From assembly GCF_012911975.1 (NCBI RefSeq), contig NZ_SMDQ01000006.1, forward strand, positions 62,001-126,000: a stretch of DNA of 64,000 nt. Reading direction: 5' to 3'. A program made the translations under genes and the position numbers. Shown here one piece after another: positions 1-64,000 of the stretch. The DNA comes from Nodosilinea sp. P-1105 (GTDB lineage: Bacteria; Cyanobacteriota; Cyanobacteriia; Phormidesmidales; Phormidesmidaceae). Below the pieces are notes generated by a model. That model had not been told where the DNA came from. It made no database searches and worked only from the letters and a program-made list of their open reading frames with translations. How positions within the stretch are numbered: the first letter of the stretch is position 1; each line of letters starts with the position of its first letter.

Positions 1-179
1 CTGTTTTCAAACTGTTGCTCTCGACTCATCCCTGGCTGTAAAGGGCGGGTCACCCAGTGGTAGGCTTCGTACAGCAGGGCGCCATCATTGGCCCGCAATA
101 CCCAAGCGGACGAAACGGCCAAAGCGACCATTCCGGTTGTTAAGGCGTGTCGAGTCCACCAGCGACGTAGCGCAAACAT
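1..179 (-). CDS. mreC: Rod shape-determining protein MreC, N-terminal part (cut by window edge)
   Basis: Reading the minus strand from an ATG at 179 gives MFALRRWWTRHALTTG, followed by a hydrophobic segment and then residues resembling the start of cyanobacterial MreC (YEAYHWVTRPLQPG). About 59 codons are visible before the window ends. MreC is a single-pass inner-membrane protein that links MreB filaments to the peptidoglycan elongation machinery. The gene lies 36 bp downstream of mreB on the same strand, the usual mreBC operon order, and this supports the call more than the short sequence alone does. Confidence 0.8.
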   Translation of the reverse strand, partial: MFALRRWWTRHALTTGMVALAVSSAWVLRANDGALLYEAYHWVTRPLQPGMSREQQFEN

Positions 180-215
180 ACAGTAAAAGGATACCTAAAT
201 TACGGCTGGCCCAGG

Positions 216-1651
<1,436 letters not shown>

Positions 1652-2011
1652 ATGACCATTAATGTCGTAACGCTGGTGGGTCGGGCTGGCACTGACCCAG
1701 ACGTAAAGTACTTTGAGTCCGGTAGCGTGGTTTGCAACCTAACGCTGGCGGTGCGCCGTCGGTCTAGTCGAGACGATAAGCCCGATTGGTTCAATTTAGA
1801 ACTGTGGGGCAAGACTGCTGAAATCGCGGCCAACTATGTGCGCAAGGGTAGTCTGATTGGGGTGAGTGGTGCCCTAAAGCTGGACCACTGGCAAGACCGC
1901 TCGACTGGGGCGGCCCGTTCAAAGCCAGTGGTCCGGGTGGATAATCTAGAGCTATTGGGGTCTCGACGGGACAATGAGTCGTCTATGAATTACGCTAACG
2001 ACGAGTTTTAG
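1652..2011 (+). CDS. ssb: Single-stranded DNA-binding protein
   Basis: OB-fold protein that coats single-stranded DNA in replication and repair. The start (MTINVVTLVGRAGTDPDVKY), the core DWFNLELWGKTAEIAANYVR and RKGSLIGVSGALKLDHW are typical of the cyanobacterial Ssb family. At 119 residues the protein is short: it lacks the long Gly/Pro linker and the acidic DDDIPF-type tip of E. coli SSB, ending instead in NDEF, which may be a reduced partner-binding tip. Two cyanobacterial ssb genes per genome are common, so whether this is the main copy cannot be told here. Confidence 0.93.
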   Translation: MTINVVTLVGRAGTDPDVKYFESGSVVCNLTLAVRRRSSRDDKPDWFNLELWGKTAEIAANYVRKGSLIGVSGALKLDHWQDRSTGAARSKPVVRVDNLELLGSRRDNESSMNYANDEF

Positions 2012-2019
2012 ATATCTCG

Positions 2020-2226
2020 CTAACTGGGCACAGGGCCGACATCTTCTAACCAATCAAAAATTTGGCTGAGTTGCTCAGTGGTCACTAGCCCGTACTGCCA
2101 AAGCACCATGGGCAGTAGGTTGGTGGTATGTTCTGCCCGTCGCAGTCCCAGGGCGATCGCCTCTGACGGCACGGCCAATTCAGTCTGTAAAAAGGCAATT
2201 AGTTTCCGTTGTCGTTGAGAAACCAT
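2020..2226 (-). CDS. DUF2949 family protein
   Basis: A 68-residue protein of a small cyanobacterium-restricted family of unknown function. The recognisable part is the helix-rich stretch RKLIAFLQTELAVPSEAI followed by LPMVLWQYGLVTTEQLSQIF. It has no membrane segment or signal peptide and looks like a compact helical domain. It is convergent with ssb, leaving only 8 bp between the stop codons, so the two transcripts probably overlap. Function unknown. Confidence 0.75.
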   Translation of the reverse strand: MVSQRQRKLIAFLQTELAVPSEAIALGLRRAEHTTNLLPMVLWQYGLVTTEQLSQIFDWLEDVGPVPS

Positions 2227-2324
2227 AGGTGAGTCAGTTGTGTGTGTACTGGAGCGATAGGTTAGGCCTTAATATAGCGATCTGGCCCAAACCTAAACTC
2301 TGTCGATGGACAGACAAATACTCT

Positions 2325-2366
2325 GGCACAACCACTGGGGCACAACCACTGGGGCACAACCACTGG
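2325..2366. repeat. Three perfect tandem copies of a 14-bp unit
   Basis: The unit GGCACAACCACTGG occurs three times without a mismatch at 2325-2338, 2339-2352 and 2353-2366, ending 12 bp before the mscL stop codon. It lies between two minus-strand genes and may be an unstable short tandem repeat; no function can be read from it. Confidence 0.9.
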
Positions 2367-2378
2367 CGCTACGATGGC

Positions 2379-2810
2379 TTACTGTCCGCGGCTCTCGAGG
2401 TAGTTTGTGAGGCGGGTCAGGGTATCGTTGAGTTTTTCTTCGATGCTGGGTTCGGCGACAGCTGCGGCTACTTCTTCTTTGCGCTTTAGCCGTTCAAAGG
2501 TTCTAATCACAAAAAAGAGCACAAGGGCAATAATCACAAAGTCAACAATAGTGCCCATAAAGCTGCCAAGGCGAATGCCTGGACCAATCACCGCTTCCCG
2601 CCAGTCAGTCCCGGCTTCGGCCAGCAGTGGGTTAACGATGGCTGGCATGATGATGTCTTCTACCAAAGAGCTGATCACCGCCCCAAAGGCACCGCCAATG
2701 ATCACCGCGATCGCTAAATCAATCACATTGCCTTTCAAGGCAAATGCTTTGAAATCTTGCCAAAAGCTTGTTGTCCGGGCTCTGATCCGCCGTCCACTGC
2801 CATTAGCCAT
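2379..2810 (-). CDS. mscL: Large-conductance mechanosensitive channel MscL
   Basis: Homopentameric inner-membrane channel that opens under membrane tension and releases solutes during osmotic downshock. The protein has a short amphipathic N-terminus, TM1 with the signature GNVIDLAIAVIIGGAFGAV, a periplasmic loop, TM2 (FVIIALVLFFVIRTFERLKR) and a charged C-terminal helix with EEKLNDTLTRLTNYL. The length of 143 residues is normal. There is no obvious operon partner, consistent with a single-gene unit. Confidence 0.95.
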   Translation of the reverse strand: MANGSGRRIRARTTSFWQDFKAFALKGNVIDLAIAVIIGGAFGAVISSLVEDIIMPAIVNPLLAEAGTDWREAVIGPGIRLGSFMGTIVDFVIIALVLFFVIRTFERLKRKEEVAAAVAEPSIEEKLNDTLTRLTNYLESRGQ

Positions 2811-2966
2811 GGGTATGTCTCCTCACAGGGTTGAATACTGACATACAGTAGTACAGCTATCTAAAAGAATCTACCGGGGGAGCTTAAAGTGTTGTTAACC
2901 AACTCCAGCCGGTAGCGCTATAGAATTGCTGCGACTTCTGCTTAAAAAAATTAGGGATTTTGAATC

Positions 2967-3338
2967 ATGCTAGAACCGGCTCGGGTAGTAGAACTGTTTG
3001 CCACGGCGCCAGATGTGCAAACCTTCAAGGCAGGAGAGGTGATTTTTGAAGTAGGCACCTCGGGGGAGGTGATGTACGGGGTGATTGAAGGGGACGTGGA
3101 GTTAGTGGTGGATGGCCAGGTGGTCGAAACCATTGAGGCGGGAGATGTGTTTGGGGAAGGGGCACTGGTTCAGATTCCGCCGTTGCGGGCCTCAACGGCG
3201 GTGGCTAAGACAGACTGTAAGCTCGCCCAAGTGGACCAGACTCACTTTAAATTTCTGGTTCAAGAAACGCCGCTGTTTGCCTTAGAAGTAATTCGCAGTC
3301 TATCGACCCGTCTACGGGCACTAAAGGGGGCAAAATAA
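2967..3338 (+). CDS. Stand-alone cyclic nucleotide-binding domain protein
   Basis: A 123-residue protein made up of a single CRP-type cNMP-binding beta roll. VFGEGALVQIPPLRAST aligns with the phosphate-binding cassette, with the FGE and the Arg of the consensus in place. A helix follows (EVIRSLSTRLRALKGAK) but there is no helix-turn-helix DNA-binding domain, so it is probably a sensor or partner subunit rather than a CRP-type transcription factor. It lies about 95 bp upstream of pgi on the same strand; co-transcription is possible. Its ligand cannot be deduced. Confidence 0.85.
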   Translation: MLEPARVVELFATAPDVQTFKAGEVIFEVGTSGEVMYGVIEGDVELVVDGQVVETIEAGDVFGEGALVQIPPLRASTAVAKTDCKLAQVDQTHFKFLVQETPLFALEVIRSLSTRLRALKGAK

Positions 3339-3432
3339 ACCATGTCGGGACAACCTTATGCTTTTTGGGGTGATCCTCGGCAGCACTTCAGTACACTAAT
3401 AATGACTTTATTTAAACCTGAGGAGTGACAGG

Positions 3433-5025
3433 ATGACCCCAACGGCTCTGTGGCAGCGTTATAAAGACTGGCTTTACTACCACGAAGGGTTGGGCTTTTA
3501 TCTGGATATTAGCCGCATGGGGTTTGATGATGCCTTCGTGGCTCAGATGTTGCCCAAGTTTGACAAGGCGTTTCGGGATATGGCGGCTTTAGAAGGGGGC
3601 GCGATCGCCAACCCTGATGAAAACCGCATGGTTGGCCATTACTGGTTGCGAGACCCAGACCTAGCCCCTACCCCCGAGTTGAAGCAGGACATTCTGGATA
3701 CGCTGGTCAGCATCGAGCAGTTTGCCAGTCAGGTGCGTACGGGTGGTATTTACCCCCCTGGCCAAGAGCACTTCACGGACATCCTATCCATCGGCATTGG
3801 CGGGTCGGCCCTTGGGCCACAATTTGTGGCCCAAGCCCTGGGGCCAGATTTCCCCCCCCTAGATATTCACTTCATCGACAATACGGACCCTGAAGGGATC
3901 GATCGCATCTTGGCCCGCCTGGAGGATCGACTACCCACCACCCTGGTAATTGTCACCTCTAAGTCGGGGGGGACCGCTGAAACCCGCAACGGCATGGTGG
4001 AAGTGCGCACCCGCTTTGAGCAACGGGGGTTGAATTTCCCCAAGCAGACGGTTGCCGTAACCGGCCGGGGCAGTAAACTGGAAAAGCAAGCCATCAGTGA
4101 AGGTTGGCTGGCCATTTTCCCGATGCGCGACTGGGTGGGGGGACGCACGTCTGAATTATCGGCCGTGGGGCTGCTGCCCGCCGCGCTGCAAAACCTCAGC
4201 ATTCGCTCTATTCTGGGCGGGGCTAAAGAGATGGACGCCGCCACTCGCGTGCCTGACCTGCGCCGCAACCCCGCAGCCCTGATTGCCTTAGCTTGGTACT
4301 ATGCGGGTAATGGTAAAGGGGAAAAAGACATGGTGGTCTTACCCTATAAGGACAGCCTGCTGCTCTTTAGCCGCTATCTGCAGCAGTTGGTGATGGAATC
4401 GCTGGGTAAAGAAAAAGACCTGGATGGCAACGTGGTCTACCAGGGCATTGCTGTATACGGTAACAAGGGGTCCACTGACCAACACGCCTATGTGCAACAG
4501 CTTAGGGAAGGTATCCCCAGCTTCTTTGTCACCTTTATTGAGGTCCTGAAAGACCGACAGGGCGACTCGGTGGAAATAGAACCCAGAACCACCAGTGGCG
4601 ACTATCTGTTTGGGTTTTTGCAGGGCACTCGCAAGGCGCTCTACGAAAAACAGCGGGGATCCATAACCCTGACACTGCCAGAGGTCAATGCTCACACCGT
4701 AGGCGCTCTGATCGCCCTGTATGAACGGGCGGTGGGCTTCTATGCCTCGTTGGTAAACATCAATGCTTACCACCAACCCGGGGTAGAAGCGGGAAAAAAA
4801 GCAGCTACCGGGGTCTTAGATTTGCAGCAGGCGGTTGTGCAAGCCCTTTATGGCAGTACCCAGCCCCTGACCCTAGCGGAACTGGCCCAGCGGGCTGGGG
4901 CTGCAGAAGAGATTGAGACTGTCTATGCGATCGTGCGACATCTGCATGCTAATCAGCGCAGTTTAGCCATTCAGAGCAACCCTGGCCACCCCGACGCCAT
5001 TAGGATTGTGGCTTTGCGAGAGTAA
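3433..5025 (+). CDS. pgi: Glucose-6-phosphate isomerase
   Basis: Cytosolic enzyme interconverting glucose 6-phosphate and fructose 6-phosphate. The phosphoglucose isomerase signatures are clear: [18 protein letters not shown] (SIS fold, sugar-phosphate loop), [32 protein letters not shown], and the C-terminal [17 protein letters not shown] that carries the catalytic Lys region. At 530 residues it matches the cyanobacterial/chloroplast PGI type. A Shine-Dalgarno-like GAGGAG at 3420-3425 precedes the ATG. Its stop converges on the downstream minus-strand DUF2235 gene after 27 bp. Confidence 0.97.
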
Positions 5026-5052
5026 AGACCATGTGCTTAAGGGGCCTTCTAC

Positions 5053-6174
5053 TTACACCGTTTGTGCCAAGTTGAGCTTTGCCACTAGGGCCGAGGGCAT
5101 ATTCTTCGGGCGATAGGTGGTCAGGGCTTGCCAGCGTTCAAACACACTTTGGTGAAGCTCGTCATCGTCTTCAATGGTTCTGGGTTTTAATCCCGTTAGG
5201 CGAAACACCCAGGGTACAGGCTGCTCCGGCACCTTAGCCCTAGGGTCAGGGCGAATCTCAAAGTGCTGGCTGGGGTTAGGGTCGTCGGGGTCAAATTCTA
5301 TAAGATTGGGGTCAAACTCTAGTCCCAGTTGGAAGGTATGGCGAATCATATCGATCGCCCACAGCAGAGCGCCATCAGACAGGGGTTGTAAGGCTTGGAC
5401 ACCACCCCCCACAGCGCCGTGGTTGCCGGGGAACCAAACCTGATGCAGCACCTGACCGGCATCAATATTGGCTTGACTCTGTTCCATGGGAGTAATGTCA
5501 AAGGCGTGGCGGGGCTCATCAATGGCAACGGCGTGTAAAGCCCGTTGAATGATGTTGCTGAGTTGGCAGTCGTGAAATTTGTATTTTTGGTTAATTTTCT
5601 GACTAATGAACGGCACCGTGTTAGGGATACCTAGGGAACCTACGGTATCCCAACAGCAGAGAACGGTAATGGTGGCCGACTGAATCGTTGCCCCGAGGGT
5701 CTGAACGGCGGCCTCCTTGCGGGCCAGTTCTCGACGATTCAGGTCATCTTCGGAGATTTGGTTGGCATCACTATAGTCACCTTCGCTGCGGTAAATGTCG
5801 TATAGGGCCGGGATTTTATCGGCATCCTGTTTCGCCATCACGCCGCCAGCGATGCGCATCAACCCTCCTAAACTGCGGACTGTGTAAGCCCCACGGCTGT
5901 AGCCAAACAGGTAAATTTCGTCCCCTGGGGCATAGTTATGACAGAGAAACTGATAAGCTTCCTGGATATTGTCGTCAATCCCCCAGCCAAAGGCACCTCC
6001 CATCAACCGATTCCAGACATTACCGCCTGAACCAATCCCCTGGCGATAGTAGAGATGCTGTGGTTGAGCCGTTTCTGTGGTTTTAATCGCTTGGAAAATT
6101 CTTTTGACATTGGTTGGATAGGGCTGGTTCGCTTCTTGCCAGGTGCCGTCGCAGCACACCACCAGTCGTTTCAT
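5053..6174 (-). CDS. DUF2235 family alpha/beta hydrolase (Tle1-like)
   Basis: A 373-residue protein of the DUF2235 family, which includes type VI secretion phospholipase effectors (Tle1) but also many intracellular hydrolases of unknown role. It begins with MKRLVVCCDGTWQ; the nucleophile elbow is FGYSRGAYTVRSLGG (GxSxG), an acid is likely in CCWDTVGSLG, and the catalytic His is likely in VWFPGNHGAVGG. It has no signal peptide and no T6SS genes are visible nearby, so I would not call it an effector. Substrate unknown. Confidence 0.85.
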   Translation of the reverse strand: MKRLVVCCDGTWQEANQPYPTNVKRIFQAIKTTETAQPQHLYYRQGIGSGGNVWNRLMGGAFGWGIDDNIQEAYQFLCHNYAPGDEIYLFGYSRGAYTVRSLGGLMRIAGGVMAKQDADKIPALYDIYRSEGDYSDANQISEDDLNRRELARKEAAVQTLGATIQSATITVLCCWDTVGSLGIPNTVPFISQKINQKYKFHDCQLSNIIQRALHAVAIDEPRHAFDITPMEQSQANIDAGQVLHQVWFPGNHGAVGGGVQALQPLSDGALLWAIDMIRHTFQLGLEFDPNLIEFDPDDPNPSQHFEIRPDPRAKVPEQPVPWVFRLTGLKPRTIEDDDELHQSVFERWQALTTYRPKNMPSALVAKLNLAQTV

Positions 6175-6298
6175 GGTCGGATGTCCTATTAGGGTGGCTA
6201 TGGGGTTAGCGCCTAAGGCGTCACCCCTGGGGATTCACCCAAAATAGGGCAAGTCTCGGCCGTTGCCACGAAATAGCTACGAAAATTCAAGCTAGCCC

Positions 6299-7045
6299 TT
6301 AATTGCCAAACCCGGCGTACCAGTAATAGGTGGCCATGGGAATGACGGTCGCCAGCACCAATAGCACCACGACAATTACGATGGTGTTGCCTCGGTTTTC
6401 TTCGGTTTCGGCGGCGGTGGCAAAGGTACCCTCGCTTTCGCTGGTAAAGGAGTCGTCAAAGGCGGGGGGGCCAGGGTCTGCTTGGCCACTGAGCACTGCG
6501 ACAAGGCGATCGCTGGCGTCCAAAAAGGCCTGATTATATTTATCCCCTTCCAGCAGCGGGTAGAGGACTGTTTCCTGGGCTACACTCTCGGCAATATCAG
6601 TCGGCAATAACTCGGCGGCCCCCTCCCCGACCCGAATACCGACGGTTTTGGTGACTTCGTCGAGCACCAGCAGAGTTTGATTAGCCTGGTCTTCGGCGGT
6701 GGGGTACCAGCGGTCGAACAGCTTTTCGGTAAAGGTTTGGACAGTTTCGCCGTAGTCGAAGTGGCGAATGGTGACCAAGCGCACTTCGTTACCGGTCGAG
6801 GCGGCTAACTCGCCCAGGCGGCTAGAAATTTTGCCCTCGTTGATTCGGCTAATGATATTGGCATCGTCTACGATCCAAGTGGTTTCACCAGCGGATACGG
6901 TGGGTAGCTGGTAAACTGCGATCGCCTGGGCTGGGGTAACGGCCACCCCCACTACCAACAGCAGGGCTATGATCCAGCCCAACAAACGTCGTCCCAGGGC
7001 ACGAGGCGTGATGGTGCCAGTCCGCTCTGAAGGATGATTTGCCAT
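6299..7045 (-). CDS. psb32: TPM-domain protein, Psb32-like photosystem II repair factor
   Basis: A 248-residue protein with an N-terminal signal segment (residues about 20-42, ending TPAQA), a TPM domain (IVDDANIISRINEGK ... NEVRLVTIRHFDYGE ... QTLLVLDEVTKTVGIRVG), and a C-terminal membrane helix (IVIVVVLLVLATVIPM) with a short tail. This layout matches cyanobacterial Psb32, a thylakoid protein that protects photosystem II from photodamage and speeds its repair. TPM proteins also occur in other roles, so the gene symbol rests on architecture and organism rather than on a diagnostic motif. Confidence 0.8.
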   Translation of the reverse strand: MANHPSERTGTITPRALGRRLLGWIIALLLVVGVAVTPAQAIAVYQLPTVSAGETTWIVDDANIISRINEGKISSRLGELAASTGNEVRLVTIRHFDYGETVQTFTEKLFDRWYPTAEDQANQTLLVLDEVTKTVGIRVGEGAAELLPTDIAESVAQETVLYPLLEGDKYNQAFLDASDRLVAVLSGQADPGPPAFDDSFTSESEGTFATAAETEENRGNTIVIVVVLLVLATVIPMATYYWYAGFGN

Positions 7046-7105
7046 AGCCCAGACCTTTATAACTGCTTATTGACTTACCTTATAAATATAAAGGTCAGCG
7101 AGATC

Positions 7106-8071
7106 TTAGGGAACTAGCAGCCAATTGCCCTGGCCGCCCGGCTCGAGAACCCGCTGATGGGCGGCAGCGGCGGCCTGCAGGGATAGGGTTTGATATACCA
7201 CCGGAGATAGGGTGTGCTGGCGCAGCCCGGCGTAGAGGGCTCGCTGAATCCGGTGTAGGGTGGCCGCCGGGGTATTAAATAGGTTCACGGCAGTAACCAT
7301 ACTGTCTTTGGCCATGATGTCGCGCGGGTTAATGGTCACAGGGCCTCGACTACCGACAATGGCCAGTCGCCCCCCTGGGGCTAGCAGGGGCAAATCGTTC
7401 CCCAAATTTACATTGGCGAGCATTTCCACAATCACATCAACCCCTTGGCCGTCTGTGGCGTCTTGGATGGCGGCCTGATAGTCGTCGCTATGGTGATCTA
7501 GCACCAAATCGGCCCCCTGGGCTGTGACTAATTGTTGCCCAGGGGCACTACCGCCAGTGGCAATTACTCGCATGCCCCTAGCCACGGCCAACTGTACCGC
7601 CGCCAGGCCGACTGCCCCCGTGGCCCCATGCACTAACACCGTATCTCCCGGTTGAGCCTGGGCTTTGTGAAATAGGGCTCGGTAGGCTGTGGAGTAGGGG
7701 ACAAAGATACAGGCCCCCTGCTCGAAGGATAGATGCGCTGGTAGAGGATAGACCCAGGCCTGGTCGTAGAGGGCCACTTGGGCATAGGTACCGCTGATCG
7801 GCCAGCCGCCGTAGACGCGATCGCCCACCTCAATGCCAGTAACCCCAGCCCCCACTTCAGTGACCACCCCGGCCCCATCAATGCCGGGGGTATAGGGCAG
7901 ATCAGGCAGTCGTCCATAGGTGCCAGCTCGGATGTAGGTATCCACAGGGTTAACCCCAGCGGCTTTGATTTCCACCAGCACCTGGGTGTCACTGCTGAGG
8001 GCAGGGGGGGCAATATCGGTGCAGGTCAGAACGTGGGGATCGCCGAATTGGGTGACTTGGATGGCTTGCAT
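7106..8071 (-). CDS. NADPH:quinone reductase / zinc-independent alcohol dehydrogenase
   Basis: Medium-chain dehydrogenase/reductase of the quinone oxidoreductase class. The N-terminal GroES-like domain contains VEIKAAGVNPVDTYIRAG, and the Rossmann fold has the NADPH loop VHGATGAVGLAAVQLAVARG. The cysteines that bind catalytic zinc in true alcohol dehydrogenases are not evident. I chose the ATG at 8071 (MQAIQVTQFGDPH), which is the family start; an upstream in-frame ATG at 8134 would add a low-complexity HLPHLPH leader encoded by a G-rich repeat. It lies 47 bp downstream of the large hydrolase gene and is probably co-transcribed with it. Confidence 0.88.
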   Translation of the reverse strand: MQAIQVTQFGDPHVLTCTDIAPPALSSDTQVLVEIKAAGVNPVDTYIRAGTYGRLPDLPYTPGIDGAGVVTEVGAGVTGIEVGDRVYGGWPISGTYAQVALYDQAWVYPLPAHLSFEQGACIFVPYSTAYRALFHKAQAQPGDTVLVHGATGAVGLAAVQLAVARGMRVIATGGSAPGQQLVTAQGADLVLDHHSDDYQAAIQDATDGQGVDVIVEMLANVNLGNDLPLLAPGGRLAIVGSRGPVTINPRDIMAKDSMVTAVNLFNTPAATLHRIQRALYAGLRQHTLSPVVYQTLSLQAAAAAHQRVLEPGGQGNWLLVP

Positions 8072-8072
8072 G

Positions 8073-8116
8073 GGGAGTGGGGGAGTGAAGGAGTGGGGGA
8101 GGTGGGGGAGGTGGGG
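8073..8116. repeat. G-rich purine tract with short imperfect repeats
   Basis: Between two minus-strand genes the plus strand is almost purely purine with T spacers, built of GGGGAGTG and GGTGGGGGA units. It gives the upstream extension of the oxidoreductase reading frame a spurious PHLPHLPH-like sequence. A G-rich, potentially G-quadruplex-forming stretch; no function is evident. Confidence 0.6.
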
Positions 8117-8118
8117 TT

Positions 8119-10659
8119 TCACTGGTTCAAACAATGGTCTAAAACCCCGAGGGCCTCAGGGGCAAATTCCCCGAGCCAATCGGCCCAGACTTCCTCTCCG
8201 GTTTGGTCGGCGAGGAAGCGGTTGACGGTGGCGACCCAGGCGGGGTCATCGTTGGGTAGGGCTAGACCATAGTACTCACAGGATAGGGGCAGCTCTGGGG
8301 TGAGGGTGAGTGCTTCTATGGATTGCTCGGTGCGCTGTACCTCGGCTAGGGTTAGCAGGTCGTCCCCAAGGAAGGCATCTACGGTACCTGTGGTGACGGC
8401 GGCGATCGCATCGGTGCGTCCGGTAGGTCCTTGGAAGCGGATGGCCTGGGCCTGGGGATAGCGGTCCTGTAACAACTGTTCATTGGTGGAATTGGCCAGG
8501 ACGCCGATACGCAGCCCGGCCAGGGACAGGGCTGGATTCACCCGCTCGGTGTTGGTGGGGGTAGTCAAAAACCGAGCCCCTGAGGCAAAGATCAAGCTCG
8601 AAAACTGAATCCCTGGGGCCGTCTGACCGACGCTGTTGGGACCACATTCCAGATGCACCTGGCCATTGCGGACCAGATCAAAGCGATCCTCTAGGGTGGA
8701 GGGGAGAGCCACCAGGCGGATATCGACGGGGCTCTCTAGGGTGTTGTCCAGGTAGTCTGCCAGGGCGGTGACTAGGGCAGGGCAATAGCCGGTCCACCCC
8801 TGATCATCGACGTAACCAAAGGGCGGGGCGTCCCGACGCATGGCCACCCGCAGTTCCCCGGTTTGCTGCAGGGTGGTGAGGATGGGTTCCTGGCGCGGTG
8901 GGACGGGGGCTACGGGGGACGGGGCCAGGGTGAGGGGGGGACGCCCTGGGAAGGCCGCTTCCACTTGGGCTTGGGGTAGATCGCTGATGGTATCGACCAC
9001 CAGGGGATTGTCTTGGCTGAGGGCTCGGGCATAGGTGGCACTCAGGTAGGGTAAATAGTCTGGTTGGTCCCGCAGGTGAGCCCCTAAAAAGGCGGTCGCC
9101 AGAGTTTTGTAATAGGCAGCACCGATGTCCCGATAGGCTCCCGTCAAAATTTCAGGAACATCCCCGGCCCCTTCTCCGGGTGGTTTAGAGGAAAAGTGGG
9201 TGCCCACGTGCAGCAGGGACAGGTAACGGGGCTGCTGCTGCATCGCCCTAAAGGGCAGAATTTGTTCTACCACCACGGGCGCAACGATGTCAGCACTGCC
9301 AGAGACCATCAGCAGGGGAATGCTAATCTCGGCCAGGCTTTCTGGGTTGTAGAGAGCTGCTCCCAGGTTGTGGGCGGCGATCGCGGCCTTAACCCGATCG
9401 TCTGTCAAATCAAAGGTGGTGGGCGGCAAAAACCGGGCACTACATTGAATGTAAAGCGAAAAATTCAGGATCAGTTGATCTTGGTCACACTGGTCGGCAA
9501 TGCGAGGCTGGCTTAATTCGGCACCGGCTAGGGCCATGACCGTTGAACTGCCCAAGGAATCGCCAATCACAGCAATCCGGTCTAGATCGACCTGGCTAGC
9601 CCAGGTGGGGGAATCGGCCACTAACCGTTCCAGCTGATCAATCAAAAATGAAATTTCCCGGGGCCGGTTCACAAATTCAATCGGGCTGAGTAACGTATTG
9701 AGCCGCCCCCCTAGAAACGCTTGGCGAAACTGTAGATCGCTGCCCACATGATCCGGAGCCATCACCGCATAGCCATGGGAGGCCAGGTGTTGGTTCAGAA
9801 AAATAAAGTCTTCTTTGACCGCCCCAAACCCATGGGAAACTACCACCACTGGGGCAGGGGTGGTCAGCCCCTCTGGCCAGTAGACATCGACATCGAAGTC
9901 ATAGTTGACGCTTAGGCCCCGAGTGGTTTGCCTGAGGGCGGGGTTGGTGACGGTGATGGTTTGGCGAGAAACAGCGTAGGGGCCGGGTTGAGATAGATCG
10001 GGCAACTGACTTAGATCCAGGTCTGACTGACCAGCGATTTCCGCCTCGGCTTGGGCCTGGATTGCCTTGACGAAGGCCCGATTATCACTCAAATAAACCG
10101 ACAGTTCTCGCCGCAGCGCCAGCAGCCCCCTGAGGCTGATGTCAATCGATTCCGTGGGAAAGGCCCGCATCACATCAATCAGGGTCCAACCCTCGGGGCC
10201 AGCCTGGGCCGCCGCATTAATTACCGCCGCCCGCAGACCGACTAAGCCATTTTCCCCCGGCAAATACTGAATCACTTTACCCAGGTTAGTGAGCACGTCC
10301 CGGCCCAGGGGGGAATAGCTGAGGTGGCTGGTGGTGGTGACATCGAGGGGAAAAGGTACATTCAGCAGTTGCCGCAGATCCGCCAGGGCTTCATCCCCCA
10401 ACACCCGAGCATAGGGACGGAACTCCCGGGTGATTTCCCCTGTTTCGGCAAAGGTGGCTAAGGACTCTACGGATAGGGTCAGAATCAGCGGGCCAGTCAC
10501 GCGGATCTCGATTCTTTCGGCACTGTGGGCCATGGGCGGATGGATCAGGGGATAACCTACCCCCGCCACCCCTGCTGTAGCTGCCACCAGGGTTGATAAC
10601 AACCGGCTGTGCCGCAGCCTAAATCGACGTTGTTCCCTCGGGGTGTTGGTCATCATCAT
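8119..10659 (-). CDS. Secreted fusion: DUF1400 / alpha/beta hydrolase / bacterial extracellular solute-binding domain
   Basis: An 846-residue exported protein with three parts. After a signal segment (residues about 20-47) comes a cyanobacterial DUF1400 region (IEIRVTGPLILTLSVESL; FPTESIDISLRGLLALRR). Residues about 250-560 form an alpha/beta hydrolase of the PAF-acetylhydrolase/lipase kind, with the oxyanion loop VVVSHGFGAVKEDF, nucleophile elbow VIGDSLGSS and likely catalytic His in LHVGTHFSSKP. Residues about 610-846 are a family-3 periplasmic binding domain (GELRVAMRRDAPPFGYVDD ... GLRIGVLANSTNEQLL ... VDAFLGDDLLTLAE). No frameshift separates the parts and the linker is Pro-rich, so this is a true fusion. 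Substrate and role are unknown. Confidence 0.85.
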   Translation of the reverse strand: MMMTNTPREQRRFRLRHSRLLSTLVAATAGVAGVGYPLIHPPMAHSAERIEIRVTGPLILTLSVESLATFAETGEITREFRPYARVLGDEALADLRQLLNVPFPLDVTTTSHLSYSPLGRDVLTNLGKVIQYLPGENGLVGLRAAVINAAAQAGPEGWTLIDVMRAFPTESIDISLRGLLALRRELSVYLSDNRAFVKAIQAQAEAEIAGQSDLDLSQLPDLSQPGPYAVSRQTITVTNPALRQTTRGLSVNYDFDVDVYWPEGLTTPAPVVVVSHGFGAVKEDFIFLNQHLASHGYAVMAPDHVGSDLQFRQAFLGGRLNTLLSPIEFVNRPREISFLIDQLERLVADSPTWASQVDLDRIAVIGDSLGSSTVMALAGAELSQPRIADQCDQDQLILNFSLYIQCSARFLPPTTFDLTDDRVKAAIAAHNLGAALYNPESLAEISIPLLMVSGSADIVAPVVVEQILPFRAMQQQPRYLSLLHVGTHFSSKPPGEGAGDVPEILTGAYRDIGAAYYKTLATAFLGAHLRDQPDYLPYLSATYARALSQDNPLVVDTISDLPQAQVEAAFPGRPPLTLAPSPVAPVPPRQEPILTTLQQTGELRVAMRRDAPPFGYVDDQGWTGYCPALVTALADYLDNTLESPVDIRLVALPSTLEDRFDLVRNGQVHLECGPNSVGQTAPGIQFSSLIFASGARFLTTPTNTERVNPALSLAGLRIGVLANSTNEQLLQDRYPQAQAIRFQGPTGRTDAIAAVTTGTVDAFLGDDLLTLAEVQRTEQSIEALTLTPELPLSCEYYGLALPNDDPAWVATVNRFLADQTGEEVWADWLGEFAPEALGVLDHCLNQ

Positions 10660-11033
10660 GGTTAACAGAGATTAATCCAGAATAGTTTGAATTTTAGGCC
10701 CCCATGGCCAAAAAAATGGCCAAAAATTAATGAACTTGCCCTTTTTTAGCTTCTTTGGGAAAAGGCTAAATGGTCTACAGGATTACAGAAAAAGGAGACT
10801 AACCTGCTTACCCTTGCCATGAAGAGCTAGGTCCTGGTTGGCGATAGTTTTCCACAGATAAAGAAAACTTCACGTTCCCTTAAGATTTCCTGGGAAGCTT
10901 GTAGAGCAACTGTTCTAGGCATTTTGAGTCTAGAATGTCAAGATTTGCAACTCACTTATCCACAGGGATGGTTAAACCTGTGGATAAGTTCAAGGTGTGG
11001 CGGAAAGTTCTGTATGGTGGTTGAGACGATCGC
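10660..11033. promoter_or_regulatory. Intergenic region with a cluster of DnaA boxes (candidate origin or DnaA-controlled region)
   Basis: This 374-bp gap holds three exact DnaA-box 9-mers: TTTTCCACA at 10848-10856, TTATCCACA at 10956-10964, and the inverted TGTGGATAA at 10979-10987. The last two lie in a perfect inverted repeat with 12-bp arms (10955-10966 and 10977-10988) and a 10-bp loop. AT-richer sequence lies at about 10690-10790. In cyanobacteria such boxes mark oriC or DnaA-regulated promoters. No dnaA or dnaN gene is in view, so the role is inferred. Confidence 0.6.
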
Positions 11034-11597
11034 CTAAAGAGTAGCTAGCTTGTCGATAAAGGGTTTGGCCAAAAAGAAGCTGGCGATGGACTTGGCATCG
11101 ACGGCCTCCCCAGCCAAAATTGCTTTCTCTAGCTCCAAGGGGGTCAGCAAAACCACCTCTAGATCTTCATCGTCGTCTGTGGCGGGGGGAGAGGCGATCG
11201 CCGATAGATCGGTAGCCAAAAAAGCGTAAATAAGTTCGTCAGAATAACCAGGGGCCAGGGCAAAGTTACCAATGGGTAGCCAGGTGGCGGCGCTATAGCC
11301 GGTTTCTTCTTCAATTTCCCGCCGGATGGTATCGGCAGGGGTTTCATTCTCTTCCACGGTGCCCGCCGGAAACTCTAACAAACGCCCCATAACCGCAAAC
11401 CGGTACTGCCGCACCAACACCAGCTTGCCGTCGTCGGTGACGGGGACGGCCAGAGCCCCGCCGGGGTGGCGCACACATTCCCAGTCCCCTTCGGTTTTGT
11501 TCGGTAGCCGCAGCCGGTTGACTTCAAAGTCAAATTTGCGGCCTTCGTAAAACAGGCGACGCTTCAACAGTTGTGGCGGTTCTTGGCCCAGGGGCAT
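11034..11597 (-). CDS. Nudix hydrolase, ADP-ribose pyrophosphatase type
   Basis: Hydrolyses nucleoside diphosphates linked to another moiety, probably ADP-ribose. The Nudix box reads GTVEENETPADTIRREIEEE followed by TGY, fitting Gx5Ex7REUxEExGU. Further signs are VRQYRFAVMGRLLEFPAG before the box and the ADP-ribose-type continuation APGYSDELIYAFLA after it. I prefer the start at 11597 (MPLGQEPPQLLKRR) over 11633: the family normally begins close to PPQLL, and a TATAAT-like element on the minus strand at 11619-11624 falls between the two starts. The gene is divergent from nothing; folK and trxA lie upstream in the same direction. Confidence 0.9.
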   Translation of the reverse strand: MPLGQEPPQLLKRRLFYEGRKFDFEVNRLRLPNKTEGDWECVRHPGGALAVPVTDDGKLVLVRQYRFAVMGRLLEFPAGTVEENETPADTIRREIEEETGYSAATWLPIGNFALAPGYSDELIYAFLATDLSAIASPPATDDDEDLEVVLLTPLELEKAILAGEAVDAKSIASFFLAKPFIDKLATL

Positions 11598-11656
11598 AGG
11601 GATGACTCTGAAAAAAGAATTATAGACAGACAATGGGTCAACTTATTGTACTGCCT

Positions 11657-12148
11657 TTAGGGCGGGGCAATATCCAGGCGTCTGACGCCGGTCTGATCGA
11701 TAGCCTGGCTGAGGGTTTGCACTGTACGACCCGTGATTGGATCCACCCAGTCAGGGGCAATTTCGGCCAGCGGCACCAACACAAAGGCGCGATCGCGCAG
11801 ACGCGGATGGGGGACTTGCAAGCTGGGGGTGTCGATCACCTGCTGACCGTAGAACAGCAGGTCCAGGTCCAGGCTGCGGGGCCCCCAGCGTTCCCGGCGG
11901 ACTCGGCCAAACTGTTGCTCTATGTGCAGTAGGGTTTTGAGCAGGGCTGGGGGGGGCAGGGTGGTTTCCACCAGGGCGCAGGCGTTGATGTAGTCGGGTT
12001 GGGGAGGGCCGACGGGGGCGGTTTGGTACAGAGGAGACCGGGCCACCAGGCGTAAGTTGGGTGGGCGGTGCAGGGCTTGAAAAGCCGCCTCCAGGGTGCG
12101 CTGGGGGTTATTCAAGTTACTGCCTAGGGCGATCGCGCAAGCTACCAT
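11657..12148 (-). CDS. folK: 2-amino-4-hydroxy-6-hydroxymethyldihydropteridine pyrophosphokinase
   Basis: HPPK transfers pyrophosphate from ATP to 6-hydroxymethyl-7,8-dihydropterin in folate synthesis. Clear motifs are IALGSNLNNPQRTLEAA at the N-terminus, LYQTAPVGPPQPDYINACA, and the signature RWGPRSLDLDLLFYGQQ followed by VPHPRLRDRAFVLVPLAEI. I chose the ATG at 12148 (MVACAIALGSN); the ATG at 12169 would add seven residues. It lies 30 bp downstream of the thioredoxin gene on the same strand and may be co-transcribed with it. Confidence 0.95.
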   Translation of the reverse strand: MVACAIALGSNLNNPQRTLEAAFQALHRPPNLRLVARSPLYQTAPVGPPQPDYINACALVETTLPPPALLKTLLHIEQQFGRVRRERWGPRSLDLDLLFYGQQVIDTPSLQVPHPRLRDRAFVLVPLAEIAPDWVDPITGRTVQTLSQAIDQTGVRRLDIAPP

Positions 12149-12178
12149 GACTAACGTTCCATCTAGCATCAGCCCCCT

Positions 12179-12499
12179 TTAGCCCAACTGCTGCCGTAGT
12201 CGACCCACCAACTGTTCCGCGGCCAGTACTCCTTCGATCCGGTCGACCGGCTGCCCTGCCTTGAACAGCACCAGGGTAGGCAGGGCTTCAATCCGATGCT
12301 GAGATGCGATTTGAGGATATTTATCGGTGTCGATTTTGACGATTTTTAGCTGCCCTTTGAGCTGACTATTTACCTGGGCTAAAATGCCAGTCATCATCTG
12401 ACAGGGGCCGCACCAGGTGGCATAAAAATCTACCAAAACCGGCAAAGCGGAGCTGGTCAGCATCTCGTCAAAGCTATGAAACTGTTGTTTAGTTGCCAT
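12179..12499 (-). CDS. trxA: Thioredoxin
   Basis: A 106-residue thioredoxin with the redox motif in VDFYATWCGPCQMM, the buried Asp/Lys region VKIDTDKYPQIASQHRI and the cis-Pro loop ALPTLVLFKAGQPV. It reduces protein disulfides in the cytosol using electrons from thioredoxin reductase or ferredoxin. The N-terminus (MATKQQFHSFDEMLTSS) looks more like the y- or x-type thioredoxins of cyanobacteria than the m-type. The isoform assignment is uncertain; the activity is not. Confidence 0.93.
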   Translation of the reverse strand: MATKQQFHSFDEMLTSSALPVLVDFYATWCGPCQMMTGILAQVNSQLKGQLKIVKIDTDKYPQIASQHRIEALPTLVLFKAGQPVDRIEGVLAAEQLVGRLRQQLG

Positions 12500-12646
12500 C
12501 AGGGAGACTCTCCTAAATCGTTGACTTAAATTGGGGATGCTTTACCTTGGCAACGTCCCAATCCCAGAAAACAATGACACTCGTAACCGTCTCATCCAGA
12601 GCTTGCCGTTACTATGACCATAACTTAACCTGTCGTTATCAGGATC

Positions 12647-12898
12647 ATGGTACCGATGAACGTTGAATATCCCGACGATCGCCCCCTGACCCCAGAGGAA
12701 GCAGCTCACCTGGAGCATCTGAAAAAAACAGTGCAGGACGCCCTAGCAGACGGTAAATTATCCCAGGCTGAGCGGCAGACCATTGATAACCTAATCTATG
12801 CTGACCGCAAAGTCACTGTGGCTGAGCTACAGACAGTACGGCAAGCCATCCGAGAAAGCTTGGGCGATGCCGCCCTGGAGTACGACTGGCAGCCTTAG
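12647..12898 (+). CDS. Small conserved hypothetical protein
   Basis: An 83-residue acidic, mostly helical protein (LTPEEAAHLEHLKKTVQDAL; LSQAERQTIDNLIYADRKVT). It has no membrane segment. The repeated pattern A-D-G-K-L ... A-D-R-K-V resembles a pair of short helix-turn-helix units of the kind seen in small cyanobacterial proteins of unknown function. A second ATG at 12656 is equally plausible as the start. It is divergent from trxA. No function can be assigned. Confidence 0.65.
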   Translation: MVPMNVEYPDDRPLTPEEAAHLEHLKKTVQDALADGKLSQAERQTIDNLIYADRKVTVAELQTVRQAIRESLGDAALEYDWQP

Positions 12899-12926
12899 GC
12901 GGCTTCTGGACAACTTACTCCCTAAT

Positions 12927-12943
12927 GGTGGGCAGTGCCCACC
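12927..12943. repeat. Hairpin-forming dispersed repeat (GGTGGGCA/TGCCCACC)
   Basis: GGTGGGCA and TGCCCACC pair over 8 bp around a single base, followed by CTACG. The same hairpin occurs at 29521-29537, and a 7-bp variant with CGTAG on the other side occurs at 62060-62076. This is a short dispersed palindrome of the REP kind common in cyanobacterial intergenic DNA; here it could also act as a weak terminator for the small gene just upstream. Confidence 0.7.
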
Positions 12944-13006
12944 CTACGGTGGTTGCAGTCGCCGGATAGAGCAGGGAGGGGATTTCGGACACTTCCCTAG
13001 GGCTAG

Positions 13007-13867
13007 CTAGACCGCCACCTGGCGTAGGAACTTATCCAGGGCTGCCGCCACCTTCTCGGCCCAGTCTTCCTGGGCATAGTGCCCTACCTGGTCGAGGGTT
13101 TGCAGTTCCCCATTGGGCAGAGTATTCACATAGTCCTCCACCAGGCTGACGGGCAGCCAGGGGTCGCTGGTGCCCCAGAGCAGCAGGGTGGGATGATCCC
13201 ACTGCCTTAGGCCAGCTTCCAGGGCTGCACTAACCTTGGGCAGGTCTAGACGCCGCACTGTTGTCATTAGCGCCCGACCCACATCAGAACTTTGCAGGAA
13301 TGGACGCCGGTACACATCCAGATCGGCATCATCCACCTGGTAAGGACCGGCCCCCTCTAGGGTGCGATCCACCAGGAGCGGATCCTGGGTGATCATGTCT
13401 CCGGCTAGGGGTAACCCCATCTGACGAATTTTCCAGGGTAGCTTAGCGGTGGCCCAGATGGGGCTGTTGATGATGGCCAGACGATCGACCCGGTCAGGGT
13501 TGGCTAAGGCATATTGAATACCGACTGAGCCTAAAAACCCCTGGGCCACCAGGTGAACGGTGGGTAGCTCTAGGGCATCCATGAACCCCGCCAGGGCGTC
13601 CATCAAGGCCGCTGGGGTGTACGCAAAGTCGCGCTTGTCGGGTTTCTCGGAAAAGCCGTGTCCCAACCAGTCGGGGGCAATGGTGGGAAACCCCTGTTGA
13701 GCTAAGGTCGGCATTACTTGCCGCCAGCTATAGCTTTGGGAAACTAGACCATGCAGCAGCAGGACCGGCAACCGCTGACGATCCCCCGGGGGGGACAGTT
13801 CGCGATAAAACCAAGTAAACCCGTTAACCAAGACAGTTTTTTCGGCGATCGCATCGGTGGCAGCCAT
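13007..13867 (-). CDS. Alpha/beta hydrolase-fold protein lacking the usual nucleophile
   Basis: Alpha/beta hydrolase fold with the oxyanion loop LLLHGLVSQSYSWR, DWLGHGFSEKPDK, a candidate acid in LLLWGTSDPWLP and a candidate His in DQVGHYAQEDW. At the nucleophile elbow the sequence is VHLVAQGFLGS, where family members normally read G-x-S-x-G; the Ser position is Gly. It may therefore be a non-hydrolytic or non-canonical member. I start it at ATG 13867 (MAATDAIAEKTVLVNG) rather than 13891. It is close to the upstream SpoIID-like gene on the same strand. Confidence 0.8.
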   Translation of the reverse strand: MAATDAIAEKTVLVNGFTWFYRELSPPGDRQRLPVLLLHGLVSQSYSWRQVMPTLAQQGFPTIAPDWLGHGFSEKPDKRDFAYTPAALMDALAGFMDALELPTVHLVAQGFLGSVGIQYALANPDRVDRLAIINSPIWATAKLPWKIRQMGLPLAGDMITQDPLLVDRTLEGAGPYQVDDADLDVYRRPFLQSSDVGRALMTTVRRLDLPKVSAALEAGLRQWDHPTLLLWGTSDPWLPVSLVEDYVNTLPNGELQTLDQVGHYAQEDWAEKVAAALDKFLRQVAV

Positions 13868-13925
13868 ACCCTTACCCTCAACCCAGCGCATTGAGCTTAC
13901 AGCCCTGGCTGATCCTAAGGCAAGG

Positions 13926-15086
13926 TTAAGGCAGCTCAGCCAGTCGCAAGCTGGACAGGGTAGTGCCCTGATAGTAGTGGGACAGAATCTGTGAATAGGC
14001 GTAGCCCTGCATGGCTAAATTTCGGGCACCCCACTGGCTCATGCCAATGCCGTGGCCATAGCCACGACCATCCACCCGAATCGTATCCCCCTGTACAGAA
14101 ATGGAAAACAAGGTGCTGCGTAACCCCAGGGCCTGGCGCAGTTCCACCCCAGTCAATACCCGACTGCCATTTGTGCCCTGCAGCCGCATGGACACCACCC
14201 GCCCTCGGGGAGTAGTCCGCTCGGTGACCACCGATTGTAGCCGACCAATGCCGGTCACCCGCTGGCTAAACTGCTGAGCCGAAAAGGTCTCTGACCACTG
14301 AAACACGGGCGCATCCTGGTCAAAATCCACCACGCTACGGAGGTAGGGCCGGGGACTTTGCCAAACATCTTCCACGTTTTCGGTGTACCCCCCAGAAGAG
14401 GAGTGAAACGCCGCTTCAATAATTTGATTGCCGTAGGTGAGCACCTGTCCCCGGGTTGCATCTACAGCGGCTATGGTGGATGCCGCTTCCGAGGCCAACC
14501 CCTTATACACCTGGTGGGCCGTGGTACCCCCCAGGTCATAGGGGGCATTTTGGGTGCGCTGACGGCGATTCAGGGCGTAGGAGCGAGCAGCGACCGCCTG
14601 GGCCTTGAGCGCCTCTTGGGGCCAGCTGGCGGGCATTTCAGCCCCCAATACGCTGTACAGGTAAGCTTCTAGGTCAACCCAGTTTATCGCAGTCACTTTG
14701 CCGCCGGTGGGCACCACCAGTACCCGACCCCGATACCAGGCATCGTTAATAAAGACATAGCCCCCATTGGCGGGTTCTACCCAAAAAGACTGACCTTGCC
14801 AGTCGGCCAGTCGCAGCCCCCCAGGGGCAGGGGTGACGGTAATGGCTCTGCCCTGGGGAATTTGCCCCACCCCCTGGCCCGCCCCATTGCGCACGGTGGC
14901 CGGAGTGGAGCTACCGACTGTGACTTGACTGCGGCGATCACTGATGGCTACCCGCATTTCCACCGCAGCCTGTACCGGCAGGGCCACCAGCCACCACATC
15001 ACAGACAGACTGACGCTGCACTTGAGCAACAACAGTGAGCGACCAAACAAAAGCCCTGACAGGCGCTGCTTAAGGGATTGAGCCAT
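13926..15086 (-). CDS. SpoIID/LytB domain protein (secreted)
   Basis: After a signal-anchor segment (LLLLKCSVSLSVMWWLVALP, ending PVQA) the protein carries a SpoIID/LytB domain. Its hallmarks are LEAYLYSVLGAEMPASWPQE, LKAQAVAARSYALNR, HSSSGGYTENVEDVWQSPRP and GYGHGIGMSQWGARNLAMQG. Bacillus SpoIID is a lytic transglycosylase acting on stem-less glycan strands; cyanobacterial homologues are probably cell-wall remodelling enzymes in the periplasm. The start at 15086 (MAQSLKQRLSG) places the signal peptide correctly; a start at 15131 is possible but less likely. Confidence 0.88.
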   Translation of the reverse strand: MAQSLKQRLSGLLFGRSLLLLKCSVSLSVMWWLVALPVQAAVEMRVAISDRRSQVTVGSSTPATVRNGAGQGVGQIPQGRAITVTPAPGGLRLADWQGQSFWVEPANGGYVFINDAWYRGRVLVVPTGGKVTAINWVDLEAYLYSVLGAEMPASWPQEALKAQAVAARSYALNRRQRTQNAPYDLGGTTAHQVYKGLASEAASTIAAVDATRGQVLTYGNQIIEAAFHSSSGGYTENVEDVWQSPRPYLRSVVDFDQDAPVFQWSETFSAQQFSQRVTGIGRLQSVVTERTTPRGRVVSMRLQGTNGSRVLTGVELRQALGLRSTLFSISVQGDTIRVDGRGYGHGIGMSQWGARNLAMQGYAYSQILSHYYQGTTLSSLRLAELP

Positions 15087-15421
15087 GGGTTTTACGGTAA
15101 GTACTGGAGCAGAAACGAAACAACGAGACAATTACTCAGCCACCAAATAGCGTCTCCAACCTTAGCATCGATAGTCAAATCTGGCGCTAGGGGTGACACT
15201 AAACCTCTAGAGACGGTGGAAGGCTACCAATAGTTGCTGAGGGTAGACGATCTCCCGATTGACCCGTCACAATTTCCCTAGAACGCTGGTCAAGATCTCG
15301 GGGCAGCCCCCTGGGATGCCTGGAGAATCACAGTCAATGACGCTAAAAGCCCTGGGATGCCTGATGGACTGAACCAAGGTTCTGGGGATCAACTGCCGAA
15401 TACCCGAAGGAGACGATCACC

Positions 15422-17500
15422 ATGAAGTGGCTCAAGTATGTGGCCATTGGCCTGCTCATTCCTCTGATGGTGATAGGTTTGAGCCCCAGAGGGGTAAGCC
15501 AGGACACCCCCGTCCCCGCCGCTGATTCCCCCTGGGATGGGGAAACCGCCCCGCCCTTAATTGAGCGAGAGCTGTTTTTCAGTGATCCCCAAATTGCCAA
15601 TTCCCAGCTCTCTCCGGAAGGGGATTGGCTAGCCTTTCAGCGCCCGCTAGATGGGGTGATGAATGTGTGGGTGAAGGGGTTAGACGACGACTTTGACGCA
15701 GCCCAACCGATTACCGCCGATACCCAGAGCCCGATTTTGGACTATGCCTGGAGCCGGGACGGCCAGTCGATGCTCTACATTCAGGACCGAGATGGAGATG
15801 AAAATTTCCGTATCTATGCCGTGGACCCGGCCGCGGCTTTGGCTGAGGCCGGGCTGGAGGCGGCTACCCTGGATCTGACCCCGTTTGATGGGGTACAGGC
15901 CCGAATTTATGCTCGCCCCAAACAGACCCCCAACCAGATTATTGTCGGTCTGAATGACCGCGATCCGGCCCTCCACGATGTCTACCGCCTGGATATCACC
16001 ACCGGAGAGCGGCAGTTGCTTAAGCAAAACGACCAGAATGTGGCGGGCTGGGTCACTGACCTGGAGGGCAACCTGCGTCTGGCGGTGCGAGAAACAGGGG
16101 ATGGCAGCACTGAAATCCTGACCATCCAGGGGGACAACCTGGAGCCGGTCTACACCTGTACCTTTGAGGAAACCTGCTACCCCCTGCGTTTTCAGCCTGA
16201 GGGCGATCGCGTTTACCTGGTCAGTAACCGGGGTGACGATGTTGATCTCAGCCAGTTACTGGTGCTGGATCTAACCACCGGGGAGACCACCCTGGTGGAT
16301 CAAGACCCTGAGCAGGCCGTGGACTTTGGCTCTGCCATTTTCTCTGAGACCACGGACGAACTGTTAGCCACGGTCTATACCGGCGATCGCCAGCGCATCT
16401 ATCCCCAAACCGATGCCTTTGCCCAAGAACTGGAAACCTTGCAGGCGGCCCTGCCAGAGGGCAATCTCAGCTTGCGGCCGGAAACCGACGATGGTCGGCT
16501 GCGGTTAGTAGTCAACCAGCGGGATGTTGACCCGGGTACCGTCTACCTGTTCCACCGGGACACGGGTGAGTTAGCTAAGCTCTATGACAGCCGCCCAGAC
16601 CTGCCCACTGAACATCTGGCGCCCATGGAGCCGATCCGCTATACCGCCCGAGATGGGGTAGAGATTCCTGGCTACATCACCGTTCCGCTCGGGATTGACA
16701 GCCCCCGCAATCTGCCCACGGTGGTGCTGCCCCACGGCGGCCCCTGGGTGCGGGATACCTGGGGCTATCGGGGCCAGGTGCAGTTTCTGGCCAACCGAGG
16801 CTACGTGGTGTTTCAGCCTAACTTTCGGGGCTCTAGCGGCTTTGGCAAGGCTTTTCTGAATGCCGGTAACCGCCAGTGGGGCACTGGGGTGATGCAGCAT
16901 GACATTACCGATGGGGTGCAGTTTTTGATTGATCAAGGGATTGCCGACCCCGATCGGATTGGCATCTATGGCGCTTCCTATGGCGGCTATGCCACCCTGG
17001 CCGGCCTGGCCTTTACCCCCGATCTCTATGCCGCTGGGGTGTCGATGGTGGGGCCATCGAACCTGCTGACCTTTATTAACTCGGTGCCTCCCTACTGGGG
17101 GCCGGTGCGGCAAATTTTGCTGCAGCGGGTGGGGGATCCTAATGATCCGGCTGACCGCGATCGCCTCAAGGCCCAATCCCCCCTGTTTTCTGCGGACCAG
17201 ATCCGGGCACCCCTGCTGGTGATTCAGGGGGCAAACGACCCGCGGGTGGTGCAGGCCGAGTCGGACCAGATTGTTGCCAAGCTGCGGGATCTGGGTCGGC
17301 AGATTGAGTATCTGGTGGCCCCGGACGAAGGCCATGGCCTGGTGCAGGAAACCAATCGTCTAGCCGCGATCGTGGCCCTAGAGCAGTTTCTGGGGCAGCA
17401 CTTGAATGGGCGAGTGCAGGATTCGATCAGCCCCGAGGTGGCGGCTCGTCTGGAAATGCTGACGGTAGATGTCGACAGTGTTACGGTCCCAGAGGCGTAG
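15422..17500 (+). CDS. Secreted S9-family prolyl oligopeptidase-type peptidase
   Basis: A 692-residue protein with a signal peptide (residues 1-27), an N-terminal beta-propeller region (repeated DGQSMLYIQDRDGDE-like blades) and a C-terminal alpha/beta hydrolase peptidase domain. The nucleophile elbow is IYGASYGGYATLAGL, preceded by VVLPHGGPWVRDTWGY. The acid is probably the Asp in IQGANDPRVV and the His is in DEGHGLVQETN. This is the acylaminoacyl/dipeptidyl-peptidase layout. It is preceded by AAGGAGACG, a plausible ribosome site. Periplasmic peptide turnover is the likely role. Confidence 0.93.
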   Translation: MKWLKYVAIGLLIPLMVIGLSPRGVSQDTPVPAADSPWDGETAPPLIERELFFSDPQIANSQLSPEGDWLAFQRPLDGVMNVWVKGLDDDFDAAQPITADTQSPILDYAWSRDGQSMLYIQDRDGDENFRIYAVDPAAALAEAGLEAATLDLTPFDGVQARIYARPKQTPNQIIVGLNDRDPALHDVYRLDITTGERQLLKQNDQNVAGWVTDLEGNLRLAVRETGDGSTEILTIQGDNLEPVYTCTFEETCYPLRFQPEGDRVYLVSNRGDDVDLSQLLVLDLTTGETTLVDQDPEQAVDFGSAIFSETTDELLATVYTGDRQRIYPQTDAFAQELETLQAALPEGNLSLRPETDDGRLRLVVNQRDVDPGTVYLFHRDTGELAKLYDSRPDLPTEHLAPMEPIRYTARDGVEIPGYITVPLGIDSPRNLPTVVLPHGGPWVRDTWGYRGQVQFLANRGYVVFQPNFRGSSGFGKAFLNAGNRQWGTGVMQHDITDGVQFLIDQGIADPDRIGIYGASYGGYATLAGLAFTPDLYAAGVSMVGPSNLLTFINSVPPYWGPVRQILLQRVGDPNDPADRDRLKAQSPLFSADQIRAPLLVIQGANDPRVVQAESDQIVAKLRDLGRQIEYLVAPDEGHGLVQETNRLAAIVALEQFLGQHLNGRVQDSISPEVAARLEMLTVDVDSVTVPEA

Positions 17501-17510
17501 GGGGGAAAGG

Positions 17511-17702
17511 CAGAAGGCGGAAGACGGAAGACGGAAGACGGAAGACGGAAGAGACGGAAGGCGGAAGGCGGAAGGCGGAAGACGGAAGACGGAAGACGGA
17601 AGAGACGGAAGACGGAAGACGGAAGACGGAAGACGGAAGACGGAAGACGGAAGACGGAAGACGGAAGACGGAAGACGGAAGAGACGGAAGACGAAAGGCG
17701 GT
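17511..17702. repeat. Heptanucleotide tandem repeat (GGAAGAC/GGAAGGC)
   Basis: About 190 bp directly after the peptidase stop codon consists of a 7-bp unit GGAAGAC or GGAAGGC, broken three times by a shortened GAGAC unit. Both strands are open in some frames, giving spurious RKTEDG and PSSVFRL repeats. Heptamer repeats of this kind are typical of cyanobacterial intergenic DNA and vary in copy number by slippage. Confidence 0.95.
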
Positions 17703-17823
17703 AGAGCTTTGCTCGTGCGTAGCAGGCGGAAGAGGATGGGAACGGAGGGGTGCCCGCTCGCGAAGCGTTCCGCAGGCAAGGGCACCCCTCCGAGGAGGGG
17801 ATGTTGAGACTTCCTGCCTAAGA

Positions 17824-17863
17824 CTTTCCTGATCCCGAACTGGACTTGGATCTGGTTTATAAC
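17824..17863 (-). repeat. Copy of a dispersed AAACCAGATCC repeat overlapping the amidase stop codon
   Basis: The minus strand reads TAAACCAGATCCAAGTCCAG, the same core as at 28016, 35893 and 36174. The copy covers the stop codon of the amidase gene, so it may be the source of that gene's current 3' end. Confidence 0.7.
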
Positions 17864-19215
17864 AAACCGGCTGATTCGTAGAGGCGGCGCATAAAGGCCA
17901 GAATCTTGCTGCCGTATTCCATGTCGTTGCTCCAGCGACCGCTGAGTTGTTGTACCAGGGGGGCAATGCCCCGGCGCACAAACTGAAACCGGGGGTCAAC
18001 CTGACGTTGCACCAGGGGCTCCAGGCCGCCATAGGCCTTGAGATGCTGAATTTGGGCCCGTACCCCCACCCGAGCACTGGGGAATGAGGCTCCTTCCATG
18101 CCGCCGGTGGGGGAACCAACGCCGCCAAAGTTATTTTGAGACGGTTTGAGACTACCGCCGAAGCTGAGGGCGTTGGTTTCTACCAGCATTTGACAAAAAG
18201 CGACATCGTGATTGACCCCTTCGATCGCGGCTTCTTCCCGATAGAGTTTGGGCAAATCTCGGTACTGATTAACCGCAGACTCGTTGACACTTTTGAGGAA
18301 CATCAGCAACTGCACCTCTGAGGTGGCACCGTTGGCAATGAGGCGATCTAAGGTGCCGGGGCACACCTGACCCCCTAGACGCGATCGCAGCAGAACCGTG
18401 CGGGTACTGGCGTCCCAGCCCACGGAAATGCCGTAGTTACGCAGGTCGATGGCTTTGATGTAAACCACGTTGGCGTAGCGAATGCGGGTAACATTGGCCG
18501 TCTCCAGGCTGACCCCTAAGACATCGGCCAGATCAATGGGGACATAGGAGTTGCTATTCACTAAGATGCCGGTTTCCTGGTAAGCGGCCCCATTCACCTT
18601 GATACCGATTTCCGGATAGGTACCAGGCGGGAGTTCAGGTGCCTGGGAGGAGTTGACAGCCCGGCTCCAGGAGGCGAGCCCATCGGCCAACCCCAAGGCC
18701 AGGTCACGGCGCCGGTTTTGAATCAGATTTAAATCTTGAGGATTGGTCAGGTACCCCAATTCCATTAATAGAGAGGGGCAGGTGACATTGCGCAAAAAAG
18801 CCATGCTGCCAGTGGGCGAGTCGGTGTCGGGTTTGACCCCCCGACTGCGCAACTCTGGCACCCGCCGCAGCAGGGCCAGCAACACCAGTTCAGCGTGGGT
18901 GCGGCGAGTGTCATTTCTGGCGATATAAAACGCCGTGGTACCCCGTACTGAGGTATCACTGTGAGCCCCGGCATGGATCTCCAGGGCAACGTCCTGGGGA
19001 CGGCAGCGGGCATTGATCCAGGCTATGGTTTGGGCGGCACTGAGATCATCGGGCACCGATAGGACTGACAACCCCCGCGATCGCAGTTCCGCCACCACCA
19101 AATCCCGCACTTGAATCATCTCTGCGGCTTCGGTGGTTTCGGGCAATACGGCCCCCGGATCGAGGACGCCATCTTCATAGCCGCCGTGGCCAGCCGAAAT
19201 AAAAATCTGTGGCAT
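17857..19215 (-). CDS. Bifunctional N-acetylmuramoyl-L-alanine amidase / glucosaminidase-like cell-wall hydrolase
   Basis: A 452-residue protein. Residues 1-190 form an Amidase_3 domain with zinc-ligand regions FISAGHGGYEDG, ALEIHAGAHSDTS and the catalytic Glu in SLLMELGYLTNP. Residues about 195-290 look like a copper-amine-oxidase-N1-like beta domain (GIKVNGAAYQETGILVNSN). Residues about 300-452 are a FlgJ/glucosaminidase-type domain (EGVNHDVAFCQMLVETNALS, NNFGGVGSPTGG). Together these would cleave both the peptide stem and the glycan. No signal peptide is visible, so export would need another route. The combination suggests a role in cell separation or wall remodelling. Confidence 0.88.
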   Translation of the reverse strand: MPQIFISAGHGGYEDGVLDPGAVLPETTEAAEMIQVRDLVVAELRSRGLSVLSVPDDLSAAQTIAWINARCRPQDVALEIHAGAHSDTSVRGTTAFYIARNDTRRTHAELVLLALLRRVPELRSRGVKPDTDSPTGSMAFLRNVTCPSLLMELGYLTNPQDLNLIQNRRRDLALGLADGLASWSRAVNSSQAPELPPGTYPEIGIKVNGAAYQETGILVNSNSYVPIDLADVLGVSLETANVTRIRYANVVYIKAIDLRNYGISVGWDASTRTVLLRSRLGGQVCPGTLDRLIANGATSEVQLLMFLKSVNESAVNQYRDLPKLYREEAAIEGVNHDVAFCQMLVETNALSFGGSLKPSQNNFGGVGSPTGGMEGASFPSARVGVRAQIQHLKAYGGLEPLVQRQVDPRFQFVRRGIAPLVQQLSGRWSNDMEYGSKILAFMRRLYESAGLL

Positions 19216-19357
19216 GCTGAGCAGAATGGTGAGACTACCTGGCCAGAATCATACCTGTGAAACGCTTCGCTGGTTAGGGTTAACCTAAATTAACGCCGAT
19301 TTTGGCTCAAGTCGACCACATCAGGGCAGCGCCTTAAAGTTGATATCCAGCGGTAGC

Positions 19358-19858
19358 CTAAAACTGCTCGAAGGATTGTAAGGCCTGCCCCGTAACCCGG
19401 CAAATTTGCCATTCTGGCTTGAGATCAGCCCCCATGCGACGATAAAACTCGATAGCGGGCTGGTTCCAGTCCAGCACACTCCACTCAAACCGGCCACAGC
19501 CCCGCGCCAAGGCTAATTTGCCCACATGCACCAGCAACGCCCGGCCAATCCCCTGGCGGCGATACTCAGGCAGAACAAACAAGTCTTCTAGGTATAGCCC
19601 AGGTTTCATTAAAAACGTGGAAAAGTTATGGAAAAACAGGGCCATCCCCACCGGTTGCCCGTTTACCCTGGCGATCACCGCCTCGGCATAGGCCCGTTCC
19701 CCAAATAAAAATCGAGCCAGGTCGTCGGCATCGCCCGTGACTTCATGGGTAAGATTTTCGTAGTCAGCCAATGCTGCAATCAGTGCCACCAGAGTCGGCA
19801 CATCTGCTGGGGTGGCGGGGGAAATATCGGCCACAGTCGCCCTTTGGCTCAATGTCAT
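19358..19858 (-). CDS. GNAT family N-acetyltransferase
   Basis: Acetyl-CoA-dependent N-acetyltransferase. The acetyl-CoA-binding motif A is in LFVLPEYRRQGIGRALLVHV (R-R-Q-G-I-G-R), followed by FEWSVLDWNQPAIEFYRRMGA, characteristic of the diamine/spermidine acetyltransferase-like branch. I start at ATG 19858 (MTLSQRATVADISPATPAD), because the upstream ATG at 19900 adds a non-conserved leader. The substrate may be a polyamine or small amine, but this is not certain. Confidence 0.87.
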   Translation of the reverse strand: MTLSQRATVADISPATPADVPTLVALIAALADYENLTHEVTGDADDLARFLFGERAYAEAVIARVNGQPVGMALFFHNFSTFLMKPGLYLEDLFVLPEYRRQGIGRALLVHVGKLALARGCGRFEWSVLDWNQPAIEFYRRMGADLKPEWQICRVTGQALQSFEQF

Positions 19859-20302
19859 GGGGAAAGTCTGAAGCAATACAGGCGCTTCATTGTATGACAA
19901 GTCTGAATATCAGTACAACCGATTCCCTACTTCCTCGATTCGCGATTTATCTCTCAGGAGGGAACCCAACGACAAGAAAATGCTTCAACCTTAATTAGAG
20001 CACTTCGGTTAGCTGCTAATCCAGACTGGGAGACGGGCCTAAACCCATGACATAAGCCCCTGATCAATCCGCTGAGACGATCCTGATGCCCTCAGAAAAA
20101 ATCGAGCATTATAAAAATTTCATGAACTTAAATTTGCTGTGTTTGGGCCCTTGAGTGACGTGGTAGCCTTTATTTATCTTTACAAGATAGATCAAGGAAC
20201 ACTCCTTAAAACCCATGGCCGCTGGTTTTCGCGATCGCAGTTCGGCCCCAGAACTAACAAAGAACTAACGTCAGCTCATTGCCTCTACCGAGTGTCTGAT
20301 TC
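19859..20302. other. Intergenic region, nothing recognised
   Basis: About 440 bp separate the acetyltransferase from the HAD/membrane gene. It contains a short direct repeat (AGAACTAACAAAGAACTAACG near 20249-20269), one HIP1 octamer at about 20231 and AT-rich patches near 20110. No open frame with coding character and no RNA gene was recognised; promoters for the divergent genes are presumably here. Confidence 0.6.
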
Positions 20303-21877
20303 ATGAATTCCTCAAACAGCTACTCTAGTGTTCCCGACTCTAGCAAGTCTTGTTTGGCTCAGTTAAGTGTTGATTCTTTTGCTCAGGCAGATGATTGTCC
20401 TCATCAAACTCAGCCTCCCCAAGCTGTAATTGATTTTATCAAGAATCTAACGGAGCCAGTTTTGGCGATTGTTGATTTCGACGAAACCCTTTTCCTGCGC
20501 AACTCCACGGAAGAATATCTGAGTACAGCCAGGCCCCGGTTCCTCTGTGCGGTTTTCCTGATTTTTCTTGACAAGCTGAAACCCTGGAATGTCTTACCCC
20601 AGCCTTTTAGAGGGGCTGAATCGCGAGATTGGCTGCGGGTCGTGTTGGTAACCCTCCTATTTCCCTGGACCTGGCTGTTGTGGCGACGCCGGGCCAAGGC
20701 TCTGATGACAACCCACGAAAATCATCTGCTTTCTCAGGCGTTAGCCCATAGCCAACAGGCTACCCCTGTGATTGCATCCAGGGGGTTTGAATTTATTATT
20801 CAGCCACTGGCTCGCTATTTGTCGATCCAACCTCAGCAGGTGATTGGTTGCCGGTTTTGGGCTGGTGGTCGCGATCGCCATAAAGGCAAAGAGGAATTAA
20901 TAGCGGATAGAATTGATGATGATGCTGTTCAAAATGGGATACTGGTGACCGACTCTACCGATGACGCTTCTCTGCTAGAGGTTGTAAAATATCCATTTTT
21001 AGTTCAATGGCCAGGGGCCAGATATGTGCCAGCCTTTTCCAATATTTACCTCCCGTTTTTCTATTTAGAGCGGGTCAAAAGACCTGATTCAAACTTCACG
21101 TACCAGGTCGTTATTAAAAATCATCTTTTGTCACTGGTCTTAGCCATTAGCTGGCTTAGTTCTTTGCCGTTGCTCCACGTGGTAGGTACATCCTTTCTAG
21201 TATTCTCATTCTGGTGTATTTACGAGATTGGCTACTTTGAGAACGATCAGGTGGCCGAGAAGTATGAGAAAAAACCGGTGCTTTCAAAGACGTATCACCA
21301 ATATAAGTCCAGGATGGATGTGCACCAACCCTGGATTTTTGCCTCCATCGCTGGTCTGATTGGTGTTGCACTTACTTATCTCAGTAACCATGCCCAGGGA
21401 TATAGCTGGGCATCGCTTCAGAGCACATTGTCGCAACCAGACCAGTGGGGTATAGCACTGGACTTCACCTTTTGGATGGGTATTTTGCTCTCTATCCGAG
21501 GTCTTTACCTGGGCTATAACTACCTGGACGAAAAGACCAGAGTTTGGGTTTATCCCTTTCTGCAGATATCCAAGTACTTAAGTTTTTTAGCCTTTACCCA
21601 TGCCAGTAAAGTTGGTCTGGCGCTGTTGATTGCCAATATTTTCGTCGATTGGGTTCCCTACATTATTTATCGCTGTGGTGGCCAAAGGGACGAGTTTGAG
21701 GAGCAAATCATGCGGTTGTTTATTTTTCTGCTCATTTGTGTAGGGTCAGCGTTCTTTCTACACGAGGTCGAGTTCCTGAAGAATTGGCAGTTTGCGGTTA
21801 TTTTGCTTTGGCTGAGCATCCGTATTCGCCCACAGCTCAGAAAGCTAATCAGCAACGCCCACTTTGTTTGGCACTAG
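20303..21877 (+). CDS. HAD-like phosphatase fused to a polytopic membrane domain
   Basis: A 524-residue protein. Residues about 50-250 form a HAD-superfamily domain: motif I is VDFDETLFLRN (DxDxT), a Lys is in RHKGKEELIADRI, and the motif IV acids are likely in ILVTDSTDDASLLE. Residues about 265-510 have six or more hydrophobic helices with a conserved-looking loop YEIGYFENDQVAEKYEKKP. HAD-IB domains fused to UbiA-type prenyltransferase membrane domains are known, and this loop loosely recalls a UbiA NDxxD motif, but I cannot confirm that. The likely substrate is a membrane-bound phosphate or prenyl phosphate. Codon use is less GC-rich than in its neighbours. Confidence 0.75.
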   Translation: MNSSNSYSSVPDSSKSCLAQLSVDSFAQADDCPHQTQPPQAVIDFIKNLTEPVLAIVDFDETLFLRNSTEEYLSTARPRFLCAVFLIFLDKLKPWNVLPQPFRGAESRDWLRVVLVTLLFPWTWLLWRRRAKALMTTHENHLLSQALAHSQQATPVIASRGFEFIIQPLARYLSIQPQQVIGCRFWAGGRDRHKGKEELIADRIDDDAVQNGILVTDSTDDASLLEVVKYPFLVQWPGARYVPAFSNIYLPFFYLERVKRPDSNFTYQVVIKNHLLSLVLAISWLSSLPLLHVVGTSFLVFSFWCIYEIGYFENDQVAEKYEKKPVLSKTYHQYKSRMDVHQPWIFASIAGLIGVALTYLSNHAQGYSWASLQSTLSQPDQWGIALDFTFWMGILLSIRGLYLGYNYLDEKTRVWVYPFLQISKYLSFLAFTHASKVGLALLIANIFVDWVPYIIYRCGGQRDEFEEQIMRLFIFLLICVGSAFFLHEVEFLKNWQFAVILLWLSIRIRPQLRKLISNAHFVWH

Positions 21878-22326
21878 TACCGCTACGCGGAATTCAAAAT
21901 GCAAAGTTCAAGGTGAAAAATTGTTGCTGCGCAAGGATTTTAAGCGTCCTGAACAGTAGGTTGACTTCTGCCTTGGTGTACTAGTACTGCCTGGCAGAAA
22001 TATAACCACCGTTGCTGAGGGTTTTAGGTATCGGCATCCCCTCCTGGGAGGGGTAGGGGTGGGTTACACAGGTGTCAGGAACGGTGGGCCGACTTATGCC
22101 TCAGAGTACTAGTGCAGCGTCAGCCAGGGTTAAGAGAGGTTTGAAATCACGTTCATCGCATCGCTTCCTTGCCACACTAGATATATGAGAGACGTTCGAT
22201 CACCCAAGCTGGTACTGACTGGCAGACATGCAACCACCTTGATTTAGGGGGCTAGGTGCCAGGTGTCAGGGAGGGTTAGCCGATGGTCTGCCGCTCTGTA
22301 CGAGTTCCCAGTAAAGGACAGCAACT
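21878..22326. repeat. Repeat-rich intergenic region (copies of dispersed element R1)
   Basis: The 449-bp gap contains a copy of a dispersed element at about 21981-22060 whose reverse complement appears at about 41545-41626 (shared core CTGCCTGGCAGAAATATAAC and GGCATCCCCTCCTGGGAGG). A diverged partial copy lies at about 22208-22285 (GACTGGCAGACATGCAACCA). At 22111-22122 is AGTGCAGCGTCA, the terminal sequence of the element at 62269. CTAGTAC occurs at several junctions. The region looks like nested insertions of small non-coding elements. Confidence 0.75.
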
Positions 22327-22842
22327 ATGTTTAACCGGATTCTTGTGGCCATTGACAGTGAACCCACCATGGCTAATCAGGTTATGGCCGAAGCCTCCGC
22401 CATTGCTAAAGCAGGAGACGCCACCTTAAACATCATGCAAGTGCTGTATCCCCTCAAAAGTGGCTACCCCGACCCAATGTACATGACCCTGGACGGGGCA
22501 TTTAGCACTGTGAGTTCTGAGGCAATCGGGGCCTATGTGGCCCAGTGGCAAGAGCTCGAAACACAAAACAAGGCTAGCCTGCAAGAGCGGGTAGATGCCG
22601 TCCAGGCCAAAGGCATCACGGCTGAGTTCACCCATGTGGTTGGCGAACCAGGGCCAGAGATTTGCACTGCGGCCAATCGTTGGAATGCCGACTTGATTGT
22701 GCTGGGACGACGCGGTATCAGCGGGTTAGGAGAGCTCTTGCTAGGCAGCGTTAGCAACTATGTGATGCATCGTGCCCCCTGTGCCGTGTTGGTTGTTCAG
22801 GGGGTAACCTTGGGGCAAGAGGCGACGGAAATTTCTGGATAA
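22327..22842 (+). CDS. Universal stress protein, UspA family
   Basis: A 171-residue single-domain Usp. It starts with MFNRILVAIDSEPTM and ends with the ATP-binding signature LGRRGISGLGELLLGSVSNY (G-2x-G-9x-G-S), so it is probably of the nucleotide-binding type. A long loop (residues about 38-75) is typical of cyanobacterial Usp proteins. Cytosolic; its role in stress tolerance is only inferred from the family. It is flanked on both sides by repeat-rich DNA, so it is probably transcribed alone. Confidence 0.92.
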   Translation: MFNRILVAIDSEPTMANQVMAEASAIAKAGDATLNIMQVLYPLKSGYPDPMYMTLDGAFSTVSSEAIGAYVAQWQELETQNKASLQERVDAVQAKGITAEFTHVVGEPGPEICTAANRWNADLIVLGRRGISGLGELLLGSVSNYVMHRAPCAVLVVQGVTLGQEATEISG

Positions 22843-22861
22843 CACGGTCAACATTATCCTT

Positions 22862-22975
22862 CGTAGACGCTGTTGAGGGGGGCAGCATCCCCTCCTGGGA
22901 GGCCTGTGCTGAGTCTGTCGAAGTAGGCAGGGGTGGGTTACACAGGTGCCAGGTATCAGGAGTGGTTGGCCGCGT
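22862..22975. repeat. Copy of dispersed element R1
   Basis: This segment contains CATCCCCTCCTGGGAGG, CCTGTGCTGAG, GTCGAAGTAGG and AGGGGTGGGTTACACAGGTG in the order found in the copies at 21981 and, inverted, at 41457. It fills most of the gap between usp and psb28. Non-coding. Confidence 0.75.
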
Positions 22976-23032
22976 TATCCTGCAACATATACTGTAAGCC
23001 TGTATACCCAATGCAATGACTTGGTGGCACCG

Positions 23033-23410
23033 ATGACGGCCCAGACACCCATTGTCCAGTTTTATGAAGGGATTCCCGAAACGATCAGCAACGTTAGCCT
23101 GCGACACAATCCCAGGACTGGCGATCGCCAGGTGGTGTTGACCTTTGAACACATGGAAGCGATCGAGCAGTTTAAAAGTTTTCGCAACCAGTTTTCTAAA
23201 GCCCTGAAACTCATCGACGAAGAAGGCACCATCACCATTGAGCCTGAAGGGATTCGATTTATTTTCGGTGGGCCTGAGGGGGATGAGTTGGTGCGGGTGG
23301 ACTGCACCCTGGTGATCGATCGCGACGATCACTGGCAGCGGTTTATGGGCTTTATGCATCGCTATGCCGAGGCCAATGGTCTGGCTTATGGGGAAACCCC
23401 CCAGTCCTGA
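23033..23410 (+). CDS. psb28: Photosystem II assembly factor Psb28
   Basis: A 125-residue protein. The diagnostic part is the C-terminal half: LIDEEGTITIEPEGIRFIF, then CTLVIDRDDHWQRFMGFMHR and YAEANGL. Psb28 binds the cytoplasmic side of PSII assembly intermediates near CP47 and helps biogenesis and repair. Sequence details (VSLRHNPRTGDRQVVLTFEH) suggest the Psb28-1 or Psb28-2 group; I cannot tell which. The ATG at 23033 is chosen because upstream codons encode non-conserved residues and overlap a dispersed repeat. A TATACT element lies at about 22988. Confidence 0.92.
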   Translation: MTAQTPIVQFYEGIPETISNVSLRHNPRTGDRQVVLTFEHMEAIEQFKSFRNQFSKALKLIDEEGTITIEPEGIRFIFGGPEGDELVRVDCTLVIDRDDHWQRFMGFMHRYAEANGLAYGETPQS

Positions 23411-23498
23411 CCCCGGAATCGTTTATTCTATTTACTTTAGATGTAGCCCTTAATCAACCCAGCCCAGTAGACCCGCAGATTTAACGAGTTAGGTACCC

Positions 23499-24422
23499 AT
23501 GAAAATTGCAATCACCGGAGCAACCGGGTTTGTTGGCAGCCGCCTGGTAGAACGCCTACAAGCCGAAGGTCATAGCGTTGTGGTACTAACCCGGAGTGCC
23601 GATCATGGCCGCAAGGTGTTTCCCGATATTGCCTTCCCCCAGGTGGAGATTGTGGACTATACCCCCCAATCCTCGGGACCCTGGCAGGGGGTGCTGTCTG
23701 GTTGTGATGGGGTGGTTAACCTGGCAGGCGCTCCCATTTCCGAGCGCTGGACCGACGAGCACAAGCAAGCCATGATCGAGAGCCGCAAAATTGGCACCGA
23801 AAAGCTAGTGGAAGCCCTGGCCCAAGCCGATCCGCGTCCCACTGTTTGGGTTAACGCCTCCGCCATTGGCTACTACGGCACCAGTGAAACCGCCACCTTT
23901 GATGAGACCAGCCCACCGATCGAAGACGACTTTCTCTCTCAGGTGTGCCAGGCCTGGGAAGGGGCCGCCCAGGGGGCTAAGGATTACGGTGCTCGGCTGG
24001 TGATTTTACGCTTTGGCATTGTCCTGGGTATGGGCGGTGCTGTGGCCAAAATGCTGACCCCCTTCCGCATGTTTGCCGGGGGACCGATTGGTAGTGGCCG
24101 CCAGTGGTTTTCCTGGATTCATCGTGACGATGTGGTGAGTTTGATTATCCGCGCCCTGACTGACCCCTCCCTGGAAGGGGTGTATAACGCTACCTCTCCC
24201 AATCCGGTGCGCATGGGGGAATTTTGCAAGATTCTCGGCAAGGTGTTGAATCGCCCCTCCTGGTTGCCCGTGCCCGATTTTGTGCTAGAAGCGATTTTGG
24301 GGGATGGGGCGCAGGTGGTTTTAGAAGGGCAACAGGTGCTGCCCAAACGCACTGAGTCCATTGGGTTTGAGTATCAGTACGTCCAGGTCAAAGATGCCCT
24401 GGTAGAGATTATCAATGCCTGA
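23499..24422 (+). CDS. TIGR01777 family NAD(P)-dependent epimerase
   Basis: Extended short-chain dehydrogenase fold. It has the Rossmann loop [16 protein letters not shown], the family-typical [19 protein letters not shown], an active-site region [13 protein letters not shown], and a C-terminal domain of TIGR01777 type. The plant homologue (GIANT CHLOROPLAST 1/SulA) affects chloroplast division; the bacterial reaction is unknown. The stop overlaps the pdxH start by 8 bp, so the two are translationally coupled. Confidence 0.9.
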
Positions 24423-25068
24423 TCGCGCCTTTGACGACATCGCTGCCCTGCGCCGGGAATATACCCAGCAGGGGCTGACCCTGGATGACCTGAAGCCTGA
24501 CCCGATTGACCAATTTGCCCTCTGGTTTCAGCAGGCGCAGGCGGCAGATTTGCTTGAGCCCAATGCCCTGGTGCTGGCTACGGTTTCCCCAGAGGGTACG
24601 CCCTACCAACGGACGGTGTTACTGAAGTACTTCGATCGCGAAGGGCTGGTGTTCTTTACGAACTATGGCAGTCGCAAAGCCCAGCACATTGCCGCTAACC
24701 CCCAGGTATCGCTGCTGTTTCCCTGGTATTCCTTGGAACGGCAGGTGGCGGTGGTGGGTACCGCCACTAAAATTTCTGCGGCCGAGTCGTTCAAGTACTT
24801 TTCCAGTCGTCCCCGGGGCAGCCAGATTGGCGCTTGGGTATCGCAGCAAAGTAGCGTGATTTCGTCTCGACAACTGCTGGAAATGCAGTTTGAAAAAATG
24901 CGACACAAGTTCCTCAACCATGAGGTACCCCTGCCCGACTTTTGGGGGGGCTACCGGGTCAAGCCCCTGAGTTTTGAGTTCTGGCAGGGGCGACCCAACC
25001 GACTGCATGATCGCTTTTTGTACTCCTTAGACGATAACCAGTGGGCGATCGCCCGGCTATCCCCTTAG
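24415..25068 (+). CDS. pdxH: Pyridoxamine 5'-phosphate oxidase
   Basis: FMN enzyme that oxidises pyridoxine or pyridoxamine 5'-phosphate to pyridoxal phosphate. Recognisable are [20 protein letters not shown], the FMN-binding [36 protein letters not shown], and the C-terminal signature [15 protein letters not shown] with the following conserved end. The 217-residue length is normal. The start overlaps the end of the epimerase gene, giving a two-gene operon. Confidence 0.96.
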
Positions 25069-25076
25069 GCCAGGCC

Positions 25077-25574
25077 TCAATTCAGCCAGTCAAACTCCAC
25101 CCGGTCGTAGATATCCATCATCGGCAGGCGGGCATTGGTGATGGCCAGTTCCACCACCGTGTCTAGACCGGTTTGCCGGGTCATGCCCCAGAGATGTTCC
25201 TCGGCCCGGTAAAACTGTTCTACCCTGACCTCGCTGGCATAGACAAACACATAGGCCTGCAGGTAAGGAATCCCCTGGCAACGGCTGAACAAGCTGGGTT
25301 GGTCTGAGCAGGGAGTAGCGCGATCGCCAGAGGAGGGTGCCCCGACAATTTCAAACAACAGACAAGGATTCAACAGTCGATTCCCTTGCCCCTGGTGCAG
25401 TAGGGGTTCCCCAGCCACCACTATCAAGTCAGGGAAAACCCCCTGCCCTGGCTCCGGCAACCACACCTTCACCCCCCGGGGAAACAGCTCGTACAAACTG
25501 TGGCCGCAGGTGACCTCCAAAAGGCGCATCAGGTTGCGCAGAATTCGCCCCTGGTTAATCGACAGCTCAGTCAT
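25077..25574 (-). CDS. Uma2 family (DUF820) nuclease-like protein
   Basis: A 165-residue member of the very expanded cyanobacterial Uma2 family, which has a PD-(D/E)XK nuclease fold but no established function. The family signs are QGVFPDLIVVAGEPLL and LLNPCLLFEIVGAPSSG, followed by the region corresponding to RCQGIPYLQAYVFV. The ATG at 25574 overlaps the tldD stop by 8 bp, so it is translated downstream of tldD. The Lys expected after the acidic motif is not obvious, so catalytic competence is uncertain. Confidence 0.75.
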   Translation of the reverse strand: MTELSINQGRILRNLMRLLEVTCGHSLYELFPRGVKVWLPEPGQGVFPDLIVVAGEPLLHQGQGNRLLNPCLLFEIVGAPSSGDRATPCSDQPSLFSRCQGIPYLQAYVFVYASEVRVEQFYRAEEHLWGMTRQTGLDTVVELAITNARLPMMDIYDRVEFDWLN

Positions 25575-26973
25575 AGCCCGCTTCGGCCTCACCCCCCACA
25601 ATCACATTGCGAATCCGTAGGCTGGGGCCGCCGCACCCCACCGGCAGACCATTTTGCCCCCCCTTACCACAGCCCCCCGACTCATCCCAGTAAAAGTCGT
25701 CGCCAATCGCCACAATGTCCGCCAGGGTGCGAAACACATTGCCTGACAGGGTGACATCCCGCACCGGCTCCGCCAGTTTGCCGTGGCGGATCATCCAGGC
25801 TTCTCCGGCAGTGAAGGTAAACATTTCGCCGTTGGTCATGCCTTCTAACCAGTTGCGGGCATAGACCCCTTCTTTAATGTCAGCGAACAGATCCTGCACG
25901 GGGGTATTCCCACGACCAATCCAGGTGTTGGTCATGCGCACCAGGGGAGAATAGTGGTAGTTCAAACAGCGGGCATTGCCGGTGGGTTGCTCCCCCAGCT
26001 TGCCAGCGGTTTCCCGCGAATGCAGCCGCCCCACTAACACCCCGTCCTGAATCAGCTGGGTGGTGGTGGCTGGGGTGCCCTCATCGTCATAGAGATAGCT
26101 ACCGCGATGCCCCTGGGGGGCAGCCCCATCAAAAATATCTAGACCAGCGGGACCAAAACGGCGACCCAGGCTCATGGCTTCCAGCAGGTCAGGGTTCTCA
26201 TAGGCCATGTCCGCCTCGGACAGGTGACCAAAGGCTTCATGCACGAACAGCCCAGTTAAAATCGGGTCGATCACCACGTCGTAGGCCGCCCCCCGCACCG
26301 ACGGCAAATCCAGAGCCGCCACGGCCCGCTGGGCCGCATTCACCACCTGGGCATCCAGGTCTTCTAAATCTTCGTATCCCTGGCGTGAACCCGTGGTCTC
26401 CCGCCCCGTTTGCACCGTGTCGCCATCCCGGGCTGTGGCCGCAAACCGCATTTCCATGTCTGACCAGGACTGGTCAATCAGGGTACCCTCGCTGGTGGCC
26501 AGTAGCACCCGCTGGGTGATGTCGCTGTACCGCACCGAGGTGGTGGCCACCCGTGGATCACCCCCCTGCAATAGGTCCGCATAGTGGCGGCAAAGCTCTT
26601 TTTTGCGGCCCAGGGGGACTTGGCGGGGGTCAGTGCCGGTCATCGGTAAGACTTGGGTCACCTGCACTGGGGGGATGGGGGCCAGCCGGGTCTGGTCATC
26701 CCCCACCAGGCGGGCCGCACCTACGGCTGCTTCAATTCTGGCTGGCAAGTTCTCCAGACTGTTAAAGCTGGCAAAGCCCCAACCGCCCCGGTGACAAACC
26801 CGCACGTGCCCCCCCACCGCCAGGCCTTCGCTCAGGGTTTCTACGTTGCTCCCCCGCAAAAAAATCTCTGTGCCTTCGGACTGCTCTAGGCGAATGGCCA
26901 GATAGTCGACCTGCTGGCCCCAGCGATCGCAGAGGTCTTGTAATTGCCCGTTCAGTTGTTCAATGGTCATCAC
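25567..26973 (-). CDS. tldD: TldD/PmbA family metalloprotease
   Basis: TldD is the metal-bearing half of the TldD/PmbA (TldE) heterodimer that degrades unfolded peptides and processes some modified peptides. The active-site motif HEAFGH (HExxxH) lies in ILTGLFVHEAFGHLSEADM. The C-terminal GGCGKGGQNGLPVGCGGP and the central TGNARCLNYHYSPLVRMTNT are typical. It has 468 residues. The partner gene is not in the window. The preceding start region has CTCCTGAGG-like sequence but no clear ribosome site on the coding strand. Confidence 0.93.
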   Translation of the reverse strand: MMTIEQLNGQLQDLCDRWGQQVDYLAIRLEQSEGTEIFLRGSNVETLSEGLAVGGHVRVCHRGGWGFASFNSLENLPARIEAAVGAARLVGDDQTRLAPIPPVQVTQVLPMTGTDPRQVPLGRKKELCRHYADLLQGGDPRVATTSVRYSDITQRVLLATSEGTLIDQSWSDMEMRFAATARDGDTVQTGRETTGSRQGYEDLEDLDAQVVNAAQRAVAALDLPSVRGAAYDVVIDPILTGLFVHEAFGHLSEADMAYENPDLLEAMSLGRRFGPAGLDIFDGAAPQGHRGSYLYDDEGTPATTTQLIQDGVLVGRLHSRETAGKLGEQPTGNARCLNYHYSPLVRMTNTWIGRGNTPVQDLFADIKEGVYARNWLEGMTNGEMFTFTAGEAWMIRHGKLAEPVRDVTLSGNVFRTLADIVAIGDDFYWDESGGCGKGGQNGLPVGCGGPSLRIRNVIVGGEAEAGYD

Positions 26974-27020
26974 CTTCTATCTCCTGAGGAAAACCAGCGG
27001 TCTACGGTCAGCTTTAGTGG

Positions 27021-27152
27021 TCTGTCAAGCTAGACGTGACGGGTCAACAGGGTCTCCGGTTCACGGCCTACGGTTCACGGTACACGGCTCGCCTTAAACC
27101 GCTTACCGTGAACCCTAAGTCACATCTCCCGCCATTATTTTTTTGGCTGAAC
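27021..27152 (+). repeat. Dispersed repeat R2, copy 1
   Basis: This segment begins TCTGTCAAGCTAGACGTGAC and ends near CATTATTTTTTTGGCTGAAC, with an internal region of inverted CGGTTCACGG/CCGTGAACC motifs that can fold. The second copy is at 29303-29426 and has the same ends with a shorter centre. The two copies flank the DUF3611, tRNA and wza-like region. Non-coding. Confidence 0.85.
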
Positions 27153-27219
27153 ACTTGTCCCATGAACACCTGTATAGATAGCGTACGCGCTGGCCTGGAT
27201 TCAGTCTAAAATCACAAGT

Positions 27220-27801
27220 ATGACTCGTGAACTTGACTACACCTTACCCCCGGCGGTGCGACGCATTGCCAGTAATTTTCGCATGACGGGCTGGATTAGC
27301 TTCTGGACCCAGGCGGTCCTGGCGGTGATTTCTAGCCTGATCTTGCTGTTTGCCCTGGTCAATGTCACGGCCCGGGGAGGGGCTGCGGGTAATCCCGGTA
27401 CGGGAGTAGGGTTATTTTTGGCCGCAGCGGGGTTGGTGGCGGTCTATCTCAGTGCTTTTTGGGCCTTTCGCTACACCCGCCTGGCCCGGCGACTGCGCAG
27501 CCGCGACAGCAGTAAACGCCCCAGTCCTAAAGATGCCCTACAGGCCCTGCGGGTCGGCATTATGATTAGCATGGCGGGGATGCTGATTACCCTGTTTGGG
27601 GGGCAGGCGCTAATCGGTTCTCTGCTGGCCAAGGCGCTGGCCCAACCCCAGGCCGGTGCTGTGTTTGTGCCAGGCAATATTAACCAATACGTAGAAGCCT
27701 TTGATATTTTTATTGTGCAGGCCAACACCAACACCCTGCTGGCCCACTTTGTCTCCCTGGCTGCTACCCTCTGGCTGCTGCGCACCGTGAATCGGGCCTA
27801 G
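27220..27801 (+). CDS. DUF3611 family membrane protein (Tic21/PIC1-like)
   Basis: A 193-residue membrane protein with four hydrophobic helices (residues about 23-45, 62-86, 112-135 and 165-188). The start YTLPPAVRRIASNFRMTGWI and the loop FRYTRLARRLRSRD are typical of DUF3611, the family of chloroplast Tic21/PIC1, which has been proposed both as an inner-envelope import component and as an iron permease. In cyanobacteria it may act in iron transport across the plasma membrane, but the function is not settled. A strong terminator follows. Confidence 0.85.
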   Translation: MTRELDYTLPPAVRRIASNFRMTGWISFWTQAVLAVISSLILLFALVNVTARGGAAGNPGTGVGLFLAAAGLVAVYLSAFWAFRYTRLARRLRSRDSSKRPSPKDALQALRVGIMISMAGMLITLFGGQALIGSLLAKALAQPQAGAVFVPGNINQYVEAFDIFIVQANTNTLLAHFVSLAATLWLLRTVNRA

Positions 27802-27829
27802 ATAAATCTCTACCTAATAACCCAAATAA

Positions 27830-27863
27830 CCGAAAGGCCGTCACGGAAGCGACGGCCTTTCGG
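27830..27863 (+). terminator. Intrinsic terminator after the DUF3611 gene
   Basis: A perfect 13-bp stem (CCGAAAGGCCGTC at 27830-27842 with GACGGCCTTTCGG at 27851-27863) has an 8-nt loop and is followed by TTTGAAT. The U-run is short, but the stem is strong and lies 28 bp after the stop codon. It could also serve the minus-strand tRNA gene, since it lies just downstream of it. Confidence 0.8.
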
Positions 27864-27877
27864 TTTGAATCTGTTAA

Positions 27878-27951
27878 CGAGCACGGAGGGATTCGAACCC
27901 CCGACACCTAGAACCGGAATCTAGTGCTCTATCCAACTGAGCTACGTGCCC
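27878..27951 (-). tRNA. tRNA-Arg (anticodon CCG)
   Basis: The minus strand folds as a full 74-nt tRNA. The acceptor stem pairs GGGCACG with CGTGCTC (one G-U), the D arm is GCTCAGTTGGATAGAGC, the anticodon stem is CTAGA/TCTAG around the loop TTCCGGT, giving anticodon CCG, and the T arm contains GGTTCGAATCC. The discriminator base is G and CCA is not encoded. It decodes CGG arginine codons. Confidence 0.97.
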
Positions 27952-28015
27952 TTAAGCTGCACCATCATAACACCTGTGGAAATGATTTAGCACAAATCTG
28001 ACCTGGCTATCTATA

Positions 28016-28060
28016 CTAAACCAGATCCAAGTCCAGACCTGGACTTGGACTTGGTATAAG
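28016..28060 (+). repeat. Dispersed AAACCAGATCC repeat with a hairpin
   Basis: CTAAACCAGATCCAAGTCCA is shared with 17824 (inverted), 35893 and 36174. In this copy CCAAGTCCA (28027-28035) pairs with TGGACTTGG (28040-28048). It lies between the tRNA gene and the exporter gene and could lie in the latter's leader. Confidence 0.8.
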
Positions 28061-28116
28061 GCTGCCTACAGGGGCCGAACTTTTTGTACTGCTCACCGTC
28101 AGTACCCACCATTGTC

Positions 28117-28160
28117 TCTAGTGTTTTGAGTCTAGTGTTTTGAGTCTGTAGTGTTTTGAC
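28117..28160 (+). repeat. Three tandem copies of a 14-16-bp unit upstream of the exporter gene
   Basis: TCTAGTGTTTTGAG is repeated at 28117-28130 and 28131-28144, followed by the variant TCTGTAGTGTTTTGAC at 28145-28160, which ends 15 bp before the ATG at 28176. Its position suggests an effect on transcription or translation of the first polysaccharide-export gene, but this is inference. Confidence 0.75.
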
Positions 28161-28175
28161 GTTAGGGGACTTGAT

Positions 28176-29294
28176 ATGGTACGTCGTTTCAGGCGATGGC
28201 AAACTGGTCGCAGGTTAGGGGGGGTAGGGGCCGCGATCGCGATCGCCAGTATCCCCTACACCGCTCAAGCGCAAACCCTGCCCCTCGATCGCCCCGAGAT
28301 TGTCCCCTCCGGCTCAGAGGTTAGGGCCGCCGCCCCCTTCCCGGAATCCTATGTATTGGGACCGGGCGATCGCATTCGGGTGGATATTTTTAACGTTCCA
28401 GAGTTCAGCGGTGCCGACAACGGCACCCACGAAGTTCTGCTGGATGGCACCCTGGCCCTACCCCTGGTGGGCTTGGTGGATGTGCAGGGATTGACCCTGG
28501 CCCAAACCCAGGAGGTACTAACCACCCACTACGCCACGTTGATGACCCGTCCCCCCCGGCTGACGGTGACCCTGCTGTCGGCCCGCCCGGTGCGGGTGGT
28601 GGTGGCTGGCGAGGTCAACCGACCGGGCACTTACACCATCAACCTGGACACCGAAACCGCTGGGGGGACGGGCAGTACCAGCCGTCAGTGGCCCACCCTG
28701 ACCCAGTTAATTCAAGAGGCTGGGGGCATTACTCAGCGAGCCGACGTGCGCCAGGTGCAAATTCGTCGCCCCCAGCGCCAGGGGGGGGAGGCCACCATCA
28801 CCGCTAACCTGTGGGATTTGATTCGCACGGGCGACATTGGTCAAGATCTGCGTCTGCGGGATGGGGACACGGTGGTTCTACCCACCGCCACGGCCCCCTC
28901 GGCCGAAGAGTCGGTGAGCCTATCGACCGCCAACTTTTCCCCCAGTGAAATACCGATTCAGGTGGTGGGGGAGGTGGCCCGCCCAGGCACGGTTGAACTG
29001 CCCGCCAATGCCACCCTCAACCAGGCCATTCTGTCGGCGGGGGGGTTTAGTAACAGTCGGGCCCGCACCTCGGTGGTTACCCTGGTGCGGCTCAACCCTG
29101 ATGGCACCGTGGAACAACGCGAGATCAATGTCGATCTAGCCAATGCCGCCGACAACGACAGCAATCCAGTGTTGCGGCCCAATGATGTGGTGATGGTCGA
29201 TCGCAATACCCTGGCCACCACGGGCGACACCCTGGGGGTAATCCTCAGTCCGCTGACGGCCTTGACAGCAATTCTGCGGCTGTTTGGGTTTTAG
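28176..29294 (+). CDS. Polysaccharide export protein, Wza-like (Poly_export and SLBB domains)
   Basis: A 372-residue exported protein. After a signal segment (residues about 10-33, ending AQAQ) it has the polysaccharide-export domain (YVLGPGDRIRVDIFNVPEFS; DGTLALPLVGLVDVQGLTL) and SLBB domains (VVVAGEVNRPGTYTIN; VVGEVARPGTVELPANATL). It would form part of the outer-membrane exit channel for a polysaccharide. It lacks the lipoprotein Cys of E. coli Wza, as do many cyanobacterial homologues. The tyrosine-kinase partner follows after a 600-bp gap. Confidence 0.92.
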   Translation: MVRRFRRWQTGRRLGGVGAAIAIASIPYTAQAQTLPLDRPEIVPSGSEVRAAAPFPESYVLGPGDRIRVDIFNVPEFSGADNGTHEVLLDGTLALPLVGLVDVQGLTLAQTQEVLTTHYATLMTRPPRLTVTLLSARPVRVVVAGEVNRPGTYTINLDTETAGGTGSTSRQWPTLTQLIQEAGGITQRADVRQVQIRRPQRQGGEATITANLWDLIRTGDIGQDLRLRDGDTVVLPTATAPSAEESVSLSTANFSPSEIPIQVVGEVARPGTVELPANATLNQAILSAGGFSNSRARTSVVTLVRLNPDGTVEQREINVDLANAADNDSNPVLRPNDVVMVDRNTLATTGDTLGVILSPLTALTAILRLFGF

Positions 29295-29894
29295 GTCAAT
29301 GCTCTGTCAAGCTAGACGTGACGGGTCAGCATGGCCTGCGGTGCACGGTCTACGGCTCGCCTGAAACCACGTACCGTGAACCGTGAACCCTAAGTCACAT
29401 TTCCCGTCATTATTTTTTGACTCAACCCTAGGATTGGCTGTGCGTCTAATCAACCCCACGAGAGGTGTTAAGTGCCAGGTTCTAGGTGTTAGGTGACTTC
29501 TAGGAAACTTTCTACCGAGTGGTGGGCAATGCCCACCCTACGAAAGCCACGATCGCTGACAACAAGCGGGATTGTCTTTCTCAGAAATCTCCTTAGGTAT
29601 CAGATGTATGGTAATCGCTTGATTCAAGCTGGATGAGTTCACTGTTGACGCCCAATGGGGCTTGGCCCGCCTGATTGCCCGCCCAAGGTTCTATCAACCC
29701 AGGCCTAGACATGGTACGTAGCGTCTTACTGATCAATCCGTTCGGGAAATTAGCGTTGATTTTAGAATTCTGCGCTATAAGTTGTAGGTCATTTGCCATT
29801 GACTTGATGGATATTCCCTGCAGCCACCCAGTCCTCATCCCTAGAATGTCTGAAGCCCCAGGTATGCCCATCCCTTGAGTTCTATCTCAGCATT
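29295..29894. other. Long gap with repeat R2 copy 2 and a short hairpin; otherwise nothing recognised
   Basis: This 600-bp stretch lies between the two export genes. It contains the second R2 copy (29303-29426) and the GGTGGGCA/TGCCCACC hairpin at 29521-29537. The rest, about 29540-29890, has no recognisable gene; a 92-codon minus-strand frame at 29593-29871 has no family resemblance and no ribosome site, so I do not call it. The promoter of the kinase gene is probably in the last 100 bp. Confidence 0.6.
29303..29426 (+). repeat. Dispersed repeat R2, copy 2
   Basis: It begins TCTGTCAAGCTAGACGTGAC and ends CATTATTTTTTGACTCAAC, matching the copy at 27021-27152 over both ends; the centre contains ACGGCTCGCCTGAAACC and CCGTGAACC motifs. 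It is found just after the wza-like stop codon. Confidence 0.85.
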
Positions 29895-32201
29895 ATGGCC
29901 TTTCCCAAGACATCTTCCCCCAGCCCCTTACAGCCCAGTGCTAATGGCAATGGCCATCATCACAATGGCTATTTGCCTGTCCCCGCCTCGCCAGTTGTAG
30001 TAGAAGCTGATGATGATTTTGACCTGGGCTACCTGGCCGGGGTACTTAAGCGCCGGGCCGTTACCTTTGTGGGGGTCACCCTACTGTCGTTGGGGGGGCT
30101 CACCCTGTGGCACCTGACCCGTCCCTCGGTTTACAGCGGTGGTTTTGATCTGCTGGTTGAACCGGTGACTGCCGCCAACGCCCTAGAGGGCGACCTGCTT
30201 AACCTATCATCCCAAGGGACGCGATCGGGGCTAGACTACACCAGTCAAATTCGGGTGCTGCGTAGCCCCGGCGTGCTCAACCCCATTCTTGAGGCGATTC
30301 AGCAACGTTACCCCGACATCACCTACAACACGCTGCTGAATAACCTGACCATCAACCGGGATGGGGAATCTAAAGTACTGCGGGTTAACTATCGGGAACA
30401 AGATCCAGAGGTGGCGGCCTTTGTGCTCAGCCAACTGGCCGAGGGATTTATTGACTACAGCGTGCAGGACCGCCAGGCGGAACTGCGGCGGGGATTGATC
30501 TTCCTGGATGAGCAACTGGACGAAAAGTGGCAAGAGGTGGCGACAATTGAAGACGACCTGAGTGACTTTCAAAAACAGTACGACTTAGTTGACGTCAACG
30601 CCGCCAGTGAAAGTGTGACCCAGCGCCTGAACCAAATGCAAGCCAACCAGGAAGGATTGCGGGTGGAGCTAGCCTCCCAAATTTCCCTCTACAACGCCCT
30701 GCAAGACCAGGTGGGATTTCAGCCCAGTACGGCGGTTCGGGTGGCAAACCTGAGCGAGTCGCCCACCTACCAGCGGCTGCTGAGCGACCTGCGGGAGGTG
30801 GAGCAATCCATTGCCAGTGAGTTAGCCCGATTCCAGGCGGATACGCCGATGGTGGAAGCCCTGGACGATCAACGACAGCAGTTGTTGCCCCTGCTGGAGG
30901 CAGAAGCCAACCGGGTGCTAGCCGCCAACACCGAGGTGGATCACGACAGCCTGGGCCACCAGGGGTCAGTCAGCCGGGAGCTGATGCAGCAATTGGTGGA
31001 TGCGGCTAACCAGGTGGAGGTCTTGCGCACCCAAGACCAGGCCATTTCCCAGGTCACCCAACAATTGCAAGGGGAAATTCAGCGGCTGGCAGATTTATCT
31101 CGCTCTTATCAGCAGATTGCCCGGGAGCTGGCTGTCACCGAAGACAGCCTCAACCAGTTGCTGACTAGCCGTCAAGATTTACGGTTTAAGATGGCCCAGC
31201 AAACCTCCCCCTGGCAATTGGTGTCGCCTCTAAACCAGGCCAGTGTGGTGCCGGTCACCAACCTGCCCCGCAACCTGCTGTTGAGTACTGTCATTAGCCT
31301 ACTGTTGGGGGGGGCCGCTGCCCTGCTGCGGGACAAGTTTGACCAGGTGTTCCATGACGCTGAAGAGCTGAGCAAGGTGACCCGGCTGCCCAACCTGGCC
31401 CTGGTGCCCGAATCCCCTGGACTAGAGCAGCGATCGCTATTAATGAACCCGCGCCTGGTCTCCACCATGGAAGAGGTGCTGGTGCAACACCAGGGGGACA
31501 GCAGTCCCTACACTTCCTTTAGTTTTACCGAGGCGTTTTACTCCCTCGATGCCAACCTGCGCTTGCTGAGTTCGGATGCGCCGATTCAGCTGGTGGTGTT
31601 TACCTCATCGGTGCCGGGGGAGGGTAAGTCGACCATTTGTGCCCACCTGGCGATCGCCTCTGCCAACATGGGACGCCGGGTGTTGCTGATCGATGGGGAC
31701 ATGCGTAAGCCCTCCCAACACCTGATGTTCGAGGTGCCGAATCACCTGGGCCTGAGCGACCTGATTACCCAGCCCCAAGAGCCCCTGCCGGATTTTGTCA
31801 AACCGATTACCGGTAACCCCAACCTGCATTTGCTCACCGCCGGGACCCAGCCCCCGGCCCCTGGGCGGCTGCTATCGTCCCGCAAGATGCAGCACATCAC
31901 TGAGCAATATCGCCGCCACTACGATCTGATTATTTTTGACACCCCCCCGTTGGCCGGCATGATTGATGCCAAGTTGATTGCCGCCCAGGCCGATGGGTTG
32001 CTGCTGGTCAGTCGTCTGCACAAAACCGCTCGCCAGGATGTGCAACGGGTGATGACAGACCTGGGCAATACGGTCCAGGCCCCCCTGCTGGGGGTGGTGG
32101 TGAATGGGGTGGTGAAGCGCCGCCAGCGGGATGACTATGCCGACTATTACGGCTACTACGGTAGGGCCAGAGGGCCACTGGCGGTGAGTGGTCGTCGGTA
32201 A
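29895..32201 (+). CDS. Polysaccharide co-polymerase with tyrosine autokinase domain (Wzc-like)
   Basis: A 768-residue BY-kinase/PCP2a protein. It has a Wzz-type N-terminus with TM1 around residues 55-72, a long periplasmic coiled-coil region with GNVR-type sequence (residues about 190-440), TM2 around residues 455-475 and a cytoplasmic P-loop kinase. The kinase shows Walker A SSVPGEGKSTICAHLA, Walker A' RVLLIDGDMRKPS and Walker B YDLIIFDTPPLAG. The C-terminus has a Tyr cluster (DDYADYYGYYGRARG), the usual autophosphorylation site. With the Wza-like protein it controls polymer length and export across the envelope. Confidence 0.93.
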   Translation: MAFPKTSSPSPLQPSANGNGHHHNGYLPVPASPVVVEADDDFDLGYLAGVLKRRAVTFVGVTLLSLGGLTLWHLTRPSVYSGGFDLLVEPVTAANALEGDLLNLSSQGTRSGLDYTSQIRVLRSPGVLNPILEAIQQRYPDITYNTLLNNLTINRDGESKVLRVNYREQDPEVAAFVLSQLAEGFIDYSVQDRQAELRRGLIFLDEQLDEKWQEVATIEDDLSDFQKQYDLVDVNAASESVTQRLNQMQANQEGLRVELASQISLYNALQDQVGFQPSTAVRVANLSESPTYQRLLSDLREVEQSIASELARFQADTPMVEALDDQRQQLLPLLEAEANRVLAANTEVDHDSLGHQGSVSRELMQQLVDAANQVEVLRTQDQAISQVTQQLQGEIQRLADLSRSYQQIARELAVTEDSLNQLLTSRQDLRFKMAQQTSPWQLVSPLNQASVVPVTNLPRNLLLSTVISLLLGGAAALLRDKFDQVFHDAEELSKVTRLPNLALVPESPGLEQRSLLMNPRLVSTMEEVLVQHQGDSSPYTSFSFTEAFYSLDANLRLLSSDAPIQLVVFTSSVPGEGKSTICAHLAIASANMGRRVLLIDGDMRKPSQHLMFEVPNHLGLSDLITQPQEPLPDFVKPITGNPNLHLLTAGTQPPAPGRLLSSRKMQHITEQYRRHYDLIIFDTPPLAGMIDAKLIAAQADGLLLVSRLHKTARQDVQRVMTDLGNTVQAPLLGVVVNGVVKRRQRDDYADYYGYYGRARGPLAVSGRR

Positions 32202-32279
32202 GGGGCTGTACTTTACGGCGCGTCGTTGAGGCGCGGCATTGAGGAGCATCGAGGATTCAGGCATGAGGAGTGAACGATT

Positions 32280-34205
32280 ATGACCCGCAATTCAAAAACC
32301 TTAGTGACCGGTGGGCTATTGGGCCTGGCGGGGTTAGGGCTGTTGCCCAAAGCCGCCGAGGCCCAAACCCCGGACACCCCCCTAGAGGTGGACCCGGCCG
32401 CAGGGGCGGCAGTAGCCGAGAACCCCCACCCGGTGGCGGTGCCCGAACCAGCGGCCCAAACCAGTGCCCCCCAGGTTGACCCCGACGATGCCCCCCAGCC
32501 CGCCTGGTCCCCAGCCCTTGATCAAACGGCACCGCCACCGGAGCCTGTGGCCCTGGCCCCGAAGCCAGACCCTGGGGCGAAGGCGAAGGTCCCTCCCCTG
32601 GCTGCCTCCTTGAGTCTGGCTGCAACCGTTGAGGAGAGCCCTGAGGCCGCTCCCCAGGCCACTACGCCGACGACGGTGACGGCATCGATGACAGATAGGC
32701 CCGACAGTTCCTCTATCCCTGAGGTAGCCTCCAAATTGGCTCCCGAGTCGGCCTCTGAGGCAGCGCCAGCGCCCGGGGCCAAGGCTCCGTCCGATCAACT
32801 GGCACCGTCAGAGACCGCGGCCAACCCGACGGTTGATCCCGCTGCCCCGGCGATCGCGCGGCTGACCCACCCCGAACCCCCGATCCCCTCAGTGGCCGTG
32901 CCCATGCCCGCTGCGCCGACGGCGGCGGATGCCATGCCCCAGGTACGGATCTCAACCCCGGCCCGGTCCCAGCCCGCCAGTTCCCCGGACGCCACCCCAG
33001 CGATCGCCGATCGCCCGATCGCTGCGGCTGACCCCAGCCCCACCGCAGAGCAGCCCCAGGAGGTCTCGGTTGAGGCGATCGCGGCCCGAATTCAACGCTC
33101 CCAGGCCATTGCCCGCGCCCCCATCCCCCAGGTACCGACCCGCCGGGTGAGCCGCCAGGAACCCCAACTGCCGGTGTTGCCCATCGCTGGGACGCCCCCA
33201 ACCTCGACGACCCCAGCTCAGGCCACCGAGCCGCCATTGTCCCCTCGGGTTACCGCCGTGGCCCCCGTGGCCCCTAACCCCAAGCCAGCCCTGTCTCCCC
33301 GCCGGGTGGAGCTACCTGCCTTTGTCACCCATACCAGCCAGCCCCAGGCCGATCGGGCTACCCCTGGGGGGCCTCGGGGGCCGCGATCGCAGCCTTCTAC
33401 CGCAGCCGCTGACTTAATCGCCCAGGCCCCCACGGACCTCGCCCAGGCCCCTGAAGACGAGGCAACAGCCGAGCAAATTCGCCAGGACCTGCGGGTCGAC
33501 CCCCTCACCGTACCGGGCACCCCCCCCCGCACCTATCCCCCCTCCCCCAATGCCGGTATTCCCTCTGCCTTTGGGGCCGAGTGGGGCGACGTTTTTGCCA
33601 GTGCCACCCTGGCTGGGGCAGACCGGGTGCGCACCGAAGCGGATGGCAGTTTGTCCGTGGGGCTGGGGCTAGGGGATGCCCGATCGTTAGTGGGGGTAGA
33701 ACTGGCCTATAACATCCTCAGCATCAGACGGTTTGCAGAAAACGGCAACTTTGATGTGAAAGTGCACCGTCAACTCTACCGGGATGACCAAACCCAGGTG
33801 GCGGCGGCCCTGGGCTGGAATAACTTCGCCCGCTATGGGTCCAATGCGGTCAATACCGAATCCAGCCCCTATGGCATGGTCAGTGCTGCCCACTTACTCC
33901 AGCCTGAGCACCCCACCAACCGCTTACCGATTACCGGCACCCTGGGGGTAGGGGGCGGTGACTTTAGTACTGATAACAGCGATGTGGGGGTGATTGCCGG
34001 GGTCGGACTACAGGTCCATCCCCAAATGTCGGTGAATGCTGCCTGGAGTGGGGTGGGGCTGAATGTGGGCACCTCCCTGGTGATATCCCCCACCGTGCCC
34101 CTGACCCTGACCATGACCTACGGAGATATCACCAACAACACGGCGGCAGGCTCGGTCGCGGTTGTTACTCTGGGCTATGGATTTCGGGCTAGTCCCCGAT
34201 TTTAG
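32280..34205 (+). CDS. Outer-membrane protein with long Pro/Ala-rich region and C-terminal beta-barrel
   Basis: A 641-residue protein I do not recognise by name. Residues 1-29 are a signal peptide ending AEAQ. Residues about 30-420 are very rich in Pro and Ala (many PAPG, EPAAQ, APIPQVP runs) and look disordered and wall-spanning. Residues about 440-641 alternate hydrophobic and polar residues like a beta-barrel (SLSVGLGLGDARSLVGVELA; QTQVAAALGWNNFARYG) and end in Phe, as outer-membrane proteins do. It follows the export kinase by 78 bp and probably shares its transcript. Role in polysaccharide attachment or export is inferred from position only. Confidence 0.75.
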   Translation: MTRNSKTLVTGGLLGLAGLGLLPKAAEAQTPDTPLEVDPAAGAAVAENPHPVAVPEPAAQTSAPQVDPDDAPQPAWSPALDQTAPPPEPVALAPKPDPGAKAKVPPLAASLSLAATVEESPEAAPQATTPTTVTASMTDRPDSSSIPEVASKLAPESASEAAPAPGAKAPSDQLAPSETAANPTVDPAAPAIARLTHPEPPIPSVAVPMPAAPTAADAMPQVRISTPARSQPASSPDATPAIADRPIAAADPSPTAEQPQEVSVEAIAARIQRSQAIARAPIPQVPTRRVSRQEPQLPVLPIAGTPPTSTTPAQATEPPLSPRVTAVAPVAPNPKPALSPRRVELPAFVTHTSQPQADRATPGGPRGPRSQPSTAAADLIAQAPTDLAQAPEDEATAEQIRQDLRVDPLTVPGTPPRTYPPSPNAGIPSAFGAEWGDVFASATLAGADRVRTEADGSLSVGLGLGDARSLVGVELAYNILSIRRFAENGNFDVKVHRQLYRDDQTQVAAALGWNNFARYGSNAVNTESSPYGMVSAAHLLQPEHPTNRLPITGTLGVGGGDFSTDNSDVGVIAGVGLQVHPQMSVNAAWSGVGLNVGTSLVISPTVPLTLTMTYGDITNNTAAGSVAVVTLGYGFRASPRF

Positions 34206-34311
34206 CCCGAGTTAACCTTCCAGGCCTCAGTCCACCTGATAGTGACGATACCTGCGGCTGACGATACCTGGGACTTAGGGCTAACGGGCTACGGCCTGCG
34301 GTTCAAAGCCA

Positions 34312-34483
34312 GCCCTAAACCGTAAACCCTAAACCCTAAACCGTAAACCCTAAACCGTGAACCGTAAACCCTAAACCGTGAACCGTAAACCCTAAACCGT
34401 GAACCGTAAACCCTAAACCGTGAACCGTAAACCGTAAACCCTAAACCGTGAACCGTAAACCCTAAACCGTGAACCGTAAACCC
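34312..34483. repeat. Telomere-like heptamer tandem repeat with a 21-bp higher-order unit
   Basis: About 170 bp between two secreted-protein genes consist of 7-bp units CCCTAAA, CCGTGAA and CCGTAAA. In most of the array they alternate in that order, giving a 21-bp higher-order repeat. CCCTAAA is by chance the plant telomere unit; in this setting it is an intergenic slippage repeat related to the CCGTGAACC motifs inside R2. Confidence 0.95.
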
Positions 34484-34537
34484 TTGTCTTGTCTACCGTT
34501 AAACCTCTGTTAAGCCACCATTCTTTAACCTATCGCC

Positions 34538-35470
34538 ATGAAACCATCTGTGAGTATCACCCTTAGGTCTATTGGTCTGATGAGTGCGATCGCTGGGCTC
34601 TGGTTGGGGGCTATGGCTCCCAGCTGGGCCGGCAAAGGGGCCGCTGGAATCGGCAGTGGGGTCACCACTGGCGGGTCGGGGCCTCTGACCATCGGGGCCT
34701 CTGACCTGGGCGGATTAGATTGGCTAGTATCTGCTTCCCCCAATGCCAGCTTTGACCCCCTGACCAGCACCCTACGGCTTACCGCCGCCGCCCAGGACTC
34801 ATTAAACCAAACTGGAATCGGGCTCTTGCCAGGGCTACAGACCGACCGGCCAACCCTGTCCCTGGTGCTGACCAACCCGCTCACCATCGACCTGGATAGC
34901 GCCACCCCATTCACCCAGGGCATCTCCGGTGCGCCCACCACCCCACGGCAGGCGGCAGAGGGGGCCGCTACGGCGATCGCGGCAGGCAATAACACCACCC
35001 TGACCACCACCGAGGGTAGCCTGACCATTCCGGCGGTCAGCCCCAGCCCGGTCAACCCAGACCAGGTCAGCACCACCGTCACCTACACCCCCGAGGTCGG
35101 CGATCCAACCACCGTCACCCTCACCGGTACGGTAGAACAAGTGGCCAATGCCGCCGCCTTGTTAGCCGCTGCCGCCGCCGCTGGGATTGCCCCTGACCAG
35201 GTATCGGCCCTGGTGGGCATAGCCCTTGCCGGGGTGGACTATGCCCTGGTGGTTACCCTGCTCAACCAGGTAGCCGGTTTACTAGAGGAGGACGAGATCC
35301 TGGCCGACATTGACGCCAGCCAACTGGAGGCGGCCATTCGCGCCTATAACCAAATTTTAGAAACCAGTGACTTAGACACCCTGCAACAGTTGAGTAACGA
35401 CCCAGATTTTGTCGCCCTGGGACAGATGTTAAGTAATTTGCGGGCGGCCATAGACGCCCCGACTAGCTAG
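34538..35470 (+). CDS. Secreted hypothetical protein
   Basis: A 310-residue exported protein, not recognised. It has a signal peptide (residues 1-31, ending SWA), a Gly/Thr-rich beta region (residues about 35-180) with many TxTxT strands, and a helical C-terminal half with an Ala-rich segment (VANAALLAAAAAAGIAPDQ) and acidic helices (LLEEDEILADIDASQLEAAI). Its position after the export block suggests a surface or periplasmic protein linked to it, but the repeat array between them may separate the transcripts. Confidence 0.7.
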   Translation: MKPSVSITLRSIGLMSAIAGLWLGAMAPSWAGKGAAGIGSGVTTGGSGPLTIGASDLGGLDWLVSASPNASFDPLTSTLRLTAAAQDSLNQTGIGLLPGLQTDRPTLSLVLTNPLTIDLDSATPFTQGISGAPTTPRQAAEGAATAIAAGNNTTLTTTEGSLTIPAVSPSPVNPDQVSTTVTYTPEVGDPTTVTLTGTVEQVANAAALLAAAAAAGIAPDQVSALVGIALAGVDYALVVTLLNQVAGLLEEDEILADIDASQLEAAIRAYNQILETSDLDTLQQLSNDPDFVALGQMLSNLRAAIDAPTS

Positions 35471-35892
35471 TAGTTTGTCAAGATCCCAGGGTGCTTGGCT
35501 GATTGACCATAAGCTTGGGGATACTGAGGGTAGAAACCTGGGATCTGTACGGGTACTTTAGGTGACAGTGGTAGTTGCCAACAGAGATCAGAAACGCTTA
35601 AAAAAAATCTAAAAACTTACTGTATTTCTTTGGCAGAATAAGCTATCCTTCTGGAGACTTTATCGCCCTGGTCAGGGTGTAGCGTTTGTGATCTGGCAAC
35701 TAAACCCCTACCCTTTACGTCTGTGGGTAGATAACGTCGTTCTGCTTAGCTGATACGCTATGCCTCACCTCTTCCAGCGAAGCTTAGTTTCATTGGTCGT
35801 GCCTGGTTCAAGCTGAATTTGAGGGTTTAAGTGTTGTCTCTAGCATAAACAATGGGCAATAGAAACTAAGGTGCCTGAGCACTAAATCAAAT

Positions 35893-35966
35893 CTAAACCA
35901 GATCCAAGTCCTAACCTGGCGTTCTGCCTTTAGGAAAACTCCAGTTCTCGAGCTGAGTTTGGGATG
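35893..35966 (+). repeat. Dispersed AAACCAGATCC repeat, long copy 1
   Basis: It starts CTAAACCAGATCCAAGTCC and continues through TCTGCCTTTAGGAAAACTCC to GGGATG. About three quarters of its bases match the copy at 36174-36246. Shorter copies occur at 17824 and 28016. Confidence 0.75.
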
Positions 35967-36173
35967 TGTTAGCTTCACTTTTCCAAAAACTTGCTTTGCC
36001 AGCAGATTGATGTCTATGCCCTAGCCTGCTGCCCAATACCTAGCATTGAAGCAAAAATTTGTTGCCCTCTTTCCAGGAAAATAACTTTTTCATCGCTATT
36101 TCACATTTGATTATGGCTACCTTATCAACCCTTGACAAGTTTCCATGGAGCACTAATTCTTACCAAGTAAAAA

Positions 36174-36246
36174 TAAACCAGATCCAAATCCAGACCTGGA
36201 TGTCTGCCTGTGGGAAAACTCCAGATCCCGGGCTGGAATTGGTATA
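36174..36246 (+). repeat. Dispersed AAACCAGATCC repeat, long copy 2
   Basis: It starts TAAACCAGATCCAAATCCAG and ends GGAATTGGTATAA. CCAGATCCAAATCCAG and the downstream CTGGAATTGG can pair imperfectly. It ends 58 bp before the next gene, so it may lie in its leader. Confidence 0.75.
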
Positions 36247-36304
36247 ACACGCTTATTGACTTAAGTAACGTTCGTTAAACCCATCCTAGTTTCTGGATAG
36301 ACCT

Positions 36305-36733
36305 GTGACTCAACGACGACAGCGTAACCGCAAGCGATCGCAGCGACGGGCTATCTACTGCCCCGTCCACGGCACCTGCCTGACCAGCGTCAGCCAAAAG
36401 CACCCCCTCTATGCCAGCAAAGCGGAACAGTTGCAGCAGCGGGGCTATAACCGCAAGCGCGCCCTGACCGTCATCGCCGGTTACGGCACCATTCCCTTAG
36501 TCGGGGAATGGCTGGAGGCCTTTTGGTGTGAAGACTGTCAAGAAAGTCGGTGGTACCATGTGCGCAAATCTGAGGGCAACGTTTACCAGGTAACCCTAGC
36601 CCCCGAGCACCTGTGGCTGCACGCCAGCGGGGTGATCTTGCCGACAGGTAACCCGTCTGCCGGAGAATTCACCCGCCGCCAGGCCCGGCAAACCCAATTC
36701 AATGGCATCAAAGATTTTCGTCGCATTGGCTAA
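36305..36733 (+). CDS. Conserved cyanobacterial protein with Cys pairs (putative zinc-binding)
   Basis: A 142-residue protein starting at GTG 36305. It has a very basic N-terminus (TQRRQRNRKRSQRRA), then IYCPVHGTCLTS and FWCEDCQESRWY; the four Cys residues plus His could bind zinc. The central AYGTIPLVGEWLEAF-like segment reads GYGTIPLVGEWLEAFWC. I recognise it as a conserved cyanobacterial type of unknown function, perhaps nucleic-acid binding because of the basic tail and Cys pairs. Confidence 0.7.
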   Translation: MTQRRQRNRKRSQRRAIYCPVHGTCLTSVSQKHPLYASKAEQLQQRGYNRKRALTVIAGYGTIPLVGEWLEAFWCEDCQESRWYHVRKSEGNVYQVTLAPEHLWLHASGVILPTGNPSAGEFTRRQARQTQFNGIKDFRRIG

Positions 36734-36969
36734 ACCTGATATACCATAAGGCGCAACTGCTCAAACGAACTTTACACAACTCGACGGTTCTTCAAAGACC
36801 CTTTATCCTAAATACTTGACTTTTGCGAAGCGGGCTTCGATGGTCGTTACGATCTCAGTCTCTTCCCCGTAGCCCCACCCAGGGGCCGTATGACAGAAGG
36901 AGTGTGCTTAATCGGTTTAGCGGTGGCGGATGTTAACGTATCCCTATCACGTATCCCTATGGTGAGCCT

Positions 36970-37701
36970 ATGGTCAGCCTGCCCCTGGATATTGCCCTGC
37001 CCCCCACCCAGGATGACTTGCCCTGTGATGATGGGGTGCCCATGGAAACCCAGCGCCACAAGCTGCAGATGGACCTGCTGATTGAAACCCTGCAACCCTG
37101 GTTGGCAGGTCGCCCTGACGGCTATGTCGGTGGCAATATGTTCTTGTACTACAGCCTGGCCCAGGTGCGAAATCAGGACTTTATGGGACCCGATATGTTT
37201 GCGGTGGTGGATGTGGCCAAAGGGGAACGCAAAAGTTGGGTCGTCTGGGAAGAGGGCAAAGGGCCAGATGTGGTAGTCGAGCTGTTGTCGAGTAGCACGG
37301 CCCAGGCCGACAAAACCAGCAAAAAGCGACTCTATGAACAGCAGGTGCGGGTGCCCGAGTACGTTTGGTTTGACCCGTTTAACCCGGATGATTGGGCTGG
37401 GTTTCGGTTGGTTGGCGGTCGTTACGAACCGCTGGAGCTCAACGAAACTGGGCTGCTACCCAGTCAGCAACTGGGACTAGGACTAGGTCAGTGGTCAGGT
37501 CGGTATCAAGGGGTTGAGGCAGTCTGGTTGCGGTGGGCTACGGCATCGGGACAGTGGTTGCCGACCCAGCAAGACTTATTGGATCAAGAGCGTCAGCGAG
37601 CCGACCAGGAGCGTCAGCGAGCCGACCAAGAGCGTCAGCGAGCTGACCAATTGGCGGCCCGGTTAAGCGCTATGGGCATTGATCCCAATGAAGCCCAATG
37701 A
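36970..37701 (+). CDS. Uma2 family nuclease-like protein with coiled-coil tail
   Basis: A 243-residue Uma2 protein. The PD-(D/E)XK-like core reads FMGPDMFAVVDVAKG then GPDVVVELLSSSTAQADKTS and VRVPEYVWFDP. The C-terminal 45 residues form a coiled coil built of three ERQRADQ repeats, encoded by near-identical 21-bp DNA repeats at about 37586-37650. A paralogue follows after 69 bp. Uma2 proteins are very numerous in cyanobacteria and their role is unknown; the tail may mediate multimerisation. Confidence 0.82.
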   Translation: MVSLPLDIALPPTQDDLPCDDGVPMETQRHKLQMDLLIETLQPWLAGRPDGYVGGNMFLYYSLAQVRNQDFMGPDMFAVVDVAKGERKSWVVWEEGKGPDVVVELLSSSTAQADKTSKKRLYEQQVRVPEYVWFDPFNPDDWAGFRLVGGRYEPLELNETGLLPSQQLGLGLGQWSGRYQGVEAVWLRWATASGQWLPTQQDLLDQERQRADQERQRADQERQRADQLAARLSAMGIDPNEAQ

Positions 37702-37770
37702 AAAAAAACATAAGCTTAAAAATACCTAAGATAGAGCTATCGGATTCTGAAGCTGCGCGCTGGCCCAACC

Positions 37771-38568
37771 ATGTACCAATCCTCCCCGCCATTGCCACCC
37801 AGGCAGGTGCTGCCGACGATGTACGATCTGCCCAGCGAAGTACCAGGGGAGCCAGGATTGCCTGATGAATTTCATCTGTTGCAGCCAGAGCTACTGCGGC
37901 TGACCTTTCGCCCCCCCGCCTATGTTACCGACGAGGTGTTTACCGCCAGTGACCTGAACCTCTACTACGATCCCCGGCATCCCCAGTGGTATAAGCGCCC
38001 GGATTGGTTTGGGGTGTTGGGGGTACCCCGGCTCTATGAGGGGCAAGATCTACGCCTAAGCTATGTCACCTGGCAGGAGGGGACGCCCCCCTTTGTGGTG
38101 GTGGAGCTGCTGTCCCCAGGGACGGAAAAGGAAGATTTGGGTCGCAGCTTACGGGAGGCCAGTCAGCCCCCTAACAAGTGGACGGTGTATGAGCAGGTGT
38201 TGCGGGTGCCCTATTATTTTGTGTTTAACCGCTATACCAATCAGTTTCAGGCCTTTGGTTTGATGATCACCGAATATCAGCCCCTGGAGCCCGATCAGCG
38301 GGGGGTGTGGCTAAAGGAGGCTGAGCTGGGCCTGGGTCTGTGGCAGGGGCGCTATCAGGGGGTGGAGAGACAGTGGCTGCGATGGTATGACGAGGGGGGC
38401 AACTGGCTGTTGACCCCCACAGAGCAAGAGCAACAGCGGGCCGAGCAAGAAAGGCAACGGGCCGAGCAAGAAAGGCAACGGGCCGAGCAAGAAAGGCAGC
38501 GGGCTGAGGCCGCAGAGCAGGAAAATGTGCGGCTGAGGGAACGGCTACGGCAAGCCGGTCTTGATTAG
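37771..38568 (+). CDS. Uma2 family nuclease-like protein with coiled-coil tail (paralogue)
   Basis: A 265-residue paralogue of the preceding gene. Its core shows DWFGVLGVPRLYEGQ, TPPFVVVELLSPGTEKEDLG and LRVPYYFVFNRYTNQ. The C-terminal 50 residues consist of ERQRAEQ repeats encoded by 21-bp DNA repeats at about 38423-38500. A TGA/TAG-spaced small frame and the nucleotidyltransferase gene follow within 120 bp, so the group is probably one transcript. Confidence 0.82.
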   Translation: MYQSSPPLPPRQVLPTMYDLPSEVPGEPGLPDEFHLLQPELLRLTFRPPAYVTDEVFTASDLNLYYDPRHPQWYKRPDWFGVLGVPRLYEGQDLRLSYVTWQEGTPPFVVVELLSPGTEKEDLGRSLREASQPPNKWTVYEQVLRVPYYFVFNRYTNQFQAFGLMITEYQPLEPDQRGVWLKEAELGLGLWQGRYQGVERQWLRWYDEGGNWLLTPTEQEQQRAEQERQRAEQERQRAEQERQRAEAAEQENVRLRERLRQAGLD

Positions 38569-38697
38569 ATGGCCCGTAAGTTTGACCCCGATTTGGCCGC
38601 CCTGTTTGTCCAGAACTATGGGGAAGTTCAACCCTATGGGATTGAACGGGTGGGGCTGGCCCCCGAGTGGCTCTTGGAGGTGCCCCCGTGCGGTTAG
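38569..38697 (+). CDS. Possible 42-residue protein between Uma2 and nucleotidyltransferase
   Basis: An ATG directly after the Uma2 stop opens a 42-codon frame beginning MARKFDPDLAALFVQNYGEV and ending VPPCG. Its stop overlaps the nucleotidyltransferase start (GTG at 38688), an arrangement typical of coupled genes. I do not recognise the sequence. It could be a small antitoxin-like partner, a remnant of a longer gene, or chance. Confidence 0.35.
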   Translation: MARKFDPDLAALFVQNYGEVQPYGIERVGLAPEWLLEVPPCG

Positions 38698-38987
38698 AGG
38701 CCGATCTGGTGCCTCGCCTGGTGGCGGAACTGCGGCAGGTGTATGGGGCCGATGCAGAGGTGTGGTTGTTTGGCTCGCGGGTGGATGATCAGGCCCGGGG
38801 CGGGGACATCGATTTGTATGTGGAAACGGCGGATGATAGCCATTGCCTCGATCGCTACTTGGAGTCTCGCCAGCGATTGTTTCGGTTGTTTGGCGATCGC
38901 AAGGTTGATCTAATTGTGCGATCGCGCCAACGTCCGCCCTCCCCGATCGAGCGCATTGCCCGCAAGACTGGCCTAAAGCTGAGCTAA
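38688..38987 (+). CDS. MNT-type minimal nucleotidyltransferase
   Basis: A 99-residue minimal nucleotidyltransferase. The active-site motif is VWLFGSRVDDQARGGDIDLY (GSx10DxD), with the third Asp in DRKVDLIVR. In HepT/MNT systems such proteins AMPylate the HepT RNase and act as antitoxin, but no HepT gene follows here. I start at GTG 38688 (MRLEADLVPRLVAELR), the usual family N-terminus. The last about 21 codons (QRPPSPIERIARKTGLKLS) are the part that recurs three more times downstream as DNA repeats. Confidence 0.85.
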   Translation: MRLEADLVPRLVAELRQVYGADAEVWLFGSRVDDQARGGDIDLYVETADDSHCLDRYLESRQRLFRLFGDRKVDLIVRSRQRPPSPIERIARKTGLKLS

Positions 38988-39053
38988 ATCTGGCCGCTAA
39001 ACTTGGTCAGACGCTGCCGATAGCCGTGATTTAGAATGGAGTTGTTTCATCGA
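38916..39053 (+). repeat. Repeat M, copy A: nucleotidyltransferase 3' end plus following 5' gene start (138 bp)
   Basis: This 138-bp segment starts at a HIP1 octamer inside the nucleotidyltransferase gene, runs over its stop, and ends five codons into a copy of the start of the membrane coiled-coil gene (ATGGAGTTGTTTC). The same 138 bp recurs at 39794-39931 with about five mismatches. The two copies are direct repeats bracketing vapBC cassette 1. Confidence 0.95.
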
Positions 39054-39060
39054 GTCGTGA

Positions 39061-39363
39061 TTGGCACGCATTACTGTTTTTGGTCATGATCCTATGGAAG
39101 CTAAACGACTGATTTTAGAAACTGATGGGGCTGGTAACCTGAAGCAGTTGCCTAAGCTGCCGCCTAACCAGCGGATTGAAGCTATCTTTTTGCTGTTGCC
39201 AACTCAAGAGAAGACGCAAAATTCCTATGAGGTCAATCACTTAGCAAAACCTACTGTCGAGGAAATCATGGCTCTGGCTCGGCAATTTGCTGAGTTACCA
39301 GAATTAGATAGCCGCAGTACTGATGAAATTCTGGGCTATGACGAATACGGATTACCTCAGTAA
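39061..39363 (+). CDS. VapB-like antitoxin
   Basis: A 100-residue protein directly upstream of a PIN toxin gene, with stop and start overlapping as TAATG. It contains MEAKRLILETDGAGNLKQLP and ends STDEILGYDEYGLPQ, an ending seen in many VapB-type antitoxins. I use a TTG start at 39061 (8 bp after repeat A), which gives MARITVFGHDP; an ATG at 39094 is an alternative. It would neutralise the toxin and repress the promoter. Confidence 0.75.
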   Translation: MARITVFGHDPMEAKRLILETDGAGNLKQLPKLPPNQRIEAIFLLLPTQEKTQNSYEVNHLAKPTVEEIMALARQFAELPELDSRSTDEILGYDEYGLPQ

Positions 39364-39785
39364 TGGTTCAAGTGGTTGTGGTAGATACCTCGGCTTTGAT
39401 AGCGCTTCTACTTCAAGAATCTGAAGCTGAGCAAATTGCAGGGATCTTGTCTATGGCTAGGACGATACGCATCACTGCTCCTAATTTACTGGAGACTGCA
39501 ATTGTGGCAATAACCAGACGGGGAGAGAAAGGCTATGACCAGTTGCAGGCAATGCTCAAGCGTTTAGAGGTTGAAGTTGTTGCTTGTGATGGCGCTCTTG
39601 TAGAAATAGCGATTCAAGCCTGGCAGCAGTACGGAAAAGGCCGCCATCCTGCCGGATTAAATTTTGGTGATTGCTTTTCCTATGCCCTCGCTAAGCAGCA
39701 GTCTACCCCTTTACTATTCAAGGGTGAAGATTTTTCGCAGACTGACCTCTTGTCAGCTTTAGATTTACCTATGCCTGGAAGCTAG
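39363..39785 (+). CDS. VapC-like PIN-domain toxin (cassette 1)
   Basis: A 140-residue PIN-domain ribonuclease. The four acidic positions are present: VVVDTSALIALL, NLLETAIVAITRR, GLNFGDCFSYALAK and LLFKGEDFSQTDL. The HPAGLNFGDC segment is typical of the VapC group. VapC toxins cleave tRNA or rRNA. It is translationally coupled to the antitoxin. Codon use is AT-richer than the flanking chromosomal genes, consistent with gain by transfer. Confidence 0.88.
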   Translation: MVQVVVVDTSALIALLLQESEAEQIAGILSMARTIRITAPNLLETAIVAITRRGEKGYDQLQAMLKRLEVEVVACDGALVEIAIQAWQQYGKGRHPAGLNFGDCFSYALAKQQSTPLLFKGEDFSQTDLLSALDLPMPGS

Positions 39786-39793
39786 ATCAGCCA

Positions 39794-39931
39794 GTGCGAT
39801 CGCGCCAGCGACCCCCCTCCCCGATCGAGCGCATTGCCCGCAAGACTGGCCTAAAGCTGAGCTAAATCTGACCGCTAAACTTGGTCAGACGCTGCCGATA
39901 GCCGTGATTTAGAATGGAGTTGTTTCGTCGA
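39794..39931 (+). repeat. Repeat M, copy B (138 bp)
   Basis: The direct-repeat partner of 38916-39053. It starts 8 bp after the vapC stop codon, at the same HIP1 octamer, and ends inside the start of the membrane coiled-coil gene. The first part keeps the nucleotidyltransferase C-terminal coding sequence without a gene before it, with small changes that break the protein match. Copy C is identical to 72 bp of it. Confidence 0.95.
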
Positions 39932-40438
39932 CAGACCTGGATCAACTTTCTATCGCTGCTACCAGCGACTAGCTTTAGCCTGTTAGTGGTGTCCATTGCT
40001 TTTCTGAGGTTCTATGATGCAGCCGACTTCACCCTCCTCGGATACGTCACCCATCCCAGACAATGGAGTAACCGACTTACAGTGGCCGCCCTCGTGGTGG
40101 CGCTGGTTAATTTTTGCGTTGAGTGGGACCGTCGAAATCGAGAAACAAGCCGCCTTGCAAGCGCAGAGGCACAGGCAGCAGCTGATCGAGCAGCAGCAGT
40201 ACAACGAAGAGCTGAGGAGGAGCAACGAAGAGCTGAGGAGGAGCAACGAAGAGCTGAGGAAAGCTCACGAGCTGCGGATGAGCGAGCTGAGGAAAGAGAA
40301 CGAGCGGCTCGCCGAGCTAGAGTCGAAGTTGAACGAGATCTGGCATTCCTGAGCTTTTTGGCAGACCCCTCGGATGAGAACCGTCGAAAGTTAACCCAAA
40401 CAATTGCTGTATTGGATCAATACCGTGACAGCCTTTGA
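39914..40438 (+). CDS. Small membrane protein with coiled coil
   Basis: A 174-residue protein starting inside repeat M copy B. Two hydrophobic segments (residues about 12-34 and 54-72) precede a long charged coiled coil (residues about 75-145) rich in AEEEQRRAEE repeats, then a short globular end (LAFLSFLADPSDENRRKL). The first five codons also exist as a severed copy at 39036. I do not recognise a function. By position it may have been the partner of the nucleotidyltransferase before the vapBC cassette separated them. Confidence 0.65.
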   Translation: MELFRRQTWINFLSLLPATSFSLLVVSIAFLRFYDAADFTLLGYVTHPRQWSNRLTVAALVVALVNFCVEWDRRNRETSRLASAEAQAAADRAAAVQRRAEEEQRRAEEEQRRAEESSRAADERAEERERAARRARVEVERDLAFLSFLADPSDENRRKLTQTIAVLDQYRDSL

Positions 40439-40500
40439 AGGAGGACTTATCCCTGTAGATTAGGTAGAACGCAGCGGAACCCAACAGGCCAGGTGCTGGT

Positions 40501-40585
40501 ATGACGGAAATTTTGCCCCATGAGGAGTGTTGGGCGTTGAAGGATGTGTCTTTTGAGGTGAAGCGGGGAGACCGGATTGGCATTT
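40501..40585 (+). pseudogene. Fragment of a polysaccharide-type ABC transporter ATPase
   Basis: Codons from 40501 read EECWALKDVSFEVKRGDRIG followed by I, which is the stretch just before the Walker A motif in Wzt-type ATPases. The sequence then runs without a gap into repeat M copy C and loses homology, so Walker A and the rest are gone. The part before 40501 is also missing. It marks a recombination junction. Confidence 0.75.
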
Positions 40586-40657
40586 GCGCCAGCGACCCCC
40601 CTCCCCGATCGAGCGCATTGCCCGCAAGACTGGCCTAAAGCTGAGCTAAATCTGACC
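40586..40657 (+). repeat. Repeat M, copy C (72 bp)
   Basis: Identical over 72 bp to positions 39802-39873 of copy B as far as I can read. It is joined on its left to the ABC-ATPase fragment and on its right to the leader of vapBC cassette 2. Confidence 0.95.
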
Positions 40658-40742
40658 ATGGTCTATAAATTAAGATATTTTTAGCCCTTATAGGCTGGCG
40701 AGTTTTATTATGTCTTCAGAGTCTTCTTTACAGGGGGTGGCC

Positions 40743-40979
40743 ATGTCACCAGTGATTGAATCTATTGTACAAACCTTGCGGGCACTCTCTCCTGAGTGTC
40801 AGCAAGAGGTGTTAGACTTTGCAGATTTTTTGGCACAGAAGAGTGGCAAGGTAGTGATTCGTGATGTCCCTAAACAACGGACTTTAGGTTTACACGAGGG
40901 AAAAGGGTGGCTAAGCGACGACTTCAATGATCCGTTGCCAGATGATTTTTGGCTAGGTAATCATGAATCTGTTGCTTGA
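40743..40979 (+). CDS. DUF2281/VapB-type antitoxin
   Basis: A 78-residue antitoxin. The N-terminal SPVIESIVQTLRALSPECQQ and VLDFADFLAQKSG are the DUF2281 signature, and the C-terminus (WLSDDFNDPLPDDFWLG) is the typical toxin-binding tail. I prefer ATG 40743, preceded by GGGGGTGG, over the ATG at 40710. Its stop lies 17 bp inside the toxin gene. Confidence 0.85.
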   Translation: MSPVIESIVQTLRALSPECQQEVLDFADFLAQKSGKVVIRDVPKQRTLGLHEGKGWLSDDFNDPLPDDFWLGNHESVA

Positions 40980-41349
40980 CACCCATGTTGCAATTTGGCA
41001 GACCATTAGCCCACAAAAATTATCTGAACAAGTAAGAGAGCTTTTATTAGATGAATCAAATATCTGGCATCTAAGCCTAGCAAGCATCTGGGAAATGCAA
41101 ATAAAATTACAGCTTGGAAAGTTACGACTAGATATGCCTCTTCCGGAAATGCTCAGAGATTTGCAAGTCAAGAATGATTTACGATTCTTGTTTATTTCTC
41201 TAGAGCATATCTATGCTTTAGAAAATTTACCTCATATTCATCGGGATCCTTTTGATCGAATGCTAATTGCCCAAGCAGCAGCTGAGAAGATGCCCATCAT
41301 CAGCATTGATTCTGCTTTTAATGGATATGATGTTCAACGTTTGTGGTAA
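40963..41349 (+). CDS. PIN-domain toxin (cassette 2)
   Basis: A 128-residue VapC-family PIN protein of a different subgroup from the one at 39363. The acidic residues lie in NLLLDTHVAIWQ, SLASIWEMQIKLQLGKL, HRDPFDRMLIAQAAAE and IISIDSAFNGYDV. DPFDRMLIAQA is a hallmark of this subgroup. It overlaps the antitoxin gene and is AT-rich. Confidence 0.9.
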   Translation: MNLLLDTHVAIWQTISPQKLSEQVRELLLDESNIWHLSLASIWEMQIKLQLGKLRLDMPLPEMLRDLQVKNDLRFLFISLEHIYALENLPHIHRDPFDRMLIAQAAAEKMPIISIDSAFNGYDVQRLW

Positions 41350-41456
41350 TTCCCCGAAATACAGTCCTTATCTTTCGTTGTTACCTGGGCGGGTGCTGAA
41401 TGGAAGTAGCCGCAATGATATGACCGCGATCGCGCCAGCAGCCCCAATACAGCAGG

Positions 41457-41626
41457 CTTTCCCTCCCCTCCCACGGAGGGGTGCCCGGAGGGCGGGGTGG
41501 GTTCTTCGGGCTTGCTTGACCCACCCCTACCTACTTCGACAAGCTCAGCACAGGCCTCCCAGGAGGGGATGCCGATACCTGACACCCTCAGCAACGGTGG
41601 TTATATTTCTGCCAGGCAGTACTAGC
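41457..41626 (-). repeat. Dispersed element R1, long inverted copy
   Basis: It contains GAGGGGTGCCCGGAGGGCGG, CTTCGACAAGCTCAGCACAG, CCTCCCAGGAGGGGATGCCG and TTATATTTCTGCCAGGCAG. The last two parts are the reverse complement of 21981-22050; the first is shared with 62395-62460. It ends at a TACTAG. Confidence 0.8.
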
Positions 41627-41718
41627 CTTCACTCTACCCACCCACTCACCTTCATACTCAAACTGCCTAAAAGACGCCCTTCTCAAGAGCCCTCGTCAAG
41701 CATCTTTTCGGTGCTGCA

Positions 41719-41782
41719 GCGCCAACGCCCGCCATCCCCGATCGAGCGCATTGCCCGCAAGACTGGCCTAAAGCTGAGTTAA
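41719..41782 (+). repeat. Repeat M, copy D (64 bp)
   Basis: It encodes the same nucleotidyltransferase C-terminus (QRPPSPIERIARKTGLKLS, stop TAA) as copy A, with a few silent base changes. It therefore still reads as protein, unlike B and C, and is probably the end of another nucleotidyltransferase gene whose body is gone. Confidence 0.9.
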
Positions 41783-41855
41783 TGGGTAATAGGCCCAGCG
41801 ATTCACGGCGATATTATCAATTGCAATATAATTTAGGGTAAGAGAAGAGTCACAA

Positions 41856-42238
41856 GTGCCGACGCTGTTAAATCAAGATGGGTTTAAGTTTTTCTTTTAC
41901 GCAAACGAGCATGGGTGCATCCCACTTTTGCAAGTTGGCCCTCATCCCCCAGCCCCTTCTCCCAAAATGGGAGAAGGGGGGCCGGATTCAAAGTCCCTCT
42001 CCCGCTCTGGGAGAGGGATTTAGGGTGAGGGCTGCAAAACTGGGATGCACTCAACGAGCATGAGCCAAAACATATCCATGTTACGAAGGGCGAAGACTAC
42101 GCCAAGATAGAACTAGGAACACTGAAAGTTACAGCTAACTTCATGAAACCGAAGTAGCTTAAGAAAGCTCTTCAAATTGTTCAACAAAACCAAGGCATGT
42201 TTGAGGACAAGTGGGATGAATGGTTCAGTCAGAGGTAA
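41856..42238 (+). pseudogene. DUF4160 gene, interrupted by a MITE and by a stop codon
   Basis: From GTG 41856 the frame reads PTLLNQDGFKFFFYANEH, then is cut by the 136-bp MITE. After it, from 42053, the frame resumes with ANEH-EPKHIHVTKGEDYAK and TLKVTANFMKPK, meets an in-frame TAG at 42155-42157 (a Glu codon in the family consensus), and continues LKKALQIVQQNQGMFEDKWD to TAA at 42236. DUF4160 proteins are usually paired with DUF2442, which follows here. Two independent lesions make it a pseudogene. Confidence 0.9.
41915..42050. mobile_element. 136-bp MITE, copy 1 (inside the DUF4160 gene)
   Basis: The element has terminal inverted repeats GTGCATCCCACTTTTGCA and TGCAAAACTGGGATGCAC (one mismatch) and palindromic interior parts (CTTCTCCCAAAATGGGAGAAG). 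The target AACGAGCATG is duplicated at 41904-41913 and 42053-42062. It carries no transposase, so it would be moved in trans. A second copy of equal length is at 63440-63575. Confidence 0.93.
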
Positions 42239-42461
42239 ATCGGTTCATTTCGATGATTGCCATCTTCATGTCGAGTTGCAAGATGGACGAATTATTTCTA
42301 CCCCGATGTCCTGGTATCCTGAGCTGCAGAGGTCAACGCTGAGTCAGCTTAAAAACTCTATATTTATTTGCCGTGGAACTGGTATTGAGTGGCCAGAGAT
42401 TGATTACCATCTAAGTATTGAAAGTATGTTGGTGATAGACGTAGAAAAATCGGTAGCCTGA
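42216..42461 (+). CDS. DUF2442 family protein
   Basis: An 81-residue protein with the DUF2442 hallmarks: VHFDDCHLHVELQDGRIIST, the segment PMSWYPELQRST and the end GIEWPEIDYHLSIESML. Such proteins are usually encoded with DUF4160 and are thought to act as toxin-antitoxin-like pairs. The ATG at 42216 overlaps the end of the DUF4160 pseudogene, so the original pair was translationally coupled. This partner has survived intact. Confidence 0.85.
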   Translation: MNGSVRGKSVHFDDCHLHVELQDGRIISTPMSWYPELQRSTLSQLKNSIFICRGTGIEWPEIDYHLSIESMLVIDVEKSVA

Positions 42462-42610
42462 TAAAAATCAGCGTTTACTCCATAACCTGGGCAAACGCTA
42501 CATCATTGGTCACCAGCAGTAAAAGGAGCGCTATACGGCACTGTGGGATGTGATTGCTCACAATGCCCGGTCATCCCTTTCTAAGACTTGCCGCTGCACT
42601 AGCTTTCACT

Positions 42611-43579
42611 ATGATTGAATCGATTCTTGTCACCGGGGCAGCGGGCTTTATTGGCTTTCATGTCTGTCAAAAGCTGCTGCATCTGGGCTACCCAGTCGTG
42701 GGCGTTGACAATCTCAACCCCTACTATGACCCCAGCCTAAAGCAGGCCCGGTTAGACCAATTATTGCCCCAGCCCAACTTCAGCTTTCAAAAGCTGGATA
42801 TAGCCGACCGGGACGCCATGGCAGCTCTGATCGCCCAGACCCAGCCGCAGGTGGTGATCCACCTGGCGGCCCAGGCGGGGGTGCGCTATTCCCTGGAAAA
42901 TCCCCATGTCTATGGCGAGAGCAACGTCATGGGTTTTCTAAACCTGTTAGAAGGCTGCCGCCATTACCCGGTGCGGCATCTGGTTTATGCGTCGTCGAGT
43001 TCGGTGTATGGCGCCAATACCAAGGTGCCCTTTGCGGTGGACGATCCGGTGGAGCAGCCGATCAGCCTGTATGCGGCCACCAAGCGGGCCAATGAGCTAA
43101 TGGCTTACACCTACAGCCATTTGTACAGTATCCCAACCACGGGGCTGCGATTTTTTACGGTCTATGGGCCGTGGGGTCGGCCGGATATGGCCTATTTTTC
43201 GTTTACTCGGGCGATTTTGGCAGGGCAGCCGATTAAGGTGTTTAACCATGGCCAGATGCGCCGAGACTTTACTTACATTGACGATATTGTGGCGGGGGTG
43301 TTGGGGGTAATGGACCGTCCCCCCACTGGAGACGTGCCCCCCCACCGGCTGTACAACATTGGCAATAATCAACCGGTCAGCCTAATGGACTTTATTTCTA
43401 CCCTAGAGACTTGCCTGGGGACAACGGCGAAAAAAGAGTTTTTGCCGATGCAGCCGGGGGATTTGCCAGAAACCTTTGCCGATATTGACGACCTGGTCCG
43501 AGACACGGGGTTTAAGCCCAACACGCCACTGGCCACTGGCTTAGCCGCATTTGTGGACTGGTACTGCAACTACGTTTGA
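42611..43579 (+). CDS. NAD-dependent epimerase, UDP-glucuronate 4-epimerase type
   Basis: Extended SDR enzyme. It shows the NAD loop LVTGAAGFIGFHVCQKLL, LAAQAGVRYSLENPHVYGES, the Ser region YASSSSVYGANTKVPF and the catalytic YAATKRANE (YxxxK). The closest group by these motifs makes UDP-galacturonate from UDP-glucuronate for polysaccharides. I start at ATG 42611 (MIESILVTGAAG), since the longer start at 42554 lies in unrelated sequence. It begins the polysaccharide locus, and its stop overlaps the next start as TGATG-type. Confidence 0.92.
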   Translation: MIESILVTGAAGFIGFHVCQKLLHLGYPVVGVDNLNPYYDPSLKQARLDQLLPQPNFSFQKLDIADRDAMAALIAQTQPQVVIHLAAQAGVRYSLENPHVYGESNVMGFLNLLEGCRHYPVRHLVYASSSSVYGANTKVPFAVDDPVEQPISLYAATKRANELMAYTYSHLYSIPTTGLRFFTVYGPWGRPDMAYFSFTRAILAGQPIKVFNHGQMRRDFTYIDDIVAGVLGVMDRPPTGDVPPHRLYNIGNNQPVSLMDFISTLETCLGTTAKKEFLPMQPGDLPETFADIDDLVRDTGFKPNTPLATGLAAFVDWYCNYV

Positions 43580-45480
43580 TGGAACCTATGGGTGCTCTTC
43601 GTAAAATTGCTCAGCTGCCCCGCTGGGCAAAGCGATGCATTGTTAAGCTGGCCGATGGGGTGGTAATCACCATTGCCCTGTTTGTGGCCCTCAGTCTGGC
43701 TGCCGCTACGGTGCTATCACCGGCTCAGTTTTTTGCCCTGTGGCCTTTAATTGTGGCCAGCCTGTTGATTAAAACCCTGGTGTTTCATCTGATGGGGCTG
43801 CATCGGCGGGTATTGCGATACATCAGCCCAGCCTTTCTGCTCACTACTCTAACAGCCGTGCTGGCCAGCACCCTGGCCCTAGGTTGCTTATCACTGGTGG
43901 TGCCGTTTCAGGGCTTTTCGTTTCAGGCCTGGATGAATGACGCGGTCTGGACTTTTGCGCTAATTGTTGGCGTGCGGTTTTTGGCCCACCAACTGGTGTA
44001 CGCCCTGCCCCAGCAACGGCAGGCCAAGCCGCTGATCATCTATGGGGCTGGGGCCGCTGGGTTTCAGTTGGCCCAGGCCCTGTATCGCGGCAGGGAATTT
44101 CGGGTGGTGGCTTTTGTGGATGATAACCCCCAATTGCAGGCCAACTTAGTCTATGGGGTGATGGTGTATAGCCCGGCCCTGTTACCCCGGTTGGTCAGCA
44201 CCTACCAGGTGGACACCTTACTGCTGGCGATGCCATCGGTGTCGCGCCAGAAGCAGGCGGCGATTGTGCAATCCCTGGCCCTGTTGCCGGTATCGGTGCA
44301 AACGGTGCCCAGCTTGGAAGAAATTGTCTCTGGCCGCCGCCAGATCAGTCAGTTATGTCCTGTCAACCCTGAGGAGTTGCTGCGCCGGGCTGAAGTGCTG
44401 CCCGATCAGGCGCTGCTCGATCGCGATATTAACCACAAGGTGGTGCTGGTGACCGGGGCAGGGGGCTCCATTGGGTCTGAGCTGTGCCGTCAAATTGCCG
44501 CCCAGGGGCCTGCGTGCCTGGTGCTCTATGAGCTGAATGAGTTTGCCCTCTACAAAATCGATCTGGAGCTGCGGGAAACGTTTCCTGACCTGGTTTGTGT
44601 CGCTTGTTTGGGCTCGGTGACCGATCCAGCTTACCTGGCCTGGGTGCTGGATCAGCATGGGGTGCAGACAATTTACCATGCGGCGGCCTATAAGCATGTG
44701 CCGCTGGTGGAGCACAATGTGGCCCCGGCGATTCTGAATAATATTTACGGTACCCAGGTGGTGGTGCAGGCGGCGCAACAGGCGAAGGTCGGGACCTTTG
44801 TGCTGATTTCCACAGACAAGGCGGTGCGCCCTACCAATGTGATGGGGGCGTCTAAGCGGGTGGCGGAATTGGTGGTGCAGGCGGCGGCGTCAGGGTCCCA
44901 TACCCGGTTTAGTATTGTCCGGTTTGGCAATGTGTTGGGCAGTACGGGGTCGGTGATTCCCCGCTTTCGGGAGCAGATTGAGGCTGGGAAGGCGCTAACG
45001 GTTACCCATCGGGAGATCACCCGCTATTTTATGTCGATTCCTGAGGCGGCTCGGTTGGTGATTCAGGCGGGTAGCCTGGGCCAGGGGGGAGAGGTGTTTT
45101 TGCTGGATATGGGGGAGCCGGTGCGGATTTATGACCTGGCCCGGCAGATGATTCAGCTGAGTGGGTTAAGGCCGGATGTGGATATTCCGATTGAAATTAC
45201 CGGGTTGCGTCCGGGGGAAAAGCTGTATGAGGAGCTGTTGATCGATCGCAGTCAGGCCAAGCCGACCCAACATCCAAAAATTTTCATGGGGCAGGAGCGG
45301 GGGACCACAGCGAGTTTTCTGGGGTTGCATTTAGATGGCTTGTTGCGGGCGGCCCGACAGCAGGATGAGGCCAAGGTGAAGCATCACCTGCGGGCGTTGG
45401 TGCCTGAATATCAGCCGAAACCAGCGGTGACGCCGTTGCCCCTGGGGGGGCCGATGTTGTTGCCGGCATCGTCGTCCTGA
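43579..45480 (+). CDS. Nucleoside-diphosphate-sugar 4,6-dehydratase, membrane-anchored (CapD/WbpM-like)
   Basis: About 633 residues. Four N-terminal transmembrane helices (residues about 20-130) are followed by a CoA-binding-like Rossmann domain (IIYGAGAAGFQLAQALYRG) and a catalytic SDR domain with VLVTGAGGSIGSELCRQI, STDKAVRPTNVMGASKR and FGNVLGSTGSVIP. This is the WbpM/PglF layout, making UDP-4-keto-6-deoxy-GlcNAc type intermediates, the first step to bacillosamine or fucosamine-type sugars. It is coupled to the epimerase gene and followed by the ABC transporter. Confidence 0.93.
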   Translation: MEPMGALRKIAQLPRWAKRCIVKLADGVVITIALFVALSLAAATVLSPAQFFALWPLIVASLLIKTLVFHLMGLHRRVLRYISPAFLLTTLTAVLASTLALGCLSLVVPFQGFSFQAWMNDAVWTFALIVGVRFLAHQLVYALPQQRQAKPLIIYGAGAAGFQLAQALYRGREFRVVAFVDDNPQLQANLVYGVMVYSPALLPRLVSTYQVDTLLLAMPSVSRQKQAAIVQSLALLPVSVQTVPSLEEIVSGRRQISQLCPVNPEELLRRAEVLPDQALLDRDINHKVVLVTGAGGSIGSELCRQIAAQGPACLVLYELNEFALYKIDLELRETFPDLVCVACLGSVTDPAYLAWVLDQHGVQTIYHAAAYKHVPLVEHNVAPAILNNIYGTQVVVQAAQQAKVGTFVLISTDKAVRPTNVMGASKRVAELVVQAAASGSHTRFSIVRFGNVLGSTGSVIPRFREQIEAGKALTVTHREITRYFMSIPEAARLVIQAGSLGQGGEVFLLDMGEPVRIYDLARQMIQLSGLRPDVDIPIEITGLRPGEKLYEELLIDRSQAKPTQHPKIFMGQERGTTASFLGLHLDGLLRAARQQDEAKVKHHLRALVPEYQPKPAVTPLPLGGPMLLPASSS

Positions 45481-45492
45481 ATCATCAAAATT

Positions 45493-47322
45493 ATGACAAA
45501 AAAGCAAACACCCAGCTCCAAGGCCGCTAATGCTCTGATCGCAGATCTCGTCCGGCTCTACCACCATCTGCCTCGCCGTCGCCGGGTTCAACTGCTGGCC
45601 CTTTTGGCGTTGCTGGTGGTGAGTTCTGTAAGCGAGATGGTGACGGTGGGGGCGATCTTTCCGTTTTTGTCGGCGTTGGGCAATGCCCAGGGGTTGTTGG
45701 CAGCGCCCCGGTGGCAGCCGTTGTGGGGCTTGTTGCAGGTTGATACTCCCCAGCGGTTGGTGTTGGTGCTGGCGTTGGGGTTTATTGTGGCGCTGGGGGT
45801 GGCGAATGGGTTGCGGTTATTGGCGCTGCAGATGCGCTATCGGCTGGCGGCGGCTATCGCCGCTGATGTCAGCAGTCGGGTGTATTACACGACCCTGTAT
45901 CAGCCCTATAACTTCCATGTGCGGCAAAACAGCAGCGATCTGATTCAGACGGTTACGCTGGATACTGATCGGCTCACAACTAATATTTTGCTGCCGGTTC
46001 TAGAATTTCTGGCAAACGCCCTCTTGGCACCAGCGTTAATCGTTACTTTGATGCTGATTGATTGGCAAGTGGCGATCGGGGCAGCGTTGATTTTGGGCAC
46101 AGCCTACACCGTTATTTTTCGGATGCGGCAGCGGTTGTTAAAGCGCAACAGCGCTCGTTTTTCCCAGGCGGGGCAGCACAAGGTGAAGGTGGTGCAGGAG
46201 GGGATCGGCGGTATTCGGGAGGTGTTGCTGGATCACGCTCAGCCCTTTTTCTATGAGGCTTATCAGCGGGATGAGCAGCGGCTGCGGCGGGCACAAGTCA
46301 CCAACAAGATTATTGCCCAGTCTCCGATCTATGTGATTGAGTTTATTGCCCTGGGCTCCATAGCCCTACTAGCCTTGAGTTTGGGGCAGGGGGATGACTT
46401 TAGCCAGGCGGTGCCGGTGCTGGGTAGTTTGGCCCTGGGGGCGAAGCGGTTAGTACCGGCTTTGCAGAAATTGTTTGCCAGTTTAGCGACAATTCAGGGG
46501 GCACGGGCTTCGTTAACCCGGGTATTGGTAGCGCTGGATCGTTCGATTGATCCGTTGTTGCTGGTGCCGACGCCCACCCCGCTGGGCTTGGAGCAAGAAC
46601 TGCGGTTGGATGGGGTGTGGTTTCGCTATGGCGAGGAAAGTGACTGGGTGCTGCGGGGGCTGGAGTTAACCCTGGCGGCGAAGACGACCGTGGCCTTTGT
46701 GGGCAGTACGGGCAGTGGCAAGAGTACGACGGCGGATTTGATTTTGGGCCTGTTGCAACCCCAGCAGGGGCAGATTTGGGTGGATGGGATGCCCCTGGCC
46801 GGGGAGCGGTTGCGGCAATGGCAGGGGGCGGTGGCCCATGTGCCCCAGCACATTTACCTGAGCGATAGCACCCTGGCAGAGAATATTGCCTTTGGCCTTC
46901 CAGAAAAAGAGATTGATTTTAACCAGGTGCGGCGGGCGGCGAAGCTGGCACAGATTGACGGGTTTATTGAGGGGTTGCCAGCGGGGTATGAGACCTATGT
47001 GGGGGAGCGGGGAATTCGGCTGAGTGGGGGACAGCGGCAGCGGATTGGCATTGCCCGGGCGCTATATAAGCAAGGGGTGTCGGTGATTGTGTTTGATGAG
47101 GCCACCAGTGCGCTGGATAATGCCACGGAGCGGGAGGTGATGGCGGCGATTGAGGGGTTGAGTGGGGAGTTTACGATTATTTTGATTGCCCATCGGTTGA
47201 GTACGGTGGAGCGGTGTGATTTGGTGGTGGAGTTGAGGGAGGGACAGGTGGTGGCTCAGGGGAGTTACGGGGAGTTGATGGCGCGATCGGTGAGTTTTCA
47301 GCAGATGTCAGGGGTTGGCTAA
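45493..47322 (+). CDS. ABC transporter, fused permease/ATPase (PglK/MsbA-like lipid flippase)
   Basis: A 609-residue half-transporter. Six transmembrane helices occupy residues about 35-320, then the nucleotide-binding domain with Walker A VGSTGSGKSTTADLILGLL, signature RLSGGQRQRIGIARALY, Walker B VIVFDEATSALD and the H-loop IAHRLSTVERCD. It resembles PglK-type flippases of lipid-linked oligosaccharides, fitting its place in a glycan cluster. Strong SD-like sequence is not evident. It ends the GC-rich 5' part of the locus. Confidence 0.92.
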   Translation: MTKKQTPSSKAANALIADLVRLYHHLPRRRRVQLLALLALLVVSSVSEMVTVGAIFPFLSALGNAQGLLAAPRWQPLWGLLQVDTPQRLVLVLALGFIVALGVANGLRLLALQMRYRLAAAIAADVSSRVYYTTLYQPYNFHVRQNSSDLIQTVTLDTDRLTTNILLPVLEFLANALLAPALIVTLMLIDWQVAIGAALILGTAYTVIFRMRQRLLKRNSARFSQAGQHKVKVVQEGIGGIREVLLDHAQPFFYEAYQRDEQRLRRAQVTNKIIAQSPIYVIEFIALGSIALLALSLGQGDDFSQAVPVLGSLALGAKRLVPALQKLFASLATIQGARASLTRVLVALDRSIDPLLLVPTPTPLGLEQELRLDGVWFRYGEESDWVLRGLELTLAAKTTVAFVGSTGSGKSTTADLILGLLQPQQGQIWVDGMPLAGERLRQWQGAVAHVPQHIYLSDSTLAENIAFGLPEKEIDFNQVRRAAKLAQIDGFIEGLPAGYETYVGERGIRLSGGQRQRIGIARALYKQGVSVIVFDEATSALDNATEREVMAAIEGLSGEFTIILIAHRLSTVERCDLVVELREGQVVAQGSYGELMARSVSFQQMSGVG

Positions 47323-47378
47323 AGGTAAGCAGGATCGCTACTTCAAAAGGTCGTTTTTCATATGATGAATATTCACAA

Positions 47379-49127
47379 ATGACGCAATCTTTATCGATTA
47401 AAGAATGGCCTCCTCTGTCAATCACTCAGAGACAAGATGACTTACTCTTAAGTCCTTGCTCATATAAAGATGCGAAATATATATCTTTTAAGGATATCGA
47501 TAATAAACATGAGGGAGCACTGGTAGAAGTTGTTCATATTGGACACTTTACTTTGGATGAAAAACCCTTTCTACAAACAATCAAAAGTGATAAATATAAA
47601 GACTTCTGGCTTTCTGAGCAGGCTCTTACCCGACTAGCTCTTTCCCTTTCGGGATGGGGTTGCTTGATAGTCATAAATCAACAGCAGAGCAAGATATACG
47701 TTCTAACTGATAAGATGGGGAGCTTACCAGTTTTTTATACTAAAACTGTTAAGGGTGTTTTTATTGATTGGGATCAAGACTACTTGGCCTTAAAATTGAA
47801 CATCTCAGAATTTGACTATATATCTCTATCTGAAGTGTTGCTGCGAGGCTCAGTTACTCCTCCATATACTCTCTACAAAGACATTCAAGTCTTAAGACCA
47901 GCAACAATTTTAACCATAGATGGTAGAACTCATCAAATGAGCTTCCAGGAATACTGGAAGCCAGCATTTAAATCTGGTAGTTTCAAAAGTCTTGACGCAG
48001 CAGCAACGGTGGTAGCGGAGGCAATTCAAACTTCTGTCAATAAATTTTCAAGTTCTGGTATTCGAATAGATTGTTTACTTAGTGGTGGTCTCGATTCAAG
48101 AGTTTTGCTGCCACTTATCTCACAAAATGCTCTCACCCAACCTAGTGCTTATACCGTTTTCTCAGAAAGTAATCTTTGGAGTCAAAGAGAGTTGAAAGTT
48201 GCAAAACAGCTAGCAAAGCATTTTGGGATAGAGCACTATACATTAAAGCGAACCGTAGAAAGTCTTAGGAAAAGTTTTTATCACGGAGCACTAACTTGTG
48301 GAGGCAGTCACAACCTGCGACATTGTTACCTGGGAGGATTTGACGATTTCTCAAGATATAATTTTGAAGATCAATCTTTTTTGATGACTGCATGTTATGC
48401 AGATCTCTTGTTTAAGATGCAAAATCCAAAAGCAAAAGAGATCAAATCTTCGAATATAAATCTGAACTGGTTTTCTCATCGATATAACTCTGGGAATAAA
48501 TATATCAATTTTTTGATTGATGAGCGTCTTCTAAAATTCGCTACCGAAAGAGAATTGGATGAGTCCTTATTGAAAACAGAAGAGGGGAGAGCGCATATAG
48601 CTATGCAACGCTGTCGCCCTATTTATGGACTCAGAACTTTTGCATTTAGAAGGCATCTGATGTCAACTCGAAAACTGGTACTTCCTTTGCTAGAAAATGA
48701 GGTCCTTGATGTTTGGCAAATGATTGGAGATAAACGAGGGAAAAATCTATGGGTAGAGATTATTAAGAAAATAGATACGAGTCTTCTAAGTTTTCCAGAT
48801 TCAAATACAGGACTCTATCCCGATGTTTATCATCCTTTAGGCTTTCGAGATAAAATTAAATCAAAGGGTTCTAAAATAGTAAAGAAAATAAATTCCATAT
48901 ATTTCAATAAAATAAGTGATCGAAAAAAACCAATAAGCAGTTGGGATGATTCCGAGACTCTTTTGAATTTCAAAGAAGAAATTCGAGAAAACTCATTTTC
49001 AAAAGAGTTAGCAAAAGAGCTAGATATCAAAGGTGTTGTGGATTTTCGTTTCTGGACTAGGTTGATGTCTATTCAAGAATGGATAGATGAGAGGCCAGAA
49101 AAAACTAGGGACGTCAAGCCTTTTTGA
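47379..49127 (+). CDS. Asparagine synthase-like protein lacking the glutaminase nucleophile
   Basis: A 582-residue protein. The C-terminal two thirds form an asparagine-synthase ATP-pyrophosphatase domain with the PP-loop LLSGGLDSRVLLPL and QRELKVAKQLAKHFGIEHY. The N-terminal part resembles a class II glutamine amidotransferase fold (WGCLIVINQQQSKIYVLTDK, GSLPVFY), but there is no Cys at position 2 or nearby, so glutamine hydrolysis is unlikely. Such proteins in glycan clusters are proposed to amidate sugars or other acids. It marks the switch to AT-rich DNA. Confidence 0.82.
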   Translation: MTQSLSIKEWPPLSITQRQDDLLLSPCSYKDAKYISFKDIDNKHEGALVEVVHIGHFTLDEKPFLQTIKSDKYKDFWLSEQALTRLALSLSGWGCLIVINQQQSKIYVLTDKMGSLPVFYTKTVKGVFIDWDQDYLALKLNISEFDYISLSEVLLRGSVTPPYTLYKDIQVLRPATILTIDGRTHQMSFQEYWKPAFKSGSFKSLDAAATVVAEAIQTSVNKFSSSGIRIDCLLSGGLDSRVLLPLISQNALTQPSAYTVFSESNLWSQRELKVAKQLAKHFGIEHYTLKRTVESLRKSFYHGALTCGGSHNLRHCYLGGFDDFSRYNFEDQSFLMTACYADLLFKMQNPKAKEIKSSNINLNWFSHRYNSGNKYINFLIDERLLKFATERELDESLLKTEEGRAHIAMQRCRPIYGLRTFAFRRHLMSTRKLVLPLLENEVLDVWQMIGDKRGKNLWVEIIKKIDTSLLSFPDSNTGLYPDVYHPLGFRDKIKSKGSKIVKKINSIYFNKISDRKKPISSWDDSETLLNFKEEIRENSFSKELAKELDIKGVVDFRFWTRLMSIQEWIDERPEKTRDVKPF

Positions 49128-49206
49128 CGAATTTTATAGATGTCCACTATAGACATCTATATAGTCATCTGCTTTTCTTCAAATCTATTTTTCACTATGT
49201 TAAGAA

Positions 49207-50085
49207 ATGCTTGAAGGTTTAAAAACTCAAATCCATCTATCTACCTTTACAACTTGGAAAATAGGTGGGTTCGCCCAATATCTAGTTGAACCCAATTTAT
49301 ATGAGTCGATAGAAGCTGTCAGGTGGGCTGATAATAATAAACTAAGTGTTTACTTTCTGGGTAACGGCTCTAACATATTGATCGATGATACTGGATTACC
49401 TGGCTTAGTCATCGTTACCCGAAATTCCTTAATGGGCTTACGCCGAGAAGCAGATTATATCATTGCCGAAAGTGGAGTATTTTTACCGCACCTATCAAAG
49501 TTTGCAGCCCGAGAAGGGTTTTCAGGCTTTGAGTTTTTGATCGGCATTCCTGGTACTGTTGGTGGGGCAATAGCCATGAATGCTGGCCTAACCGTATTTC
49601 GTCCCCGTGAAATGACAGCTATTGTCCAGGATTTTGACGTGCTTAACTTGGATGGCAGCATTGAAACGCTGACGATGGACGATGTTAATGCCGAGTATCG
49701 CCACACTGATTTATTAGATGGCAAGCGGCTAATTTTGCAAGCCCGTTTTCGTTTAGACGAAGCAGGCGATCCCACTGAAATTAAGCGCAATACCTTTGAG
49801 CATCTGGCTGAGCGTAAGCGTAAGCAACCCCTCGACAAACCGACCGCAGGCAGTACATTTAAGTCACCACCGGGCAGTAAGGGGGCCGGATGGTATATTG
49901 AGCAGTCGGGACTAAAGGGTTTTCAGGTAGGTGGTGCCAGAGTGAGTCCAGTTCATGCCAACTGGATTGAAAATTTAGGTAGTGCCACAGCGGCAGATGT
50001 TCGTAATTTGATAGATCATATTCAAGCCACAGTAGATAAGCGAATGAGTATTAGCCTAGAGCCTGAAGTTATTTTCCTAAGCTGA
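49207..50085 (+). CDS. murB: UDP-N-acetylenolpyruvoylglucosamine reductase (MurB paralogue in polysaccharide locus)
   Basis: A 292-residue FAD enzyme that normally reduces UDP-GlcNAc-enolpyruvate to UDP-MurNAc with NADPH. The FAD site is FLGNGSNILIDDTGLPGLVI and GIPGTVGGAIAMNAG. The catalytic Ser region is TAGSTFKSPPGSKGAGWYIE and the C-terminal Glu is in ISLEPEVIF. The length fits the short type II MurB. AT-rich codon use and place beside a MurA-like gene in a glycan cluster suggest a dedicated copy, but I cannot see whether another murB exists. Confidence 0.88.
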   Translation: MLEGLKTQIHLSTFTTWKIGGFAQYLVEPNLYESIEAVRWADNNKLSVYFLGNGSNILIDDTGLPGLVIVTRNSLMGLRREADYIIAESGVFLPHLSKFAAREGFSGFEFLIGIPGTVGGAIAMNAGLTVFRPREMTAIVQDFDVLNLDGSIETLTMDDVNAEYRHTDLLDGKRLILQARFRLDEAGDPTEIKRNTFEHLAERKRKQPLDKPTAGSTFKSPPGSKGAGWYIEQSGLKGFQVGGARVSPVHANWIENLGSATAADVRNLIDHIQATVDKRMSISLEPEVIFLS

Positions 50086-50093
50086 CTTGATTA

Positions 50094-51401
50094 ATGTCTA
50101 ATTCACAGATTGATCTGATTCATCAAGGCAACCTGTCTATGCAGGTGTGTGGCCCTCAGGTGCCATCAGGCAAAGTCCGGGTCAGTGGTGCGAAGAATGC
50201 AGCAACCCGAATGATGGCAGCAGCCATGCTAACAGATGAACCTGTTTATCTTCTCAACTTTCCCACTGCATTGGTTGATGTCTATCAAAAAGCTCGCTTT
50301 ATTAAGGCCCTATCTGGCAAAGTGAAGCTTGATAAGACAGCTTCGTCAGCTCGCTTTGATTGTTCTCAGTTAACGCCAAGGATTTTAGATAAGTATGACT
50401 TTCCTATTCGTACAACCTATTTATTAGCTGCTGGTCAATTATTGCGTCAGGGAAAGGCATTTATTCCTTATCCTGGTGGTTGCAATTTAGGAGTTCGCAA
50501 ATATGATCTACATCTCATGGTTTGGCTGACCCTGGGATGTCATGTAGAAGAAAAGCCATACTATATTGAAATTACAGGTCAACTAAGAGGAGCAGATATC
50601 CACTTCCCGATTTCTACAGTTGGAGGTACTGAAAATGCTCTTTTGTGTGGTGCGATCGCCTACGGTAAAACGAGAATTTATAATGCCTATGTTACGCCGG
50701 AGATAGAAAACCTGATTGATCTTTTAACCTTGATGGGAGCAAAAATTACAGTTATTGGAACCAGTTTGATAGAGATTGAGGGAGTCAACTATCTTAGAGG
50801 TGCAACTATTCCGGTCATATCCGATCGAATTGAGGCATTAACATGGATAATTTTTTCTGCTATTTCCGAAGGAAATATTCTGGTTGAAAATGTTCCATTC
50901 AAATTGATGGAAATACCATTACTCCACCTTAAAAAAGCTGGGCTAGACTTTTTTGCTAGCTCTAACTCTGTTTGGGTTTCCCCTGAGTCAATCCCTGAAT
51001 ATGGCCTACAGCCCTTTGAAATGGCCTGCGGCACGCATCCGGGAATAATTTCAGATATGCAGCCTTTTTATGCTCTTCTTGCATTACATTCAGCAGGGCG
51101 AAGTCTTGTAGTAGACTATCGCTATCCTGAACGCACTACATATTTAGAACAGCTATCTCAATTTTACCCTGGCGCTATTGAATGGAAGCCTGGGAAAATT
51201 ACTATTAACGGCAAAAAACAGCCTACTGGGGCATCTGTAGTGTCAACGGATTTAAGAGGAAGTATGGCTCTTGTTTTAGCTGGCATTATGGCCATAGGAA
51301 AAAGTCAAATAGGTAAAGTCCACATGGCTTTGCGAGGATATGATCGCATGAAAGAAAAACTAGTCAAACTGGGAATTCAATTTGACATTCATCCTCAGTG
51401 A
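50094..51401 (+). CDS. MurA-like UDP-N-acetylglucosamine 1-carboxyvinyltransferase
   Basis: A 435-residue enolpyruvyl transferase (EPSP synthase fold). MurA residues can be matched: Lys34-Asn35 in VSGAKNAATRMMA, the catalytic Cys and following Arg in YPGGCNLGVRKYDLHL, the catalytic Asp in GIISDMQPFYALL, an Arg in YPERTTYLEQL and another in TDLRGSMALVLAG. It should add enolpyruvate to the 3-OH of UDP-GlcNAc or a related sugar. The sequence is clearly diverged from housekeeping MurA. It follows murB by 8 bp, so the two are probably one unit. Confidence 0.85.
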   Translation: MSNSQIDLIHQGNLSMQVCGPQVPSGKVRVSGAKNAATRMMAAAMLTDEPVYLLNFPTALVDVYQKARFIKALSGKVKLDKTASSARFDCSQLTPRILDKYDFPIRTTYLLAAGQLLRQGKAFIPYPGGCNLGVRKYDLHLMVWLTLGCHVEEKPYYIEITGQLRGADIHFPISTVGGTENALLCGAIAYGKTRIYNAYVTPEIENLIDLLTLMGAKITVIGTSLIEIEGVNYLRGATIPVISDRIEALTWIIFSAISEGNILVENVPFKLMEIPLLHLKKAGLDFFASSNSVWVSPESIPEYGLQPFEMACGTHPGIISDMQPFYALLALHSAGRSLVVDYRYPERTTYLEQLSQFYPGAIEWKPGKITINGKKQPTGASVVSTDLRGSMALVLAGIMAIGKSQIGKVHMALRGYDRMKEKLVKLGIQFDIHPQ

Positions 51402-51674
51402 AAATTCCTATATATCAATTGTGTTGCATAAGCAAAATTTAGACGATGACCTTTCGCTTTCAGGTACTATAAGGCTAGTAATTGAATTATCTGTGGATGG
51501 TTGAAGGAGAAAATCACTAAGCAGTACTGAAATACCTGGCTTTAGCTTAGCAGTGATTTGTTGCGAATCATTAAAATACATCGCAAGAAGATATAAATAT
51601 AAAAAATTAGTTTTAGTTATTAAATCAGAATAATTTGGTTTTTATAATACAGATTCGCAAGTTTAAAGATAAAT
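51402..51674. other. AT-rich gap with a possible hairpin
   Basis: AATCACT at 51512-51518 can pair with AGTGATT at 51552-51558, with AAGC/GCTT inside, forming an imperfect hairpin after the murA-like gene. It may be a terminator or a processing site; the stretch holds no gene I can support. Confidence 0.35.
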
Positions 51675-52712
51675 ATGGGTTGTCAAATGAAAGATTCTCT
51701 AGTAAGTGTCATCTCATGTTTTTATAATAGATCAGAATATGTTTGCAGGTCAGTTGAAAGTCTTTTAAGACAAACATACAAAAACATAGAAATTCTATTA
51801 GTAGACGATGGATCTACTGATGATACTCTTGATCAACTATCTTCCTATAAAGATTCACGAATCAAATTAATTTCGCATCGAAATAAGGGATTTGTTCGTG
51901 CACTTAAAGATGCAATTTCTATTTCCCACGGTAATTTTATCGCCATCCATGGCTCTGGGGATATTTCTTTACCTCAGCGAATAGAGAAACAGGTCTATAT
52001 GTTAATGGATAATCCCAATATTGGTGTTGTAGGATGCTACCGTCAGGACTTTAGTATTGCAAGAAATTTATGGGACATACAAAAGCCAAGTGTGGCTGAG
52101 GATCAATTATCTCAGTTACTTTTGCATAATCCCTTCAGTCATGGAGAAGTGATGTTTCGACGGAGCTGCTATGAACAGGTCGGTGGTTATCGTGAATTCT
52201 TTGAGTTTGCTCAAGATCGAGACCTTTGGCTAAGGTTAGCTCCAATTACTCGTTTTGCAGTTGTTCCAGAAATTTTATATCGGAGAGAGCCTATCGAAGG
52301 CTCTGTGACTAAGACTCCATGTAAAGCAAGAAAGCAGACTTATTTATCAGAGTTTTCAATTTTTTGTGCACTAACAAGGAAACTTAAAAGTATTGATCCT
52401 CTAGATCAATACGGCTCTAAAGCTTTCATTGATTTCCAAAACTCTATTTCTGCTAAACACAAAATTTCTACTCGTCTAAGAGGTCTAGCATATCGCTATG
52501 CAGCAGATGGACAGTTTTTTGCAGCTAAAGAATTCATGAAAGAAGTGACTGATCTGAAACCCTCTTTTTTTAATGTAGTGGTTTCCAGAATTATAACCTC
52601 TTCTGAAAAGAATTTAACTTTAAGAAAGCTTATTAAAATATTACTGAGACTCAGATTTATATTTAAGGCAAGAGTAGAAAAAAATATAAAAAATGCCTTT
52701 AAAAAGGGCTGA
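51675..52712 (+). CDS. Family 2 glycosyltransferase
   Basis: A 345-residue GT-A inverting glycosyltransferase. Residues 5-110 have VSVISCFYNRSEYVCRSVES, QTYKNIEILLVDDGSTDDT and a likely metal-binding acidic region in GNFIAIHGSGD, with Gly-Ser in place of the usual DxD. The catalytic base may be in FAQDRDLWLRLAPI. The C-terminus is basic. A second ATG at 51687 (MKDSLVSVISC) is also a plausible start. It would transfer a sugar to a lipid-linked intermediate. Confidence 0.88.
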   Translation: MGCQMKDSLVSVISCFYNRSEYVCRSVESLLRQTYKNIEILLVDDGSTDDTLDQLSSYKDSRIKLISHRNKGFVRALKDAISISHGNFIAIHGSGDISLPQRIEKQVYMLMDNPNIGVVGCYRQDFSIARNLWDIQKPSVAEDQLSQLLLHNPFSHGEVMFRRSCYEQVGGYREFFEFAQDRDLWLRLAPITRFAVVPEILYRREPIEGSVTKTPCKARKQTYLSEFSIFCALTRKLKSIDPLDQYGSKAFIDFQNSISAKHKISTRLRGLAYRYAADGQFFAAKEFMKEVTDLKPSFFNVVVSRIITSSEKNLTLRKLIKILLRLRFIFKARVEKNIKNAFKKG

Positions 52713-53032
52713 TTCGATTTAAATTCAGAAAATTATGCCGATTTATAAAATATAGCATTATTGCTTGCCTATTTTGTCGCTCCTCGTTACAACTAGAGAA
52801 TAGCCCATAGCGTTTAATTTGCTAAACTCTTGGTCCCCATGGACGAAACATATAAGTAGCACCTGCAACACTGAGTTGAAGTGTTATTACTCTAAAAGTT
52901 ATGGCTAGTAAATGACTCAAAATCATTTAAGCTTTGCTTAGCTAAATATCTGTATTTGAATGCATAATATTTTCGTTTTTGAATCAAAATTTTGTATAGG
53001 TTGTATTAAAAATCCTAATACCTTAAACTGAT
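52713..53032. other. AT-rich intergenic stretch, nothing recognised
   Basis: A 320-bp AT-rich gap between two glycosyltransferase genes. AACACT and AGTGTT near 52870 could form a 6-bp stem, too weak to name. No open frame of coding character was seen; it may be the remnant of a lost gene. Confidence 0.5.
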
Positions 53033-53953
53033 ATGGGAAAACTAGAGTTAGTAAGTGTGATAGTAACAACTTATAAAAGAGCAAATTTAATATCAAGAGC
53101 TATTTTGAGTGTTTTATCGCAATCATACAAGCACTATGAGGTGTTAATTGTAGATGATAATCCTGTGGGATGTATTGAAAAGAAAGAAACACAAGCCGTC
53201 GTAAGAAAATTTTTAGGCCAAGCCAATATTCGTTACATCGATCTTCAAGGAAACTTTGGTTATGCCCTGGCTAGAAATGTAGGGATTAGAGAGAGTAAAG
53301 GAAAATATATCGCTTTCCTTGATGATGACGATGAATGGCTTCCACACAAATTGACTGAGCAAGTTAAGTGTATTCAAGAAGATTCTTCAATAGGAATGGT
53401 TTATTGCCGCTCTGTCAATCTCAAAGAAAATGGAGAAATTTATAAGTCAAACAAAAAAAAGTTACCTTCTGGATATATTTTTGAAAAAATTTTGGCTCAG
53501 GACATTATTGGTGCAACATCGAAAGTATTGGTGAGAAAATCTTGTATTGATCTAATTGGTTCGCTAAATGAGTTGACACCAACTAGAGCTGATCACGACT
53601 TTTTTCTCAGAATATCTAAAAAGTATAAGATTGGACTTGTTGACGAAGTTTTAGTCAACTTTTACATTGAGGGAAATAGGCTTAGTCGAGACTTTGAAAA
53701 AAAACTTGCGGGCTGGAAATTTTTCTTTGCATCTTGGGAAGAAGAGTTGAAAAAGTACCCTAAGGCAATGAAGAGTCAAAAGTTTAAGTTCAATTATGAA
53801 ATCGGGAAGATTCTTTTTTTGAAGGGTGAGACTAAAAAATCAAAGCAATTCTTCAAAAAGGCGATAGCTCTCAAGCCTTATATGTTAAAAGCTTATTTTT
53901 TACTCTTTTGCTCATATTTAAATATTTCTTCAAACAAGATAGGGCTTAAATAG
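53033..53953 (+). CDS. Family 2 glycosyltransferase
   Basis: A 306-residue GT-A enzyme. It shows VSVIVTTYKRANLISRAILS, YEVLIVDDNPVG, ARNVGIRESKGKYIAFLDDD (with the DDD metal site at its end) and TRADHDFFLRISKKYKIG. The C-terminal 90 residues look like TPR-type helices (KILFLKGETKKSKQFFKKAI). AT-rich. It is an inverting transferase for polysaccharide repeat assembly; the sugar is unknown. Confidence 0.9.
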   Translation: MGKLELVSVIVTTYKRANLISRAILSVLSQSYKHYEVLIVDDNPVGCIEKKETQAVVRKFLGQANIRYIDLQGNFGYALARNVGIRESKGKYIAFLDDDDEWLPHKLTEQVKCIQEDSSIGMVYCRSVNLKENGEIYKSNKKKLPSGYIFEKILAQDIIGATSKVLVRKSCIDLIGSLNELTPTRADHDFFLRISKKYKIGLVDEVLVNFYIEGNRLSRDFEKKLAGWKFFFASWEEELKKYPKAMKSQKFKFNYEIGKILFLKGETKKSKQFFKKAIALKPYMLKAYFLLFCSYLNISSNKIGLK

Positions 53954-54001
53954 TAGTAAGTTTCAAGCAAATTAAAGCACTCATATTTAGGAGCTTGAGA
54001 T

Positions 54002-55057
54002 TTGAGAGTCCATCATATTATTAATGATATTTGCTTGGATAGGGGAGGTGCTCAGCGAATTGTACGCTTTTTACACCAAGGACTAAGCGAACATGATATT
54101 GACTCTTATATTGTTGCTCTTAATGGCACAACTGGCAATCTGTCGAACGTAATTTCTATAGATTGTCCTTCACCTTATAGCTGGCAAGCGTTTTGGTTTG
54201 TTTACCAGTACTTACAAAAACAGTGTTTGCCAGAAGATATTGTACATGGGCATCTTTTTCCCACAATATTATATATAGCCCTAGCAGCCAAGATGCTTCG
54301 GTGGCCAGGACGATTGGTTTGCACAGAACACAATACCCATAATAGGCGCCGAGGAACTATCATTGGGAAATTGGTTGACAGTCAAATTTACCCAGCTTAT
54401 GAACAAATCTATTGCATCAGCAGCGGTACTAAAAATGCTCTGCGAGGCTGGATGCCTGATCAAGCTGATAAGCTAAGAGTAATTGAAAACGGTACCTCAT
54501 TACCCTGTAGCCAATTTAAACCTAGAACACCTAAAAATAAAATCATCATCGTTTCAGTGGGTCGCTTAAATAAGCAAAAAAACTATACGGCTGCTATTCA
54601 AGCGATGTCACTATTACGAAATGTCTCTGTTGAGTACCGCATTGCTGGGCTTGGTCCAGAAGAGACCGCACTAAAAAGTCTATGTGTGCAGTTGGGTCTG
54701 ACTGATATTGTAAAGTTCTATGGCTATGTAGATGATATCTTTGCTTTTTTCAAACAAGCTGATGTCTTTTTGATGCCCTCCCGATGGGAGGGTTTTGGTC
54801 TAGCTGCTGTAGAAGCTATGAATACTGGCTTGCCGGTAATTGCAAGCAGTGTTGATGGCTTGAGAGAAATTGTAGACACCCCTGCACCCTGTGGAATTTT
54901 AGTCTCACCGGATAATCCTAAAGAAATTGCAGCAGCAGTGAAAACACTTCTTGATTTAAAGACAAGGCTAATATATGGGAAAAACGCCTTTAATCGCTCG
55001 GTTGAGTTTTCAATAGAAAAGATGATAAATAGATATTTGAACGCTTATAATGTTTAG
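54002..55057 (+). CDS. Family 4 glycosyltransferase
   Basis: A 351-residue GT-B retaining glycosyltransferase. The N-terminal nucleotide-free domain has ICLDRGGAQRIVRFLHQG; the C-terminal Glycos_transf_1 domain has IIVSVGRLNKQKNYTAAI, AGLGPEETALKSL and VFLMPSRWEGFGLAAVEAMN, in which Glu and the EGFGLAAVE motif are characteristic. I use the TTG at 54002 because it gives the family start MRVHHIIND, and no nearer ATG exists. Confidence 0.92.
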   Translation: MRVHHIINDICLDRGGAQRIVRFLHQGLSEHDIDSYIVALNGTTGNLSNVISIDCPSPYSWQAFWFVYQYLQKQCLPEDIVHGHLFPTILYIALAAKMLRWPGRLVCTEHNTHNRRRGTIIGKLVDSQIYPAYEQIYCISSGTKNALRGWMPDQADKLRVIENGTSLPCSQFKPRTPKNKIIIVSVGRLNKQKNYTAAIQAMSLLRNVSVEYRIAGLGPEETALKSLCVQLGLTDIVKFYGYVDDIFAFFKQADVFLMPSRWEGFGLAAVEAMNTGLPVIASSVDGLREIVDTPAPCGILVSPDNPKEIAAAVKTLLDLKTRLIYGKNAFNRSVEFSIEKMINRYLNAYNV

Positions 55058-55206
55058 GAAAGTTTGTAGCTTTAGATTGCGTTTAATTGAGGAAATAAAT
55101 ATTTTGGTGTACTGGCATGTAACTCTTTTCCTGCTAAGTGATTCTTGACTCGAAATCGCTTGTAAAGAAGGTTTGGATGAATACTTGAGTGTCTTATTGA
55201 AAACTA

Positions 55207-56463
55207 ATGCTAACATTATCTATTATTCTTTCCTTTCTAATATTTTTAGATTGCTTCGTCAAGGCAAAAAAACTTTATTCAACACCAATTTTTATTGCCT
55301 TCTTTTTAAGATTAAGTCTCGCAACTTCATCATACTTTGACTTGATAGAGTTGCCTTCTTCCCCTGATGCTGCTGCTTTTTTGCGACGAGCTGATACATT
55401 CAGCTATTACAGTTGGGGAGAACTATCTAGCATTCTATCCAACCAGGCTGGTAGCTCTGCTATTTTCCCCGCTTTGGGAGCTTTAGTATATAAGACTTTT
55501 GGATTTAAGGATCCTTTGGCGATAACCATATTATTTTCTGTATGCTTCGGAACTCTTGCTGTTGCATTCACATATTATTTAAGTGAGATTTTGGTTGGGT
55601 CAAAGCGTGCTCGTCAAGTTATTTGGATTATAGTATTTTTCCCACCCATTGTTTTGAATTCTTCTGTTTATAATAGGGAGGCACTATGTGGTGCCTTATT
55701 TACTTTGGGCTTATATTATGTAGCCCGTTGGTGGAGTCAAGCTGAAAATCAGAAGAGTAAAATTTCTCATGTGGTAGGTGCAGTTGTGTGCTTTATCCTT
55801 GCCTCTTGGATTCATGGGGGCTATGTATTTGTTTTTATTGGCTTACTTGTTTTGTCTGCATGGGAAATTATCAGGCTCGTATTCAGTCCCACTAGAAAGT
55901 TTAATAGAAAAAAAATAGTTATTGCTTTTACCGGTTTTTTTCTGTTAATTACTTTAACATTTTTTGCTATTACCTCTCAAGTGTCTTTTGGTAAAGTCGG
56001 AAATGTGGCTGATACTATTTCATCTGCTGATGAAGTAATTGACTCCCAGGTAGAAAGAGAGGGTAGGGGGGGGTCTGTTTATCCAGATTTCGCTCAGAGA
56101 ATCTTACCAGTTAGAGTAATCTACTTTTTGTTCTCTCCCTTTCCATGGGATATTCGTTCGGCAAGAATGCTCCAGGGATTTATTGCTACCGCTGTATTCC
56201 TTTATATAGCTATTTCAATATTTAAGAGTATTAGAGGTGGCTTTTTTCGTGGTAGAAATGATGTAAGAGCAGTCTCAATAGTCCTTGCCATCTCAATTTT
56301 TGTATTTGCTGTCGGCACCCGAAATATTGGAACTTCCATAAGACATCGAAGTAAGTTTTTGTATGGTTTGCTTGGATTATCTGCAGCTACCGTCTTTAAG
56401 TCTGACCCTTCAAGACAGAAATATTTTTATGGAGTAGAAAATAACAGCAATCACGGCATCTGA
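55207..56463 (+). CDS. Polytopic membrane protein, probable polysaccharide polymerase
   Basis: A 418-residue protein with about ten hydrophobic helices and few motifs. By its topology, its loop with Arg residues (SSPDAAAFLRRADTFSYYSW) and its place among glycosyltransferases it is probably a Wzy/EpsG-like polymerase; a GT-C type glycosyltransferase is the alternative. No other polymerase candidate is visible in the locus. AT-rich. Confidence 0.65.
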   Translation: MLTLSIILSFLIFLDCFVKAKKLYSTPIFIAFFLRLSLATSSYFDLIELPSSPDAAAFLRRADTFSYYSWGELSSILSNQAGSSAIFPALGALVYKTFGFKDPLAITILFSVCFGTLAVAFTYYLSEILVGSKRARQVIWIIVFFPPIVLNSSVYNREALCGALFTLGLYYVARWWSQAENQKSKISHVVGAVVCFILASWIHGGYVFVFIGLLVLSAWEIIRLVFSPTRKFNRKKIVIAFTGFFLLITLTFFAITSQVSFGKVGNVADTISSADEVIDSQVEREGRGGSVYPDFAQRILPVRVIYFLFSPFPWDIRSARMLQGFIATAVFLYIAISIFKSIRGGFFRGRNDVRAVSIVLAISIFVFAVGTRNIGTSIRHRSKFLYGLLGLSAATVFKSDPSRQKYFYGVENNSNHGI

Positions 56464-56618
56464 TATTTGATATTAAACTAGACTCTTGCTAAGAATCAAC
56501 TACTTTTGTTAAAAATTGATCAGAGATCAATGCTGTTTTCTGTAGTGTTAATCTTTTGTGATCATCCACCCGAAGCTTTGCTGAGTTTCTTTAGAAAATA
56601 AGATTTGGATTTATAGTA

Positions 56619-57581
56619 ATGGAGAAAAGTGAAAAAGATATATTCTTCATTTTCGGCTCTGGGCGATGCGGAACAACCCTGTTGCGTGCATTGCTGGTTA
56701 GTCATCCAGATATCTGTATTCCAGGAGAAACTCACTTTTATAACCAGTACACAAAGCTCCAGTCCATAAAGTACGGTCCAATGCGACCAGCTTTGTATCG
56801 TCAGCTTGTTGATAAATTTCCATCCTGGGGCCATGTAAAAAGCGAAACTCTGGATTGGCAGCTGTTTCACGAATTAGCCTTAAACTCTACACCCAGTTGG
56901 GATTCGCTATTTATTGCTTACTTAACGGCCTATCGCCTATCCTTAGGTAAGAAAATCGTCGGCGAAAAAACTCCAGGACACTTCAAAAGTATTAACTCCT
57001 TAGCCAATAACTTTCCTGAATCTAAATTCATCCACATCATTCGCGACCCAAGAGCCGTTGTCGCCTCTTACCTGAAGCATACCTTTTACCAAGACTGCTT
57101 CGGCTCCAACGTTGCTAGAGCTGCCCAAAAATGGGTGGATGCTGCAAAGTTTCACTGCAAAATCCTCAATAGCCCTCACTCGCTTCAAGCTCGATACTTA
57201 ATGCTTAGGTATGAAGATCTAGTAGATGATCCTGAATCTGTTATCCATAAAGCCTTGCAGCATATTGGTGCAGATCCAACTCAGTTTACTATGACCGCTT
57301 ATTGTGGACTCGATTTAGACGGCGTCAATCGCACTAACCACGCCAACATTGGCAAACCAATTTCTTCCGCATTCAACAATAAATGGAAAGACGAGTTGAG
57401 TCCCCAACAAATGTCTATTATTGAAACCATTTGTCAGCCATACTTGGAAAAACTAGGCTACTCCACCCACTCCCAGTCAACAGCCTCATCCTTGAAGCTT
57501 GAAACTTTTCGTGAGGAGTGCGTGGCCGAACTCCTTCAGATGCGGCTCATCGCCAGAAAGCTACTCTCTACAATCACCTAA
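56619..57581 (+). CDS. Sulfotransferase family protein
   Basis: A 320-residue PAPS-dependent sulfotransferase. The 5'-phosphosulfate loop is FIFGSGRCGTTLLRALLVSH, and the 3'-phosphate site is FIHIIRDPRAVVASYLKHTF with the Arg and Ser positions. VGEKTPGHFKSINSL and MLRYEDLVDDPESVI are typical of this family. It would sulfate a hydroxyl of the polysaccharide or its precursor. Sulfated exopolysaccharides are common in cyanobacteria. It ends the AT-rich block, 17 bp before the next gene. Confidence 0.9.
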   Translation: MEKSEKDIFFIFGSGRCGTTLLRALLVSHPDICIPGETHFYNQYTKLQSIKYGPMRPALYRQLVDKFPSWGHVKSETLDWQLFHELALNSTPSWDSLFIAYLTAYRLSLGKKIVGEKTPGHFKSINSLANNFPESKFIHIIRDPRAVVASYLKHTFYQDCFGSNVARAAQKWVDAAKFHCKILNSPHSLQARYLMLRYEDLVDDPESVIHKALQHIGADPTQFTMTAYCGLDLDGVNRTNHANIGKPISSAFNNKWKDELSPQQMSIIETICQPYLEKLGYSTHSQSTASSLKLETFREECVAELLQMRLIARKLLSTIT

Positions 57582-57598
57582 TCGTAGTCGCCCCAGCC

Positions 57599-58750
57599 AT
57601 GGATATCCTCTTCATCGCTGCCAACGCCCGCTCACTGGTGGCCAATCGCGGCGAACTAATCAAAACCCTCACCCACCAAGGGCTTAACGTCGGTGCCCTG
57701 GTCCCAGAATACGACTACCTCGATACCGTCAAAGACCTCGGTATCCCCATCTGGACCTACCACCTCGATCGCCACTCCACCAACCCACTCCAAAACCTCA
57801 TCGCCTTCTGGCAACTACGCCAACAAATTGCCAGCATCGCCCCCCACAGCATTTTTGCCTACGCCATCAAACCCGTCACCTTCGGCGTCTTCGCCGCCCG
57901 CCTGGCTGGCGTTAAATACAGCTATTGCTTGCTCACAGGGCTAGGATACCTCTTTGCCTCCACCAGCTTAAAAGCCCGCATCCTACGACAAATCACCCAG
58001 GGGCTTCTGGGCGGCTCCGCCATGCTCAGCACCCTGTTTATTTTCCAAAACCCAGACGACCAGGCCGACCTCGAAAAAAATTGGCTCTTTCGCACCTTTG
58101 CCCGCAGCATCGTCGTCAACGGTTCCGGTGTTGACCTCAACGCTTATCCATTTTCAGCCCCCCCCAGCAGCCCAGTCACCTTCATTTGTATCGCTCGTCT
58201 GATTCAAGAAAAAGGCATTCAAGACTTTGCCCAGGCCGCAGCCCAGGTCAAAGCCAAGCATCCATCAACCACCTTCCTACTCCTGGGCGGCCTAGATAGC
58301 ACCCTCAAAAATGCCATCTCCCCCACCCAACTAGAGCAATGGCAGGCCGAAGCAGCCGTAGACATCATCGGCAAAGTCAAAGACGTGCGCCCCTACTTGC
58401 AACAAGCCTCGGTCATGGTGCTGCCCTCCTACTATCGCGAAGGTATCCCCCGTTCCATCCTCGAAGCCATGAGCATGGGGCGTCCCATCATCACCTGCGA
58501 CACCCCCGGTTGCCGCGAAACTGTCGTAGACAGTGTCAATGGTTATCTCATCCCCCCCAGACATGCAACCGCCCTACAGGACGCCATGTTGCGATTTATC
58601 GAAAACCCCGATTCTATTCAAGCGATGGGCATAGCCTCCCGCCGCTTCGCTGAAACCAAATTTGATGTGGTCAAAGTCAACCAGGCCATGATCCAAGCCA
58701 TGCAGCAAACGAGACCAGAAACAATGGCATTTTCTGACCAACCTCAGTAA
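57599..58750 (+). CDS. Family 4 glycosyltransferase (PglA/WbpY-like)
   Basis: A 383-residue GT-B enzyme. It opens DILFIAANARSLVANRGELI and has SYCLLTGLGYLFASTSLKA (a hallmark of the PglA-type GT4 group) and, in the C-terminal domain, FICIARLIQEKGIQDFAQAA, LPSYYREGIPRSILEAMSMG and GCRETVVDSVNGYLIPP. PglA adds the second sugar onto an undecaprenyl-linked diNAcBac. The gene is GC-rich again, unlike the genes just before it. The ATG at 57599 is preferred over 57518. Confidence 0.92.
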   Translation: MDILFIAANARSLVANRGELIKTLTHQGLNVGALVPEYDYLDTVKDLGIPIWTYHLDRHSTNPLQNLIAFWQLRQQIASIAPHSIFAYAIKPVTFGVFAARLAGVKYSYCLLTGLGYLFASTSLKARILRQITQGLLGGSAMLSTLFIFQNPDDQADLEKNWLFRTFARSIVVNGSGVDLNAYPFSAPPSSPVTFICIARLIQEKGIQDFAQAAAQVKAKHPSTTFLLLGGLDSTLKNAISPTQLEQWQAEAAVDIIGKVKDVRPYLQQASVMVLPSYYREGIPRSILEAMSMGRPIITCDTPGCRETVVDSVNGYLIPPRHATALQDAMLRFIENPDSIQAMGIASRRFAETKFDVVKVNQAMIQAMQQTRPETMAFSDQPQ

Positions 58751-58774
58751 CATGTGTACTTTTCCAGGGTGTCT

Positions 58775-59455
58775 ATGCAAGATTCAGCCAAACGACTGTT
58801 CGACATCGTCTCCAGCAGTGTGGCGCTGGTCATCCTCGCCATCCCCCTACTGCTGATCGCCCTTTGGATTCGCCTCGATAGCCCCGGTCCCATCCTGTTT
58901 CGCCAGACTCGCATTGGTCGCCATGGTCGTCCCTTCTCTATCGTCAAATTCCGCAGCATGCGGCACCGCAACCCCCAAGGGATCGACCAACATGCCGAGC
59001 CAGTGGTGACCACTGGCCACGATCCCCGCATCACGCGAGCTGGGCGCCTGCTTCGAGCCACCAGCCTGGACGAACTGCCCCAGCTATGGAACATTTTGGT
59101 CGGCGAAATGAGCGTCGTCGGCCCCCGCCCGGTGCTGCCCGAACAAGTTGAGGTCGTCCCCGATCACTTACGCCAGCGCTTCCAGGTCCGCCCTGGCCTT
59201 ACCGGCTTGGCCCAGGTGCGCGGTCGCCGCAGCCTCAGTTGGCTAGACCAGTTAGCCGCCGATCAAGAATACGTGGCTCGCCACAGCTTGGTTATGGACC
59301 TGGGGCTTATCGTTCGCACCATTGGGGTGTTGTTCACTGGCAGTGGCGTCTATGGGGGCGAAGCCCAAAACTGGCGCGCCTACCGGGATACCTTAAAGCG
59401 CTCAGCCCGACCCGTATCCAGTTCCACAAAGCCTTCCAACCATGGCCCCAGCTAA
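58775..59455 (+). CDS. Initiating phosphoglycosyl transferase (PglC/WcaJ-type sugar transferase)
   Basis: A 226-residue monotopic phosphoglycosyl transferase that moves a sugar-1-phosphate onto undecaprenyl phosphate, the first step of repeat assembly. It has one N-terminal membrane helix (residues about 13-34), DSPGPILFRQTRIGRHGRPF, FRSMRH, and the catalytic region TSLDELPQLWNILVGEMSVV followed by GPRP, with its conserved Asp-Glu pair. The compact size fits the minimal PglC form. With the dehydratase and PglA-like genes this suggests a bacillosamine-type first sugar. Start at 58775. Confidence 0.93.
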   Translation: MQDSAKRLFDIVSSSVALVILAIPLLLIALWIRLDSPGPILFRQTRIGRHGRPFSIVKFRSMRHRNPQGIDQHAEPVVTTGHDPRITRAGRLLRATSLDELPQLWNILVGEMSVVGPRPVLPEQVEVVPDHLRQRFQVRPGLTGLAQVRGRRSLSWLDQLAADQEYVARHSLVMDLGLIVRTIGVLFTGSGVYGGEAQNWRAYRDTLKRSARPVSSSTKPSNHGPS

Positions 59456-60281
59456 CCTCCACTGCATGTTGATTACCGCCAACCCGGCGATCGCCCAATA
59501 TGCCGAACAAGCCGGGGTCCAGCGCATCTTCATCGACATGGAAGTGTTGGGCAAAGCCGAACGCCAGGGCCACCTCAATACCCACAAAGCCCACCATACC
59601 TATGCAGACATCAGCACCCTTCGGGCGGTACTCACCCAGGCAGAACTGATGGTGCGCCTGAACCCCCTGCATGACAGCACCCCCAGCGAAATCGATCAAG
59701 CCATTGCCCACGGTGCCCAGCGGTTGATGCTACCCATGTTCCATCGCCGTACCGAGGTGCGCCGCTTTTTGGATCTGGTGAATGGGCGGGTACCCGTTAC
59801 CCTGCTCACCGAAACCCCCCCGGCCCTAACCCGTTTGCCCACCTACATAGCCGATCTGGGGCCAACCGACCAGATCCACATTGGCCTCAACGACCTGTCC
59901 CTGGGCATGGGGCTCGACTTTTTGTTTGAGCCGGTGGCCGCTGGGCTGCTGGACCCCGTGGCAGACCTGTTAAACCAAAACGACATTACCTGGGGCTTTG
60001 GCGGCATTGCCCGCATGGGCACCGGCACCCTGCCAGCGGAATTGGTGCTCAGTGAGCATGTGCGCTTGGGGTCGGGTTGGGTGATTCTCTCCCGTGCCTT
60101 CCATGGAGAAGCCGCCACGGTAGAAGCCCTATGCGATCGCCTTGACCTCAAGGCCGAACTGCAAAAACTCTGGGCCACTGAAACGCAGCTACGCCAGGCG
60201 GGGCAGGCTACCCTACAGCAAAACCACCAGCAGTTTGCCGCCAAAACCTTTGCCCTTGCCGCCCAAGCCGCCCCCCGCTAA
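59442..60281 (+). CDS. HpcH/HpaI aldolase family protein
   Basis: A 279-residue TIM-barrel class II aldolase-like protein. Recognisable parts are RIFIDMEVLGKAERQG, VRLNPLHDSTPSEIDQAI, VTLLTETPPALTRLP (catalytic Glu region) and IHIGLNDLSLGMGLDFL (Asp region). The family makes and cleaves 2-keto-3-deoxy acids from pyruvate and aldehydes. It overlaps the sugar-transferase stop by 14 bp, so it is coupled to the glycan operon; it may make a keto-acid sugar or pyruvyl donor. An ATG at 59466 is also possible. Confidence 0.85.
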   Translation: MAPANLHCMLITANPAIAQYAEQAGVQRIFIDMEVLGKAERQGHLNTHKAHHTYADISTLRAVLTQAELMVRLNPLHDSTPSEIDQAIAHGAQRLMLPMFHRRTEVRRFLDLVNGRVPVTLLTETPPALTRLPTYIADLGPTDQIHIGLNDLSLGMGLDFLFEPVAAGLLDPVADLLNQNDITWGFGGIARMGTGTLPAELVLSEHVRLGSGWVILSRAFHGEAATVEALCDRLDLKAELQKLWATETQLRQAGQATLQQNHQQFAAKTFALAAQAAPR

Positions 60282-60289
60282 CGACGCCC

Positions 60290-61270
60290 ATGCCCCAGCC
60301 CTACCCCATTCAGCGCGTGCTGTTCGTGCAAAAAGCTAACGTCCTCCCCCAACAACAGGGGCTGGTCCACCAAAAGCTGACGGAAGCCCTGGGCCAGTTA
60401 GACATCCTTTGCATCAGCTCCCCTGACGACCTTGCCCAAGGCAGTTGTTTTGACGCAGTCATCACCCCCACCCTGCCCTGGTTGCCAGACCTACTACACC
60501 GGCTAGATACCTGCCCCTGGCTGCACTTTCTTTCCGCCGGGGTCGAGAAAATCTGGTCGATGGACTTCGATAAGCAAAACCGGCTGCTGACCAAAAGCAG
60601 CGGCGTCCATGGCCCCGCCATGGGCGAGTATGCCATCGGGGCCATGCTCTACTTTGCCAAGCAATTTGGCCGCTTTCACCATCAATCCCAGCAGCGCCAG
60701 TGGCAACGCACCTGGCTCGATGAACTGACTGGCAGAACTGTGGCCATTCTGGGGCTGGGCCACATCGGCCAAACCATTGCCCAGCGGGCCAAAGCCTTTG
60801 ATATGACCGTCTGGGGCACCCTGAACCATCCCCGACCCATACCCCAGGTAGACCAGGTATTTAGCCATGATCAGCTGTGGGCTCGGTTATCAGAGGTGGA
60901 CTACCTGGTGGTGTGTCTACCCCTGACCTCCGCTACCCGTCACCTGGTTAACCACCAGGTTCTGGGCCAACTCAAACCGGGGGCCGTGCTGATTGACATC
61001 TCTCGGGGCGGCATTGTCTCGGCCGCCGCCGTGCTACAAGCCCTGGATAGCGGTGTCCTAAAAGGGGCCGCTCTGGATGTGTTTGAGCACCAGCCCCTAC
61101 CAGAAACCTCTCCCCTCTGGGCTCGCCCTGATATCCTCCTAACCCCCCATGTCTCTGGCACCACTCCCTACTACCTGGAGCGCGCCCTGGATATCTTTAT
61201 TCAAAACGCCCAACACCTCGCCCACGGCCAAGCCCCCATCACTCCCGTGAATGTGGCCGCAGGCTACTAA
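60290..61270 (+). CDS. D-isomer-specific 2-hydroxyacid dehydrogenase
   Basis: A 326-residue NAD(P)-dependent dehydrogenase. The nucleotide loop is AILGLGHIGQTIAQRAKAFD; VVCLPLTSATRHLVN, IDISRGGIVSAAAVLQAL and ILLTPHVSGTTPYY (catalytic His region) follow. It interconverts 2-keto acids and D-2-hydroxy acids. It lies 8 bp after the aldolase gene and is probably in the same operon; together they could handle a 2-keto-3-deoxy or lactyl compound. The true substrate is unknown. Confidence 0.9.
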   Translation: MPQPYPIQRVLFVQKANVLPQQQGLVHQKLTEALGQLDILCISSPDDLAQGSCFDAVITPTLPWLPDLLHRLDTCPWLHFLSAGVEKIWSMDFDKQNRLLTKSSGVHGPAMGEYAIGAMLYFAKQFGRFHHQSQQRQWQRTWLDELTGRTVAILGLGHIGQTIAQRAKAFDMTVWGTLNHPRPIPQVDQVFSHDQLWARLSEVDYLVVCLPLTSATRHLVNHQVLGQLKPGAVLIDISRGGIVSAAAVLQALDSGVLKGAALDVFEHQPLPETSPLWARPDILLTPHVSGTTPYYLERALDIFIQNAQHLAHGQAPITPVNVAAGY

Positions 61271-61702
61271 GCTGAATCGTCATCGCTACCATCTTGACTC
61301 ATGGCCCTGAACCGACTATGCTCATTCACTAAGCTGTTATTTGACGACGGCTGACCGTTCAGAACTCATGATCTTGGCGCTGCCCGTGGATGCTACCAAC
61401 ACCCACAGACAGCTAACCCACCGCAACTGGTTACAGCAGTTGGGGGGCTCAAGACATCATAGCCAGCCCACATTGCACAAACAAGCGGGGTAGCTAAGGG
61501 ATTGAGTTCTGGTTTCCTCCCGTGAGGGAAAGGCAAAAGGCAAAAGGCAAAAGGCAGAAGTGGTTTGGTCTGTAGGTAGCCTAACTGGGCCGCCCACATG
61601 AACCCTCTGTAGCTTGCCCATTTTTCTCATCGCCTTTCAGGTTGTCGCTAAGCGACAACCGATCGCGGGGTTTGTTTACCCTACGACAGGAAAACCAGAA
61701 CC
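61271..61702. other. Intergenic region with short tandem repeat and palindrome
   Basis: It contains AAAAGGC-type tandem units at about 61529-61556 (AGGCAAAA repeated three times) and an almost perfect palindrome at 61640-61660, GGTTGTCGCT and AGCGACAACC around one base. The palindrome lies 42 bp before the next start codon and could be an operator or leader hairpin. The rest holds nothing I can name. Confidence 0.6.
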
Positions 61703-61936
61703 ATGTTTCAAACCCAAACCGAGGGCACCCCTGCCCCCACCGTTTCCGCTGGCCCCACCGCCCACCACGAAAAAGTCAGACACCTGCTGTTCGGCAGCGA
61801 AGCCGCCCTGCAACAGGTGATCCACACCCTGCATGTGCTTGGCTACGCCGAAGTCACCCACTGGACCAAACCCCTGCCCACCGGCAGACCCGGCGAAGTC
61901 ATGCGCATCTTGACCCGGCACTTGATGGTGGAATAA
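61703..61936 (+). CDS. Small conserved cyanobacterial protein
   Basis: A 77-residue protein. The conserved-looking part is LLFGSEAALQQVIHTLHVLG and GEVMRILTRHLMVE. It has no membrane segment; the N-terminal 25 residues look disordered. I recognise the type as a small protein found in many cyanobacteria, function unknown. A GGAAAACC sequence lies before the ATG. It stands alone among repeats. Confidence 0.7.
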   Translation: MFQTQTEGTPAPTVSAGPTAHHEKVRHLLFGSEAALQQVIHTLHVLGYAEVTHWTKPLPTGRPGEVMRILTRHLMVE

Positions 61937-62755
61937 GCCAAAGCCCTGCATTGGGCCAGGATGCCAAGATCACAGGGTTCTGCCCACGGGTACCCCAAAA
62001 TTTCTGGCTAATCAGCCCAAGACCCTCCTAAGAAAACGTGCTCCGATCGTAGATCGTAGGGTGGGCTCTGCCCACCAGACCCAGGAAACGCCCTCACAAG
62101 GTTTCTTCCTGCTCTATCGAAGTAATGGGCTTCGACAAGCTCAGCCCGAGCGCGCTGAAACCGTTCGCCCTGAGCCTGTCGAAGGGCATCGTCTAAGACT
62201 GATACACAGAGCGATCAGTGTGTATGCTTCCCGCCTTGCGTTGATACCCGGATCTGCACCGGCATTCTAGTGCAGCGTCAAGACTAAAAATTAGAGTCCC
62301 CGTAGGTTGGGTGAACGTAGGGTCACCCAACAGCAGTCAGCCTTGTTGGGTTCTGCTGGCGCGCCACCCAACCTACAAATTTAGAATTGACTGGGAGGGG
62401 TGCCCGGAGGGCGGGGTGGTCCCCTCCTGGGAGGGGTGCCCGGAGGGCGGGGTGGGTTCCCCGGACTTGCTTGACCCACCCCTACCTACTTCGACAAGTT
62501 GCCCCTCCGGGGCCGCTACGCGCTAGCGAAGCCATGCCGCAGGCTATACAGCACAGGCCTCCCAGGAGGGGATTTCGGACAAATTCCTACATCTGCTAAT
62601 CCTCCATTCAACACTTGACGTTGCACTGTGGTCTGTCTAACCAAAAATGACAAGTCAGCAGGATCTACCCACCGTCCACCGCTCACCGTTTACCGTTCAC
62701 CCCGCCTTACCCCACCAACGCCTAAAATAGAGCTAAGCCCGTTTCCTCCCTACCC
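61937..62755. other. 819-bp repeat-rich intergenic region
   Basis: It contains a GGTGGGC/GCCCACC hairpin at 62060-62076, a CTTCGACAAGCTCAG/CTGAGCCTGTCGAAG inverted pair near 62129-62186, and the 360-bp element at 62269-62628. Short CACCGTTTACCGTTCACC units near 62685 resemble the R2 core. No intact gene was found. Confidence 0.7.
62269..62628. mobile_element. 360-bp element with 14-bp terminal inverted repeats, containing R1 sequence
   Basis: The ends are AGTGCAGCGTCAAG (62269-62282) and CTTGACGTTGCACT (62615-62628), inverted repeats with one mismatch. The inside has a CGTAGGTTGGGTGAAC ... CACCCAACCTAC inverted part, two tandem copies of GGGAGGGGTGCCCGGAGGGC, and R1 parts. There is no transposase. 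One end sequence also occurs at 22111-22122. A non-autonomous element is likely; no clear target duplication is seen. Confidence 0.65.
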
Positions 62756-63379
62756 ATGTCCACCGCCCAACCCACCTACGACGACATTCTGCGACTGTTT
62801 CAAGAAACTGACCGTAAGTTTCAAGAGACCGATCGCAAATTCCAAGAAACCGATCGCAAATTCCAAGAAACCGATCGCCAGCTCCAAGAGACCGATCGCC
62901 AGATCCAGGCCACTATTCAAGAAAACCGTCGCATTAACCAGCAAGTCAGCAAACAACTGAGTGAACTGGGTGGCGCTTGGGGGCGCTTTGTGGAAGACCT
63001 GGTGGCTCCGGCCTGTGAACGCCTTTTTCTGGAGCGGGGGATTCCTGTCGATCAAGTCAGCCAGCGGGTAAAACGGCGGCGGCAAGGAGACACCCTCGAA
63101 ATTGATGTCCTGGTGGTGAACCAAGGTCACGTTTTGGCCGTAGAAGTGAAAAGTAGCCTCAGTGTGGCCGATGTCAACGACTTCATTGCCGACCTAGGGC
63201 GCTTCTCCACCTTCTTTCCCGAATATGCCGATATGCAACTCTACGGAGCCGTAGCTGGCATCGGTATTGAATCCGGGGCCGATCGCTACGCCTACCGCCA
63301 GGGGCTGTTTGTGATGGCCCAATCCGGCGACAGCGTTACCCTTCTCAATGACGATCAATTTCAGCCAAGAGCCTGGTAG
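62756..63379 (+). CDS. Coiled-coil / PD-(D/E)XK nuclease-like protein (DUF3782 type)
   Basis: A 207-residue protein. Residues about 15-70 form a coiled coil from KFQETDR-type heptads, encoded by 21-bp tandem DNA repeats at about 62798-62900. Residues about 75-207 form a PD-(D/E)XK-like domain with LEIDVLVVNQGHVLAVEVKS, in which D ... ExK are the expected metal and catalytic residues, and the end YRQGLFVMAQSGDSVTLLND. The family is common in cyanobacteria; function unknown. A decayed paralogue follows at 63596. Confidence 0.8.
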   Translation: MSTAQPTYDDILRLFQETDRKFQETDRKFQETDRKFQETDRQLQETDRQIQATIQENRRINQQVSKQLSELGGAWGRFVEDLVAPACERLFLERGIPVDQVSQRVKRRRQGDTLEIDVLVVNQGHVLAVEVKSSLSVADVNDFIADLGRFSTFFPEYADMQLYGAVAGIGIESGADRYAYRQGLFVMAQSGDSVTLLNDDQFQPRAW

Positions 63380-63439
63380 CCTCTGGAGAGGAGATGGGAC
63401 GTTGGACATTAGGGAAGGTTGTAAAGGCAAGTGCAAGGA

Positions 63440-63575
63440 GTGCATCCCAGTTTTGCAAGTTGGCCCTCATCCCCCAGCCCCTTCTCCCAAAATGGGAGAA
63501 GGGGGGCCGGATTCAAAGTCCCTCTCCCGCTTTGGGAGAGGGATTTAGGGTGAGGGCTGCAAAAGTGGGATGCAC
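63440..63575. mobile_element. 136-bp MITE, copy 2
   Basis: The same length as copy 1 at 41915-42050, with ends GTGCATCCCAGTTTTGCA and TGCAAAAGTGGGATGCAC and the same interior. Only a few bases differ from copy 1. Flanking AGTGCAAGGA (left) and AGCGTAAGGA (right) agree at eight of ten positions, which may be a decayed 10-bp target duplication. Confidence 0.92.
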
Positions 63576-63595
63576 CCAGCGTAAGGAGGAAAGGG

Positions 63596-64000
63596 GTGCG
63601 CCTTTTTCATGATTTCGATGCCTGGGACGTCCGTCCTGACATAAAGCGTTTATTTCAGGAACGTGGCATTATGCTGCATGAACTGTCCGCTGTCTTTGTA
63701 CAGCGAGGCGGAGAGAGCTTAGATATCGATTTGCTAGCTGCCAATGGCACCAGGGCTATAATCGTAGCGATCAGGAAGACCCTAAAACAAGCAGATTTGG
63801 ACGAACACCTGGAACGCCTCAGCAAATTCAAACGACTGATGCCCCGCTATCGGGATGTCAACGCCCTGGGAGCCGTCGCGGCCATGGTTGTTCCATCCGA
63901 CGTTGCCCGCTACGCCTACCGCCAGGGGCTGTTTGTGATGGCCCAATCCGGCGACGACATGGTGCTTTTAAACGATGCCAACTTCAACCCCAGGGTTTGG
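63596..64000 (+). pseudogene. Paralogue of the coiled-coil/nuclease gene, N-terminus lost and active site decayed (runs off window)
   Basis: From GTG 63596, with AAGGAGG at 63583-63589, the frame is open to the window end and aligns with the nuclease domain of the gene at 62756: RLFQERGIMLHELSAVFVQR, LDIDLLAANGTRAIIVAIRK and YRQGLFVMAQSGDDMVLLND. The coiled coil is absent, MITE copy 2 lies 20 bp upstream, and the ExK motif of the active homologue (VEVKS) has become VAIRK. It is probably a remnant or a non-catalytic version. The stop codon is outside the window. Confidence 0.7.

Follow-up and report, generated by a model that had tools for sequence, protein, structure and literature searches.

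The window, which is the whole stretch of 64,000 nucleotides of Nodosilinea sp. P-1105 DNA analysed here, contains a polysaccharide locus in which two adjacent genes are publicly annotated as UDP-GlcNAc 1-carboxyvinyltransferase and UDP-N-acetylmuramate dehydrogenase. The question raised by this locus is whether the pair, named murA' and murB' below, serves the cell wall or makes a lactyl-ether sugar for another polymer, as proposed in the original prediction.

The gene pair, its AT-rich island and the housekeeping copies

Both open reading frames were confirmed and, as predicted, 8 bp separate the murB' stop from the murA' start. The neighbours also agreed with the earlier description: an asparagine synthase (AsnB)-like protein, several glycosyltransferases (GTs) and a sulfotransferase. 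The features of the locus are the following:

42554..43579, + strand: NAD-dependent nucleotide-sugar epimerase
45493..47322, + strand: ABC-type exporter/flippase, a GC-rich gene of the frame
47379..49127, + strand: AsnB-like protein without Cys2, within the AT-rich island and outside the conserved module
49207..50085, + strand: murB', 292 aa, type II MurB-family FAD reductase, putative enolpyruvyl-to-lactyl reductase of the module
50094..51401, + strand: murA', 435 aa, enolpyruvyl transferase with an altered sugar pocket, in a clade of its own
51675..52712, + strand: GT2a, module-specific family 2 glycosyltransferase (GT2), in a clade with the GT2s beside murA'/murB' elsewhere
53033..57581, + strand: rest of the AT-rich island, with GT2b (53033), GT4 (54002), a membrane protein (55207) and a sulfotransferase (56619)
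58754..59455, + strand: polyprenyl glycosylphosphotransferase (initiating transferase), GC-rich frame

The pair had been described as AT-rich like the neighbouring glycosyltransferase genes, and the GC3 values agree with this: 0.39 for murB' and 0.33 for murA', as compared with 0.62-0.70 for the murA, murB and aroA genes of the same genome. Low values (about 0.25-0.46) extend over the block 47379-57581, whereas the surrounding polysaccharide locus is GC-rich (0.64-0.72), with the epimerase, a FlaA1-like dehydratase and the ABC exporter on the left, and a GT4 and the glycosylphosphotransferase on the right. An AT-rich block nested in a GC-rich frame resembles a swapped-in polysaccharide island, and its appearance is typical of a replaced variable region. 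Within the block, the membrane protein at 55207, to which no family was assigned, is possibly a polymerase; the sulfotransferase at 56619 is of a common type, and another is present in a Phormidesmis locus, without linkage to the module elsewhere.

Two further observations were made in the window. At the right edge of the locus (59442-61270), an HpcH/HpaI-like aldolase gene adjoins a D-2-hydroxyacid dehydrogenase gene, a homologue of which is also present in the Halomonas module locus (L042). To the left, RQRPPSPIERIARKTGLKLS is a C-terminal stretch shared by a nucleotidyltransferase-like ORF and a later ORF (38667-38987 and 41267-41782), as if part of a gene had been duplicated.

The source genome (6.0 Mb; the window lies on contig C152) carries a separate housekeeping murA (C185), aroA (C90) and murC-murB pair (C110), which rules out the window pair as the only murA and murB of the genome. 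The same was observed in all 11 carrier genomes checked, each having one MurA over the cut-off of the murA equivalog TIGR01072 (436-604 bits) and one module copy below it (304-363 bits). Additionally, exactly two MurBs were found in the window genome and in 10 other carriers checked, as compared with one in four non-carriers.

MurA', a protein of the EPSP-synthase superfamily, matches PF00275 and the MurA subfamily model PRK09369 (325.6 bits, cut-off 297) and falls under TIGR01072 (311 bits, cut-off 392.7); the other module copies score 300-368 bits with this model and the housekeeping MurA of the same genome scores 573. The predicted structure has the MurA fold (pLDDT 85.7, pTM 0.86, TM 0.83-0.91 to MurA structures) at about 30% identity to the solved MurAs. 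MurA' is 51-70% identical to proteins from Phormidesmis, Bacteroidota, Alphaproteobacteria, Marinobacter and tailed phages, and 30-36% identical to cyanobacterial housekeeping MurAs. In the MurA tree, for which the comparison set was mostly cyanobacterial, the module copies form one clade (100/100), apart from the housekeeping copies, including those of their own genomes. The tree placement called for by the original prediction thus set MurA' in a separate clade which, together with an identity of 30-32%, excludes a recent duplicate of the host murA.

MurB' passes both NCBIfam MurB equivalogs, NF010480 (296.2 bits, cut-off 259) and TIGR00179 (213.2 bits, cut-off 144.5), and contains the FAD-binding and MurB_C domains. 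It is 68-72% identical to the Phormidesmis module MurB and 70% to that of a congener; with the respective housekeeping copy in the same genome, MurB' shares 42% identity and MurA' 32%. The corresponding MurB tree was less decisive: the module MurBs fall in three places, on long branches, and a single clade was not rejected (AU p = 0.168), for which reason we do not claim separate recruitment. The three positions suggest weaker conservation of the reductase than of MurA'.

The sugar pocket and the putative acceptor

The original prediction that catalytic residues are kept was borne out by alignments for both proteins. MurA' retains K34/N35 (E. coli K22/N23), R106 (R91), C130 (C115), R135 (R120), D321 (D305), R347 (R331), R388 (R371) and R414 (R397), and the catalytic residues of enolpyruvyl transfer are all present in the module MurA' copies of both subtypes described below. 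S216 (in the GSxF motif), R165 and E287 of MurB' are likewise conserved.

The positions at which module and housekeeping MurAs differ are concentrated in the substrate site (numbered hereafter as in E. coli MurA). All module copies with sequence at this site, whichever their subtype, have V327R and E329P, and none of 39 other MurAs does; V122Y and T304S also occur in both subtypes and are absent from the same 39. Further swaps in the pocket of module copies are Pro121 to Gly or Lys and Ala92 to Thr or Asn. The Val327, Thr304, Glu329 and Pro121-Val122 of the UDP-GlcNAc pocket are accordingly replaced by Arg, Ser, Pro and Lys/Gly-Tyr. Position 327 of E. coli MurA contacts the GlcNAc part of UDP-GlcNAc. 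It has been counted among the MurA active-site residues (PMC11628175).

These substitutions bear on the strongest alternative, namely that the pair makes ordinary UDP-MurNAc for a MurNAc-containing exopolysaccharide and differs from the housekeeping route in expression or dosage only. Intact catalytic residues in both enzymes and the score of MurB' over the MurB equivalog cut-offs would fit such a role, and muramic-acid-type sugars are known in some O-antigens. However, the positions around the sugar are changed alike in two MurA' subtypes from several phyla, and the housekeeping enzymes already make UDP-MurNAc in the same cells. Since a further route to it would bring such a cell little advantage, the substrate is more likely to be another UDP-sugar, and we regard UDP-MurNAc supply as rather unlikely.

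With regard to the acceptor, murB' of Phormidesmis is immediately preceded by a uronate-type epimerase gene, and both a UDP-glucose dehydrogenase and a uronate-type epimerase are encoded near the murA' copy of Haematobacter. By its motif, the epimerase of the window (42554..43579) would also be of the UDP-uronate type; it has homologues adjoining the module, or close to it, in Phormidesmis L036 (55%) and on the Haematobacter plasmid (48%). Not all copies have uronate genes in their vicinity: those of Parapedobacter and G1520 are accompanied by GDP-mannose dehydratase-like genes, and that of Rhizobium by an aminotransferase gene. As Arg327 is present in every MurA' examined and uronate-type genes lie near several copies, an acidic UDP-sugar, for example UDP-glucuronate, would be the leading candidate for the acceptor of MurA', an assignment that we make tentatively. 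That Arg327 binds a carboxylate is a guess.

Recurrence of the murA'-murB'-GT2 module

Relatives of MurA' with 51-70% identity were found in two Phormidesmis genomes, Parapedobacter, Echinicola, an alphaproteobacterial MAG and Marinobacter. Additionally, a murA' gene lies on a Haematobacter plasmid, a frame-broken copy is present in Halomonas, and more copies occur in further Marinobacter-family and Bacteroidota genomes. A profile of the MurA' subfamily gives 720-800 bits on close members and 200-270 bits on housekeeping MurAs, with one shorter Bacteroidota copy at 648 bits. The surveyed genomes are samples, among which a close relative was found in none of 385 other cyanobacterial genomes and MurA' in 2 of 395 Bacteroidota.

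A murB gene adjoins or is near murA' in all 17 cellular loci (in one case it is one flippase gene away), and in 11 of these loci, as in the phage records, a GT2 gene is at most a gene or two away; the module GT2 was not found near the copies of G1262, G776 and G1520. Among 94 GT2s, the 12 linked ones group in one clade (SH-aLRT 99), none of 500 label shuffles being as clustered, and GT2a of the window is a member of this clade. The settings are those of polysaccharide biosynthesis, with flippases, initiating glycosylphosphotransferases and nucleotide-sugar genes. The gene immediately upstream of murB' encodes a homologue of the window exporter (45493..47322) both in Phormidesmis RL_2_1 (59%) and in the congener (44%), and homologues of the glycosylphosphotransferase (58754..59455) are found in the Marinobacter and Bacteroidota module loci. 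On a Qingshengfaniella plasmid (L073, 7449-11250), murA'-murB'-GT2 occurs without any other listed polysaccharide gene in the stretch and adjoins genes of proline and arabinonate catabolism.

In the window genome the housekeeping murA and murB are on different contigs, so the linkage within the module was not inherited from cell-wall genes. The recurrence of the three genes in surface-polysaccharide loci of unrelated bacteria points to a lactic-acid-bearing sugar for slime or capsule, probably not for the cell wall, and we consider it probable, from comparative sequence analysis, that the module makes a lactyl-type sugar for a surface polysaccharide. The originally predicted pathway outside peptidoglycan is supported by the separate housekeeping copies and by the fact that, in several phyla, the pair recurs in polysaccharide loci together with a glycosyltransferase of its own; its amidation step, treated below, is not supported.

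Plasmids of Rhizobium and Qingshengfaniella carry, together with murB and GT2, a second MurA' subtype that is 37-40% identical to the first. The same subtype was found in a genome of the window's own genus (G1334, contig C4; locus L189, 8607-14066), in which the order exporter-murB'-murA'-GT2 is preserved. Whereas the MurB and GT2 of this congener are 70% and 58% identical to those of the window, its MurA' is 62% identical to the Rhizobium protein and 38% to the window MurA'. The two congeners have sister GT2s in the GT2 tree (98/97), and in the MurB tree their proteins group with the Phormidesmis copies in one set. The exchange of MurA' subtypes while the partners stay constant ties both subtypes to one pathway and suggests that both work with the same partners. 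It should also be mentioned that a TupA-like ATP-grasp gene (PF14305; L189, 2627-3523) lies a few genes from the module of the congener; in this single case it could in principle attach an amino acid to the acidic sugar.

The module is also found, in part, on three IMG/VR records of 52-139 kb, in which murA' (70% identical to that of the window) is followed by the module GT2 (57% identical to that of Phormidesmis), at about 10001-12146:

L066: IMG/VR 3300042452_000944, phage murA'-GT2
L067: IMG/VR 3300042521_002893, phage murA'-GT2
L068: IMG/VR 3300042298_003052, phage murA'-GT2

Matches to virion structural, head-decoration, tail-fibre and helicase proteins on one record make a phage likely, and disfavour mis-binned plasmids despite a partition-like gene on another. 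The phage MurA' also matches the uncharacterised PHROG phrog_25097. No murB was found on the three records, which are fragments, and in these phages a host enzyme may take over the reduction, or the step may be dispensable. One may speculate that the phages use murA'-GT2 together with the host reductase to remodel the host surface during infection.

The phage records argue for a second alternative, in which MurA' and the GT2 alone are the functional core, the product is an enolpyruvyl rather than a lactyl sugar, and MurB' is an optional modifier; the lower conservation of MurB than of MurA' between phyla is in keeping with it. We find this improbable, because none of the 17 cellular loci has murA' without a murB beside or near it, and because the viral records are incomplete and a host can supply MurB.

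Second MurAs (MurA2/MurZ) are common among other bacteria, and the pair could accordingly be a spare cell-wall copy, for dosage, stress or fosfomycin backup, located in a polysaccharide island by chance. This is very hard to reconcile with the linkage to one GT2 clade that cyanobacteria, Bacteroidota and Proteobacteria share and with the rare, patchy distribution reported above; moreover, the cysteine targeted by fosfomycin is retained in all module MurA' proteins, on which ground we reject a fosfomycin backup. As for the AsnB-like protein as an enzyme that would amidate the lactyl acid, its gene is directly upstream and equally AT-rich, but the idea is unsupported and highly improbable, given that the protein begins with MTQSL and has no Cys2, the N-terminal nucleophile of glutamine-dependent AsnB, that its PF00733 match is weak and spans only 85 residues, and that no homologue was found in the other module loci compared.

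The proposed pathway and its relation to known systems

Our best reading is that the module yields a lactyl-ether sugar in UDP-activated form, which is probably different from UDP-MurNAc and may be a uronic acid, and that the window pair would be the precursor-making half of a mobile murA'-murB'-GT2 polysaccharide module. The enolpyruvyl group that MurA' would take from PEP would be placed on a hydroxyl of some UDP-sugar different from UDP-GlcNAc, and its reduction by MurB', with NADPH and FAD, would give a D-lactyl (1-carboxyethyl) ether. The GT2 next to the pair would then add the acidic sugar, or the residue beside it, to a lipid-linked repeat unit, to be exported by the neighbouring flippase; the product may be a 3-O-lactyl uronic acid, as in two Alteromonas exopolysaccharides. 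The proposal in its entirety, which is possible though we incline to doubt it as a whole, is that of a mobile module with two interchangeable MurA subtypes that produces, for exopolysaccharide, UDP-3-O-lactyl uronic acid or a different lactyl sugar not based on GlcNAc, that supplies the missing genetic route to lactyl-uronic exopolysaccharides, and whose murA'-GT2 part is carried by tailed phages to remodel the host surface.

Because of the public annotation of the genes as cell-wall enzymes, a polysaccharide pathway would have been hidden among cell-wall genes. If the reading is correct, the signature chemistry of peptidoglycan has been reused for capsule or slime in unrelated phyla, with a phage-borne piece of the pathway in addition. 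An Arg at E. coli position 327 and a linked GT2 would serve as sequence markers for lactyl-sugar polymers, and enzymes for making acidic lactyl sugars would become available.

MurA' resembles MurA (UDP-GlcNAc 1-carboxyvinyltransferase, TIGR01072) in its fold and in the residues listed above (K22, N23, R91, C115, R120, D305, R331, R371 and R397). It differs in scoring below the equivalog, in its separate clade, in the sugar and uridine contacts (V327R, E329P, T304S, P121K/G, V122Y), in its linkage to polysaccharide genes and in not being the main peptidoglycan copy, either in its own genome or in the 11 carriers checked. MurB' resembles type II MurB (UDP-N-acetylmuramate dehydrogenase) in its domains and in passing both curated cut-offs; unlike the housekeeping enzyme, it is a second copy of horizontally acquired composition that is paired with murA'.

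NikO, of nikkomycin biosynthesis, is a MurA relative outside peptidoglycan, an enolpyruvyl transferase acting on UMP (PMC6801904). MurA' is not closely akin to it, the identity being 22% in the fold alignment and the sequence match to 4fqd covering the C-terminal part only (77.6 bits). Unlike MurA', NikO belongs to an antibiotic pathway on a nucleotide, and we know of no MurB or GT2 partner for it.

No paper tying murA/murB homologues to lactyl sugars in polysaccharides was found in the literature searched, outside which most subscription papers lay. The exopolysaccharides of Alteromonas HYD657 and 1644 contain 3-O-(1-carboxyethyl)-D-GlcA (PMC2901825), the sugar that one would expect from the changed MurA' pocket; genes for its biosynthesis were not found in the literature searched. 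Finally, two genes for glucolactilic acid in Shigella boydii 17 are reported in work cited in PMC5643014; they could lower the novelty of the module, which they resemble in that they would likewise provide a surface polysaccharide with a lactyl-ether sugar.
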